Assembly: GCF_027744825.2 (NCBI RefSeq)
Contig: NC_071335.1
Location: 27,307,001-27,371,000, forward strand
Direction of reading: 5' to 3'
From: Synchiropus splendidus
Taxonomy: Eukaryota; Chordata; Actinopteri; Syngnathiformes; Callionymidae
Length of the DNA stretch: 64,000 bases
Program-made: the position numbers and the translations under genes
Notes under the pieces: model-generated
What the model was told of the DNA's origin: nothing
The model's database searches: none
The model's input: only the letters and a program-made list of their open reading frames with translations
Part shown: one piece after another, positions 1-64,000 of the stretch
Position numbering within the stretch: position 1 is the stretch's first letter
How the letters are laid out: every line of letters begins with the position of its first letter

Positions 1-40
1 GCCAAGAATCCAGATGCTTGTGATCGTCTGTGCGTGCCAT
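1..40 (-). CDS. Possible first coding exon of a neighbouring gene, cut by the window edge
   Basis: On the minus strand an ATG at 40-38 opens a frame that stays open to the left edge (MARTDDHKHLDSW). The DNA on its upstream side (41-130) is GC-rich compared with the AT-rich DNA from about 300 to 1000, as expected of a promoter and 5' UTR. Thirteen residues are too few to name a family. It may be chance. Confidence 0.2.
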   Translation of the reverse strand, partial: MARTDDHKHLDSW

Positions 41-1443
41 CGCTGCTCCGCTCCACTCGGTCAGTGTTTTTATCCACCGACTGCGGAACTGTCCCGCCCT
101 CCGCCTCACGCCCCTTCACCCGTGTCTCCCCCCCCTCACCCGCCAACTGAAGACGCGCGTCTTCTGAGATGAAACATTTAGTTTCATTCTTACCACTTCG
201 ACATGCTTTTTTTGAGTGAAATGTTTGGCTGAAATGATCAATTTCATAGTAGTGTACCACCTCAATTCGCAACAGAAACGTTCATTTTGTGATTCATTCG
301 TGAATATATGACGTACATTTATGTATATCATGAAAAATATTAATATTTGAAGAAACCACTACTTGTCGCTGGCACGCAAAAATCAATTTATTTAGGATAT
401 TGGAAATAACATTAAAAGTACAAGTTATTATCCAAAACATTGCTTAAAAATGTAAAGAAAAAAGAAAGAAAACGATGTACCTATTGATGAGATTTTTTTT
501 TTATTATGCATTACTTAAAAATCATGCCACATTTAAGCACTAAATCTAATATCATAGTCATGTATATTATATTTCAATATCTTCTTGTTCATTTTTATAC
601 AATCATTTGTTGTTATATCTAGTTTTTATTTATTTTAATTCCCCACGTACATCTCATTTTTTAAAAATAGATTTTAGTGCGATTTCAGTTATGTTTCGTA
701 TGTAACAAAAAACAAAAAAAAAAAAAAACAACAGTCAGTTATTCTAACTTTTGTCAGCATTAATAGTTTTACAACATCTGATGTGTTGCTAGTTGGATGC
801 CTTGCAAGTGAAGCTGCATTCAAATCCACGTGAGGAAAAGATTGCTCGTCTCTCGCTTCTTAAAGGCAAGTCATCGTGTTGCATTTGAAAGTCAATGATC
901 TGGCGAATGCTTGAAAAAGACTGGACGAAGAAATGTTCATTTTATTTATGGCATTATATTTGATATTCTAAATATTTGAGAACAGAAGGCAAATGTGTTG
1001 TTAAAAGCAGGAACGGTGCCTGGAACCCAGCTTCATCTCCACCCTGCTCAGGCAGAAGCAACTGCCAGCATCCTCTTTCTCCTGTTGTGTCACTGTGAGG
1101 TGAAGTCACATTCTATGTCAACAAACTCCAACGCCTGACTTCAAAGTCCCGTCACGGGAAGCGCAACTTTCACTTCCTGTTGTGCCTCTGTTGTGACAGA
1201 GGTGAAGGTCGGAGCTGCGCGGCATCGGCAGAATTCACGGCAGAGAATGGAGCCGTGAGGAACACCACGACGCTTTGATGGTGAGAACCGTGCGGGGTGA
1301 GACGAGAGAGGCGTCGCCACGGCAACCATGTACAGAACCAGAACCCACTTCCTCTTTATTGTTGCACAGTAAGTCTACATGCATGTGACTATAAAACCAT
1401 GTGGAGTCAGCGGGATTTGAACCTTTATTCTGACTGGTTTTTA
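41..1443. other. Intergenic stretch downstream of ears2
   Basis: Positions 300-1000 are AT-rich with poly-A/T runs and no believable exon. The only signal I can support is a minus-strand AATAAA at 1355-1360, about 85 nt past the ears2 stop codon, which is its likely polyadenylation signal. Confidence 0.5.
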
Positions 1444-4400
1444 TCAAGGTTGAGACATGAGCTCGCCGCCGCTGCTGCTGTGCAGGAGGTTCTGGTCCAG
1501 GCCCGCCGTCGACTCGCTCCGCAGAAGCTTCTGGACTCGATGTCGGACCTCGGCCGGCCCCAGCGACACCATCATCTCCGCCACGCTGGGACCTTGCTGC
1601 AGGAGACAGACTGAGTCATCCCTGCTGCAGCCTGGGTGGCTTCTTACTCAACAGGCCTGTGGTTTCAAGAGCTCTGTGACACGCTTCCTCTGCAGGGTCC
1701 TCACCTGAAGGCCGCTGAGAGTCAGGCGCAGCAGCTTCATCACGTCTTTGTACTTGGTGACTTGGGTTTGCTTGGCCAGTCTCTTCAGGTCTGCGGTGAG
1801 CTGCTGCAGAGACGGAACATCTTCGCCTATTAATCTGTGAAGACCACAAGCAGGCCGTGACCTTGCTGCTTGGGAGACTAAGAAGGGTCATCGATGAACC
1901 TACTGGAGCACCAGCGAGGCGATGTGCTGGGCTTCTGGGGTCAGCAGCGCCGCCTGCTGGTGGGAGAAGGAGGGGCGCACCCAGAGGTAGGAGTAGGCTG
2001 GACTGACTAGATCCTGCAGCGAGGACACGTGACCCTGCGAACCCAGACGCAAGTTTCTGTTTGAGTGAACAGCAACAGCAGGAAACCAAAATGTGAAATA
2101 CCAGCGACTTGTGTGAACGTGTGAACACGACATGGATTTACTGTAATTACACATTTTCAGCTTCATAACCCGAGGAATCTTTTGTTACACATGTTTTCAA
2201 TTGCTTAAAAGACAAATGAATGGATTGTTACTAGATACAAAATCCCAAATATTCACCAGACGGGCTCAGAAATTTCACTGTTTATTACATTATTTTTATG
2301 CAATAATGTAATTATGACAACAGCACGAAGCAAAAATGATAAATGACCAAACCATAGTTTAAATATTTAACCCAGCATGCAATTGTCTCTCCATATGATT
2401 TATTTTAAAACATATTTTATGTATTAATAATAATAATAACGATGATAAATTACATTTTCTTTCCATTTTAACAATGTCAACTTCCACTATAACATATATC
2501 AATTTACTTCAGTGAAAATATAAAGCAGAAATATTTTATATTTTAAAAAGAAAGTGAAAAATTGAAGACGTTTAAAGCTAATGAAGTATTATTATTTACA
2601 TATGGTATGTAAACACACCAACTCTGAGCCCTTACAAACTTCTTATCGTCTTCTTATTGTATTGACATTTTTAAATCAAACACATTTCAATTCAGTCTTT
2701 CCACATATTTAATGACGTTTTTGTAATCTCTGCCACAAATGGACTGAGAAACGTTCAGCCTTCAAAATGAACTCCATAATAAGAAGATCTCAAAAAACTT
2801 CAAATGAAATGAGACTTTCCTACATGAATCTGTACCTTCCTGAGATGGAGAATCCTCCGGATGTAGTCCTCCTGGAGAACGTCCTGATCCTGGATCTCCG
2901 CTGCATAGGTCTGTCGGATTTGAACCTGAAGGTCATGGATCAGAGCCCGACACTTGTGCTCGTCTTCGATTCTGTGCTGCAGATGGAGTCTGTGGGACGA
3001 AACATCAGGGTGTTGCCAACACCTGCTGCAGACACGGACCACATGAGAGACGAAAACCAGACTCACTTGTTAAACTCTGGCAGCTTCTCCAGGTCGATCA
3101 GAGCCGAGTGGGTTGTGATTTTTGACGGAGTGAATTCAGCAATCAGCTCCTCCATCCTGCGTCCCATCTGGTTACCTGTGAGACCCAAGTGTTGAAGTCA
3201 AAACGGTCTCAGATTGGGGGCTCGACCTGGCTCACTGTTGAATCCAGATCCACAGTTGGTGGTGATGTCCAGCAGAGCTTCGGGCAGGATGCCCTTCCTC
3301 CTGAAGCTCTGGATGAAGATGTCGCCCTGCCTCTTGGACAGCTTGCTGCCATCTTTGTTGGTGAGCAGCGGCAGGTGACCAAAGGTGGGCGGCTGCCACC
3401 CCAGAGCGCGATACATCAGGATGTGCTTGGAGGTGGAGATGAGCCACTCGGAGCCTCGCAGGACGTGGCTGATCTTCATGTGGTGGTCGTCGACGATGTT
3501 GGCCAGGTGATAGGTGGGGAAGCCGTCCGCTTTGATCACCACGGGGTCGCCCTCCACCTGGAGACAGATGCTTGGAATAACAACGTTCTCATTCTCCTTT
3601 GGATCTTTTCTTCAGATCTGATGCTACAGGTAAAAGACCTCTCTCCACCTGAGCCACCTCGTGACGGTTCCACCCAAAGACAATGTCTTCAAAAGGTTCC
3701 ACTCCCTCTTCCAGCTTGAACCTGATCACGTGGGGCATTCCTTGCGATAGTTTCTCCTGCACTTGCTGCGGGTCCAGATGCCGACATCTGTTATCATACC
3801 TGCAGGAAAGGTAGATTTTAATCCCAACAACAACCGGCGAGGGGAAGCGTGGCGCGAGCCTGAGGTCACCTGGGCGTCTGTCCGCTCCTCAGAGCCTCTT
3901 TCTTGAGCAGCTCCAGTCTCTGGGCGCTGCAGAAACATCGGTACGCGCCACCGCTTTCCACCAGCCGCGCCGCCGCTTCATGATAGAGAGGGAGGCGCTG
4001 TGACTGCAGGTAGGGGCCCAGCGGCCCGCCTCGGCGAGGACTCTCATCCGGGGGGATCCCTGTGAGCGAAAGTCACCGACCATGACCTACTGTTCCAAGG
4101 TGTCAGAGCGAGACCAGCGACGTCCTACCAGCCCATTCCAGCATGTCCTCGATGGAGTCAGCGGCTCCTGGAACCAGTCGGCTCTGATCCGTGTCCTCCA
4201 GCCGCAGGACGAACGAGCCTCCAAATTTCTTGGCGAAGATGTAATTGTAGAGCGCAGTACGGAGGCCTCCGAGGTGCAAGAAGCCTGAAGCGACAAATAT
4301 CAGCAATTAAAAGCTAAATCCAATGGAGCAAACCGTGCAAACAGCTTTGCTGTTGTTAGCAAAACAAGCGCAGAAATGCTGGTGTTATGTACTACACTTT

Positions 4401-4681
4401 CATTTTAATGACTATACGGTATCAGCACAGTCCCGGCTCGGGCAGAAATGCTGGTGTTATGTACTACACTTTCATTTTAATGACTATACGGTATCAGCAC
4501 AGTCCCGGCTCGGGATCTTACCTGTCGGACTCGGCGCGAACCGAACTCTCACCTCCGTCTGTACCGTGGAGCTCCCTCTCTTTGACGGCTGCGCGCCTCG
4601 CCTGTGTCTCGCTGCTGCTCGGCAGAAAGAGCCGGCGAGACGCGCCACTTGAGTGGGCTGACATGTCCTCAGCAGGGACAT
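1444..4681 (-). CDS. ears2: Mitochondrial glutamyl-tRNA synthetase
   Basis: Charges mitochondrial tRNA with glutamate (class I aminoacyl-tRNA synthetase, matrix enzyme). Coding exons from 5' to 3' are 4681-4522, 4284-4129, 4059-3870, 3799-3658, 3557-3236, 3175-3067, 2989-2836, 2034-1904, 1834-1705 and 1596-1444, giving 548 residues. The first 40 or so residues are rich in Arg, Ala and Ser and almost free of acidic residues, as in a mitochondrial presequence. Next comes [11 protein letters not shown] with the HIGH-type motif HLGG at 57-60. LEDTDQSR follows in the catalytic core and the KMSKS-type loop SKLSK is at about 287-291. The C-terminal part aligns with the anticodon-binding region ([13 protein letters not shown]). 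Length is close to the mammalian protein. Every junction has GT..AG ends and matching phase. The start is the only ATG that gives the presequence. All catalytic motifs are intact. Confidence 0.95.
4371..4514. repeat. Perfect 72-bp tandem duplication in ears2 intron 1
   Basis: The unit at 4371-4442 is repeated base for base at 4443-4514. The second copy ends at 4514, inside the conserved donor of ears2 exon 1 (exon edge 4522). No mismatch was found by eye, so the duplication is very recent or polymorphic. Confidence 0.95.
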
Positions 4682-5249
4682 GGCTGTCCGAGCACAGCTT
4701 CGGTCACTGCGGTGACGCTAACCCTGCACTTCAGCGAGGCGGGCAAAAGACAAGCAAACAGTCCAACCAGTAGCCATCGAGTCTCCTCTCAATATTATCC
4801 AGTGGGTTTCGATTAAAACGGCTCGGTGAGTCGCATCATTCGCTCATGTTTACATGTCAAGTGTCACGAGAGTCTCATTCTCCTTCGTTGGTACAAATCG
4901 GACTGAAATCTGCTTTTTTTGGCAGCACACTGCCATCTAGTGGCGATATCAGTTTATACGCCAATGTCAGGAACGAAAAATATAATTTTATTGGAAATTG
5001 TTGTTGCAATAGTTTTGGATAGCTACGATTATGAATTTAAACGTTTATTTATATTTATACGTATTCATTGGAAATTACGTTTTTAAAAAACGGTCGGCCG
5101 GGCTTTGATGACAGTGTTATGAGCCAATCAAAACACGCAGTGAAAGCTTTGCCCCACCCCCGCGGAGTTTAGGTCGCGCGCGCAGGGGGTCACCTTCACT
5201 AGCCAATAGGGGGCGACGCAGGCCACGTAACTGGTCAGATTTGAAAGTC
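4682..5249. promoter_or_regulatory. ears2 upstream region with CTCF-like motifs
   Basis: About 570 bp upstream of the ears2 start. Two stretches resemble the CTCF core: GCCATCTAGTGGCG near 4931-4944 and CCAATAGGGGGCGACGC near 5203-5219. The second lies in a CpG-richer patch (5140-5220). No TATA box is convincing. The assignment is by motif only. Confidence 0.35.
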
Positions 5250-5375
5250 ATGGCGGCCAGAAGCCACATTTCACCTGAGAAACAACCTGACGTGGAAAGA
5301 GATGTCGGTCCACACAACGATGTTATTGCTGGACCTGAGTGGTCGAAGAGGAAGATTTTGTCCTCAAATGACTGA
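5250..5375 (+). CDS. Short ORF in GC-rich DNA, product unknown
   Basis: ATGGCGGCC at 5250 starts a 41-residue frame (MAARSHISPEK...) that ends at 5375. In mammals a gene (UBFD1) lies head to head with EARS2, so an exon on this strand would be plausible, but the peptide does not resemble UBFD1 and I found no donor that continues it. It may be a 5' UTR, a small ORF or chance. Confidence 0.2.
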   Translation: MAARSHISPEKQPDVERDVGPHNDVIAGPEWSKRKILSSND

Positions 5376-5795
5376 TGAGTGTTGTTTTTAACCGGCTCAA
5401 GTGACGCTGCTGTGGCTGTGCAGGTGCTAATCCTGAGCTAGCTGAAGTAACTAGCGTGTACTGGTGGTTTTCAGAGTGACAGGTTGCTTTGTGTTGGTGT
5501 TTGGACCGGGCCTTGGAACAGGTGTGTTCGGTGGGGGGCGTGACTCCGAGGTCAGCTGACCTGTGCTGTTGTGGCCTATTGACACAAAGAGTCCTGCTTC
5601 TGCCTTCTGTTGGAAGTGTTAGTTTGTTTTGTATTTTTAAACCGAAGTACAATTACAATGAATGTAGTATTTTCTTTTTAGACAGAATTATTATTTCAGC
5701 TTTCAATCTCAGCACTTGAATCACAAATTCCTACCCGCCCAGTTGGAAAAACTCCAAACATAAACACGAAGGCAAATGTTGAAACACAGGCATAA

Positions 5796-5899
<104 letters not shown>

Positions 5900-6394
5900 C
5901 ATGACCTCTGATCTGACGGATCTGGGCCCAACAACATTTTTTCTTTGTCAGTGACATTTTAATTTCCACGTCCCGATATGGTAAATAAAATTGGAATGCA
6001 GTCTGTTTGCTTCGCACTTGAATGGATTCACTGGATGAATCATTGGCCTTTCTACACAGTGGCCTCGCCTGTGAATGCAGCCGCACATGTTCCAGAGAAC
6101 CAGTCCAACCTGAAGGCTGTAGGTGACAGTGCATCTGGTGGATCATATAATTACTGTGGTTGGATCTCGGGTCTCACGTTTATGTAACTCCCCTTTCCTA
6201 AATGTTGTAAACAGAGTGAAGTAGTGGTCATAGTCTGGCTAATGCAGAGGTTGGTGGTCGTATGGCGTGTTTGATCTGTTGGAAATGGTCTGTGTGTGTT
6301 GGTGAGACGGGGTTTTCCAGGCGGTACTGCTGTACCAGAAGGTTTGACTCCTCTATGTCAAGGTCAGTGGGTAGGATCTGTGCTCATCGTATGG

Positions 6395-7000
6395 CAGACC
6401 TGGGCAAAGAGTGGTCCGCGGACCACATTCGGCCCTTTGCCTTTGTTGATGTGGCCCTCGTGAAATCCGAGTGAAACTAATCCGTTTCTGACAGATAACA
6501 ATTCTATTTCATTTCTCTTTCCTGTTTCTATTTCATGTGGTGAATTATATTCTTTGGCAGTTTAAGAAGTGAAATTCTATTACGTTCCAGAAAAGGAGAA
6601 TAAAAAAAAAAAATCAATAATTGCAATGCAGAATTACAATTCTGCTTTTAGCAATTTACAACTCAAATGTCAATGAAAATCTTTGTAGTGATTTAAATGA
6701 GAATCTTGAAATATAACATGTAGTAAAGTGTATAATCACTTTTCTAATACATTATCATGCCTGGATTGACTTTTCGTTTTTATCAGGGCACTAGATTGAA
6801 ATTTGAATCTCAATTAATTGCACTAAAGATGAGTTAACTCGCGATTAATTGAGATTAAAAAATTCTATTTATTTATAAATTTCTATCTATTGACAGCCTT
6901 AGGGGTTTTACTTTAGCTTTGCCTGACATTTTCCCCCTAAAGCTCCAGTAGGTAATGTGGCCCCTGAGGGAATTTATTTGGCCGCCCCTCAGGCTTTTTG
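6395..7000. mobile_element. Mosaic of decayed non-autonomous hAT-type elements
   Basis: The left end (CAGACCTGGGCAAAGAGTGG, then CCGCGGACCACATTCGGCC) resembles the terminal CAGNGGTGGGCAAA..CGGGCCACA sequence of hAT elements. A matching inner block (AATGTGGCCCCTGAGGGAAT) lies near 6954. A second end, TAAGGCTGTCAA read on the minus strand, lies near 6890-6901 beside ATTAATCGCG-type sequence and suggests a nested element. There is no transposase frame and no clear target duplication. Confidence 0.5.
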
Positions 7001-8528
7001 CTAGGAGGCGGTCTGGGCGTCATGCTGCCAGATGCCACCATATACCAGCGTAATGTACAGTTGAGAATCGGGCGTCCAGAGTGTGTGGCGTTGAAATGGA
7101 AATGGTGTCTCATGTCAGAGTGAAGGAAGCACGGGAGAGTTTGGTGTTGACGTCTGTTAGCCACTGCCTGGCTAATGGTGTCACCAGTGGGATGGTCACA
7201 TGTGAACCAGGCTTTTCAGGGAATTACGGAACCCCTGGTCTCTGTGGGAACGTGAGGGTTCCCTTTCCAGATAGGTGGAGAACCATTTGTTAGATGAGTG
7301 AACAAGGGTTCATAGTGTTCTGCTCTGTTCTCTGACAGGCCCAGATGTTCTCCAACCTGATGGGATCTGAGGACCAGTTGGGAAGAGAACTCGCCATCTG
7401 ACTGTGCACAACATAAAGACTTTATTATACCGAATGAAGGAGGTGTGAAGATATAAATGTAAAGTTCCATCGTGATGGGAGTCACAGCATTGAGTCCTCA
7501 TCCTCATCAAGCCGTAGGCAGGTGAGAGAGGGATCAAATCAGAAGTGTAAACAGAGAGTTGCCACGCCCACAGTGGGACTCCATCCAGCCGTCTTCAGGA
7601 GACGCTCGACCAATCGCTGAGAGGAGCGACACCTCTCACTGCTCTGCTGCTGCACCTGAGTCTCGGGTGTCAGGTGGAAGAAACAGACAGGATTTAACGC
7701 CAGCACTGGAAGAAGAGATTTGGTGAGCCTCGCTTTCTCTTCATTGTTCAATCCGTTTCCATAACTGCGGTCAACAGAGCTGGTTTGTTGATCATTTCTT
7801 CAATCCTTAAAACAGATGATGTAGACATGGTTCTGAGATTGGAACACTCGCGTGTGACGCACCTAACAACAAGTGCAGTGGGAATTTCACTGTTGGGAAT
7901 TATCAATACCGGGGCTGACGACGGCGACTCGCCCTGCTGCTTTACAGACACTATACTATTGACAAGTGTTGGGCTAGAAACCTGCGGCGTGTCTCCAGGG
8001 GCCACACGTGTTGCAGACCGGGGGGATGCCGGACCTGGCTGTGAGAAACCCAGTGGCGAGGGTCAGTCTGAGTTAGAGGCAACGCAAGTCCTTTCTGTCT
8101 GGAACTTTACTTGGGGTTTTGTCACTCTGGTTTCCTCCCACTGCCCAGAAACCTTCAAGTTGGTGGCCTCATGGTGTCCCCAGTTAATCTTTATGTAACC
8201 TCCTCATGGTGTCACTTTCACCCGTGAGAAGTGAGGTCCTTCCCTGTAATGCAGCTCTTGGGAAATCTTTGAGCAAATCATGGAGACAGCCTGGAATATA
8301 ATGGTGTTTAATGCAGTTTTAATGTCTTTTAGGTGACAGACTGGGAGAACTCGGAGTTAGTTATCGATCCAATAGATTTTCTTCTGCATTGTCGGAGTTA
8401 ATCCCAGCTACCTGGAGTAGAGGCTGGGGTGTCACATGTTCCACTCCCAATTTACAGTATACAATGTAGCTGGTTCCTTGAGGAAGAATACACTACAGTC
8501 CTCTGCATTTTATGGACTATATTGTTTT

Positions 8529-8866
8529 GGGGGGTCAAACTCAAGGGCCAACAAAATCTCTGTTCAACATTCAACTGATATCAGACTCTCACTTCCCAAA
8601 ATAACTCACCTTTTCTCCATCACCTCCGACTCGCTTTCACAAGAAATTACTTTTGTTTGAAGCACAAATTGCTTTTCATATAGTCCCTTCCACCTGCTGC
8701 AATATGGGAAGATTCTTTTCTAACATTTTATAAAACAACGTATAGAAAAGCTTGAACTCTGTAGTGCTCCTGCATCATGACATTGATGTGCGTCCAAGTT
8801 ATGTGTCACGATAAAATCCACATTTCACGGCCAATTTTGGCCCCCATGCCGTGAGTTTGACCCTTC
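8529..8866. mobile_element. Short non-autonomous element with inverted ends (hAT-like)
   Basis: The left end GGGGGGTCAAACTCAAGGGC and the right end CCGTGAGTTTGACCCTT are imperfect inverted repeats about 340 bp apart. The interior has no coding capacity. The end sequence matches the GGGTCAAACTCA type frequent in vertebrate hAT MITEs. I saw no clear target duplication. Confidence 0.5.
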
Positions 8867-10751
8867 AATGAAAGTGTGTGAAGTCGAGGACCGGACAAGG
8901 TCAGATGATGGACAGGATGAAAGGAGATCCAGCGTGATGAACGCGAGGGGGACAAACATTGTGAAAAGAAATAGGCGACTGATAAGAAACGTTCCATCAG
9001 GTTGTCAGTTTTGACTGATTTCAATATTTGACTTTGTCACAGATTCTCTCTGGCATTCGCGTCCTGCCAGGAGGAATGTGGCGCAGCTGCGCTCAGATTC
9101 ACAGATGGAGTTGAAGCCTTGTTTCTCACCTGAATGATGCAGAACAAACACGTTCTTGAACAATGAGGCGGGTGGCACGAGGAACTGAATCAACCACGTG
9201 TCTGCAACGTGAATGGATGACTTTTGCTCAGATATTTGCCGAGTCATTATGCCGAGGTTGTGTTCACATGAAGGAATTTTCAAGGAGCAGTTCTGATGTC
9301 GTAATCACAGGAGTATTTTTAGACCTCGATTTAAGAGCAGAAACGTCACATGCTCTTCAGCATCAGAAGACACAGGGTCTTTATGAGAAACATGATCTGT
9401 TATTTTCCTTTCTGTGCGGAGTCTGGGTTTGCTCTGGTTTCCTCCCAAACTCTTCAAACATGCAGGGTAATGGGTGTGTGTGTCTGTGTAACTGGTTTGC
9501 TGTACTTCTGAGGACCAATCCTCAGAAACACACATACTTTGGTCGGTCCCCACATGTTTAAATTACAACTTTAAAACAACTGTATCATTGTAATTGGGTT
9601 TAAGTTTGGTTCAGAGTCCTGGTTAAGGTTAGCTGTTTGTTTCGGATGGTTAGGCTGAGGGTGAGAGGCTGGGGAAAGGGTTATGGCAATGAGAGGTCCC
9701 AACAAAGATAGCGATACACTATCCAGGTTGTCCCTCTCGTGGAAGTCCTCAGGAAGCCTTGGTTTAGTTGGGTGGATAAGTGCTTCACCTTCCCGTTGTT
9801 TGGGTCAGAAATGAAGATGGGGACATTCACAAAAGCTATTCTCAAGCCTGTGTTCTTAAATATGTGACAAGCAAACCGGCAGGATGAAGAAGAAAAAGTC
9901 ATTTGTTTGTTTCCATTGGTGTATTTCATTCATTTCTATGTCCTGTTTACATTCGGGGAGGCCATCTTGGATTGTCAACACGGGGTGGTGAGATTTCTCC
10001 CTCCTTCAGACTGGGAAATGCAACGTCGGGTGATGTCATGGGGGGACGGTGCTGAGAAATTCCCAGTTCCGAGGACAACTGGAACACAGCGTCAGCGTAA
10101 AGTTTTCGCTGTTGTTGTGGAAAAGATGCAGCGCCACTCGCTGGACTGGCAGGTGTACTACATCCTTTCCATCTTATCTGAAGTAATGTCCCATGGTCCC
10201 ACTCCAACACCCGGCACCTCCATCAGTGCCCCCTACACGACCTTGAATAACCAAACCCCTGGTTTGTTTCAGGTTTGGTTCAAATCAGTTCTCCTCCCAG
10301 AGTTTCGTGCAAACCTCCCAAACCTTTGTTGCCTCTTAATGAATGGTTCTCCAAGTTTTTTTTTTTAGGTACAAAGCGATTTCTTTTATTTTGTTCGTAA
10401 ATCATCCCGCCTGTCTGTAAAACCCATTGTTCTGCTCTCAGCTTTCCTCCTTTATCTTTTGCTCCACCAATGGTTTTGTTGTATCGTCATGTGAAGTGTT
10501 GAGTTACAGCATTCTTCGACCTGAGCCGTCTTTTGTGTTGGTTTTTTTTTTTTGTGTGCATCTGCTCTATGTTGAAGGTCACCGGTCACGCCCCAAACTA
10601 GATGAGAGGTGATTTGAATTGCATAAACATAGAGTGTCAAATTCAGCGGGCTGATTTGTTGTGAGTCCTGTTTCAGGCGGCGGCACAAACCCGGACTGAC
10701 TGTTCTGTCTTTTCCCACCACCAGTTGTTTACCGCACCACATGGTCACGTC

Positions 10752-11605
10752 ATGAAAACCTGGTACCTGTTCCTGCTGGTCTACCTGCTGGGGAGCTGCT
10801 GCGGTAAGAGGAGGCTGGTGTTCAGTCACTTTCATAACTACATTACAACCTCCTGACAGGTGTAGAAAAAGAAAAAAGAAGTGGGGTTCTGTGTGAGGAG
10901 CCAGCCGAGGAGTGTGAAGGAAATGTTTGATCGCAGTGGAGGATTAAAGACAGACTGTTGAGGTTAGAGCGGTGTAGGACCATGATGTTCTCTCGTGATA
11001 TAGTTGTCTGTGGGGAGGATCAGACGAATCTCGGGCTGAGATGAGCAAGACAGAACGAGTGCAGGGCAGGAGATGGGAGTGAAGATGAACACAGTATATA
11101 GAGTCAGTCGTCCAGAGTAAAGGGCAGAGATGAAGGAGGTGAAGAGGAGAGTGCAGGCTGGGTGGAGACGACTGTGACGTCAGAGCTGCAGCTTTACAGG
11201 ACACTCACTGCCATGGAGACTCAGGAGTCTGAGTTAGAAGAGCCAGAGAGGAAGATACTGAGGTTGTCCATGGGAGAACGGGTGAGATGAGAAATATTGC
11301 GTTGGAGACAAAGTTCGGCAGGACAGATGGTTGGGACACGTGGCGAGGAGAGACACTGCATCAAGTCCGACAGATCCAATAGTTGATGGATACAAGCGAA
11401 ATAACTGTATTTGTACAATTTAAGTGTCTGAATTAACTCTAATCTCCTTTTGAAACAGAGGCTTCGAAACACCACAAGTAAGTTGATATTTCAAGTGTGA
11501 GTCACAGAAGGCGACTCATGGGTCTAAATTTGTTTCCTTTGTTCGTGTGTCTCGCTGGAATTCCACAGAAATGAAGCATGCAAGCCTGAAGAAGACTTCA
11601 AGCCG
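10752..11605 (+). CDS. Mesothelin-like gene, exons 1-3: signal peptide and N-terminal linker
   Basis: Exons 10752-10803, 11459-11477 and 11569-11605. Exon 1 encodes MKTWYLFLLVYLLGSCC, a textbook secretion signal with cleavage expected near the Cys-Gly. The ATG at 10741 is not used because its frame stops after four codons. Exons 2 and 3 are tiny (19 and 37 nt) and encode a charged linker (EASKHHKNEACKPEEDFKP). Confidence 0.8.
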
Positions 11606-14600
11606 GTGAGTGACATTCTTGGTGTCTAATCCGCAGCGATGAGAACGTCATGGACATCAGAAACTCAACTGTTCAAACACTTTGGAAACACTACAACTTT
11701 TACTTTGAGCTCCTGATCTGAGTTATCATTTTTCATTGTTTTCTTCACCTCAGTTGCCAACTCATTTTTTCATTTCAAATATTTACATTATATCTCCACT
11801 ATTTATAAACATGTATCATATTTTATGTTATTTGATTTAAATGAAACTTCCTTTCTTGTTTCAATCCATCAGTTTTATTTAGGTTTATGACAATCTAAGG
11901 TGTTCTTTAGTCCCCAAATTAAAGATTATTATTATTATTGTTTTTTAATATATACATATATTATCTAAGTCAAATGAATATTAAATTACACTACGTACAA
12001 TGTAAGTAATGAATAAAAATAAATATTAACATAAGATATTTATAGTGGGAAACAGGTAAAATGTAATAAACACATGTTTTTATATATTTGCCCCTGCGTT
12101 AGTTATTTTGGATTGTTTTAATTGGAAAATGAGTAAATAATACACAAGTAGAAAACAAAAAAGATCCAATAAATAATATATAATAACCAGGATGTTCACT
12201 ACAACCAATAAACTCTCTCCCCTCTGGGCCCAGGGCTCCACGCAGGCCTTCCTCCAGTGCGTGGGCTTGCCGTCCACGGACACTAAGAAAGAGCACGTGC
12301 GGGCTCTCAAAGACCTGCTGGAGGCCACGATGGACTTGTACACCTTCATGGTAGTAGAAGATGGAAAGTTTGATGTGCACTAACAAACTGTCTGAAGGAA
12401 TGTTGCTGCTACCTGAAAAGTTGGTTTGACAGGATGTTTGGATTCTACTGTCTGTACAGAAAAGTCTGACTGTAAAATCTAACTCAGACAAACTCAGTCG
12501 TTTCAGTTTCTAAGTGATTTACAGTGAAAAGTTGAGAAGCCAGCTCTGTTTAATTGTCTTTGGGTCTTTGGGTTTTAGGGCTCTTTGGGTTTTAGGGCGC
12601 TGGACTCTGACAGCTCTTCTCTTCACTGCAGAGAACAAGCCTGAAAGGGGTGCCGGTCCTCAGTATGAAGGGGGCTCTGGAATGGACCCCGGACAGAGAG
12701 TTTGAGAACGAAGACCTGGTGAAGATGTGGCTGGAGATCAAGATTCAACCGATGCTGAAATCCATCTCCAAACAGTTCCTAGCATGTTTAAGCACCAAGA
12801 ACTTCAGCTGCTCCACCTACCAGACTGTGTACGTTGCTCCTTCACCCCTGTGACAACCCCGACCCTGATGGCCGCTGTCTCTCGCCTCTTTAGAGTGAAG
12901 CAGCTCAGCCACCATTTCTTAGAGATGGATGAAACTCGACAGAGGTGGATCTACATGTTCTTCATGATTCCCTTCCTGTCAGGACACAATGTGAAAGGTA
13001 AGGGAGAGGTGGTCCTCTGAGTGTTGAGCAAGATGCTCTTGAACCTCAGAGAAATTCTGCTCCATGTTTACCAGCTGAAGACTTGAAAAGTATTGTTAAA
13101 CATGTGGTACATTGGTGTACAGGCTTTATATCTGCAATTAGGGTCTTGTTCACGGGTCAGGGGGAGACAGATCAGAGCAAAACTCTTCCTTTTATGTTGC
13201 TAGCTTTTCTGCAGAGAAGAGTGTAGGATGAAGTTCTCTCCGGAGGGAGTCTGGGACACAGAAGTTTTTTCCACAAAGACTGGGCCTCTGTGCTTTGACT
13301 GCTGCCCCCGCTGCATCTGGAATTTAGATGTGTGAACAGATAAGACCAAAGGTGTCTTCTGAAACAGCGCCTCCATCTTCAGAACCTTTGTTTTGTTTTG
13401 TACCCTCTGCCTGAAACCCCAAACCTCAAACAAGTTCCTTGATCATTCACTGACATCATAGTCCCTGGACACACAGATCTGTCAATCTGTCCATCACCAT
13501 AATAGAAACTGCTTCACAGTACATTTTTGAGTTGTAATAAAGTTAAACAGAGGAGAGAGAGCCAGTACATTGGTAGATGAAGATGTTGAGGTTGGAAATG
13601 CCAGGTAGAAGGTGGAGAGGAAGGCCACAGAGGAGATTGATGGAGGACATGAAGGACAAGAAGCAGAGGACAGGGTGAGATGGAGGAATGTGATCCGCTC
13701 TGACCAACCCTGAATAATATTTCCTATGTTCTGTCTTCGGTGACAATCGACATAGAACCCACAGAACATTCACTATTGGCTGATAGGTGCACGAACCCAC
13801 TCATGATCTTGTGTCATCTGCGTCTTTGGCAGGTTGTGTGATGCAAAATGAGAGCAGCGAGGAATGGCTGCTTAAGAACTTTGGCTACTTCAAAGCCATG
13901 GCCCGGTTCAGCGACTTCACCAAGATCAACCTGGCTTTCCGTGGTGTAAGCTTGAGTGTTTAAAAAACCTGAAACTGAACGTTTCCCGACTGATCGTGTT
14001 CCTCTGGCTCCCAGCTGGAGGTCTTACATCTGCTGACGTCCAGCCAGACGGCGGAGATGCTGCTGGTCTCGGACTTGAAGGAATTGAACGATGACATGCA
14101 GGCTGGCATCCTCCGCAGTCTGTCACTGAGGGAAGCTGGTCCTGGTCCCAGAGGGCCACGTGGCGGGGGCCACCGTCGGCCCGGCCCGGAACACAACTCC
14201 ACCTCAATGTCCAAATCTGTGTACAAGCCACCTTCGCCGGAAGATCACGTCAGATGGGTACTGTACTGCTGAGGGTGTACAATGTGTTGATGTTGTCAAA
14301 AGAAAGCCCGTAATTCCTCACTCATAGCCGGGAGTCCAGGAGTAGCTTCAACATTTTTTCTCCCTTTCAGGTCTTTAACGACTTCCTCTCCGCGATGAGA
14401 CCAGTTGGAAATGTTGTTCACAAGTTTGTGTCTTTGACCCACAAGGTACCAACCAACATCAGCTGTCGATTTAATGCTAACTAGACTGTTTCAAAAGCCG
14501 AATCTGCTGTTTATTTTTAGAAGAAAGAGTCGGAAATGACGGGCGCGGTTCTGACCCAGTTCGCGCTGGACTGCGCTCTGGCTGAAATGGCCAACAGGTA

Positions 14601-17600
14601 CAAGCCGCAGGTCCAGGAGAAGCCCGAGTTTGACGTGTTGGATTTGGAGGACTGGTACGAGCAGGTGGTGATGCCGTTGCTGCGCCGCTTCCTGCCGCAC
14701 CACGTGCTTCCCCTGCATGAAAACGTCAGGCTTGCGTTCGAGGAAGTCTTGTAAGTTCCATTGCAGCACAGATGTTTAAGCAACCAGAACACTGAGAAAC
14801 CATGAGAAACATAAGGAGCTTCATCCTGCCGCTACTCTTCCAAGACATTGAAATAAACTCTTTCTGAAACGCGAAATTCAACTTCATGAACTTTTTGGTT
14901 GATGGTTTGCAGGGAAGCAGATAACTCCATAGTGCACTGCAACAGTTGACGCGCTTTTAAGAGTTAGAAGTTTCTTTGAGATTGTCAGCAGTGATGCTTC
15001 AAATCAGCGGCCGTAGCTTGATGTTTCCAAAACACCTGGTGCTTTCATGGAACTTCTCTCTCCCAGACAATGGTTAGATAAAAACTTCAGACTTCAGGCT
15101 CTGATTTCTTTCGCTGCTCATCATCCTACGTACTTTCTTAACGCACCTTATATGATGTCTTCTTCGTATTCAGCTACCTGGATCGCCACATGGACGAACA
15201 AGACCCGGAAATTGAGGACGTCTGCAGCATCACTCTCAACAAGAGACCCTGTGTGGTAAAGTCTCATCTCAGTCGCGCTCACTACAGTGGTTTTCTTTCT
15301 GGCTGTTTTCAAGTGACGTTTTGTTTTTGCCTTCAGCTGACTGACACGGTGAAAAACGTCGCTCAGGTTCTGCATTGCGCTGCTCGCGCCAACCTCGAAC
15401 TGGACGAACAGACGGTCATGTGGTTGATAAACGAAATGTTAAAGCGCCTGAACTCGGTGCTGGAGGAGCTGACCACATCAGTAAGCATCATCCTTTTACA
15501 AGCTCAATCTTCCATCCTTCTTCTGTTTATTCATTCACTGCTTTTGTTATGCCATGCCACCACAGTGGGTGGAGTCTAGATGCTACATTTTTCAACACTT
15601 TTATCACTTGAAATCAAACTAAACTCTTGAACTCTGATGCAGCATACAGCAACATTCCTCATTTAGAAATGTGCAGTAATATTTCTATATTCAAAACCTC
15701 AGTTTAAAGTTCAATTTAATAATGTACAACTAAAAAAAATCCCAGAACAACATGCATTGCATGACATCAGTGACATAGTTTCCAGGCCGGATTTATTCAA
15801 AAGGTTTATCCTTTTGGGATATAATCTGTCATGTGCAGTAAAAATAGCGTTTGAATTGTAATTAATTAAATCCGTGCGTGAAACTGTAGAGCGCAAAGTC
15901 ATCAATAGGTGGCAGCTGAGATACGTTTTGCTGCCTACATTGGTAGCCATTTCAGAGTGAGTGAGTCCACACATGCTCACGGACAGGAAGTCAAAATAAG
16001 ACAAGGAGGAAACGCAGCAGTTCTACAGGAGTATAGTCATTTTGGTTCATTTTACTTTTTAAGCCCAGCTCATGGTCATCTGGGAGGTGTCCTCAGTCTT
16101 GAACCAAAGAAGGCAGACGTGGCTTCACAGACTATAAACAATCCCTCGATTTAATCTGTTGTTTCTTTTAGAACGTCCTGATGGAGGAGATTCAGGAGAT
16201 CTTCACCGAGGAGGATTCTCAGTCCATGACAGAGGAACATCTCAATGACCCCGAGTTCATCAGACTCTGGTTCAAGGTCAAGATGATGCCCCTCCTGCCC
16301 AACATTTCTGCAGATCTTCTCTTGTGCCTCAGCACCAAGAACTTCACCTGTCTGACCTACCAAACCATGTGAGTTTCCACATTCCACTCCACCGCCGATC
16401 GCCATCAACATCATCTTGCTCTGGCCGTGACATGAATCAGACATAACCAATCCCAAATGTTTTCTTCAAGTGTGGGAGCTTTCAGCCAGCAGAGCATTGG
16501 CTCCATATATGGTCACAGGATCTACGAACACTTCATCTTTCCCTTCCTACACGACTACTACAACACTTCCAGTAAGACACATATTTAGGTGATGGAGGTC
16601 TGGCACTTCTCTGACTGCTCCCTGCTGTGTTCCAGAGTGTTTGTCCAACGACAGCGCCCAGTGGCTGAAGTTGAATTTAGGTTTCTTCCTGGAATTTGCC
16701 AAGCTCACCGAACTTATCATGCTGAACCCACATTTCAAACCGGTGAGTCTTTATGAGAAGCATCTTCAGAAGCCTTCAGAGTCTGACTTCAGTCTTCGCC
16801 TCAGCTGGAGGTTCTGCCACTCTTAACTCCAGAGCACCTGGTGGACCTCTTGCTCTTGGATCTTCAGAGCCCTGCAGAGAGAAGAATCAACAAGGTGTTC
16901 GACTTCCTGCTCAGGGAACCGGAGAAATTCCCAGCCGTCTTGCGGTTACTCCCTAAAAAGGCTGAAGAGGTAGATGATTAGTCCAACACCAGACCAAAGC
17001 TCTCAATGATCAACAGCTACTCATGACTCACGACTCTCACTCCAGGTCGGCCCTCCTTGCAGTGTGTACAGGATGATGTGAGTACCTTCATGGGATTCTG
17101 CATTCACCTTTCTCTTCTCTGGAGATCACATGAAGATCAGATGGAGAAGTAATAACATGACTATGTACTGCTAGAAGTACTGCTACTCCTATAACTAATG
17201 TAATGCTATTGCTACTACATCCTCTAGTACTATGACTAAAACTGCTACTATTGTAACTAATATAACTGCTGAGGTCACTACTATAGCATATCATTCTTAC
17301 TGCTGTGGTTGCTGTTTTTTTAGTAGACGTGGTACTTGTCACCACAGTATCGCTGCTATTGTACTATATACTATTTTCTACTACTGCTACTACTATCACT
17401 GCTACTAAATGCTTTTCCTACTATTGTTGCTACTACTGCTGTGCTACAGCTTCAGCTTCCGCTGTTACTGCAGTAACTGGTACCACTACCACTTCTAATA
17501 CTTCTACTGTAATGCATGCTACGCTTTTCCTCAAATTCTGGTACAACTGCGACTGCTACAAGTACTTCTACAGCACATGCAACGTCTACTACCATTACCA

Positions 17601-20600
17601 CTAATTCATTCATGAACCCAACATGAAATGTGAAAGTGAATGATGCTTTTTAGCATTAAGGCCAGGTTGGTGTGTTCATGTGACAAATACTGTATAACTG
17701 TATAAATACTGAGATATTTACTCAAACATTTTATAAATTAGATTGAGATAATACCATCAAAGTTTCTCAACATCCATGGGACTTCAATTCTCCACATAAA
17801 AATATGTTGCATGAGTATTAGTAATGTGCTGTTGTTTCTCCTTCCAGTTTCAAGCGTTTGAACGAAGCCATGGCAGTGCGGCCTCTGGAGGACCAGTTCA
17901 TTGGGGAGACTATTGAGAAGCTCCTCAACTCTGCACCAGAGGGTCAGTCTCAAGTCTATATCGCAGACATGTGTGGTTCCAGTCTCAGGCTTACTAGCTC
18001 CAGCTTGACTGTACATCAAAGAACACCGTGTTTACGGCCCTAATATTGTGATGAGAAAGAAATAGCTGTCCAGTTTTACCATCTCCTTCTCAGTTCCTGA
18101 GTCTCAACTAGGTGTTTTTATCTCTTTGCATGTGGACAGAGTGTGTGACCAATGACATCGCGGTGAGTTCTGCTCTTGAATATTCATGTACTGTTCTGCT
18201 GAGGCCATTCTTGTTGTGTGTGAGTTGCCATTAAATCCATCTCCCTTCTGACCCTCAGTGCCCGATCACAAAGATCAATGGTAAGAGCAAATGTTTGTGG
18301 CTCTTGTTAGAAGTAGGTTTAGAGACGTAAACAGAACACTAAGAGGATATCTTGTTTTTGGATCACCAGTAGATCGAGATATTAGCGCTATCTGCTTGAT
18401 ACAATCATCAAAAACGAGAAATGTGTTTGATTTTTTTTTACAGTGTTATATTTATCTCCCTTGTTTTTCACCTCACCCGCATGCTGTCTGCAGTCTGCGT
18501 GCACGTCATTGCTTCGCTCTGTCATAACTTCAGCGCTTTTTCCATGTCTCTCTCGCTGGGTAAAGCTCTGACCTATGTTTCTCCAACACTTCTGGATGGT
18601 GCGTTAAGGAGCGTCCCACCCAAACTGACGCCTATAACCAGCCCTGCTAGTTTCATCATTTGTCTGAGTAACTTACTAAATGGTTGTTTTTGCTCTTCAC
18701 AGGGGCTCTGACCTGCAGAGAGGTTGACAGGTAAGTCCAGGTTCTGACTGACCTGCTGAGGCGCTTCATCTGACTTTACTCCGCTCATTCACAGCTCCCA
18801 CCTGGAGAGGCACCTCAACACGTCCATGGGAATCCCTTGCAACTTCACTCTGAAGGAATACGCCTGCGCTCAGGTGACTCTTTTCATGGCATGCTATTGC
18901 TTCAGTTCTTTTCTGTTGCACCCCCCTCAGGAAGAAGTAAGAGTTTCCCGTCCCTCAAGTCTCTGCTACCTCTGTTAAATAGCATCATTTGTCGATAAAA
19001 TGATCATAAGTACACCTCTGCATAAGATTGTGTCCTTGTTTACATTAAAGAAAAGAGAAAAGAAAGTGATATAGATCGACTTACAATAAAGAATATCTTT
19101 TTTAACATTGTTTTTGTCTGTAAGAGGAAAGACTTCAAGTGCATCAATTTGCCTGGAATTTAAAAAATATATATCATGAGTGGGGGCCCCCAGGGCTCCA
19201 CTATTTGAGAAGTTGTATACCAACTACAGCATGTCATGTAGACTCTTATTACTACTATGGCAAACGTGAGACGACAACTTGGAAGCACAGGAAGCAAAAT
19301 TTAAGCAAGAATACTTTTTGTTATTGTCATAAATGTTCTATATATTCCCAACATGCGATACGATAATAATTTGGAGATTCCTACTATACTTTCAATGGCA
19401 ATAAAATTAGAAGTAGTGAAGTTTATTCATGCGTTTTTTATGCTTCTATTATTTTTCTTTATTTTTTTTTATTTGCACCTGTGACTCGGAATTCCTCTGA
19501 TGTTGATGGGCATGGTGGGAATCAGACAAGCATTAGCCCAGAGCGTCGCTGCTGACCATAGAGAGGCATTTACGTGGGTGCAGATGGTTCAGGAGCATGA
19601 GAGAGTGTGTGGAGTCTGATGAACTCTGACTCAGTGTCATGGAAGGAAGACGAGCTCTGTGGCTGGGGATCAGAGGTCGAAGACAGCACAGGCAGGAGTG
19701 TTGCATGAAGGCGAGGCAAGAACTGCCACGGTATTATTGTGGTGCATTTGCAGTTGTGCAAAGAAAATATTTTGTTGCTCTTGAGTTTTGATTGCGTTCG
19801 TGCGTGTGTGAGTCAGTTTCACAGTTGAAGACACTAACTTTCTCCAAATCATTTTCAGCTCCAGACCTTCTCAGCCGATCACCTGGCGTCGCTGATGATG
19901 TGTGAGCTCCCCGGACCAGGCAGCAAGTCCAAAACTCTGTGGAAGATGGTTTTGACCAAAGTCTTCTCAGTCTGGGACCCAGCTTTGGACAAGCTAGACC
20001 AGATGGTGAGTGGTGAGTGCCAAGAGTTGTGATGGTGACACTCATCATGAGCCTCTCTTCAGCTCCCGCCTGGGCGCGGCCCTCCAGCAGCCACAGAACT
20101 CTTGGACCTGTTCAGAGAGATGAAGCTGGCGGGTCTGACGGAGGATCAGCTGAACAGCACCAGCGTCATCGGAGGGTTGTTTTCTGGTGGGATCAGGAGG
20201 CTGTTGCCCTTTGCTTCAGGGGGGTTCTTGGACTGTTTGAGTCGCCAAAACTTGAGCTGCGGGACGTTCCAGCACATGTAAGACAATATTTACGGAGTCG
20301 CCCGTCTCACTTGCTTTTTTCTAACTCTGAATTTCCATCTCCAGCGTGTGGGTGTTGAGCGATGTCAAGAGTGAGGACCCAGAAATGGTCGCTAAGAAGT
20401 TCATCATCCACTTCCTCTCACGTCCAGAAGCAGGTGAACACCGGAGCAGCTGAGTTTCACTGATCCCAAAAATCATAGTCTTCAGTGTTTTCTAGATGTC
20501 ATGGATCACTTGGTCACACACACTATCGATGAGGAAGTCTGGGCTTGAAACCCCAGTGTAGGCCATTGAGCAAGGTGTTGGTCGTGATGGGAAAACCCAT

Positions 20601-23600
20601 GAAGTAGACAGTGAAGTAAAGAGTATCGATTTCTATCCGCCCCAAAAACCATGCCTGCACTCTCTCTTCCTCCTCCAGCTGTCTCTTCACTAGTAAACAG
20701 CAGTCCTCCCCTGCATCAGGTGACCAGCGTGCACCAAACAATTGGCCATAAAAACATTGAATTTTAAAGGTATTCACCAGTGTTGAAGTGAGCCAATCAT
20801 TGTAGGGTGCGAAACAAGTTCACAATTTCACACTCCGAAACACAACACTGCAGCGTCGGTACACAGCCGTCACTCAGGGAGGGGATCATTGGGGTCGACT
20901 TTACTGTGTGTGTGGCTTCATACTCCTGCATGTGATATTAAAAACAAAATACAGATGAGCTCCAATAACTGCAATATAACTTGATGTACTAGCAAGAAAG
21001 GTCTGCAGTATACTTGACTTCATGATAATGTGTGTTCTGCTATACGTCTCCATGTTTGGGGAAAGCGCTTGAACTATCACGTTTGTCTTCACTTCAAACT
21101 GTCTCAACCATCTCCAGGTTGGGGTTGTTCCAATGGACTCAACAGCACCGAGTGGTTCATGAAGAATCTTGGTTCCTTTTCCGAGTTTGTGCCTGTGGAC
21201 AAGATGCTGCAGCTCAATCCATACTTCAAACCAGTAATGATTCGGCTTTAAGAGGAAGGAAAACTCTGCCTTCTTCTGACAGCGTTTTTCCTTATGATCT
21301 TTTCCAGTTGGTGGTTATTGTACACCTGTCTCCACGGCAACTGGCTTCCTTATTCCTGTTGAAGCATTCCAACATTCCTGATAAAGAGGTCCTCATTGTA
21401 GCAGCGTTTCATATGTTCAGCCAGTCTTCAGATGAGGCCGGATTTGATCAGTTCCTGTCCGAACTCGTTCTAATAGTTGCACAGGTAACAAGAATGTTTC
21501 CATCTTTAGCTTCCTTTCTTCTGTCAAAATTCATGTGTTTTTCTTCTCCACTTCAAGGCCAACATGACCTGTACGAACTACGGAACCCTGTGAGTCCCAG
21601 CCTTGTTTGTTTGTACAGAGAGGTGGATCAGAATGTGAAACCGTTCGGTTGGTCAAAAACTTTGGTGAAACTTGGGGTGGAGATCAAGTTTCTAGGTGTT
21701 TCTTATGAGTGAGGGATGGGTGGAGATGAACCAATGGCGGGAGTTTCTGAGGCGGCTGGGTGGGGCGAGCAGATGTGTAATGAGACGAGGACGGCGTACT
21801 CCACTGAGCATAATGCTGTTCTCCATGATGCGGCAGGTTCTCAGGATTGGACCGGGCCATAGAGAGGGCTTCTCCTCCATTCACTGACAAGGTGCAGCGG
21901 CACAAGATAAGCATATCTCTGCACCTGCCGGCAGGTGAGTGACGCGCAGATCCCAAGGTGACCGTCTGATTGTTGAACAACCAGAATTTATTTTTCACCA
22001 TAACACAATTTCTCTTCTTCCAGGCTGTGTCATTTACAGTGGAACGGTAACCATTTAACCTTTATTGAACACAGCAATGGATGTTTAACAGGGAGCTAAT
22101 GTCTGTCTTGTTTTTCCCTACAGTGCCGCGTGACTCCAGCAAACGGTAGGAGGTACTGTTCCGTCTTTCTCAATTGAAACTAAATTACTCACGATCATCA
22201 TCTTTCCAGAGACGGAGATCTGTGCCGACGTCAACAGGTAAATTCTGTCGTCTTCGTACCGTTGGGCCAATGGATTTTCGGTGTGGACACAAATGAATAC
22301 TTGGTTGCTTCAAACCTAAAATAAGTCAAAAGCATGCTGACTTACTGAAGCTTCACCTTCAGGTGTTAGAAACAGGACTGGATTGAGGATGAGATACAAC
22401 TGTAGCGTGTTGGTTCCTCTGGCCTTATGTGCTCCACTAGTTCTGACCTTTGACCTATTGGCAAAGTCCACCTGTTCTAGTGACCTGGGGGAAAGCCCAG
22501 ATGAGAGTGTCTTCAGCGTAGTTTTGGTCAGAAACTGTACATCAAATAAAGAGGTCCCTAAGTGGAACCCTGAGGAACATCTCTGCTTGTATTCCAGCTC
22601 CGTGGTGCAGCAGCACCTGGACAGTTGGAACCTGACTGGACACCAATGCCTCTTCAGTGTCAAGGAAGTTGCATGTGCAGAGGTACGTAAAGGGAAAGCC
22701 ATATTCGGGTGCTTCAATGACCCGCCTGTCCTGCAGCTGTCCATGTTGGAGGCGGCCGACCTAGCGGAGATCATGAAGTGTCATCGATCCACTAACTCCA
22801 GCGGCTCGAGAGCAGCCTGGAAGCTCCTTCTCTCCAAGGCCAACGGTGTTCTGGACATGTCTCTGGAGCATGTCGGCACCGAGGTGCGTCTCCGTGAAAT
22901 GCCCTGCCTCCACACCCAACTGACTGCCGCTCCCGCCCGCAGATGCTGGACCCCCACAATCAGGCCACGTCAGTGGTTTTGGATGTCATTCAGGAGCTCC
23001 GAATCGACTTCTTCAGCCTGGCCTTCCTCAACGAGCACGAGTTTTCCCAAAAGTGGCTCCATGGGAAACTCCGCCCCTTCCTCCCAGCGACCTCTCCTGA
23101 CTTCCTGTCATGTATGGCCGTGACAGATTTCAACTGCACGACGTACCAGGACATGTGAGGACACCCTCTGATCCTGATCTGATTTAACGGTGGCACTGCA
23201 CACGTTCGAGTCACCATCTTTTCTTTGGCTTCAGAGTGGCCACCATGAGCGTCCTGCATGTCCACATGCTTCACTCCACACAGGTGGCCGTCTACTCTCA
23301 CTTCATCAGGGTGTTCCTCACCAAGAACGACTCAGCAGGTCATTTTCTTTCCGTTTTGGGGGCCTTATCCTGAATAGCCAAGTTCTAAGATCATCCCGAC
23401 TTGCATGAACAACATGGAGTTATTCTCTCCAACCTCCAAAATGACCGTCTGCTTCTTGCTTTAATGATGAAAATGAAACTTTTTACAACTGGGGATTTGA
23501 GGGCAGTTTCATCTCACCGATCCCCTGTGTTCTCAGACCCTGGCTGTGATTTTAACAGCAACAACACCGGCGATTGGATCCAGCTCAACCTCAGATTCTT

Positions 23601-26600
23601 CCTCATTTTTGCCAGCTTCTCCGACCTGCAGATGTTCCGAGGAAACTTCTCAGGAGTACGTAACCGCAGATGGCACCTACAGAACTTCCTTCTCTAATGT
23701 CACTTGTGTTGCTGTGTGGTGAAGTTGGAAGTGCTGGAGCACCTGACGACGGCTCAGCTGGGGCAGATGTGTGCCACGCCCAATCAGATCAAGTCTGCTG
23801 CAGAGGTTGCCATGGTGATGGGAGCCGTCCAGGATCATGAGATGAAGTTTTTCTTTTTGTCCTTCTACTCTGCTTTGATGGTGAGTGTTAGCTATCAGAG
23901 TTAATCATCAGGGCCTGTTTTGGACTGTGGGAGGAAACCAGAGTGCCCAGTGATCCACCATTTTGGTCCTTCTTCAACAAGGGATGCTTGAACCTTTCAA
24001 CAGAAACATGGAGTGGATGTGCCTTCGGCGACGAGGCCCTCCTGGTTGGAGGCCATGTTGGAGAGAGCAAACCTCGCGCACGACTCAGTGAGCGACGCCG
24101 AGGTCGCCGATTGGATTCCTGTGATGGGGCCGTTCATCGTCGGCTTGTCACATGCTCATGCCAACTTGATCTTCAAAATACTCAGAGGAAGAGGCTGCAA
24201 CGTGGAAAAGCTGGGGTAAAAACACACGTCTTTTCATCAATCAAAGCACTGCGTTTACGGAATTTCAAATTTCAGAGTGGAGACTCTTGAATCTAAAGCC
24301 TCGACCATGAGTGAAACAACCAAGAGTGAAATCAATCGCCTGACATCCCAGATGGTTGCAGGTAGAGAGAGACTGACCTTGTGAATGAAGATCACGATAT
24401 CTCCATGTTAATGTCATCTCTTCATAGAAGGAAATTCCCTCCGGTGCATGGAGCCAGGACAGAGTCTATACGTGTTCCTGGAGAGCTACTTCGGGAGCTT
24501 CGGGTTCCCAAGCTTGACCCAGGTCATGTCCTTCATGTCACAGGGCGAGAGGCATCAGGTTGGTGTTCACCTTCCAGAGAGACCGCATCCGTCCATGATC
24601 TCAGGCGCGGTCAGGTTGTGAGAAATCCAGAAATCTATCCTTTATTTTTTCCATTGGTCGACTAATCGCATTTACCTTTGTTTGGACCTATTTGGAATTT
24701 GGGTTTCACCTAAAGTTGCTTAAATCATCTCACTGTGATACTCAGACACCATACATTATTAAACACGTATATGAAAATCATGACATACAATCCAGGAACA
24801 TGTATCCAGCCTGTGGTGCATGAAGCATGAAACCGTGGACAGAGAGCTCCAGTTCTTTGAAACTGAGCTCTTTATTGGTCCTTGAGAACAATTTCAAATC
24901 AACAATGTTCATATTCAGTGTGTATCTTGTATAAAATATCGGATCAACGTCCACATCAGTAGGTCTTTGAATAATAGTAAAAACGATTTGTTCAGTGTGT
25001 GCAACAGCAACAGCAATGTGACCAAGCGAGGCACAGATTCCAACGTTTTTTGTTGTCGGCGTTATCGATGACATCAACTAATCGTTGCAGCCCTAATTTC
25101 ATCATCCTTCCGCAGAAGATAAACTCCATGTCGCCCTCACAACTGGGGAAGTTCCTCAGACGTCCTAGAGTGGTGGACAGCCACAAAGAGCTCTGCGTTC
25201 TCTTCAAGATCTACACGCTGACCCCCTGGTTCATTGAGAAGGTGCGGACTTGAGTGCCACCCAACATGAAAAAGAAGTAACCATGACACTGCCCGACCCG
25301 GACAGGAACCCCTCGCAGAGGACCTGTACGAGCCGACCATGGAGTGCGTCTGGCCGTTGGCTCTCGGCAGCGGCAACGGGCGCGAGGCCGAGGCGTGGAA
25401 GAAAGGCCTGGACTGGCGCTATATGAGATACATCAGACGAAGCATGGTCGGGCCCAACATTACGCACTCGGCCTCCTGCTTCGGCTTCCAGATTTTGTAC
25501 GTGCGCTCCACAGTAGGCCGATCAGTGCTTCCGAACTCTTCTGACATGACCGTCCTTGTGTCTCAGTGTTGCGTGTTTGGGATCCTCCAACTTCACCGAG
25601 ACCGATTTTCAGCCTGAGCATGTTTATGAAAGCATCAAGGACTACCTGCCCTCGTCCTCAGGTGCGTGTGCCGGAGAGTTTTTTAAATCATGTTCATCAT
25701 CCCCTCGTGGGATAAAAAGATCATGTCTGCTGACAAGATTTTGGACTGTTAATGATGAGTTTTATTTTGAAAATGGTGCAGTGGGTTTCTCTGACTGAGT
25801 TCAAACAATCTGTTCCTATCTACATCCAGTACCGAGGTGTTACAACAGCAGCCACTCAGAGCTGAACTCCACCGCCTGGTTCGTCTTGTACATTGGCAAA
25901 TTCATCAACCTCGTCACTGAAGACGACTTCCTCTCATTTGGGTCTGAGGAGGTAAGTTTTTGGTGAAAACCGCTGCGGTCGAGAGGCTGACTTTCGTCTT
26001 CTCTCGGGCAGCATCTGGCAGCGTTCACCGTGAATTCGGAGTGCCTGGCGCTGCTCAACGCCTCCAATGTAACCACCGAGGTGAACGAGGTGTACACGGA
26101 GCTGATCTACATGCAGGACTCGGCGTTTCCCGTGGACAAGTGAGCTGCCACTGTTCCATGTCACTTGTCAAGCCTGAGGTTTCATTTGACAACTTCCATC
26201 TTCAAAATAAAAGCTAGTGAGGCCTGACACAGAGAAGCAGGCTTCTCCAGGATTTATCCGATGACTGGAAAGACTCGCCAGAACTGCTGGTTCTGTAGAG
26301 GTGAAACCCATCCAGCCAGCTTCGGTTGTTTTTTTTTCCAGCACCAACTTTCCTGGTCCAACTCTGTCTCTCCTCTCCACGTGTCCAAACCTTCTTATTG
26401 TCACCAAACTCCTCCACATCCATGACTCTGCACCCTGTCTGCACTCTCCTCTTCTCTTCTCTTCCGATCGTCGCTCTCATTCAAAACCATATATATTTAA
26501 TAGTGTCGTCATCGAGACCTAGACCCAGACTTTGAGGGCATCCTTTGTCTTTTTGAATTTCATTTTCATGAGTTAGTGGACGATTCATTTCACAGTTGCC

Positions 26601-29600
26601 ATTAAAAGTGACTCCATTGAGATTACTGCAATATTTCAGCCACAGTTGTTCGAAATGATGATTTTCATGTTGATCTTTCACATCACCCAGTCAGTTATGG
26701 CTTAATTGTGACATTATTTTGTCATGTTTATTGCAGCATATTTAGACTGGCACATCCCTTCGATATTTGCTGTTCATAGACAGGACATCTTGTTTGCTGC
26801 GTCTGCCGACTTGTGATCAGGGTGAAAACTGTCTCCTGCAGTGACTGACATCCGAACCTCTTCTCTGCCACAGACTCCCATACTCCTCCACATGTCATGC
26901 TCCCGGAGCAGCTTTCACGACGCTGAGTAAAGGAAGCACTGAGTGGATACTGGGCATTTTGCGGCAATTTTGTGTGGACGTGGACACTCAGGTGAAACAT
27001 GACTCAGCATTTCTGTCCTCTAACTGTACTGTACTGGGTTTACTTACTCCCTTAAAAGCCCTCCATCTTCTACTGAACTATGTCCCGTAACAAAAAGTAG
27101 GGCACTTGAAGTTCATTTCATGAAGTGTAGCACACCAAGTGTACTACTGGCCAGTCACTTCTAGTTTACGGAAAGTATACTCATGTAACACGTCTTAGGA
27201 CTAAATTGGAACATTTTCAGTTTGCTAAAGTATACTTTCAAGTATTCACAGTGAGTATACAAGAAATGTACTAAGCATATACTTTACATCCACATATAAG
27301 CAATGTATATTTTACGGTCTCACAAAATATAGTCAAAATCTCGGTAAACCACGTTCACCATCCCAAACAGCACACATTCACTTCCCAGCTGTGTACAGAT
27401 GGCAGTGTGCATATTGCCCTAGTACATCAACAACTGATGACTGAAGAGTACAATATGATTATTTTGTCATTCACTGAAAACCCTAGTCAACAACTGTCAA
27501 ATAGAACAAAACAATAACAGAGCAAATGTCTGTTTTCTGTTCCCAGTCATCCACTCCCATGATCCTTTGCTTCTGGATCGCCTCAATAATATACTGAAAA
27601 AAAGTAGTAAACTTGAAGTTAACTTTATTTAGTATACTTGGGTATAAGTATTAGTGTCCTTCAGTGTGCTACTTTTAGGTATTTCAAATGTAGTATGTCA
27701 AAAGTAAACCTCAAGCATACTTCCTCAGTGTTAGTATAAAATAAGTATTCTCATAGTACGCTTGAATAAACTTGTTTTTGCTGAGGGATATTAAAAACTA
27801 GCTTCTTAGCTGGCGTGTGCATGTGTTCAGTATGTTTTCATTGGACTGTCTGAGCCACTTGGGTGAAGGTGCGAGTCCCTCGGCAGCAGTCAAACATCAT
27901 GAGAAGAACTCTCATCCACCTGTCGTGCTTCACTCTAGATCGCTGCGGCGTTAGCGGGCAACTTTGGTTCCGATATCACAGCGGGCATCATCTCCATGCT
28001 CGGCAACCAATGCACCGGGCTGTCGACGGGAGTGCTGAGAGGGTGCCGATCCGAGGAGATCTACGGGGGTCGGCACAGACTGGGCGCCGTGCCTGGCTGG
28101 AACATAGGCCAGGCCAGAGCGGCCATGGAGAAACTCATGGCGTCAGTGAGTTTCCAGGTAAGTTCCGCAGCTCACCTTCCCCCCGATCCAACATGGCCTT
28201 GACCCTGCCGCTTCCTCCTGACTAGATGAACGGGCTCTCGATGGTCGACCTCGGCACGCTGCTCATTGGTGTCACTGGGGAGATGTTCTACAACGTCCAG
28301 GGCACGGACATTGTGACGGCTTCTGCGCACTCCAGCTTTGTTACTCAACTGAACGCTGCTCCACGAATGGCCCGGTTTATCGCCACCTACAAGGTGAAGT
28401 TAACTGAAGACTCTTTTTTTCATGCTATAAAATACACTCGCGTCTGTGTTGCACAAGAACTGTGAGGGACGAGCCACAAGTCTTCGGAGATGAGCACCGT
28501 TTTTCTAGATCAACAGCTCTGAACTGTTTCCAACCACCTTTTGTGTCTGTGGACCTGCTTTAGTAGGTCAAAGGGCTTCAGATAAAAGCTGTGGCAGGGG
28601 CTCGCTTGGAGGCTTGTGGGCACCTTTACCCTGGATCCCTAGTTCCGATGTCTCTCTAGCTCAGCTGAGAGAGGCGTGGCCACTAATGTTGTCACGGTTC
28701 CTAAGCATGTGATCAGAAGGGACTGAACTAAAATCTCTTCAGTGCAGGCATCAGTCACTGTCGGCATCACCAAAACCTACGTCTGCTTTCTAACTTGAAT
28801 GTGTCTTCTTCCCAGATGGTGTCGTTGTACTCAAACATCGAGCAGATGATGGTCAACATTCCCGACGACCTGGCCCAAGAGATCCCGCAATCTTTTCTGT
28901 TCAACTTTCCTGCCGATGTCGAGGGAAAGAAAAACATGAACAAGAAAAAGTGGAGTAGAGATCAGGTAGCTATGCACCATGGCGTCAGGAATAATGCTCC
29001 TATTCAGTCGGGGTTAACGTTTGATGCAACTCGGACGCGTCTTCTTTCATTTCAGGCTGTGTTTGTCTTACCGGAGCTGGGATCCGAGGCTTCGGTCTCG
29101 GCCATAGGAAACGTAAACACGTATGTGAAGACGTTATAACAACGCCGCGATTCCTTAATTCCTCATTGCTGTCGACTGTTGGAGTAACTATTCTGATCCC
29201 TCAGCTTGTCGTCCGCCGTGCTCCAAGGCTTCACCTGCACCAGCGTTCGAACCTTCAAAACATCCCAGACTGTAAAACTCATCAAAGCTTGTCGGAGGAA
29301 GAAAGCCAACAAAGTCAAACTGGAGGAAACTCAGGTAGGCGAGCGAGTTCTGCACCGCCCTGCTACAAGCTTCAGTTCAGGACACGTCTGCGTGAGCTGA
29401 GAGAAACGTGCAGCCAGGCGCCACAGCCTGCCTCGTGGCTTGTAACCATCCATCACCGGAGCTAGTGGTGCCACCTGTCCCTGCCGTCTGCTGGAGCTGA
29501 GACCGTTGTTTGCATGGCTCACCTCTGTTTTTCTCTGCGACAGTTAACCTGCATGTACAACTACATCAAGGGAGACTCCAACGTCACCAGCTATGGAGAC

Positions 29601-32600
29601 TACCCTGAAGATATGCTGCTCTACTACGAGTGAGTTGACAGGAATGGACGGGACGGCTGGCTCCAGGTCTGGCTGACCAACTCTGTCTGCCTCCTCAGTT
29701 ACTCCCTGGTGCCCAGGGCCCAGTGCAGGGAGTATTTCATGGCCATTTCCGAAGCCGACTTTTACGTCTTTTCGCCCCAACTCGCCTACATGCGGTCCAA
29801 TCTGATGCTCAACGCCGTCGATTGTCTGGTGAGTTGACTCGTCGAAGAGCTCCCGAGTCGCCCTCCTCTGACCTTCTTGTTTTCAGGGCGTGACGGGCAG
29901 CAATCTGACGAAGGAGAATGTGCAAGTGTTTGGAAACATGGCCTGCCAGATCAGCAGCTCCTACATTCAGAACTCGGATCCTTACATCCTGGAAATGCTG
30001 AAAAAGTGCAATGACCTCACCAGCGTGCAGGCAGAGGCTGTCGAGGCCTTGCTGCTGAGCGGGAGGACGTCATACGGGTATCTCGACTCTCTCAGGAAAC
30101 CATTCCATCCACTCCAGAGGAGCCCTTTTCCATTGATGAGACATTAGAATTAGGGATGCTCCGATCATGATTGGCCGATATCTGCCTGATCGCTGAACGC
30201 CCATCTCTTCCTGTCATTGCCGATCACATGAGCCGGCGCACTGATCAAGCCCCGCTGGTCGTGATGCGTCCGTTCCTCCCGACACACTGCTCACTGGGCA
30301 GCAGCATGTCTGCTGTGAAGGTTCTTTCAATCTGTTTACATCCTGCAGCTCATGCACCGGAAAATGTTGTGCGAGGAAGCGCCTTCACACTAAATCACCA
30401 GCACTTGACAAACATGAATAAACGGACGCCCGATTCTGGCCCCTATCACGCCATATACCAGTGTAATCTGGCGGCCAAGCTATAGTCGGGAAGCTGGCGT
30501 CCGTTTATTCATGTTTTGCAGACGCCCTCCTATCTCAAAGCCTGCTCTCAATCCATGTGATGGGTATTGGTGATCGGCAGCAAAAGTCCTGACCGGAGTG
30601 TCACTAAATGTCACGCCCTTCTCAGCCCGCAGGCTTTAGTTTGTAACTGGCTTCAGAAGAAAGAAGCCTTTATCACACTGCTTTTTGTTCTGTTACCAGT
30701 GACCCAAGCCAGTGGAAGTTCCGGACTTTGAAGAGCCTTCAGAATTTGCCTATGTACATGAGTTCCAAGTTCTACGACAGCGTTAGAAAAGTAAGTGGAA
30801 GCCTTTCACGCAGCAGTCGTCACTGCATCCACTCACTTTCCCTTCGACTGTCAAGAGACCTAGAAGGAGGTTCCTGAAATACTACTTCAAACTGCTCCGG
30901 AAGACCGTGAGCAAAGAGAAGCTTCAGGCGCTGAAGAAGAGCACGAGAAGAGCGAGGTCAAAGCGAGCTGTGGGTGAGTGGCGCGGTCTTCTAGTGGCCC
31001 GCAGCGGCACTCGCTCACTGGTGTTCCCCCGACACAGACAGCGACTGTAGGGTTGGAGAAATCACCTACGTGACCATCAAGGGCGAGGATTTCCCCGGCG
31101 AAGAGCTGGATGTGCAGCAGTTTAATGCCTGTCTCAGCTCTGACACCGTGAGCAAGTCTCTGGCTGAGATCGCTGCGAAGGTGGTGGAAGTTGAATACCA
31201 GCAGGTGGTTCTGGAAAAACTGCACCAGGTCAGTGCTGGATGTCATGTGACACGTTCGTGCTGTGTACCGCTCACTCCTTTACTGGTTGGATGTGACGAA
31301 GAAGAGGGGCAGCGTGATGGTGGGTGTGAAGGAGGAAGGACGCTGAAGACATGGAGAAGGTGAAGGAAAGAGGGACAATGGTGTGAAGGAGGTGAAGAGA
31401 AAGTCAAAGGGATGGTATGGGAAGAGATGAAGAGGATGTGGAGGAAACGTGAATGGGACTGAAAGGCTATGAAGGAGCGGAAAAGAGGAAGAGGACGTAA
31501 AGGGGGAGGTGAAGGAAGTGAAGAGAAAGTCAAAGGGATGAAGAGAAGGTGAAGGAATAGAAAGATGTGAAGGGGTTGAAGAGCAAGGGGTGAAGGTGGC
31601 TGACAGGAGATGAAGTGAAGGTGGAGATGGAAGGATAGAAGGAAGAAGATGTGAAGGAGTTGAACAAGAGGAAATGGAAGGGGACATACAGGAGATGAAG
31701 GTGAGAGGAAGACACAAAGTAGGTGAAGATGAGGAGAAGAGGGTACTAAAGAGGTGGAGAAGGTGAAGAAAGACACAAGGAGGTGAGGGAGGACAGGAAG
31801 AGGATGTGGAGGAAAGGTGGGACTCAAAGAAGATGAAGGGGACGGACAAGAGGAAGAGGACATGAAGGAGGCAAAGCTGAAGTCAAAGGAAATGTGAAAA
31901 GGATGTGATGGTGAGGTGGAGTTGAAGAAGGTGAAGGATGAGGAGGGAGGGAGAGGTGTTGGGCTGGAGACTGGTCATCTCCACAGCTAGGAATTGAGGT
32001 GTGCTGGCTGCTTCTGAAGGCCTACCCAGCCATGGTTCCCGAGGAGGAGGTGGAAGTCCTGGGCTTCGTGTCCCGCGCAGCCACCGTCAGCCACGTCGAC
32101 AAGTGGATCATCACGAAGGTCGACACTCTGGCCGCGCTGCTGGACCCGAGCGACGGCCTAGTGGCCAAGGACATGGTGGGCTGAATTCCCCAGAGGTGAA
32201 TTGCGGCACCTGACAAAGCCGGTTCCTCCCCCTCCAGGCGCAGGCCATCATCATCAGGTATCTGGCCGCTGGGAACCTGCTCGGCACGGACGAGCTGCGA
32301 GCCATCGGCGGAGCCAACCTTTGCTCACTGAACGGCAGCGTGCTGCAGAACATTTCACATGATGCCCTCAGGTGCGCAGCCCCTCAGTGGAGCTCAGCCA
32401 GGTGCCTCACCTCCAGCAATACCTGAACAAGTGTTGTCTGTCAGGGAGGCGGACCTGAAGGACCTCACCACCTGCTCTCTGGATGGGAAGAAGATCCTGT
32501 TCGCCATCGCTTTTGTCAGCTTCTCGACAAACACGCGCTCCACCGTCTCCTCCTCCACTTATAATCTCATAAGGCCGTTCCTGGGTGAGTCCTGTGAAGA

Positions 32601-33492
32601 CGCATCAGCTCTCCGGGGTTGGTCAGTCTCTCACTGACCTGGTGCTGAACTGGACCAGAGGCTCCTTGTGACCCCTATTTTATAGTGGGCTATTTTCTTC
32701 ACCAACAGGTGGCGCAACGACAGAATATGTAAGAACTCTGGCACAGTCCAACCTCAACGTAGACGTCCCCACGTTCGCCGGTCTGGATCCAGACGTCCTG
32801 CGGGTAGGACTTTGGTCTGACCATTTCCTGCAGGTGGTTTAAGGTCGTGGGGGCAGCAGTATGGGTGAGGAGGCCCAGACTACTGTCCACCCCCCGGGTT
32901 ACCTGAGAGACACAGTCTCTCCGGAGCGTCCCGGAACACCCACCTGAACAAGACGACTGTTTGGTTGTTGCATGAAGAACGTTTCTTTTTTCCCCCCTCA
33001 TGTTTTCCAGAACTTGAGTGTCTCTGACGTCGTGGGTCTGTTGGGGAACCACCTGTCAGACTTGTCACTGTACCAAAACGAAACAGGAGTGATGGTCTGG
33101 ATCGAAAATCAATTCCAGGATGAACTGGACAAACTGAACCTGGGACTGGCCGGCGGGAAGGCCACCCCAACCACCACGCAGCCTACACCCACCAAGAAAA
33201 ACACAGCGGCCACCACCAAGAAGGTCACTGGCACGAACAAACCCGCCACCACCAAGGCGACCACCCCCGCCGCCGCCGCCACCGCCACCACAGCCAGTGA
33301 GTCGCCGCCGCACACGGCCCTTCCTTCTTTCCTGCATCAGCATGACTGGCGTGTAGTGACACGTGAAGTGACACGCGTGGCTAATCATTTGACCCTGTCT
33401 ATGCAGGTAGCCACGGCAACCACATCAAAGCAGACGCCAGCCTGTTCTTCACCCTCCTGCTCCTCCTCACCCTCACCAGGGCATCTTCATGA
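10752..33492 (+). CDS. Giant mesothelin-superfamily precursor, 64 exons, predicted GPI-anchored
   Basis: By my model 64 coding exons join to 7710 nt (2569 residues plus stop) with every junction in phase. Order: signal peptide (1-18); repeat units U1 to U7 (about 37-1665), interrupted by two spacer cassettes; a linker region (about 1666-2190); RSKR at 2191-2194, a furin-type site; a mesothelin-like domain (about 2197-2495); a Thr/Ala/Lys-rich stalk (2496-2545); and a GPI-type tail (ADA-S then FFTLLLLLTLT). Mesothelin precursors are cut by furin into a released N-terminal factor and a GPI-anchored adhesion domain. The C-terminus (FLGGATTEYVRTLAQSNL) tracks mammalian mesothelin (FLGGAPTEDLKALSQQNV), which is why I prefer mesothelin to otoancorin or stereocilin. 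Mammalian mesothelin is about 630 residues, so this protein is about four times longer. Role in the fish is unknown. Exons are listed in the block entries that follow. Confidence 0.88.
12234..13945 (+). CDS. Mesothelin-like gene, repeat unit U1 (exons 4-7)
   Basis: Exons 12234-12350, 12632-12828, 12894-12997 and 13833-13945 (117, 197, 104 and 113 nt; intron phases 0-0, 0-2, 2-1, 1-0), residues about 37-213. Unit hallmarks are CLSTKNFSCSTYQTV across the second and third exons and SSEEWLLKNFGYFKAMARF in the fourth. The fold is expected to be an all-helical superhelix, as proposed for the stereocilin/mesothelin family. Confidence 0.85.
14015..15255 (+). CDS. Mesothelin-like gene, divergent unit U2 (exons 8-11)
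   Basis: Exons 14015-14257, 14371-14445, 14521-14750 and 15174-15255. Exon 8 starts with LEVLHLLTSSQTAEMLL, the same opening as exons 16 and 38. It carries a Gly/Pro/Arg/His-rich insert at about residues 254-273 that the related exons 16 and 27 lack. Exon 10 (VLDLEDWYEQVVMPLLRRFL) aligns with the second exon of the other units, but the Cys/TYQ motif is missing. Phases are 0-0, 0-0, 0-2, 2-0, so this unit does not follow the standard pattern. Confidence 0.75.
15337..16742 (+). CDS. Mesothelin-like gene, repeat unit U3 (exons 12-15)
   Basis: Exons 15337-15480, 16172-16368, 16471-16571 and 16636-16742 (144, 197, 101 and 107 nt; phases 0-0, 0-2, 2-1, 1-0), residues about 424-606. Hallmarks are CLSTKNFTCLTYQTI and NDSAQWLKLNLGFFLEFAKL. 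The Cys/TYQ block is almost identical to that of U1, so these two units are close relatives. Confidence 0.87.
16805..18873 (+). CDS. Mesothelin-like gene, spacer cassette 1 (exons 16-22)
   Basis: Exons 16805-16969, 17046-17077, 17848-17942, 18140-18162, 18259-18280, 18703-18730 and 18795-18873 (165, 32, 95, 23, 22, 28 and 79 nt). Exon 16 encodes LEVLPLLTPEHLVDLLL. Exons 17-22 are Cys-bearing micro-exons (CSVY, ECVTND, CPIT, LTCREVD, GIPCNFTL, YACAQ). Exons 18-21 together are 168 nt and could be skipped without a frame change. Confidence 0.8.
17165..17590. repeat. Imperfect CTA/TAC trinucleotide-rich tract in intron 17
   Basis: Degenerate ACT/CTA/CTG triplets fill most of the intron between exons 17 and 18 on the plus strand. 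The open frames crossing it are low-complexity and are not exons. Confidence 0.75.
19859..21233 (+). CDS. Mesothelin-like gene, repeat unit U4 (exons 23-26)
   Basis: Exons 19859-20005, 20063-20277, 20345-20433 and 21118-21233 (147, 215, 89 and 116 nt; phases 0-0, 0-2, 2-1, 1-0), residues about 755-943. Hallmarks are FLDCLSRQNLSCGTFQHIV and NSTEWFMKNLGSFSEFVPV. The first exon (LQTFSADHLASLMMC) matches exon 34 of U5 (LSMLEAADLAEIMKC) in length and pattern. Confidence 0.87.
21308..22682 (+). CDS. Mesothelin-like gene, spacer cassette 2 (exons 27-33)
   Basis: Exons 21308-21484, 21558-21589, 21836-21933, 22024-22046, 22124-22145, 22210-22237 and 22598-22682 (177, 32, 98, 23, 22, 28 and 85 nt). 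The size series is almost the same as in cassette 1. Cys positions correspond (TCTNYG, GCVIYSG, CRVTP, EICADVN, HQCLFSV, VACAE). Exons 29-32 total 171 nt and can also be skipped in frame. Confidence 0.8.
22737..23655 (+). CDS. Mesothelin-like gene, repeat unit U5 (exons 34-37)
   Basis: Exons 22737-22883, 22943-23154, 23235-23338 and 23537-23655 (147, 212, 104 and 119 nt; phases 0-0, 0-2, 2-1, 1-0), residues about 1099-1292. Hallmarks are FLSCMAVTDFNCTTYQDIV and NNTGDWIQLNLRFFLIFAS. Confidence 0.87.
23725..24558 (+). CDS. Mesothelin-like gene, repeat unit U6 (exons 38-41)
   Basis: Exons 23725-23880, 24004-24215, 24276-24361 and 24428-24558 (156, 212, 86 and 131 nt; phases 0-0, 0-2, 2-1, 1-0), residues about 1293-1487. 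Exon 38 opens LEVLEHLTTAQLGQMC. The Cys/TYQ and N-x-W hallmarks are strongly degenerate, but exon sizes and phases keep the unit recognisable (C-terminal exon SLYVFLESYFGSFGF). Confidence 0.8.
25040..25095. mobile_element. hAT-type terminal sequence ending just before exon 42
   Basis: Read on the minus strand the segment begins TAGGGCTGCAACGATTAGTT, a widespread hAT terminus. It ends at 25095, 20 bp before exon 42 starts at 25116, so the element end forms part of the branch-point and polypyrimidine neighbourhood. The opposite end is unclear. A related TTGGTCGACTAATCGC stretch lies near 24654-24669. Confidence 0.6.
25116..25951 (+). CDS. Mesothelin-like gene, repeat unit U7 (exons 42-45)
   Basis: Exons 25116-25241, 25306-25496, 25567-25661 and 25830-25951 (126, 191, 95 and 122 nt; phases 0-0, 0-2, 2-1, 1-0), residues about 1488-1665. 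Hallmarks are SCFGFQILFVACLGSSNFT and LNSTAWFVLYIGKFINLV. Confidence 0.83.
26012..30973 (+). CDS. Mesothelin-like gene, linker region and furin-type site (exons 46-57)
   Basis: Exons 26012-26139, 26874-26991, 27939-28157, 28226-28393, 28816-28965, 29056-29120, 29205-29334, 29544-29629, 29699-29828, 29887-30077, 30700-30790 and 30856-30973. Exons 46-47 hold a partial repeat (GSTEWILGILRQFCVDV). Exons 48-54 form a less repetitive helical region with paired Cys (LGNQCTGLSTGVLRGC). Exon 57 is very basic and ends KKSTRRARSKR-AV. RSKR (30955-30966, residues 2191-2194) fits the furin consensus R-x-K/R-R and sits where mesothelin is cleaved. The exon 57 start at 30856 is the only acceptor that keeps phase. 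Confidence 0.8.
27000..27790. repeat. AT-rich AGTATACT-rich block, possible MITE, in intron 47
   Basis: Multiple copies of AGTATACTT-like words in both directions fill the intron between exons 47 and 48, with CACTTGAAGTTCATTT near one end and AACTTGAAGTTAACTTTATT towards the other. There is no coding capacity. I could not define the ends or a target duplication. Confidence 0.4.
30151..30605. mobile_element. hAT-like non-autonomous element in intron 55 with internal hairpin
   Basis: The left end TAGGGATGCTCCGATCATGA matches the element at 40203. The right end (CCGGAGTGTCACTA) is a decayed inverted copy. Inside, a 21-bp perfect inverted repeat (30410-30430 and 30496-30516) encloses a 65-nt spacer. 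No target duplication survives. Confidence 0.65.
31038..33492 (+). CDS. Mesothelin-like gene, C-terminal mesothelin domain, stalk and GPI tail (exons 58-64)
   Basis: Exons 31038-31228, 31987-32175, 32238-32371, 32445-32584, 32709-32803, 33011-33296 and 33407-33492. The segment after RSKR runs about 300 residues and ends with LDKLNLGLAGGK, similar to the mammalian mesothelin LDTLGLGLQGG. A Thr/Pro/Ala/Lys stalk follows, likely O-glycosylated. Exon 64 encodes HIKADAS then a hydrophobic tail (LFFTLLLLLTLT) and a stop, the layout of a GPI-attachment signal. The stop codon is at 33490-33492. Confidence 0.88.
31315..31965. repeat. Long purine-rich (GA/GGA) tract in intron 58
   Basis: About 650 bp with imperfect GAAGGAGGTGAAG-type repeats and almost no pyrimidine runs on the plus strand. 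The apparent Ser/Pro/Phe/His-rich frames on the minus strand are translations of this tract. Confidence 0.9.
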
Positions 33493-34422
33493 GCTCAGCC
33501 GATGTCACTCGCCATTTTAACTTATTCAACTCTGGTGGTTTGACTTAATCAAGCGGGGACCAATAATCGGGGACTCATCTCCTGAGGATCAAAGATCTGA
33601 CTCATCTCTTGTCTGTCAACAATAAACCAATGATCAACTCATGGATTCGCTATTTCGCAGAAATAAAGGTAGAAATGCCACCTTTTCCTTCAGCTGCTCC
33701 CCAGTAGGCTCCGCCTCCAGACGATGGCCCCGCCCCCAGCACGCCCCCCTCCCAACACCATGTCTGTATGACAAGCTGTAAACATCTATTTGTACCAAAG
33801 TAACCTTTTATAAAGACAAACAGGTGAACGGAGATGAACTCAGCAGCAGCTGTCACAGCAACCCTTCCAGATGCAGGGCTCTCCTGGGCGGCTGCTTCAC
33901 TCAGCTCACCCTGATTCATTCAAACAAAATATTTAGATAAAGAAATGTGGCGCCCGCGGTGGCCAAGCGACGGCTTCGAAAGGGTTGTAAACTTCCGATC
34001 GTATTTGGCGAAACTGCCGGGTGGAAACACGCAAACCACTACGAGTGGGGCATTGTACTCTAACAGTCGGACATTAGGGGCTGCTCGAGCTATTAGGCCG
34101 ATAGTTCCAGGGAGCTGTTCCAGAGTATGAGGCCTACGTGTTCCTAAATCTTGTCGGGACGTGACGGCACCATTGTCGACGTGGAAACTGAGGTGTCATT
34201 GATTTTTATTTTTTTTTGCATGAAAAACTCGGGTGATTCCAAAAACGATGCGTTTAAAAATAGACCAGCAGCACAAAAATTTGTCACTTTTAAGTTCACA
34301 TTTGAACCGTCCACTTGAGGATTTGTGAAGTCACGGTAACTGAGCAGATGGTTTCCCTGATATTTCACAGCACCGACGGTGCTTTTAAACAGCTGATCGG
34401 CTGCCTTCGCCTCCTCTGACTG
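33493..34422. other. Intergenic interval between convergent genes
   Basis: Holds the 3' UTR of the mesothelin-like gene and, on the minus strand, the txndc11 3' UTR with an AATAAA (34205-34210). A plus-strand frame at 33945-34130 (MWRPRWPSDGFERVV...) is not recognisable and probably not a gene. Confidence 0.55.
33621..33626 (+). terminator. Polyadenylation signal of the mesothelin-like gene
   Basis: AATAAA about 130 nt after the stop codon. A second AATAAA follows near 33662. Confidence 0.75.
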
Positions 34423-37400
34423 TCAGGAGGTCATGTTGCTTCTGCTCTGTCCGTCTCTCACGTCCTCCTCAGCTGCTTCTTCTTCTTCTTCTTCTTGGAC
34501 ACCCGTCCGGTCCTTCAGCGCCCTCAGCAGCATCCGCAGCAGCACGTTCTCCCTCAGCAAGTTCTCCGAGGCGTCGGCCAGCTCCTGCAGCCGCCTCACG
34601 GCCTCCACCAGCTGCCGGCTCTTCTGCCGGTGCTGCTCCTCCAGCTGCTGTCGCTCGCGCCGCAGCTCGCTGTTCCTGGCCTCCAGCTCGCGGGTGTCAA
34701 AGGTCAGTCTCCTGTTCTCCCGCCAGAGCTGCGTCAGCTGGCGGGAGAGCAGCTCGCGGGCGTGATGCAGCGTCTCCACTTCCTGCTGGAGCGCCAGGAA
34801 CTCTGCGTGGAGACCCGCGTCGGCCCCGGGGGAGTCCGTGCGGCAATGCGGGGGCCCCGCGTGCTGCAGGACGAAGTGCAGGAGGTTTGGAAGCGTGATG
34901 GCCAGGTCATCCGGAAACTTGACGCTGTGATGCTTCCTACGAGACAAGAACACAGAAGGTGACGGCGTTCGCTTGACCTCCGTTTTACATGTAACCCCGA
35001 AGGTTCACTGCTTGGCTGAGATCCAGCAGATCATCGAACATGAGAGGAGCTCGAGCCTGTGACGTTCCCTCTCTACCGCGACACAGCGGCCATGACAGTC
35101 GAGTGTCAGCATAAATAAGACTGAAAACTCATGTCCTTTTGTCTTTAGAGCCGACCCACTGAAAGTGAATTCCGCCAAACACCTGAACTGACTCGGCCCA
35201 AAATGCCAGAGACCTAAGTCACTATTAGCTCTCAGTGGTCCCACTGGCTGAGTTCTTCTCTGAGAGCGAGGAGTGATCCAGAACTATGAAGGACGGTTCG
35301 ACGGAGTGATGTTCCGTCGGTCAGCCGTGATCCGCCGCATTATCAGGTCTAACTCTAAGATAATGTAAACAGCAGGCGCGAGATAGTTTGGTTGAAGACT
35401 CAAATGCTATTCTCGCTCTCCAACACCCAAAAAGAACTGAAAACTTCAACACGACATATGTAAACTTTGGATCACACATGACAGAATTTTGTCAGTGGCC
35501 TTTTTCTTCACCTCCGTGGCACATTTTTGTATAAAAAAAAACACATTCTGTTACATCGCGTTGTGGATTTGAGGCTAAAAATCGCAGTTCAGGCTGCGCG
35601 GCACAGTGTAGAATATTGCTTTTTTTTCCCACAAAAGCATGGACTATATAGCATCAACTTTAGGCCCTCAGATGCCGTGATGTGCCACGGCAGTGGCTGG
35701 GGTTCTCACCTGTGTCTCGGAAAGAAGAGAAGCGAGGGAACGTGATCCACCATGAATTCCCACGGGAGATCGTTGCGTGCCACGTTGACCCTACGGGAGG
35801 AGAACCAGCCGCCAGTGTTCAGTGAACCTCCGTGTTCCTTGGGGCAGTGAGAGGCCGACCTACCGGGCCACGGCGATGGAGCCGTTCCGCTGCAGGAGTC
35901 TGGCCAGCTGGATGAGCACGTGGTTCAGCACGGAGCAGAAGCCGCACCACTGGGTGTAGTAGAACAGCAGCACGTCCTGGAGGGTGAGAGGATCTTTGTC
36001 AGTGTCTCCACTGAAACTGAGAAGAGCTGACCAGGCGGGGTCCGCGTAGGACACCCGGAAAAAAGGTCCACGAAAGAGGACACGGGGACACATGAGGAAG
36101 ACGTTCGTCTCACCTTCTCCTCATGCATGACCGAAGGCAGGAAGGTGGACGTGGTCAGTTCGGCGATAAGTGGACGCGAGTGCGACTCCTGCTCCCCTCC
36201 ACTCTGGCTCTCTTGCCCCACTAGGTGTCTCTGTAGGACACTGTGAGGTGTGCTGAAGTTCCGAATGAAGGCCTCTGCAGCAAGAGAAGCATCGACTCAC
36301 AGATCCAGAGCTGCTCAGGACTTCTGCTCCAAGGGGGTCACTTACCTAAAGTCTGGGTGAGTGTCGCCACTGGACTCCGAGGGAGAACGTAGTGGCTTTC
36401 GTCCTTGAGGTTCACAATAGCAGCAAACGGTGCGTCTCCCTGGGGTCCTTCCATCCTCTGAGGAGGAGGAGGAGAGCTGCTCTCGTTTCCCGCTCCAAGA
36501 CTCAGGGCCAGAGGCCAGTTGAGGGCAACGTCCAGCACATAGAACCTGAGCGTCCTGTTGGTGTGACACCTGAGTCCGGAGAGGAGGTCGTGCTCCTGAG
36601 GAGCTTTTGGGGCGTCTTTGGCAAGAGTCTTGTTTTGAAGTCGAGGCGTGCTTCTCCGGCAGCAGGCACTGAAGCGGCTGGAAGGGCTGTAGCTGCTCGC
36701 GAAATTGAAACAGCTCACAGAGGCTAAGGGCTTGGCGTCAGCAGGTCGCGGATGAAGGCAGCAGTGAGTGAGGTGGGTCTGCGGCACGTCCCTCCAGGAA
36801 ACGCCGCAGCCGTCGTCTCTGCGGGAGAATCTCCGGCAAACGTCCAGCCAGCAGCCGGCGGGGCCGGGTCGCGGCACGGAAACCGAGTGGCAGCACCGCG
36901 AGTCCGACGAGAAGCTTCCGTCCCAGTTGGAGTGATGGTCCCGGTCACAGGAGTGGTAACGCAGAGCGACATCTGCCACCTGAGAGCACAGCAGTCGTCA
37001 CCAGCTGCTGTTAGCGCCACCCCCTGGGAGAGTGCCTGAACCAGCAGGAGCAGGCACAACGCTCTTTTTGTGTCGCGAGGAGCTCCACGAAATGTCGGAA
37101 CTTAGACCCAAGAATCTGGTCCACCAAGGAGTCACTGGGTGTGGAAACTAAAGACTAACATCTGGAAAACGGCCTACTGACCATTCACTCCACTGAAGCC
37201 GTGTTTTCTAGCACCCAGAAAAAACCTTTGGCCCTCAGAACCTCCTTGGGCAAACCCATTCGACCCTAGGGGACATCCTAACCCTGACACCATTAACTTG
37301 ACAGGGGGCCTACCATTTTGGAGGAGGCACAAGCCTAGCCTTCATCCTAACCCCAACACCAGGTGTGGGACCTCCTAGGAGTGAGAAGTCTCTTCCACCC

Positions 37401-40400
37401 TGGGAGGCGCCCACTCACGATCGAGAAAGGCTTGTGAGTCTATCGCTGTGGCCTATATTTGGCAGGTGATGTTTCGACTGCATCTCTTGGAAGCACTGCG
37501 GCGACTGTGCCGATGGGCTCACCTGCTGCAGGACGGGGTTGGGCTCAGACGTCGTGGGATCGTGCGGCAGGAACAGCAGCAGCGCCGGACCTTTGGCCAG
37601 CTCATGCTCCAGGAGGCGCGACTTGGTGCCAGGAGGCTGCAGCCACTGCAGGACGCTCTCGCGGTGCTCGAACACCCAACTGCAGATGCTCTCGGAGGTG
37701 AAGTTGCGCTCCCTGCGGGGGAAAATCTGCATACGAGACATTCCATCGTCAGTTTACCGCGTTGACTGGAACCTGCAGGGAAACCGAGCTTACCAACGAG
37801 GAGTTCAGTCTTCTATGGAGGTAAACGGTTTCGTCTTGGTTTATAGAAATGGCCTCTGCCACCTGTTTGCTCGTCACCACGCCGAAACGCACCACACCAC
37901 GGAAGTCTGCCGCAAAAAGGTTCGTGTCCGTCAGACTGAAGAACGGAAGTGGAGCTCTTGGGATGAGGCTAAGGCTTTTAGCAGATGCTCACAGATGCTG
38001 AGCCAGTGTTGTGGCTAAAGTGCCGCGCATGCATGTGAAGCTAGCTTTATAGCTACGATAACGCCGGGAACGATCGAGAATTCCACTCAGTTTCTTCTCC
38101 TTCTCACCTCTTTTGAGAGCTTGTAGGGCCGAGGACAGGTAGGTGAGGTACCCCGGGGGCTGGGGAGACGAGTTGAACTGGAAGAAGCCCACCACCCGCA
38201 GCTGTGAGGGAAGAAATGTGAGCTTTGAAGTCAACAAATCCATCCAGAGAGAGGAGGTCCAGCGTGGCGGACTGTCTGCTATTGAGCATGGATGTCATGC
38301 AGGGTCCCCCGCCCTACGCTGAGACAGAAATCCTGGGAAGGAGCCTAGTTACAAGACGGCAGCACAGTGATAGGTTCCACGCCCAGCTAGACATCTAGAG
38401 CCTCGGTTTAGATGTTCTCCACACGCTCGCATGATTTCAGGTCTCCTCCCACAGTCCAAATTCAGACAGGGGGAATAGAGGACTCTAAAGCGAGGGTCAA
38501 ATTTGAGGCCCTGGGGCCAAGAATCAATACATTTGAACAGCGTGAGATGTTGCAAAAGTATTGTAGCGTCTGTTGGTAGTAGACAAAAACAGCCGTGCCG
38601 TCGTTCAGGTTCTTCTTTTATTTCACTCAAACACTGTGTAGTGGTCTCCAGAAAAGAGACGCTCTCCTCAACAACTCCCAAAAAACAGAACTCTGTCTCA
38701 GCCCCAGCACAGCATCTCGCCCCCCCCTCACTCACTGGTCACCACTGAACTCTTAAAGGAACAGTGGCATAAACCCAGAATGTCACAGTTTTGCCAGATC
38801 TCTCTTTTTTTTTTTCAGTCATGTCCCCTTAGGGGCTCCGTAAATATGCAATGTGAGGAGGTTTCAACTCAAATTTAAAAGGGAAAGTTGTCCTTGACTG
38901 TTTTAAACCCAGATATTTTCTGGTTACAAGCTTTAGCCATTGAGCTGATGCTGCCTTTGCCAGATATGAAATGAAACCAAAACTGTTTCACTTTACCTCC
39001 ATTATTGTTATAATTATTATGGAGGGGGGAGCCCTGGAAGGTCCCGCTCACCTCGTGGCAGGACAGGAACTCCTCCAGCTTGGCTCGGGAGGGGAGGTAC
39101 GTCAGCGGCGTCACCACCCGCAGGACGAAACTCTCCAGGTACGGAGCCAGGATGGGACCTCTGTACTCTATCGGCCCAAACCTGCCGTGCGACACAGAAG
39201 GACGAACTCAGACGCAGGCGCTGACGTCAGAGGGAGGAGCGCTCGTACCTGCGGTAGAAGAGGTGGATGGTTGGGTACTGGTAGAAGTGCGTCTGCTTCC
39301 TGCACTTGCCGTGGTTCCACCAGCAGTTGATGGCCACGAACTGAACCTGGATCATACAGCAGTAGTGAAACATGGACGCTGACACACAACAGTCACGTGA
39401 CTCGGATTCATGCTGCACAGCTGCTCAGACTCATTACTTCGATCGAGTGGATGAGCGTCTAAAAGTATCCCCCTGTGAGGGCAGTTACAGCTGAAGACAC
39501 AGAGCAGCGAAGAGGAACATGTTGGGGATGTTTGGAGATCAAACACTCCGTCATCCTGCCGAGTCCCGTACCTGTTTGGCCAGTTTCCTGGCGACCTGCT
39601 GCAGCTCCTGCCGCGCCGCCATGGAGTGAGCGCACCACGGAGCGTAGAAGAAGATAAGGGACACTTCGGCCACGCTGCGGAGACGCTCCACCTGGAGAAG
39701 GACGGTCAGAGGTCAGAGAGCACGATCCCGATCCATGGACCCTAAAGTGCTCGAAGCTTCATTTTCACCAGACCTCCAGAGGCACCTACACCTCTGCCAG
39801 GCATCACCTCCTCCACAGCTGCCACCACAAGTCGCTCCATTCAGGACCAGCTGCGTGGAGACCAAGTCGCATGACGGAACGACACTGTGGTTTTTAGACT
39901 TTTAACCTTTCCATCCATCAGCACCTCTCACTCATGGAGGTTCTGGTGATGACATCACGCTGTACGAGGTGATGCAACTGGAATTGGAGACTGAAAAAGT
40001 CATTCACCACTAATCTGTTATTTTCACCGACTCTTTATTTGTGTCTGTTGCTCAAGTTTGGAGGTGTTTATAAGCACACAGTCGGTTCATGTTTCGAGGC
40101 GTTTGTGTCTTTGCTCCTCTAGCCTTCAGGAGCACTACCTGAAAAGCAGCTTCATTCAAGTCAGTTCAAGCAATTTATTCGATCAGTTTTTAACGTGTTT
40201 TTTAGGGATGCTCCGATTGTTATCGGCCGATTTCAGCGTGAATGCCGATCACTTCCTGTCACTGCCGATCACAACAAGTGATCACGTGAGCCGGCACTCT
40301 GATGAAGCACATGCACAGGAAAGTGTTCAAATAAACCACGCCATTTAAAGCTCCAGCACTTGACGGAGCATGCAGGGTTTTCCAGGCTCATGAAAGTGAG

Positions 40401-42309
40401 AGCGCTGGTTCCTCAGTAGCTGTTGGCGCAGCTGACGCTTAGCAACACCCGCCGGTCCGAGCGTGACAAAAGAAGTGTCGAAGAAGTTCATCGAGCCAGA
40501 CGAGCAGCCTTTCTCAGGTGTTGTTTACGCGGAGACGGAAACGACTGGATCCGTCGCCGTTTTGGAGTCAGGTGCAGCATTCGCTAGCCACCTGAATCTG
40601 AAACTTTTAAAAAGGTCCGGAGTGGAAACTGTCATAAATCCAGTGCTCTCTGTCTCAGAGTCGCGCTACAAGCGGCCAGTATGTAAATACTTCATGGACA
40701 CAGCAAAGAATCTCCAGAGATTCACCAAACTGTGACGTCTCACATCAGATTAAATGTTCTTCCGTCGTCCTTTTGACAGAATGGTTGTTGCATGCTGCAA
40801 GGTTTTTTCCCTATGTTTTGCCTTCTTGAAGAGGTAAATTAAAACATGAATTAAAATGGTTCATGTTTTCATATCATGTCCACAGAAGGTCTCATCATTT
40901 TCATTACAAATTCATTGTCAATCCACGTGATCGGGGATCGACAGCAAAAACCCTGATCGGAGCTTCTCTAGTGTTTTTATTTTTTTGCCCGCTTCCATTT
41001 CAGTCTTTACATTTTCTTCATTCCCACACTGTCTGCAAAAAAAGAGTATTTTATATTTTTGGCATTTCACATTTTAAATTTATATTTTTGCTGCTATAGA
41101 GCATGTTAAGTTATGAACAAAATTCTGTTTTATGTACAGTTTTAATATGGTTTTTCTGACTCACATCTCTGATTCTGATATTTTATTTGAACCTGTATTT
41201 TGTGGGTTTAATATAAAAGATGTACAGTTCAATAAGAGCAAATGCTGAACTCAATAATCGTGATGATGATTTCCTCCACCGCCCAGAGTTCAGCCCTCCA
41301 GCTACTGCAGGAGAAGACACGACTGATGCTCCTGTCAAGCTTCTTCTGGACACCATCCTATCTGGTGAGTGCCTTTGTTTTCAGTCACAGCTCCACTCAG
41401 ATTTTGTTCGACCATGAGGGCGACATGGTCCGGGTCGGCCCAGGTATTTTGGTCCGTTTTGGCAGCGGCTGTGGGCGACTACCCGAGAGGAAGCGCCTGG
41501 AACACTCACTGGAAGCACTCCAGATTTATACCCTGGTACTTCTGCATGTTTCCTTGGCTGGCTGCTGGCTCTCAGTGGACCACGTCCTTCTTAAGGTCTG
41601 GGTGAGGCCTTGAAACGTACCTGGTCGAGCTGACCCAAGTAGAGGTCGATCACTGGAGCGTCAGCAGAGAAGAACCGCGTCGGAGGACGAGCTACCGCCA
41701 CCACATTCTTGGCTCGACTGGGAAGAGAAACAGGACCAATGTTCAATATTGACACGAGGATCAGAAGACTCGCTTGTCTCTGGTGTCCACACGGTTGGGG
41801 GTCAGACGCCGGCCACGTGAGGGCCACAAGTTTGGGGCAGAAACAGTCCATGAACACTGAGAAGTCAGTTGTCTGTCAGGTGAAGGGGGGCGTCCAGGAG
41901 GGGTCCCCTCTACTGGCCCCCACCGTGAGGCGGGCGTGAATCTGAAATCCTGATCAACCAGTTCAGCTCCGACTCCTACCAACACCGTTCTCAAGCTCAC
42001 TTCATGAAGTCGTCAGACTGGAAGTGTAAAACTATGTGAGAAGCTTTCAGGTCAGCTGATCGCCATCCCCAGCTCTGATTGGTTGTCGACAGAATATTAT
42101 TGTGACTACTATCGCTGAGCTCCGGTAGATAACGGGACGTTTTCAGGACCAAACGGCGAGATTTGGGCGACACAGCTCGCTTACCCGCACGTGAACTTGA
42201 CAGCCAGGACAAGCAGGACCCCCAGCACGATCGCCCCGCAGAGCAGGTCCGGTCTCCGGGCCATCAGACTCAGCACCTGCCGGAGAGAGCGCCTCGCGCG
42301 CCGCAGCAT
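34423..42309 (-). CDS. txndc11: Thioredoxin domain-containing protein 11
   Basis: ER-membrane thioredoxin-like protein; the mammalian homologue binds DUOX maturation factors and takes part in ER redox quality control. Exons 5' to 3': 42309-42185, 41717-41621, 39691-39572, 39346-39249, 39181-39052, 38201-38108, 37906-37794, 37726-37523, 36979-36346, 36274-36114, 35976-35864, 35790-35710 and 34936-34423, giving 827 residues. A membrane anchor ([18 protein letters not shown], about 25-42) follows a basic N-terminus. The first Trx-like domain has WCAHS at 93-97 (second Cys replaced by Ser). The last has WCGFC at 602-606, an intact CxxC. A large Cys-rich exon (36346-36979) lies between. The final exon is a long Leu/Glu/Arg coiled coil and an acidic tail. 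It is somewhat shorter than the human protein (about 960-985). Confidence 0.93.
40203..40970. mobile_element. Non-autonomous hAT element, 768 bp, with 8-bp target duplication
   Basis: Left terminus TAGGGATGCTCCGAT and right terminus ATCGGAGCTTCTCTA are inverted repeats (12 of 15 positions). Both flanks carry GTGTTTTT (40195-40202 and 40971-40978), an exact 8-bp target-site duplication of hAT size. It lies in txndc11 intron 2. A 90-codon frame inside (40463-40735) is of unknown meaning; I do not recognise a transposase. Confidence 0.85.
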
Positions 42310-43085
42310 TACAGCCGGTCGGCGGCTGCTCGGCCCATTTATACCACACCCCGGGCGCAGCGCAACTTCTCCATTTGCTTGACAGGACCGGCGGAAGACG
42401 AAGCTCCAGTGGATTGGATGTCGGCGCGGTTCTCGTGGAAGACGTCCACACACACACACGCACGCACGCACGGACGGACCAACCTGCCTTCCCCACGTCG
42501 ACTTTCCACTTCCGCAACAATGACGCCAGGGACCGTCGCGCAAGTTGTGCCTGTGAGTAGAGCGAAGACTTTAGAATGGAGCCTTGAACAACGAATATCT
42601 ATACAGCTTTGTGAGCAGATTAAATGTGTGAAGTACCGATTCATATCCGCGCATTTATTGTTTTTTTTATTTGTAAATTTAACTGCTTTATGCTCGTAGC
42701 GGATCCGTACAACCTTTTGACAATCCCTGCGTTGCTATGGTTACATGTGTCGCTGACAGGAAGACGGCATTAATGTTTTTTTCTTTTTTTATTTTAAATG
42801 TGAAGAATTAATCAAACCCAATGTGTCGTTATTTATTGTGATTTCCAAAGTATTTTATGTAATTTCTGAGTTTTTTTTAAGAATATTATGAGTTCATCAT
42901 TAAACGATGTGCATTTCATTATTATTTTCATTTTACACTTTAAATCATTATTTTTCAGTTTCACCTCGTTGGTGTTTCAATACAATAATTGGTAGGTGCT
43001 AAAATATTTTTTAATAAATTACTTTTCCTTTTTTCACAAAGACATCAATTCGTTATTTTTTTTATTATTCTTTTTACCACAGTTT
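42310..43085. promoter_or_regulatory. txndc11 upstream region, then AT-rich DNA
   Basis: 42310-42540 is GC-rich, including a short ACAC/GCAC run (42450-42475), and is the likely txndc11 promoter and 5' UTR. From about 42640 to 43085 the sequence is AT-rich with poly-T runs and nothing recognisable. Confidence 0.4.
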
Positions 43086-43637
43086 TCATCTTTTAACTCC
43101 AGCATAATGTCCCCACTGTGGGAAGGCAACCTCGTCTAATGTACAGTATGGTTCGCCCCAGATGCTGCCCCTGCGACCTGCGGCCAGAACTTTGCATTCA
43201 TGAGCCTTCACCTTCACCTTCTTCTGCCGCTTATCCGTGGTCGGGTCGCGGAGGCAGCATTCGGAAACTTCCCAATCCACACAAACCTCCTCCAGCTCCT
43301 CCCTGGGGATCCCGAGGCGTTCCCAGGCCAGACCAGAGACATCATCTCTCCAGCGAGTCCTGGGTCTTCCCCGGGGTCTCCTCCCGGTAGGACATGCCCG
43401 GAACACCTCCCCAGGGAGGCGTCCAGGGGGCATCCGGATCAGATGCCTGAGCCACCTCAGCTGGTTCCTCTGGATGTGGAGGAGCAGCGGCTCCACCCCG
43501 AGCTCCTCCCGGATGACCGAACTCCTCACCCTATCTCTAAGGGAGCGGCCAGCCACCCTGCGGAGGAAACTCATCTCATCCTTTAGGTCATGACCCAAAG
43601 CTCGTGACCATAGTTGAGGGTGGGAACGTAGATCCAT
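43086..43637 (-). mobile_element. LINE reverse-transcriptase C-terminal fragment
   Basis: A 183-codon minus-strand frame with the teleost LINE end signature: EMSFLRRVAGRSLRDRVRSS, QLRWLRHLIRMPPGRLPGEV, then GRRPRGRPRTRWRD. This is the tail of a non-LTR retrotransposon polymerase, 5' truncated like most LINE copies. I cannot assign the clade (possibly Rex1-like) from this piece. The frame is intact over the fragment, suggesting moderate age. Confidence 0.8.
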
Positions 43638-43743
43638 CGGTAAATCGAGCCGAATTCATGAGCCGTTAATTCTAATTTGTTTGGGTTGAATTGATGCTCA
43701 ATCTCGGTGCAACAAAAGTAGGGGGGCGGTGGTGGTGGGGGGT

Positions 43744-43801
43744 CCGCTGCACATCCGCACAGAAAAGCTTCCGGGTGGTTTCCCTGGCGGCACAGAAACG
43801 C
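43744..43801 (-). pseudogene. Stray 58-bp copy of the bfar exon 2 splice junction
   Basis: 55 of 58 bases match 47465-47522, which spans the 3' splice site and first 40 nt of bfar coding exon 2. Orientation is the same as the gene. It lies about 45 nt beyond the bfar polyadenylation signal. Because intronic bases are included, it arose by DNA duplication and not by reverse transcription of mRNA. Confidence 0.85.
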
Positions 43802-43845
43802 AGCTCACTGACAACAGTCACCGAGTGGAGCTCACGTGAGAAAAC

Positions 43846-43851
43846 TTTATT
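43846..43851 (-). terminator. Polyadenylation signal of bfar
   Basis: AATAAA on the minus strand about 310 nt past the bfar stop codon, the first such signal downstream. Confidence 0.6.
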
Positions 43852-44157
43852 CTTTGGGGCCATTGAAGAAGGTCACGGCAGTGCAAAGGTTAAAGTGCAA
43901 GTCAGCCATGAGAAAAGAACTGTGGTTGACAAAGCGATTTCTCAAATAAGAAAATCAAACGTACAAAATTATTATCAACAAAAAAAGGAGGCAAATGTGC
44001 AGGAAATTCATTTTGTCAACTAAAGGCAAATTATCAAAGGCGTCGAACTGAACTGAGACGATGAACAGCTTCGTCCTTTCACTCAGGCAGCCAAAACCTT
44101 CGCCAGCAGGTGGCGCTTCTCCTCAGCGTCCATCTTGCCGGTGAGCGAAGCGGGCGG

Positions 44158-47100
44158 CTACTGCGTCTCTGGAGAGATGAGCTGCCGCACCACCCGGTCG
44201 ATGTTGACCACGGGGCTGCAGTACAGAGCCCAGTAGAAGAAGCAGTTGCATACGAACTGAGGAACAAAGGGCCATAGGAGGGCGAAGGCAAAGCCCTGCA
44301 ATATCATGCTCCACGAATGGTTCCACATCTTGCGAGGCAGAGTCCTGACAGAGAAGGAGAAGGAGCAGCCACTTATTACTGTTTCCATAGTGACCTCACT
44401 CAAGTCCTAGGTACACTTGCCCTTCTTTGGAAAATACATCACGCAGTGAAGCGGTGAGGACTAAACTAACTAAACTAAGAACTACTTTTTTCAGTTACAG
44501 TAAAGGATCCAGAACCAGCATCAGGTCGGGTCACCTGATTTCCGCCCGGTTCCACAGCCTCCACAGAGCGAAGCCCTCCAGGACGGACAGCAGCGCGGCG
44601 TTGACGATGATGAAGTGGGAGGTCCAGTACTGGACCGACAGCCAGCTCCACGCAAACTCTGCTATCAGCATGTACGGCAGCAGCAGGCACATGACCAGGA
44701 ACTCCGCCCACTGTGGCCAACCCGGCTCCAACTGACGGAGAGAGCACAGAGACGGTGAGTGGGGGATCTGAGGGGGGGAGTCCTCATGACGTCTGTGTAC
44801 AAGCGTTTCTGGTCTCAGTTGGGATGTTTAAATACCATCATTTCCGGACTATAGAGCGCACTGGAATAGTGCAGTGGTGCTGTCTGCACCGTAGACAGAT
44901 CTGTGGTGCTTAGACATGCATGAGGATCACGTCTAAACTAGTTTGGTACGGGCTGCGGCATGGAAACTGACTCATGAAACAAACTGGCCAATGTTCTGAA
45001 CTGGAATCATCAACTCCTCACTTCTTTTATTGACTCATCTCCAGTCCTCCTGAAAGGTGAAAATGGCGCATTTTGAGGGCGTTAAGGTCAATAAAACACC
45101 TTTGATTTCATCGGTTTGATGTGATGTTGCGCAATATTCTGGCAGCATGAGGCTCTTTAGCCACTGTTATGTAACCCGCGGGGTTCAGAGGGCGAGAAAA
45201 TAGTACACGCTTCTAGTCTGGGAGTTACGGTAGTTCAGCCATTTCCATTTGCCTTCAGCTTTTCTCTTATGAGTTTTATTCCTCTTGTTAATTGTGCCAT
45301 ATATCCAGCAAAATTTTAGATTTTAGCTTGTGTTTATTTTGCATTCATACCTATGTTCCTAGAAGTCTATCGATGCACACTGACATTTTATCATACTTAA
45401 AGTATGATCCAGAAGTTATTATTATTATGTAAGTGCATAACAACAAATCATGGTCTACTAAAAGATACCTTTACGATACTTAATTTCTAATATTTCCACT
45501 CACGTGCCGACCCCTCACACCGCCCTGAACCCCTCACCCGTGAAGGTTTACAGCTGTGGAGTCTCCCCCTCCACTTCTCTTCCGCCCTCCCTCCCCCCAC
45601 CACCACCCATCACAAGCCTCGTGTTTCTTCATCTGTTCCCGCCGTGAGCCTCACCTGAGTGGAGAGGAAGCTGCTCTCCGTGCGGTTGTTCGCCGGCGGG
45701 CAGCACACGGAGAAGAACGGCAGGAAGGTTTCATAATAGTCAAATAAATACAAGTAGAAGAGCGTGAGGCGAGGCGAGCGCTTCAGAGCGTACAGCAGGA
45801 AGAGAGACTTCCCCGAATTCTCCTCCTGCACAAGCGAGATCAAATGAGTCCGGCTGGAATCGAACCGGCAGCACCGTGCTCACCTTGTACTCCCAGAGGT
45901 TCTGTGGCGTTTTGGTCAGCGGGGATTTCAGTTGGTCCAGTTCGGCTAGAATGGTCCGGCGCTGCGCCGTGTTCAGGACGTGGAACGGAGGACTGAACAG
46001 CTCCTCTTCTTCCAGCATTAACAGCAGCCTGAAGGACAGAGCGAGATCGCGGCTGATTCAACTTCAGATGGGCCACATTACACACTGTGACTGACACTGA
46101 CACTGTGAGCCAGAAAAAAAAATCTGAAATTTAACTAAAACTCTTCTGGTTAAAAAACACAAGGAGAAACCTTTATTATTATTACACTTTATTTATTTCA
46201 AGATTCTCCATTGAAGTCTTAAATATCGGACGTTGTTTTAATTTCAAAATCACTTATACATTATGACAAAAAAATAATGATAAAAACAGGCATTTAAACT
46301 TGACTTGCCTTTTTTCCTGTTTTTTTTCCCATTTTATTTTGTTAATATTATTATTAGGGAAAAATGTAATGTACTACGATGTGTTTGACTGTATCATTTC
46401 TATGAATTACAAAAAACAATCAAATTTAACAAAGCATTTCAATTAAAATTGATGAGTTAAAACAGAAATAAATAGACAATTTGATCTCAAATTCAAAAGG
46501 AAAACACAAAACATTGAACACAAATAAGACACATAAAGAAGCCAAATATTGTACGATCAATGTGCATAAACGAGAACATTATAATTCATTCAGTTCACCT
46601 CGCGTTTTAGTTTTGTATACTAACATTTGTTTCCCCTCTATGTCATGTATCTAGTTTGGTAAAACAATCTATTGGAGCACTAATGCGTATTTCTTCCGTA
46701 GTTTCGCTACATGGGACGCCTGCGTGCAGCAGGGGAATTCAGTCCTTCACCAATACTAAGTGGGGGACGCCCTCTAGTGGTCGCTGCTGTAAAACCCCAG
46801 TCAGTCACGCGATGATATTTGCGACTGCAGGTGACCTCACTCAACAACCTCATGGAGTGTGACCAATACGAAACCCGTTAGAGGGCATGGCACGTATTCA
46901 TAGAACTGAAGTTACATTAGGTAACTCAGCATTTTCAACACCAGCTCCTCACTAGCGTCATGACAAGGTGATGTTCCGGTACCTTCCATTGATGCTGTGC
47001 TCCAGGAAGGACTCCCTGTAGAGCTGAGTCCAAGGCCCCAGCTGATCCAGCCAGGAGCCCACCTCCTCCGGGGTCCAGTGAGGCACCGGCTTGTTGGGCC

Positions 47101-47794
47101 GCTGGTCATCTGGAGCCAGTGAAGACCGGCTGAAGCTAAACAGCACCTCCTTCACCTGGAGGCACGACGACACACCCACATGAACCCGGACAAACGGAGC
47201 GCACGGGCCGACCTCGCGTGACCCCACCCGCGCCGCACTTACAGCCACGCACACGAAGGCGGCGAAGGCTCCGTAAAGGAAAAGTTTTGCTCCTCTCTGC
47301 CGGCTTGTGTTGGATCTGCCCGAGTTCCCACCGTGCCTGAAACAGAGCGGACACATCTGACAAACATGAACTTTTAGTTCCTATCCGTTCAGAAGTTGAA
47401 AATACCTCTGGAAAGCCAGCAAGCTCTGAGAGACATTGGGATCAGCCTGGATCTCGGCTCGCCGCCGCTGCACGTCTGCACAGAAAAGCTTCTGGGTGGT
47501 TTCCCTGGCGGCACAGAAACGCCGACCCCGTTAACACCCGCCGGCTTGAACCGGTGACACGGCAGCGATGGAGCACCTGAGCAGGATGTTGATTTTGGGA
47601 AAGCCCTCCCACTTCTCCCGACACTCCGGACACTCCTTCTTCCGGGACGAGACCCACCACTGAGCCAGGCAGTGGCGGCAGAAGCTGTGCCCGCACGTCA
47701 GCGTGGTGGGGTCCAGCAGGATGTCGTAGCAACAGTGGCACAGGAGCTCCTGCTGGCAGATGCTGGAGGCCTCCGCCCGGGGATCCTGCTCCAT
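44158..47794 (-). CDS. bfar: Bifunctional apoptosis regulator, RING-SAM-membrane ubiquitin ligase
   Basis: ER-membrane E3 ubiquitin ligase that restrains apoptosis and ER-stress signalling in mammals. Exons 5' to 3': 47794-47577, 47504-47406, 47336-47243, 47155-46983, 46028-45884, 45825-45655, 44731-44535 and 44344-44158, giving 427 residues (human 450). The RING has its C3HC4 ligands: Cys19/22, Cys34-Gly-His36, Cys39/42, Cys55/58. A hydrophobic stretch (LFLYGAFAAFVCVA) follows, then a SAM domain (HWTPEEVGSWLDQLGPW) and several C-terminal transmembrane segments (LPYMLIAEFAWSWL, FIIVNAALLSVLEGFALW, FAFALLWPFVPQFVCNCFF). The conserved NLWEYK precedes the membrane region. All junctions are GT..AG and in phase. 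No key residue is missing. Confidence 0.95.
46766..46787 (+). promoter_or_regulatory. CTCF-like motif in bfar intron 4
   Basis: GACGCCCTCTAGTGGTCGCT matches the CTCF core well. It is a motif match by eye only. Confidence 0.35.
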
Positions 47795-50700
47795 CTCTCG
47801 GTCTGCGCCGGAGAAGCACCTTTTTTTAATACTTCAAAACATCACTGGGATCTAAAGGTGTCCTGGCCGCGCCACGCCCCCTTCAGCGAGGCCCGGATTT
47901 TAGAAGCGTTGTCGGTCACAAGAGTGGGACGGACCGGAGTGATGCGCGTCAGAGGTTTGCGCTCTATTTTAGCGAAGAAAGTCATTCGTATATTCCCAAG
48001 CACCATTCTGCCGCAAAATAACCCTGACATTACAATGAAGACACGCTTATTTATACAACTTATTTTTGTTTTCAGAAGTTTTTTTTAGAATCAAGGGAAA
48101 GGTAAAAAATAAAATAAAACATTAAAAATGAGCAAAACTTATTTCATTATATTTAAAAAAAACTTGTAACGTACTTTCTGTATTTAAATGGTTCGTACTA
48201 ACCGGATCCGAACGTGACGATTCCGTTTTAAAATGAAAGTAGAAACTGCTTTTAGTGATAAGAAAGCAACTTTAAGCCAAAATAAGAGGCTAAATTCTTG
48301 TGTTCCTTTGTAGTTCCTGGCTGAACGCGTTTTTATGGACCGCAAACTACTTGAAGGAATCTGTAGCTTGGTTTTTACGTGTTTTCCAGCGAGGCGACGC
48401 ACTTCGTGTTGAGAAGAAACCACCAGAATCGCGCGTCTCTCGCGTCAAAACCGGTTCTTACCGGACGTCAGGAGAGAAGCCCGGCTATTGACAGGTGGTG
48501 AGAAGACATCGCTGCTTGTTCTGCAAACCCACGGTCGCTTCTGGAGACTCAACAAACCCTCCACGGGGCAGAGAGATCAACGCTCGCTGGCTGCTGTCGC
48601 CATTGCTGCCGAGTCAGAGCCAGTGGGCAGCACGCACTCGATGACGTCACGAACACGGCGGAAGTCTGGATAGCTTGGATTTTTTAACGAACTTTTTCGG
48701 TATTTTTTCATTAAAAAACGGCAATAACCTAACGCTGCTACGTCATTTATTCATTACTGGACACATTTGTGTTGTTATTGTTGAACATTAAACAATATTT
48801 ACCGACTGAAATTGGGGGAAAAACACGTAACCAGCCGGAGAATTGTAATTGTAAGAGGGTCTTGTTTCAGTTTATTTTGTCGAAATATTTATTTTATTTA
48901 CTAGTGTGCTTATTTTACGGTATTACTTAGTTTACGTTTGTTAATTTTTTAGACTGTGAAATATGTGGCTTCTTATGTATACTGTTAGTTTGCGTATATC
49001 TTCATTGTCTAATGTTATAGTCAACTTCAATGTTTGATCCTGTGACAAATCTGCTCTAATCTAATCATCAATTCGTCAAGTTTCATATTTTAAATGTGAA
49101 GCGACTCAAATATCCGAGGATTGTGTTCGTGAAAAATACTGAGAAACACGTAAACACTAGAGCAGTTTTCAAAAAAAGGTAGATTGATGACAACCAGACA
49201 TTTGTATCCAAGTATTTATACGGCAAGAACTATCATTATTTGAGTCGTGGGTGAAAGATTTCTCCAAAGCTGTTTGGCAGCAGATGAAGATCCAGTGATG
49301 CAACTGCTGACAATTGTCCATGTGACGGGTGAAATGTTATCTGGAACAAAGTTCATGTCAATTGCTGTCAGGTCAACCTTCAGGCAGAGCGAGAGGTCAA
49401 ACCTCAGATATCAAACATTACAACAGCTGGTCGGGTGCAAACTAAGAGGAGAAAGGTGAAGGCAGGTGTTTTGGATTGCACAATACGTTTATGAGGAACT
49501 GGTCAATCGTCATATGGTCAAGGTGAAAATCAGAAAATCTCAACTCCAGGAAACCCATAATCCATCCTAGACGTCAATTGAGAAACAGCTCACCCTCCAA
49601 ATGGTCTTGTTTGGAGACTTTGATCGGACTGAGGGGTCATATCTGCTAGTACATGCGTGCGATAATATCGAAGTTTTCTCAGGTTCATTTAGCTTGGATT
49701 TTAAAATGATATGTCAAAAGATAATATAATAATATAAATTATATAATTTCCTTTTTTTTTCACTTTAATATTTGATATGATATTCCGATCAGAAAATTAC
49801 TACTAATAATTACTATGTAAAACACCCTGGCAGACCGATGGAACTAGACTAATAGGTAAGTTGAATAGAACTAGGCGCTCAGTCATCGGTTTGAGATTTG
49901 GATCACAGCTTTCTGGTTAGTTTGGAAAGCGGTGATTGTGTCCTCAACTTGGTGACTACGGTCCTCTACCTCGGTATGTCGTTCGCTTTAGACGCGCTAG
50001 ATGGCGCTGTTAGTTGCGGGAGAAGAAGCGGCGGTGGCGCAGCGACGCGGGCGGCTGACTGCCCTCGCGTCCCCGCAACTCCTCAGCGCCTCCTGCGCCT
50101 GGGCTCACCATCATGGTCCCTCTCATCCCCCGGCACCGCAGCCGCTTCTCGGTCATTTCCGAGCGACAATACGCTGCTTTCGCACGCTAACACCCGCTGC
50201 TGTGATGCAAAAGTCAACAATCCCATTTCGAAATGTCAACTCAGTTTTGCATATTGACGGTGAAGGCTCGTTACATTTCCAACGTATGGCATACATTAGT
50301 GACCGTCTTATTATGGTTATTTTGGAGCAACGATGTCACTTGAAATAACTACGCAGAAGTTGCTCAGTACCACACAAGAGTAGTGCAGTAGTACAGTTTT
50401 GGAAAAGTGAACCAGCAGATGGAGTCAGCCGCTGCATAAACAGTCATATTAACTGTCTGGACTTCAGCTACTCCAGTTACAGCTGTAGTATTAGTATATA
50501 GTGTCTGTGTGTTCATGTCAGATGTTGAGTGTGCAACTGTCGTTGTCCTGTTGTTCTACTCTGAAATGGCGAAAAGTGTTGACGTGTTCTCGTTTTAAGT
50601 TCCCTGTCAAATTTTTATTTCGCTGTAAGGCTTGTTTTGTGATAGGATTTCATTGTTGTCACAGGTGAAGGGCTTGACAGACCATGTGATGCTGCACACC

Positions 50701-52083
50701 TGCCTCAGAGCATCCAAGTAAGTTCAAAGGTGAACCTGAGGTTTGGCTCACTTTTATTGCCGCTGAAGTGAAAATGAATATCATTGTGGTATAAATGTTT
50801 TGTGATCACTTTTTATCATTTGTTTCAGGTGCAGAATGTGACAGCCTGGCTCTTGTAAAACAGGATGATCAGAGAAGAGACATGAAAATCCAGGGTTGTG
50901 AAGGTAGAAGGTCAATATTTTAAAAGGACAGCCTGAGTTCCTGTTGTTATCTGTCAGGGCGGAGAGTGAGAGATCCTGAAGCCCCTGTGGAGCTGAGAGC
51001 AGGAGCCCCCTGAAGACTTTGAGCCAAGAGCTGAAAGACAGCTGAGAAGGCGAAGAACGTCTGAGATGAAGGAAGATGAATGCTAGTTGAGGTGAAATTC
51101 ATCCATAAATATGTCCACACTCACTTGTCTAATGAACCTACAACTGGAAGTGAAACCACAAGTCTGCCTTGGCACTGACCTTTATAGACTTAAAATAGGT
51201 CAATACTCCACCGTGACGGAATTGTACCTGATGTGTGAAGCTTGTCATGTTCTTCTACTCTTTTCCTGACGCGCCTGTCAGTCTTCAGTGCCTTCATATC
51301 CTGCATGAAACACAAAACCTGACAGTATTTGCACAATGTCAGTGTTACCTGAATAGTGTATAAAAAAAAAAACTTTTCAGATTTTACCAGATTATTATTA
51401 TTTGATTATTATTATTAGATATTTCACACATATAGTAGCAATCGCGATGCGTTTGTCCTCAGGAGACAAGTACAAGGAAGTACATGCGGACAGAGACTTG
51501 GAATATGATTAGATGAATAAAGATCGTATTTATCTGATAGAAATTATTTCGTGTGCGGTTGAAAATGCCATCAAATCCTGCTTTCGAAGTTCCATTCCGT
51601 CATGAAAAAAAAGTTAATTATCCGAGTTGCAGGATGTGACGTCATCGCCAAGCGGAAGCTCGGACGCATTCGGTACACGGGCTTCTCAACGGTAACCGGT
51701 CACGGAAGCGAACATAGAAAGCAGCCAGGAATTCTTCTGTCGCCTTCGCCGAGTCACGTGTGCGGTGTACAGTTCATAGTCGCTCGGGTCTTTTGCAGTT
51801 TATTCGATTCTCATTTTCTATTCATTCTTCTCTTAGGTAAAGCAACAATGCGTAGCATTTAGACATAAATACATTATGCCCATGCATTTCCTGAGATGGC
51901 AGGTTTCAGTTTGGGCAGTCAAAAATCCCGGAGTCACAGTCTTCAGCTCTCCGTTAAACGTGTGTAACTTTCAGGATACGCGCCGCCAGGGGCGTGTTCT
52001 GTGGTGACGTCACAGCTCCACCCCCACCGCGACACTTTACGGCAGACCGGCTGCGCGACCTCGGCGCTGTGTTCACTCGCACC
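47795..52083. other. Gene-poor interval between bfar and the zinc-finger cluster
   Basis: The first few hundred bases upstream of bfar are its likely promoter. A GC-richer patch at 48310-48680 and another at 49980-50220 carry short open frames without recognisable domains. Two exon-like pieces, 50666-50718 followed by GTAAGTTC and a start at 50829 after TTTCAG, could belong to a non-coding transcript. TGACGTCA palindromes occur at 48642-48649 and 51637-51644. Nothing here supports a protein gene. Confidence 0.45.
52005..52012. promoter_or_regulatory. CRE palindrome upstream of zinc-finger gene A
   Basis: TGACGTCA 72 bp upstream of the gene A start codon, in a GC-rich patch. The same palindrome occurs upstream of genes B and C. 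Confidence 0.5.
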
Positions 52084-55000
52084 ATGGCAGAAACGAGAGT
52101 TCGAAGCGAGGAGTCCAAGAAGAGAAAGCGTGAAACGGACAGAGCTAGATCCCGTTCAAGACTTAACATAGGAGATGCATTTACGGCCTGGCGTAAACTG
52201 AGGGATTCGAAACACTTTTCATCGGATCATGAGCTGGCCGTCTTTCTACTCGACTTGTAAGTTATTCTTTATGTTCACTGTTGTGTGACCAAGTGATTTT
52301 TTTTAAAGAGAAAGACGTGTGTATACGCTTCTTGTTTGTACAAAAGTGTGGTATACTGTATATGTTTGCAGCGAAACGTTCCGGAAAACTCTTTATTCTT
52401 CCTCATACGTCATCGCCCTGCGTCCGTCCGCCCGAGTGTAAACCGCTCAGTGCAGCTCTTACTCAAATTAAAAAAAAAAAAAAAAACAACTTTATTAATA
52501 CCAAGGGAAATTGTGTTTGTGACATGCGCTGTACACAACATATCACAATAAATTAAAAAGAAATCATATTATAAAGTGCAAAAAAGTGATACAAAAGATC
52601 GTAGAAAAACAATGTGCAACAAATGCAGTTCAAGAACAGAAAATGTGCCAAAAAACCCTTCACTGTATTTTTTTCAGGGACGAATAATCGCGTTGTCAGG
52701 AGACAAGTACAAGTATCTTGAGACATGTATCGTTTTCGCGACCAAAAATGAGTTTAACAGGAAATATATTGCAGCGAAAATAACATCTGCTGACACAATT
52801 ATTGCCATTAATTATTATTAACTGCTGTCAAGTCATATTCCACTGACTAATACCATTCTGTTAGTCAGTTTATGGTGGCCAATGATTGTGTTTACTTGCA
52901 CCTGATTCAGCTGTAAATCTATTCGTCTTTCAGTTACAAGACGACACACTCAACATCAAGTTCTGCACCTGTGAAACAGGAAGATTTACCTTCCTCTGTG
53001 TCAACAAACCAGTTGGCTCCATCCTCTGACAGGTGAGTGGCTTAACTCATTTCCTCCTGGGTCACAGTATGGTTCACCTTAAGAACGCAGCATCAATTTA
53101 TAAACTAAACTACAAACATATGTTGTAAGCGGTGTAGTACATGCCAAGTCAAGAACAGTGAGTCCTTAAGTGTCTCCTCGGTGAACAGCAGAGATCTTAC
53201 GGAGGAAGATAAATCTGTTTTTCATTTTCCCTCCAGAGTCCCAAGTATGGACGTGAAGGTGGAACTGGAGGAGGCTCTCCCGATTTCTGTTAACAGTAAG
53301 TCCAGGTCGGTGTTGACTTCTTTGTGCCTCTTTCTAATTTTTGACTTACAATTTGTGCATTTTTGTGTGAACAACACCATTATGAAATTGTATGAAAAGT
53401 GATATATGTACTTCAAAGTTTGACGTGCCACAAAGCAGGATCTGGACCATGTTGTGTGACGATTTTAGGGATAGTTATCTGAGAACACTCGCACCAATAG
53501 GTAAAATCAAGGGCGACGTTCAGATTCTAAAGAGGAAACACTGGTGGAAATGAATTTACTTGGTTAATTTAGTTATTGTTCAAGAGTCTCCTCAAAGATG
53601 TAAATACATGGCATTGCAATTGTGAAGTGATGTGTCTGGATGGTTGTTATTCAGGTGAATGAAATGATGGCTCTCTTCATATTGTTTCTGTAGAGAGCCT
53701 GGAGGAGAGACAGAAGAGGGTGGGAATAGCCTCACTCCTGCAGATCCTTCTGAACCCAGGTAGGGCAGATACAGACGGCTCACTCCTCTGCAGTGCACGT
53801 CTACATCACTGTGCCTTTTCTTGCCACTTGTTTGTGTTATTTGAAAGTCTTTCCTCACCCCACAGTCATGAACCGGGCAGCAGGGAGGAAGCCGAGCCTT
53901 CTGAAGAAGAAGAAGAGGACTCTGATGATCCGGATTACTCACCACTGTTTGGCTGGTAGGACGCACTGTGCAGATGACAATCTTTTGTTCATGTCAGCCA
54001 ACTCTGTGTTGTGGTATGTGCACAAAGCCTCTGTGAAACAACCCCTCTCCCCTCACACTTTTATACCCCTTTGTAGTTTGGGTCAAAGCAGAACCAGCAT
54101 TCTATAACTTGGTTTGAGGTTCCCATCCTTTGAACACTCACCTTCTGTTTTGTCCTTTTGTAGCTTTTTCAATCTCAAAAAATACAAGGAGAATTCTGCT
54201 TCCTTAACCCAAGACGCCACAGGTAGGAGTGCAGCTCCTCTAAGACACAACTCACAATGCTCAATAATGTCAACAAAAACCATGGGTCCTTACCAAAGAT
54301 CTCAGAATAAGTAGCAGCTAATATTGACTGAGGCGACCCTGTCGACATGTGTGTCTAAAGATGAAGCCGTTTTACGTCCATGTACACACGGTTAGTACAA
54401 GAAACTGCATCTGGTCCATCTTCAGGTTCCTCAGTGAGAGCATCGTCTTCCTCCTCCACGACTTTTATTTATTACTGCTGCTGTATTTTAGATTTATTTA
54501 TATTTATTTAAAAGATAAATCTGCGTTTTGTGTATCAGCATCATATTCAGCAGTAGGTAAGTCTAATGTAACTAGAACTCACCTGTCTATTGAGATATCC
54601 TGTCAAGAGTAGGCTGTAGTATGGTTGGTTGATATTTCTTTGGTGAGCTCATGAGTTTGTTGTTTAGATGAGACGGAGAAAGCTTCTTCTCACGATGATG
54701 ATGGTGAAGAAGAAGAAGAAGTCGACGACGAGGCCGAGTCTCTCCAGCCGCTGCGCCACCATAAGAAGAACCCTAAATGTCACATATGTGGGAAAGTCTT
54801 GCATAACAACCATTGTCTCCGGCGACACCTCCTGGTCCACACGGGGGAAAGACCCTTCAAGTGCTACATCTGTGCCCGAGGATTCAATCAGAAGGGGAAC
54901 CTCAAAACCCACATGAAGGTCCACAAAGGTTGGTGTTGTCATTACTGAGTATAACACTTGGGTTTTTTTCCCTTCTGGTCTCTTCCCACAGTTCAGGTTG

Positions 55001-55687
55001 AGGTCTCACACACTTGTAACTCTTTTCTGCTTTGCATTGCACTGACGTTATGTTATGTCTAATCCCCTGACAGGAGAAAGAAACTGTATCTTGCTGGGAG
55101 AGAAGCGCAACGCCAAGCCGACACCAATCATAGCGAATGTATGTGGCGAATGTGGGATGCACTTCGATGAGCCACAGCAACTGGAAAAACACCGTAAAGC
55201 TCACAGGAAGCCGTTCTCCTGTGATGCCTGTGGAAAGTCCTTCAAGTGCCCCAAATCTTTAGAGCTGCACTCCACCATTCACACAGGAGACTTGCCAGTC
55301 AGCTGCCCCATTTGTCCAAAGCGCTTCCTCACGGACGCCTGGCTGAAGGTGCACATGTTGCGTCACGAAGGGAAGAAGAAATTCCACTGCAAACTGTGCA
55401 AGAAGTCCTTCTGGCAGTCGAACAACCTCCGAACGCACCTTAAGACGCACACAGGCCAGCGGCTGCACCTCTGCGCCGTCTGCGGGAAAAGCTACGCCAG
55501 AGCGGACACTCTGAAGGCTCATCTGAGGGTCCACACCGGGGAGACGCCGTATCTGTGCAGCACCTGTGGCAAGTCCTTTTATTACAGTCAAGGCTACCAG
55601 CAACATCTGCTGGTGCACAACAGGAAGCCGAAAGTCCAAGTGAAACCTCTGGGCCGACCCAAACGGAACCCGAGCGGTGACGGCTGA
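52084..55687 (+). CDS. C2H2 zinc-finger protein A (eight fingers)
   Basis: Predicted nuclear DNA-binding protein. Exons 52084-52256, 52934-53032, 53237-53305, 53694-53759, 53866-53955, 54164-54222, 54668-54928 and 55074-55687, giving 476 residues. Exon 1 carries a fish-specific-looking leader (RLNIGDAFTAWRKLRDSKHF then ELAVFLLDFY). Exons 2-6 are acidic with sumoylation-like VKQE and the motif DDPDYSP. Exon 7 has two fingers (CHICGKV.., CYICARGF..) and exon 8 has six, ending CSTCGKSFYYSQGY and a basic RPKRN tail. Linkers are partly TGEKP-type (HTGERPFKC, HTGETPYLC). No KRAB or BTB domain is present. The intron inside the finger array (54929-55073) is shared with genes B and C. DNA target is unknown. 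Confidence 0.9.
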
Positions 55688-55976
55688 GAAAGGTTTTCAA
55701 AGAGTCGCTCATGTTTGTTCCCTGTGAGAGACGTCACACTGGACTCTGGCGAGATTTCTGTGCGACAGCGCCACTCACTGGTCGGAAAGTGGGAAGAGAA
55801 TGTTGAGGCGTAAGTGCCACAGTTGTGAGACGCTTCAGTGTTCGACCAAAGCAGTTTCTTACTTTCAACCACTGCAGAGAGTCACGTTACTCCCTCTGAA
55901 GTATTTCCTCCCGTCACGGTGACTGACATTTCAGTATTTGATCCCTGTTAAAACATAACTTGGAGCGGAAGAAATG

Positions 55977-55982
55977 AATAAA
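55977..55982 (+). terminator. Polyadenylation signal of zinc-finger gene A
   Basis: AATAAA about 290 nt after the stop codon, followed by T-rich sequence. Confidence 0.7.
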
Positions 55983-56681
55983 TTTATTTTTTTAAGTCTA
56001 TGGAAAGATTTTTTTTTAAGTGCATATAATTCTCAGCCATAAACCATACAGCAGTCTTCCTGGGTGAGTTCAAGACTTGCTTGTGAACCTTGGAACAACT
56101 GGCTTCATCGGAACAATTGTAATCTGTTGGACCCTTTTTCCACCTGGAATGAGTCACTATTATGTCGAATATATCATAGTCAAGCGAAATTAGATACGGT
56201 TTATAGCGCGTGCATGACAACCAGCTTAACACACTGCTTCGGAAAACGTCTGTCCATGTCAAGAGGAAGAAAGACAGTAGTTAATTCGATCACGTTTTTA
56301 AAAAAATCAAAGCGTTACCCGGTAAAACCTTCCTAAAAAGGTCGGACGCCTTAGTGACGGCATCGGGTGTCGACGCTCTCGCGCACGCGCAGGCTCGCTC
56401 GTACGGCTGCGGCTCGTGAACTGACGAGGCGAACGTTGGGCACCGCGCACAGCTCATCGTGAAGGGAAAGTTGCGAACCCAGGACGGAAAAGTGTATTTC
56501 AAAGCTGAACAATAGCGAGGCAGGTGTTCGCGCCGGTGCAGCGTCTGAGCGGCGGCAGCAACCAAAGGGCTGAAAACCGTTGAACTGGCTGCGTGGTTTC
56601 TCCGTGACGAGTGAGGATTGTGGCTGTTGGTTGTTTTCTGGGCGGTGTGTGTCCACTTCCACCCACTTAGCTCTGTCGTGC

Positions 56682-56736
56682 TGCGGTGAGACGCGCGCAC
56701 GCCTGTGACGTCAGAGGGAAAACAATGCCACGTGAC
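56682..56736. promoter_or_regulatory. Duplicated promoter block of gene B (CRE plus E-box)
   Basis: Contains TGACGTCA (56706-56713) and CACGTGAC (56730-56737) in a stretch nearly identical to 61184-61237 in gene C. It lies about 140 bp before the gene B start codon, so it is probably the core promoter. Confidence 0.6.
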
Positions 56737-56873
56737 TCCTCCCTCGTTTCCTCCGCTCGCGTTTCCAAAACATAGTGGTAAATATTTATCACCTGCCACG
56801 TGTGTGGAGGTGTTTATAATATGTTTGTCTTTGTAGTTTAGTAGAGTCTTAGTTCTCTCTTAGTTAAGGGAAG

Positions 56874-59800
56874 ATGGACACAGCCTCGAGTTCTTTAGCG
56901 GTGAAACAGGAAGGTTCCGTGTCGACAAGCCCTGGTCGGTGAGTTGCTTTGACCTTTGACCTTTGTCAGTCTGAAGATCCCTGAGGTCCTCAGTACGATT
57001 ATTGTTGCACAGTCCCGCTCAGTGTTTAGAAACACTGAGGGACGACTCTTGAAAACATCCCCTCCCACCCGCAGAGCTGGTGTCATAGCAGTGGACACGA
57101 AGCTGGAGGAGGAGGAGGAGGATCCGCTGTTTCCTCTTGAGGATAATAAATCCAGGCTGGTGTTGAATTCTATCCACTGTCTAATTCATCTTGACCATTT
57201 TTGTTTTCTGTTCAAATTTTATTTTTAGAATAATTGACTTTAATCTTACATTAATATTCTGCGGATAATTCATACATTTTCATAGGAATAACAATGTTAG
57301 CAAATTTTGAATGGAAGGTTTTCCCCGACTGGTCCGTAGTACTGTGCAGTGCAGGTTTCTGTATTGTGATTAAGTGACATTAGTTGTTTGTTCCTCCTTT
57401 TCTACGTACAAATGTCCACTCAGAACCGATGCCACGTGTATGGATGTGAAGGAGGAGCCCCTGTTTTCTGTCGAAGAAACTCAATCCAGGTAGAGTTGTT
57501 CTTGAACCCTGTTTCCAATCGTATTTTTGTTCTCCTTGTTGGGAATGTAGCTCCACACGTGCTCGTGAGAATGACTAGCCAAGAAATGTATTCCCTGACA
57601 GAGGAGTCTAATACAAAAGCAGAATTCTGGGTCAGCAACTACGCCTGACTTGGCCTTAGCAGAAGTCCGGTAGAGCGACAAAAAACTATCTGAGGTCTCG
57701 ACCCTTTATACACAAAGGTTTCTCGTAACCATGGCAACGATCACAAGGCTTGCTCCCCTCCTCCGGACCCAGGTGGCTCTTATCAGGACCAGCTCCTTCC
57801 GGCTCTGGGAAAGATGGTTCTTCTCAGCCTCCTCCGTCTGACCTCGGACTCTTTCATGAGTTCCAATGTTTGTTCCTCTGGTGTGGTTCATTCCCGTCTT
57901 TGAACTCCACCTGCAACTTCAAGTTCTCACACACACTCAGCCACACTCCCTCACGCAGCATTCCTGCATCTGTAAATGACTTCTTTATTAGCACCACAAA
58001 CAATGAATAATACTGCAGAACAAATGCACAATTCCTATTATCACGGGAACAGCAACGTTATTAAGTTGATAGAAGCAGCGTCTCTTCATCTTGTTTATTT
58101 TACAGAGAACCTGCAGGAGAGGGCGGGTACGTCCTGGATCCTTCTGAACCCAGGTGGGACAAACTCCATCAGTCCTCTGGGGTGCAGATGTGTCAACACT
58201 TTTCGTGAATCCTTTCCTCATTGGCTGATGGTTATCCAAAACTCAGCGATGTGGAGGAAGCTGAAACTCCTTCTGAGGATGAAGGTGGTACAGTCAAACA
58301 AGACCCTGGTGATCCGGACTACGCACCGGACTCTGACTGGTAGGAGCCGCTGGTGTTCAACACTTCCCTCCCAACCCTGAGAGCCTTGTTGTTTTTTTTC
58401 TACAACTCAGCGACTTGAGAGCCAGGTCTTCAAAGGATGAAGAGTCTTCCTCTTCAGATGAGAGAGTCTCAGCAGTCACACGGTAGGAATCACTGCACAC
58501 TTGCATTGAGGGATGTTTTAAAATGGATCTGCCTCAGAGCAGACTTTGTCATTGACACTGGCTCTTCAAACTTCTCTCTCTTAAATCTCTCCTTTAACAC
58601 TGTGGAACCCCTCTCCACTAATACTTGTGAATCCCACGACAATTTGGACAGAACCAGCATTGTTGATGTGAGGCTTCCTTCCTGTCAACACGCGTCTTCT
58701 GTTGTTGCAGCTTTTTGAAGACCCAAAAAGACAAGGAGGATTGTGCTTCCTTAACCCAAGAGGGCGCCACAGGTAGGGCGCTGCGCCTCTGAGACACCTG
58801 CGCCTACATTCACCCACAATAACTCTGCAGTAATACACAATAACGTAAAGAAAAATCCATGGTGTACGCCAAAGATCTCAAAATGGAACTAGGTGCTGGT
58901 GTTTATGAATAAATAGCTCGTGAATGCATTGTGCAAGTGCTCCAATGCATTTTCAATGGAGCCGCGATTGCTGCGCATTGCTGACTCTCACGGAAATTCT
59001 GAAAGTGCTACAGTAATTCGGAGCCCATTTTACGAGAGAGGACAAGTGTGACGACGAAACTGGAGATTTTCATGTTTCTGCGCCGCACTGTTTGGCCACA
59101 ATCGCAGTTTAGAACTCGAACCTGAGCGGATTTCGACTGCTATGCTCCACTCTAAACAGCTTGATAACTTTCGATTTTTAGCCAAATATCGGGTTCTTTT
59201 TGGCCGATTTGTGAGCAAATGATACAACTTGGCACTGATCTTTTTTAGGGCGACAGAGGACGAGTGCTGCTCCGTTTTGAGCTTTTCACAGAGTCTCTCG
59301 GCCAAACTTTGGGGGAGCTGTGAGCTGTTGAAGAAGAGGCAAATTTCTGAAGTAGTGAATCCTCTTCCCATTCATTTTCAATGGCAAAAATTGGTCACAA
59401 AACCTGGAATATCTCGGGAATTCTGGCACCTAAGTCTGAGAAAAGTAATAGCAGGCGATTCCCGGTCGGGTTTTGGCTTTGTGTCTTTACGACAAAAGCT
59501 ATGGGAGGAGTATAGCATCTATAAAGAAATGACTGGAGCATGTTTGGCAGTTAAAAATGACTCCATCCTCTGCACTCTCCCAACAAGGACTAGACAGCCA
59601 CCGAGGCTTTTGGAGGTCAGCAACTCATGAGCTGTCATTGTTGTTCAGATGAGAGAGTGAAGGACGAGGCCAAGCCTCTCCAGCCGCAGCGCCGCCGCCG
59701 CACGAAGCCCTGCACCTGTCAAGTATGCGGGAAAGTCTTCAACGACAACAATCATCTCCATCGACACCTCCTGGTCCACACGGGAGAAAAGCCCTTCAAG

Positions 59801-60553
59801 TGCTTCATTTGTGCACGAGGATTCAGTCAGAGGGGGAACCTCAAAACCCACATGAAGGTCCACAAAGGTTGGTGTTTTCATGGCATGGACGTAAAGCCAG
59901 GTTCGTCCATCAGTATTCTTGCACTTTATCCCCTCACAGGAGAAACAAACTGGACCTTACTTGAAGAGAAGAGCAACCCCAAACCAGCACCTGTTTTAGC
60001 GAATATATGTGGCGCCTGTGGGATGGACTTCCTGGAGCAAGAACAACTGGAAAAGCATCGTGAAATTCACCAGAAACCGTTCTCCTGCTCTGACTGTGGA
60101 AAGGCTTTCAAGTCCCTGAAATATTTAGAATTGCACCCGTGCTTTCACCCAGGAGACGCGCCGTTCTGCTGCCGCACCTGTGGGAGGCGCTACCTATTGG
60201 AGAAGTCGCTGAAGGATCATGAGCTACGTCATACTGGGAAGAAGAGCTTCCACTGTGACCAGTGCGGGAAGTCCTTCTGGCGGTCGTACCAGCTCCGAAC
60301 CCACCTCCAGTCGCACAGCGACCAGCGGCCGCACCTCTGCGCCGTGTGCGGGAAAAGCTACGCCAGAGCGGCGACTCTGAAGGTCCATCTGAGGGTCCAC
60401 ACCGGGGAAACGCCGTATCTGTGCAGCACCTGTGGCAAGTCCTTTTATTACAGTCAAGGCTACAGGGAACATCTGCTGGTGCACAACAAGAGGCCTAAAG
60501 TCCAAGTGAAACCTCTGGGTCGACCCAAACGCAACCTGAGCGGTGACGGCTGA
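56874..60553 (+). CDS. C2H2 zinc-finger protein B (eight fingers)
   Basis: Paralogue of gene A. Exons 56874-56938, 57424-57489, 58106-58153, 58247-58339, 58411-58482, 58711-58772, 59649-59867 and 59940-60553, giving 412 residues. It starts MDTASSSLAVKQEGS, equivalent to exon 2 of gene A, so the NIGDAF leader is missing. It has an extra acidic exon (58411-58482, SSKDEESSSSDERVS) relative to A. Exon 7 encodes two fingers and the last exon six. In one exon-8 finger, HPCFH replaces the usual H-x3-H spacing residues but keeps both His. The intron between the last two exons is 72 nt and free of in-frame stops. The last coding exon is 614 nt, exactly as in A. DNA target is unknown. Confidence 0.88.
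57075..57155 (+). pseudogene. Decayed duplicate exon in gene B
   Basis: Encodes AGVIAVDTKLEEEEEDPLFP and then LEDNKS, homologous to 53237-53305 (A), 61839-61916 (C) and the intact B exon at 57424. Its donor reads AG|GC where A and C have AG|GT. Both this exon and 57424-57489 are phase 2-2, so skipping it keeps the frame. Confidence 0.6.
58900..59600. repeat. Probable inserted repeat in the last long intron of gene B
   Basis: This intron is about 880 nt, against 445 and 335 nt at the same place in A and C. The extra sequence contains CCCATTCATTTTCAATGGCA and AATGCATTTTCAATGGAGC, words I associate with dispersed fish repeats. I could not delimit it or assign a class. Confidence 0.35.
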
Positions 60554-60708
60554 GAAAGGTTTTCAAGGACGGAGTTGCTTATGAAGTTTATTTGATCAAA
60601 GTATTAGACAGTTTGCAACTGATTCCAAGTTTGTCACTTTCAACCACCGCACATCTTCATCGACGTACCTGAAAGAGCAGGCACTTTGACCTGTTGGGAG
60701 AAAATAAC

Positions 60709-60714
60709 AATAAA
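60709..60714 (+). terminator. Polyadenylation signal of zinc-finger gene B
   Basis: AATAAA about 155 nt after the stop codon. Confidence 0.65.
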
Positions 60715-60930
60715 ATCTCTCCAAAACACTGCGGTTTGAATACAACGTTGTGTCACCCAAAGATGATTCAATTGAGTTTGGTTTATTATTCAACCTCAGT
60801 TGAAGTTAGACAGGCACGAAAACGGTCACAGTTGGGACGCCGTAGTGACGTCATCTCGCTCCATGCAGACATGCGCAGGCGCCGGGAACCCACCAAGCAC
60901 TGACGGTTCTGCAATTCGCCGCGTAGCGTC
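60715..60930. promoter_or_regulatory. Upstream region of zinc-finger gene C
   Basis: Short intergenic gap with TGACGTCA at 60846-60853 and a GC-rich stretch directly before the gene C start codon. Confidence 0.45.
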
Positions 60931-63629
60931 ATGGAAGCAAAGGTGCTGACAACGAATCGAAAACGGATAAGACTATTTGAAAGGGCTGTCGCTAAAAGAA
61001 AAGGTGAAAAAGAGCGAGTGACGTCCAGAGTTAGCATCGGTGCAGCTTTCGGCCTGAATACCGACGCCTCTGTTGCCCTTTCTCTGCATGACAAGTGAGA
61101 AAACAGTGTGTCTTCATGGTAGTCGTTGTTATTCTTTATTATTATTATGTCATCGTTTTAAATAATATGTGAACTGTTGCCCTGCTGCGGGACGCGCGCA
61201 CGCCTTTGACGTCAGAGGGAAAACAATGTCACGTGACTGAGTTCATTGCCTGGACGTGTGTTTAATAATATTTGTCGGCGCGTTTTCGCCTTTCATTTGA
61301 CGAATTAACGCTTCCTTGAATAGCCTAGGGTCATGTTGCTTTACTTCCGTGTTTGCATTCTACAGGAAGCGCGATTGGAAAACGTAGAACGTGAGTCTCT
61401 TGCGTCCTCGTTGTTGGTAAAAAGTTAACACGGAAGAGCATTTTGTTACTTCCATTGGGACAGTCAGACGGGTTCGTATTCGCTAAGACGTGTGTGTCTG
61501 GCTGTTAACGCGACTCTTATTTACACATTCTTCTTCTTCATCGAGTTCTACACCAATGAAACAGGAAGATTTCCTGACTCCCCCTCCTCCCCCTGTGTCC
61601 CAAATCTCTTGGACCAGTACAGTCCACTCCTGCTCTGTACAGAAATACTGGCTGCTCTGAGTGGACACATCTGTTTTCGCTGTGTGTGAATGGCGTGTGT
61701 GGCCTGTGATGGACCGGCGACCTGTCCAGGGTGTATTCCTGCCTCTCGCCCAGTGACCGCTGGGATAGGCTCCTGCAGCCCTGACCAGGACGAAGCGCTG
61801 GGTAACTGATGATCTACTGTATCTATGTCTCCCCCCAGAGCTGGTCTCACAACTATGGAAGCAAAGGTGAAACTGGAGGAGGATCCACCGTTTTCTGTTG
61901 AAGAAAGTAAATCCAGGTGCGGTTTGTGCTGGACTTTTAGCGCATTCTCATTTTGGTTTTCACCAAGTTACTCTGTAGTTTTAATTTCATTATTTATTCT
62001 GAAGTTGCTCTGTTGCTTTGAACTGGTTGTGGCGATAAAAGTTTAAGTTCATCCAGAAGTGTGAGCAGAAGATTCTTCTCTCAGAGGAAATGACGTCGCA
62101 CCATAGTAGTGAAATGATGTGCAGGTAAATTAATGATGGCATCTCCTCATGTTGTTCCTGTAGAGTTCCTGGAGGAGAAGCAGAAGAGGGTGGGAATATC
62201 CTCACCCCAGTGGATCCTTCTGACCCCAGGTACAGCGGATGTATTACCTGACCGAGGCTCACTCCTCTGCAGTGCACACGTCTGCAACACTCTCTGCCTT
62301 TTCTTGAAGCCTTGCCTCATTCATTGTGGGTTTTTTTTACCTCCCCCACAGTCATCAACTCAGCAACAAGGAGGACCACAAGTCTTCTTCTGAGGATGAA
62401 GATTTTTCCTCGCCGGAGGAAAGAGTCAAAGAAGACGATCCGGACTACACACCAGACTGTGCCCGGTAGGAATCACTGCACACTCACAGGCGTACGTGGA
62501 TTAGGATCATACATTTATTCTCCCCCAACTATATACACACTGTGAGCCCCTTTCTTACTACGGGAAAAACCTGCCTTTCGTAGGTCAGCCGTGTGGTATC
62601 ATGGGGGGGGGTCGCCCGTTCCAATATCAATGTTTTAGAGCATCATACTACTGCACTTCAGATCAGATGTTTGGAGTGCAAGTGGTTCCTGTGCCAGAGT
62701 GGAGATGCAGTGACTTGATGAGTTTCCCTTCTGTCTCCATCCGAGTCTGAAGTCATGAACATGCATCATGGCAGGTCTCACTACTGACCCATAAAACTTC
62801 CCTTCAACCACCCTGATGACAAAGTTTGGATCAGAACAGAACCAGTAGAACTTGGTGTCAGGCTTCCATGCTTTGAACTCCTGCTCTCCTCTGTTGCAGC
62901 GTTTGGAAGCCCAGAAACGACAAGAAGGACTGTGCTGGTGAACTCAGTTTGTCCATAACGCAGAGGAAAGAGTCACATGACAAAGATGAAGGTCACATGT
63001 CAGAGGATTCTGCTTCCTTCACCCCACAGGGCAACACAGCAAGAGGTGCGGCTCCTTTAAGACACCCAAGTTTAAATTCAGCACTCTGCAGTAATGCACA
63101 TAATATTAACAAAAATCCATGGGCCGAACTAAAAGTTTAGATAGTTAATAACTATTAACAGCAACAACACTGTTGTTCTCCCAAGAGCGTCGTCTGCTAT
63201 TTACTTCTGCTTCTCTTTTTTCTTTAAATGACTGTTTACTCCAGAAAATTCAAATTTTAAAGTAAAAAAACATGGAGAAAATTGGTAAGACTTCAGATTA
63301 ATATTCATATGTCCAAGGTCAGAGCACCATCAACATCCGCTCACAGTTCCTTGGTGAGTCATGAGCTGTCTGTTGTTCAGAGGACGCCGTGAAACCTTCC
63401 CCCCACGATGAACATGCCAACCCCTCCGACGAGGCCAAGTGCTACCAACCGCTGCGCTTCCACAAGAAGGTCCGCAAGTGTCACATATGCGGAAAGGTCT
63501 TCCGTCACAACAATCATCTCCGGCGCCACCTCCTGGTCCACTCGGGGAAGAAACCCTTCAAGTGCTTCATCTGTGCGCGAGGATTCACTCAGAGGGGGAA
63601 CCTCAAAACCCACATGAAGGTCCACAAAG
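60931..63629 (+). CDS. C2H2 zinc-finger protein C, 3' end beyond the window
   Basis: Third paralogue. Exons 60931-61094, 61839-61916, 62164-62229, 62352-62465, 62900-63045 and 63381-63629 join in phase. Exon 1 keeps part of the leader (RVSIGAAFGLNTDASVALSL) but lacks the W-R-x-L core seen in gene A. Exon 6 carries a longer acidic insert (RKESHDKDEGHMSEDS). The last visible exon has two fingers (CHICGKVFRHNNHL.., CFICARGFTQRGNL..). The remaining finger exon must lie beyond 64000. A candidate exon at 61546 (STPMKQEDFLTPPPPP) matches exon 2 of gene A, but its donor position reads CCAG|TACAG, so it has no in-phase GT donor. Exon 1 to 61839 splices in phase without it. Confidence 0.8.
61184..61237. 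promoter_or_regulatory. Second copy of the CRE/E-box promoter block, inside gene C intron 1
   Basis: Nearly identical to 56682-56736, with TGACGTCA at 61207-61214 and CACGTGAC following. It is placed after the first exon of gene C, so it may drive an alternative, leaderless transcript like that of gene B. Confidence 0.55.
61690..61812. mobile_element. LINE/SINE 3' tail (L2-type) in gene C intron 1
   Basis: CCTGTGATGGACCGGCGACC, TGTCCAGGGTGTATTCCTGC and GCTGGGATAGGCTCCTGC form the widespread teleost tail shared by L2-type LINEs and their SINE partners. It ends only about 25 bp upstream of the exon that begins at 61839. Confidence 0.8.
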
Positions 63630-64000
63630 GTTGGTGTTTTCATGGCTGAATACAGTTGTGTTGTTTTGTAATGCTGTCACTCTGCACATGTGCACACACT
63701 ACACATGTGAGCCACTACTAAACTACTGTACTAGAACCTGCACAGATGCCTCACTGGAATCATGGCATTGACAATATACTGACAAGATAGTCGCATGACA
63801 TTGGAGATGATAACCGAGACTTCACCGGCGGCGAAGTGTCCTCAGATCATAGGATCATAGGACTTCGATTTGAATAGAGAAGTGGGAACCTTGGTGTGGA
63901 TTGGATTTGAACTGTGTCTGAAACTGGTGTTCTTCAGCATGTGGATGGGTATATCGAGCTGCAACTTCCACGAAAAACAAGCAACTTTTGGAGTGTTGTC
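63630..64000. other. Intron of gene C running to the window edge
   Basis: The donor after the second finger is AAAG|GTTGG, as in A and B. No finger-coding sequence is found before 64000. Confidence 0.6.

What the first reader, a model, noticed from the sequence alone, without database searches (positions are those of the whole stretch)
10752..33492. A 2569-residue, 64-exon mesothelin-type precursor
All 64 predicted exons join in phase to an exact multiple of three, with a signal peptide at one end and a GPI tail at the other. Mammalian mesothelin is roughly 630 residues. The fish gene adds an N-terminal part of about 2190 residues. This could be a giant secreted or matrix-forming factor released from a mesothelin anchor.
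Basis: partly seen in the sequence, partly recalled or inferred. Interest (0 to 1): 0.8.

Follow-up and report, generated by a model that had tools for sequence, protein, structure and literature searches.

The report
Giant modular mesothelin of jawed vertebrates
This mandarinfish gene encodes a giant version of mesothelin, a protein known as a cancer marker in people, built from repeated helical modules in front of a small membrane-anchored end; similar giants occur from sharks to marsupials, so the short human protein may be what is left of a much longer one.

Summary
The gene is real. An independent rebuild gave the same 64 exons and 2569 residues, and the database entry for Synchiropus splendidus LOC128754785 isoform X2 (2557 aa) is the same protein. 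Orthologs do not support 33 nt at exon 59, so the likely length is 2557-2558 aa. The last ~555 residues before the stalk match Pfam Mesothelin; a furin-type RSKR precedes the mesothelin core; the C-terminus looks like a GPI signal. The excess over human mesothelin is about 1,900 residues, not 2,190, because the human MPF half is matched too. It holds six copies of a ~130-aa module without a convincing Pfam family; AlphaFold2 of two copies is all-helical. Exons 13-23 and 24-34 are two copies of one 11-exon block with identical phases; in some fishes this unit is multiplied, with copies up to 100% identical. It is not a fish addition: turtles, marsupials, a frog and sharks have giants too, although the tetrapod ones may be paralogs of human MSLN. 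Function is inferred: a long extracellular helical tether, cut from a GPI-anchored stub. Seven paper searches found no description of it.

The parts
10752..33492 (+). whole coding region, 64 exons (giant mesothelin, LOC128754785)
10752..10803 (+). exon 1, signal-peptide-like start MKTWYLFLLVYLLGSCC
   Evidence: hydrophobicity 2.4 in first 35 aa
12707..14062 (+). module 1 (aa 101-229)
   Evidence: profile search; coordinates
16247..16852 (+). module 2 (aa 497-622)
20162..21352 (+). module 3 (aa 837-958)
23039..23769 (+). module 4 (aa 1180-1307)
24097..25157 (+). module 5 (aa 1376-1501), diverged
   Evidence: profile E 5e-21
25420..25951 (+). module 6 (aa 1568-1665), diverged
   Evidence: profile E 1.2e-18
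16172..20005 (+). exon block A, exons 13-23 (996 nt coding), starts and ends in phase 0
20063..22883 (+). exon block B, exons 24-34 (1032 nt coding), same phase series as block A
28107..28306 (+). weak Stereocilin (PF21058) match, aa 1804-1847
   Evidence: E 0.012, below the curated cut-off; 4 of 8 relatives
29095..33157 (+). Pfam Mesothelin region (MPF-like half plus core), aa 1940-2495
   Evidence: E 9.4e-68
30955..30966 (+). furin-type motif RSKR, aa 2191-2194
31043..33157 (+). mesothelin core, aa 2199-2495; exon 59 should start at 32020 rather than 31987
33158..33432 (+). Thr-rich stalk, aa 2496-2550
33433..33489 (+). hydrophobic GPI-signal-like tail, aa 2551-2569
   Evidence: no dedicated GPI predictor was run
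33621..33626 (+). AATAAA after the stop codon (another at 33662)

Best explanation
One gene for a giant mesothelin: an extracellular alpha-helical protein of repeated modules, then a stretch with weak stereocilin similarity, the MPF-like half, a furin-type site, and a small mesothelin core on a Thr-rich stalk with a GPI-type tail. Shown here: gene structure, six modules, duplication of an 11-exon block, the RSKR motif before the core, relatives with 3-13 modules from sharks to marsupials. Predicted: the all-helical fold. Inferred mechanism: a furin-type protease cuts between the long N-terminal part (~2190 aa) and the anchored ~300-aa core; the long part works as a multivalent tether between epithelial surfaces and mucins or gels, lying on the anchor or released from it, with reach and number of binding sites set by module count. 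This follows the mucin binding of human mesothelin and the gel-attachment role suggested for otoancorin and stereocilin. Identity and architecture about 0.95; the tether mechanism about 0.4.
Confidence: 0.55

Rival explanations
1. Two adjacent genes, a secreted module-only protein and a shorter mesothelin with its own start, merged by gene prediction.
For: Some models are module-only, e.g. P0098, P0102, P0104, P0105, P0057, P0068, and some marsupial and turtle models are core-only or nearly so (P0114-P0120).
Against: The merged form with a similar length recurs across teleosts: 30 of 32 teleost proteins of 2500-2700 aa have six modules. The short marsupial models start inside the long protein, at residues without a signal peptide by eye. 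Four sauropsid module-only models end in VSFS/VSFT, which reads like a translated GTGAGT splice donor (my inference). The two long marsupial proteins have a hydrophobic start, 13 modules, core and tail in one chain.
Confidence: 0.08
2. A released soluble signalling factor: the ~2190-aa part leaves the cell surface and acts at a distance.
For: Furin-type motif before the core; human MPF is a soluble fragment (PMC13080647, passage).
Against: A repeat array whose copy number varies and whose units are sometimes nearly identical fits a structural or adhesive part better than a ligand of fixed shape (inference).
Confidence: 0.2
3. An inner-ear or lateral-line protein: the fish counterpart of stereocilin or otoancorin that holds otolithic membrane or cupula to hair-cell epithelia.
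For: PF21058 Stereocilin in 4 of 8 relatives, best 1.7e-5; otoancorin P0125 found with E 3.3e-17 from a marsupial query and carries one weak module-like stretch, E 3e-6.
Against: Homology does not place expression. The two fish mentions that I saw are skin (mslna, PMC12339338) and gill (a gene mapped to MSLNL, PMC7316992), passages only.
Confidence: 0.15

Closest known systems
Human mesothelin precursor (MSLN: MPF plus mesothelin)
   Same: PF06060 over MPF-like half and core, basic cleavage site before the core, GPI-type tail, helical solenoid core
   Different: 622 residues (PMC10035497) against about 2557; no module array; core about 28-29% identical by structure alignment
mslnb / mslna models of other teleosts (NCBI, mostly without description)
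   Same: Same architecture; many at 43-48% identity over 90-100% of the length
   Different: Module number differs; up to 4254 aa in Misgurnus
Giant mesothelin-like proteins of turtles and marsupials
   Same: Modules, MPF-like half, RX[KR]R and core in one chain
   Different: 12-13 diverged modules about 197 aa apart, mostly 17-33% identical, instead of ~346-aa double units; separate clade from human and teleost cores
Otoancorin and stereocilin
   Same: Distant sequence similarity; helical superhelix predicted earlier (PMC2628672)
   Different: In the two otoancorin models examined only one weak module-like hit each; full stereocilin sequences were not examined

Membership tests
Mesothelin family (PF06060) | Profile match above the curated cut-off | tested here: met
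   229.4 bits against 25.8; 8 of 8 relatives
Mesothelin family (PF06060) | Core has the solved mesothelin fold | tested here: met
Mesothelin family (PF06060) | Basic processing site between MPF and mesothelin | tested here: met
   RSKR at aa 2191-2194 as a motif; cleavage itself not tested
Mesothelin family (PF06060) | GPI anchor | tested here: inconclusive
   Hydrophobic tail after a Thr-rich stalk; no GPI predictor or biochemistry
Mesothelin family (PF06060) | Binding to MUC16/CA-125 or another mucin | not testable with these tools
   none
Stereocilin (PF21058) | Profile match above the curated cut-off | tested here: not met
   15.2 and 16.8 bits against 26.6 for the mandarinfish protein; some relatives score better (best E 1.7e-5)
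Otoancorin | Detectable homology | tested here: inconclusive
   Found from a marsupial query, E 3.3e-17; not tested with the mandarinfish sequence
ARM/HEAT repeat proteins (for the modules) | Pfam ARM or HEAT match | tested here: not met
   No ARM/HEAT family listed; 16 unrelated families matched 1-2 of 10 members each, best E 8.3e-5 (REV3_N), taken as chance
ARM/HEAT repeat proteins (for the modules) | Specific structural match | tested here: inconclusive

The most novel reading that the evidence does not exclude
Mesothelin began as a giant, length-variable extracellular helical cable in early jawed vertebrates, built by duplicating phase-symmetric exon blocks that are still being amplified and homogenised in some fishes; human mesothelin is the anchor that remains after the cable was lost.
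Probability: 0.5. Interest if true: 0.78.

Novelty: new variant of a known kind. Interest (0 to 1): 0.6.

Why it matters
Mesothelin is a major cancer target whose normal role is unclear; [quoted passage not shown] If the older form is a giant modular tether, its function should be sought in fishes, frogs, turtles and marsupials that keep it. The module is a repeat family without a convincing Pfam entry, and near-identical unit copies in some fishes offer a vertebrate case of fast length change in a helical surface protein.

Tried and rejected
'Fish-specific addition': rejected. 'Human MSLN is the direct ortholog of the marsupial giant': my first reading, rejected by AU p 0.001 for human plus marsupials; human with all tetrapod giants is borderline (p 0.045), and human is a long branch whose place is unsure. 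A marsupial C-terminal query (13 proteins, 7995 candidates scored) did not return placental mesothelin at all, which fits distant kinship or the limits of word sharing. 'Modules are copies of the mesothelin core': not supported, profile-profile probability 27% over 25 columns and 0.4% against the MPF half, while MPF against core gave 86% over 91 columns. 'Sauropsid module-only proteins share a special C-terminus': rejected, the shared VSFS/VSFT looks like a translated splice donor. My first gene model had 71-72 exons; mini-exons were removed or trimmed by eye. A strict junction test that counts any gap near a junction as failure passed 47 of 63. Structure searches with the module pair listed no mesothelin chain among the rows shown. 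Seven paper searches gave no paper on the giant form; the library lacks most subscription journals.

Full report
What was checked. I rebuilt the gene on the + strand with a splice-aware script and trimmed mini-exons by eye: 64 exons, 63 GT-AG introns, 7710 coding bases, 2569 residues, as in the finding. A protein search identified the organism: P0001, 'uncharacterized protein LOC128754785 isoform X2' of Synchiropus splendidus, 2557 aa. It equals the model except at two acceptors. The longer exon 59 adds LGIEVCWLLLK, which none of the 7 other rows of alignment A2 has, so acceptor 32020 is preferred and the protein is probably 2557-2558 aa.

Chance. Joining in phase is weak evidence: the same script finds 35-54 phase-consistent 'exons' in each of 20 dinucleotide shuffles. 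The score separates: 641 forward, 173 on the reverse strand, 64-134 in shuffles. In 25 hand-picked six-module teleost orthologs each exon has mean occupancy 0.82-1.00 and mean identity from 0.19 (exons 2 and 51) to 0.68 (exon 53). tblastn with three giants gave 118 hits, none outside 10.7-33.6 kb; the 51 of P0001 are on the + strand.

Domains. Pfam Mesothelin covers aa 1940-2495 (E 9.4e-68), from profile position 52 of 624, so the MPF half is included; the excess over human mesothelin is about 1,900 residues. A weak Stereocilin match lies before it (E 0.012, below cut-off; 4 of 8 relatives, best 1.7e-5). RSKR stands at aa 2191-2194, just before the core. Of 96 relatives with a core over 200 aa, 60 have RX[KR]R within 60 residues upstream, against 113 of 4800 random windows; 36 do not; 92 have a looser basic motif (rows include isoforms of one gene). 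The C-terminus has a Thr-rich stalk and a hydrophobic tail.

Modules. Four copies of a ~130-aa module find each other by BLASTP (E 1.5e-10 to 1.3e-25) and an iterated profile finds two more (E 5e-21 and 1.2e-18). Exons 13-23 and 24-34 carry the same phase series; 5 of 11 lengths are equal and the rest close, which indicates duplication of an 11-exon block. It begins and ends in phase 0, so it could be copied or skipped without frameshift. Among 15 fish proteins compared for unit identity (the mandarinfish model included), 7 have a pair of ~346-aa units at least 95% identical; in the loach P0018 four units are 99% identical; the two mandarinfish units are only 30% identical. Assembly error is not excluded. 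Pfam gave no consistent family for the module: 16 families each matched 1-2 of 10 members, best E 8.3e-5.

Spread. The 113 proteins of the first two searches have 3-13 modules each and 101 have a core match. They include turtles, two marsupials (Macrotis, Sarcophilus: 13 modules, core, RNKR, hydrophobic start and tail), Xenopus, module-only models of birds, a lizard and a snake, and sharks and a ray, three of them with several cores in one model. No placental mammal was among the 22 proteins, which scored only the 7978 candidates sharing most words, nor among the 13. Short marsupial models of 784-874 aa start inside the long protein.

Tree. In core trees human mesothelin stands beside the teleosts (95/91 and 97/92) and the tetrapod giants form their own clade. 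Human plus marsupials is rejected (p 0.001); human with all tetrapod giants is borderline (p 0.045). Human is a long branch, so I read this as probable paralogy, not proof. Both sides carry modules, so the array probably predates the split and was lost on the way to human MSLN; the loss itself was not shown.

Mechanism. Human mesothelin is cut by furin, GPI-anchored, solenoidal and binds CA-125 (PMC10035497, passages), though a cited title says furin is not required. Stereocilin and otoancorin were suggested to attach cells to the tectorial membrane as helical lectins (PMC2628672, Discussion). By analogy the giant is most likely a multivalent surface tether for mucins or gels: an anchored stub and a long cable that can be cut. 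Cleavage, anchoring, location and binding are inferred. It has 33 N-glycosylation sequons, 63 in Seriola, as a surface glycoprotein might.

Literature. Seven searches found no description of the giant form; I saw one mention of mslna in salmon skin and one MSLNL-mapped gene in salmon gill (passages). NCBI already holds models under 'uncharacterized' or 'mslnb' names, so the sequence is known and the description is what seems to be missing.

Noticed in passing
P0106, P0109, P0111 (two sharks and a ray): Two to four mesothelin cores in one predicted protein, probably tandem copies or merged neighbours.
   Followed up: partly
P0098, P0102, P0104, P0105: Module-only sauropsid models end after the same DG exon boundary with VSFS/VSFT, as if read into the intron; could be annotation or intronic polyadenylation.
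   Followed up: partly
P0094 (green turtle): Giant mesothelin fused to NARFL in one model, which hints at the neighbouring gene in turtles.
   Followed up: no
window 30410-30436 / 30490-30516: 27-nt inverted repeat, 93% complementary, 53 nt apart, inside intron 55; MITE-like.
   Followed up: no
window 31229-31986: Intron 58 is purine-rich on the + strand; GC skew 0.25 and AT skew 0.18 in 30001-32000.
   Followed up: no
window 3198-3611 (-): Class I glutamyl/glutaminyl-tRNA synthetase domain, PF00749 E 8.7e-30; probably EARS2 (name recalled).
   Followed up: no
window 46958-47833 (-): RING finger and SAM domain in neighbouring frames; probably BFAR (name recalled).
   Followed up: no
window 55046-55687 and 59594-60553 (+): Two C2H2 zinc-finger genes with similar C-terminal parts.
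   Followed up: no
window 4370-4514: Perfect 72-bp tandem duplication; a perfect (GT)48 lies at 5798-5893.
   Followed up: no
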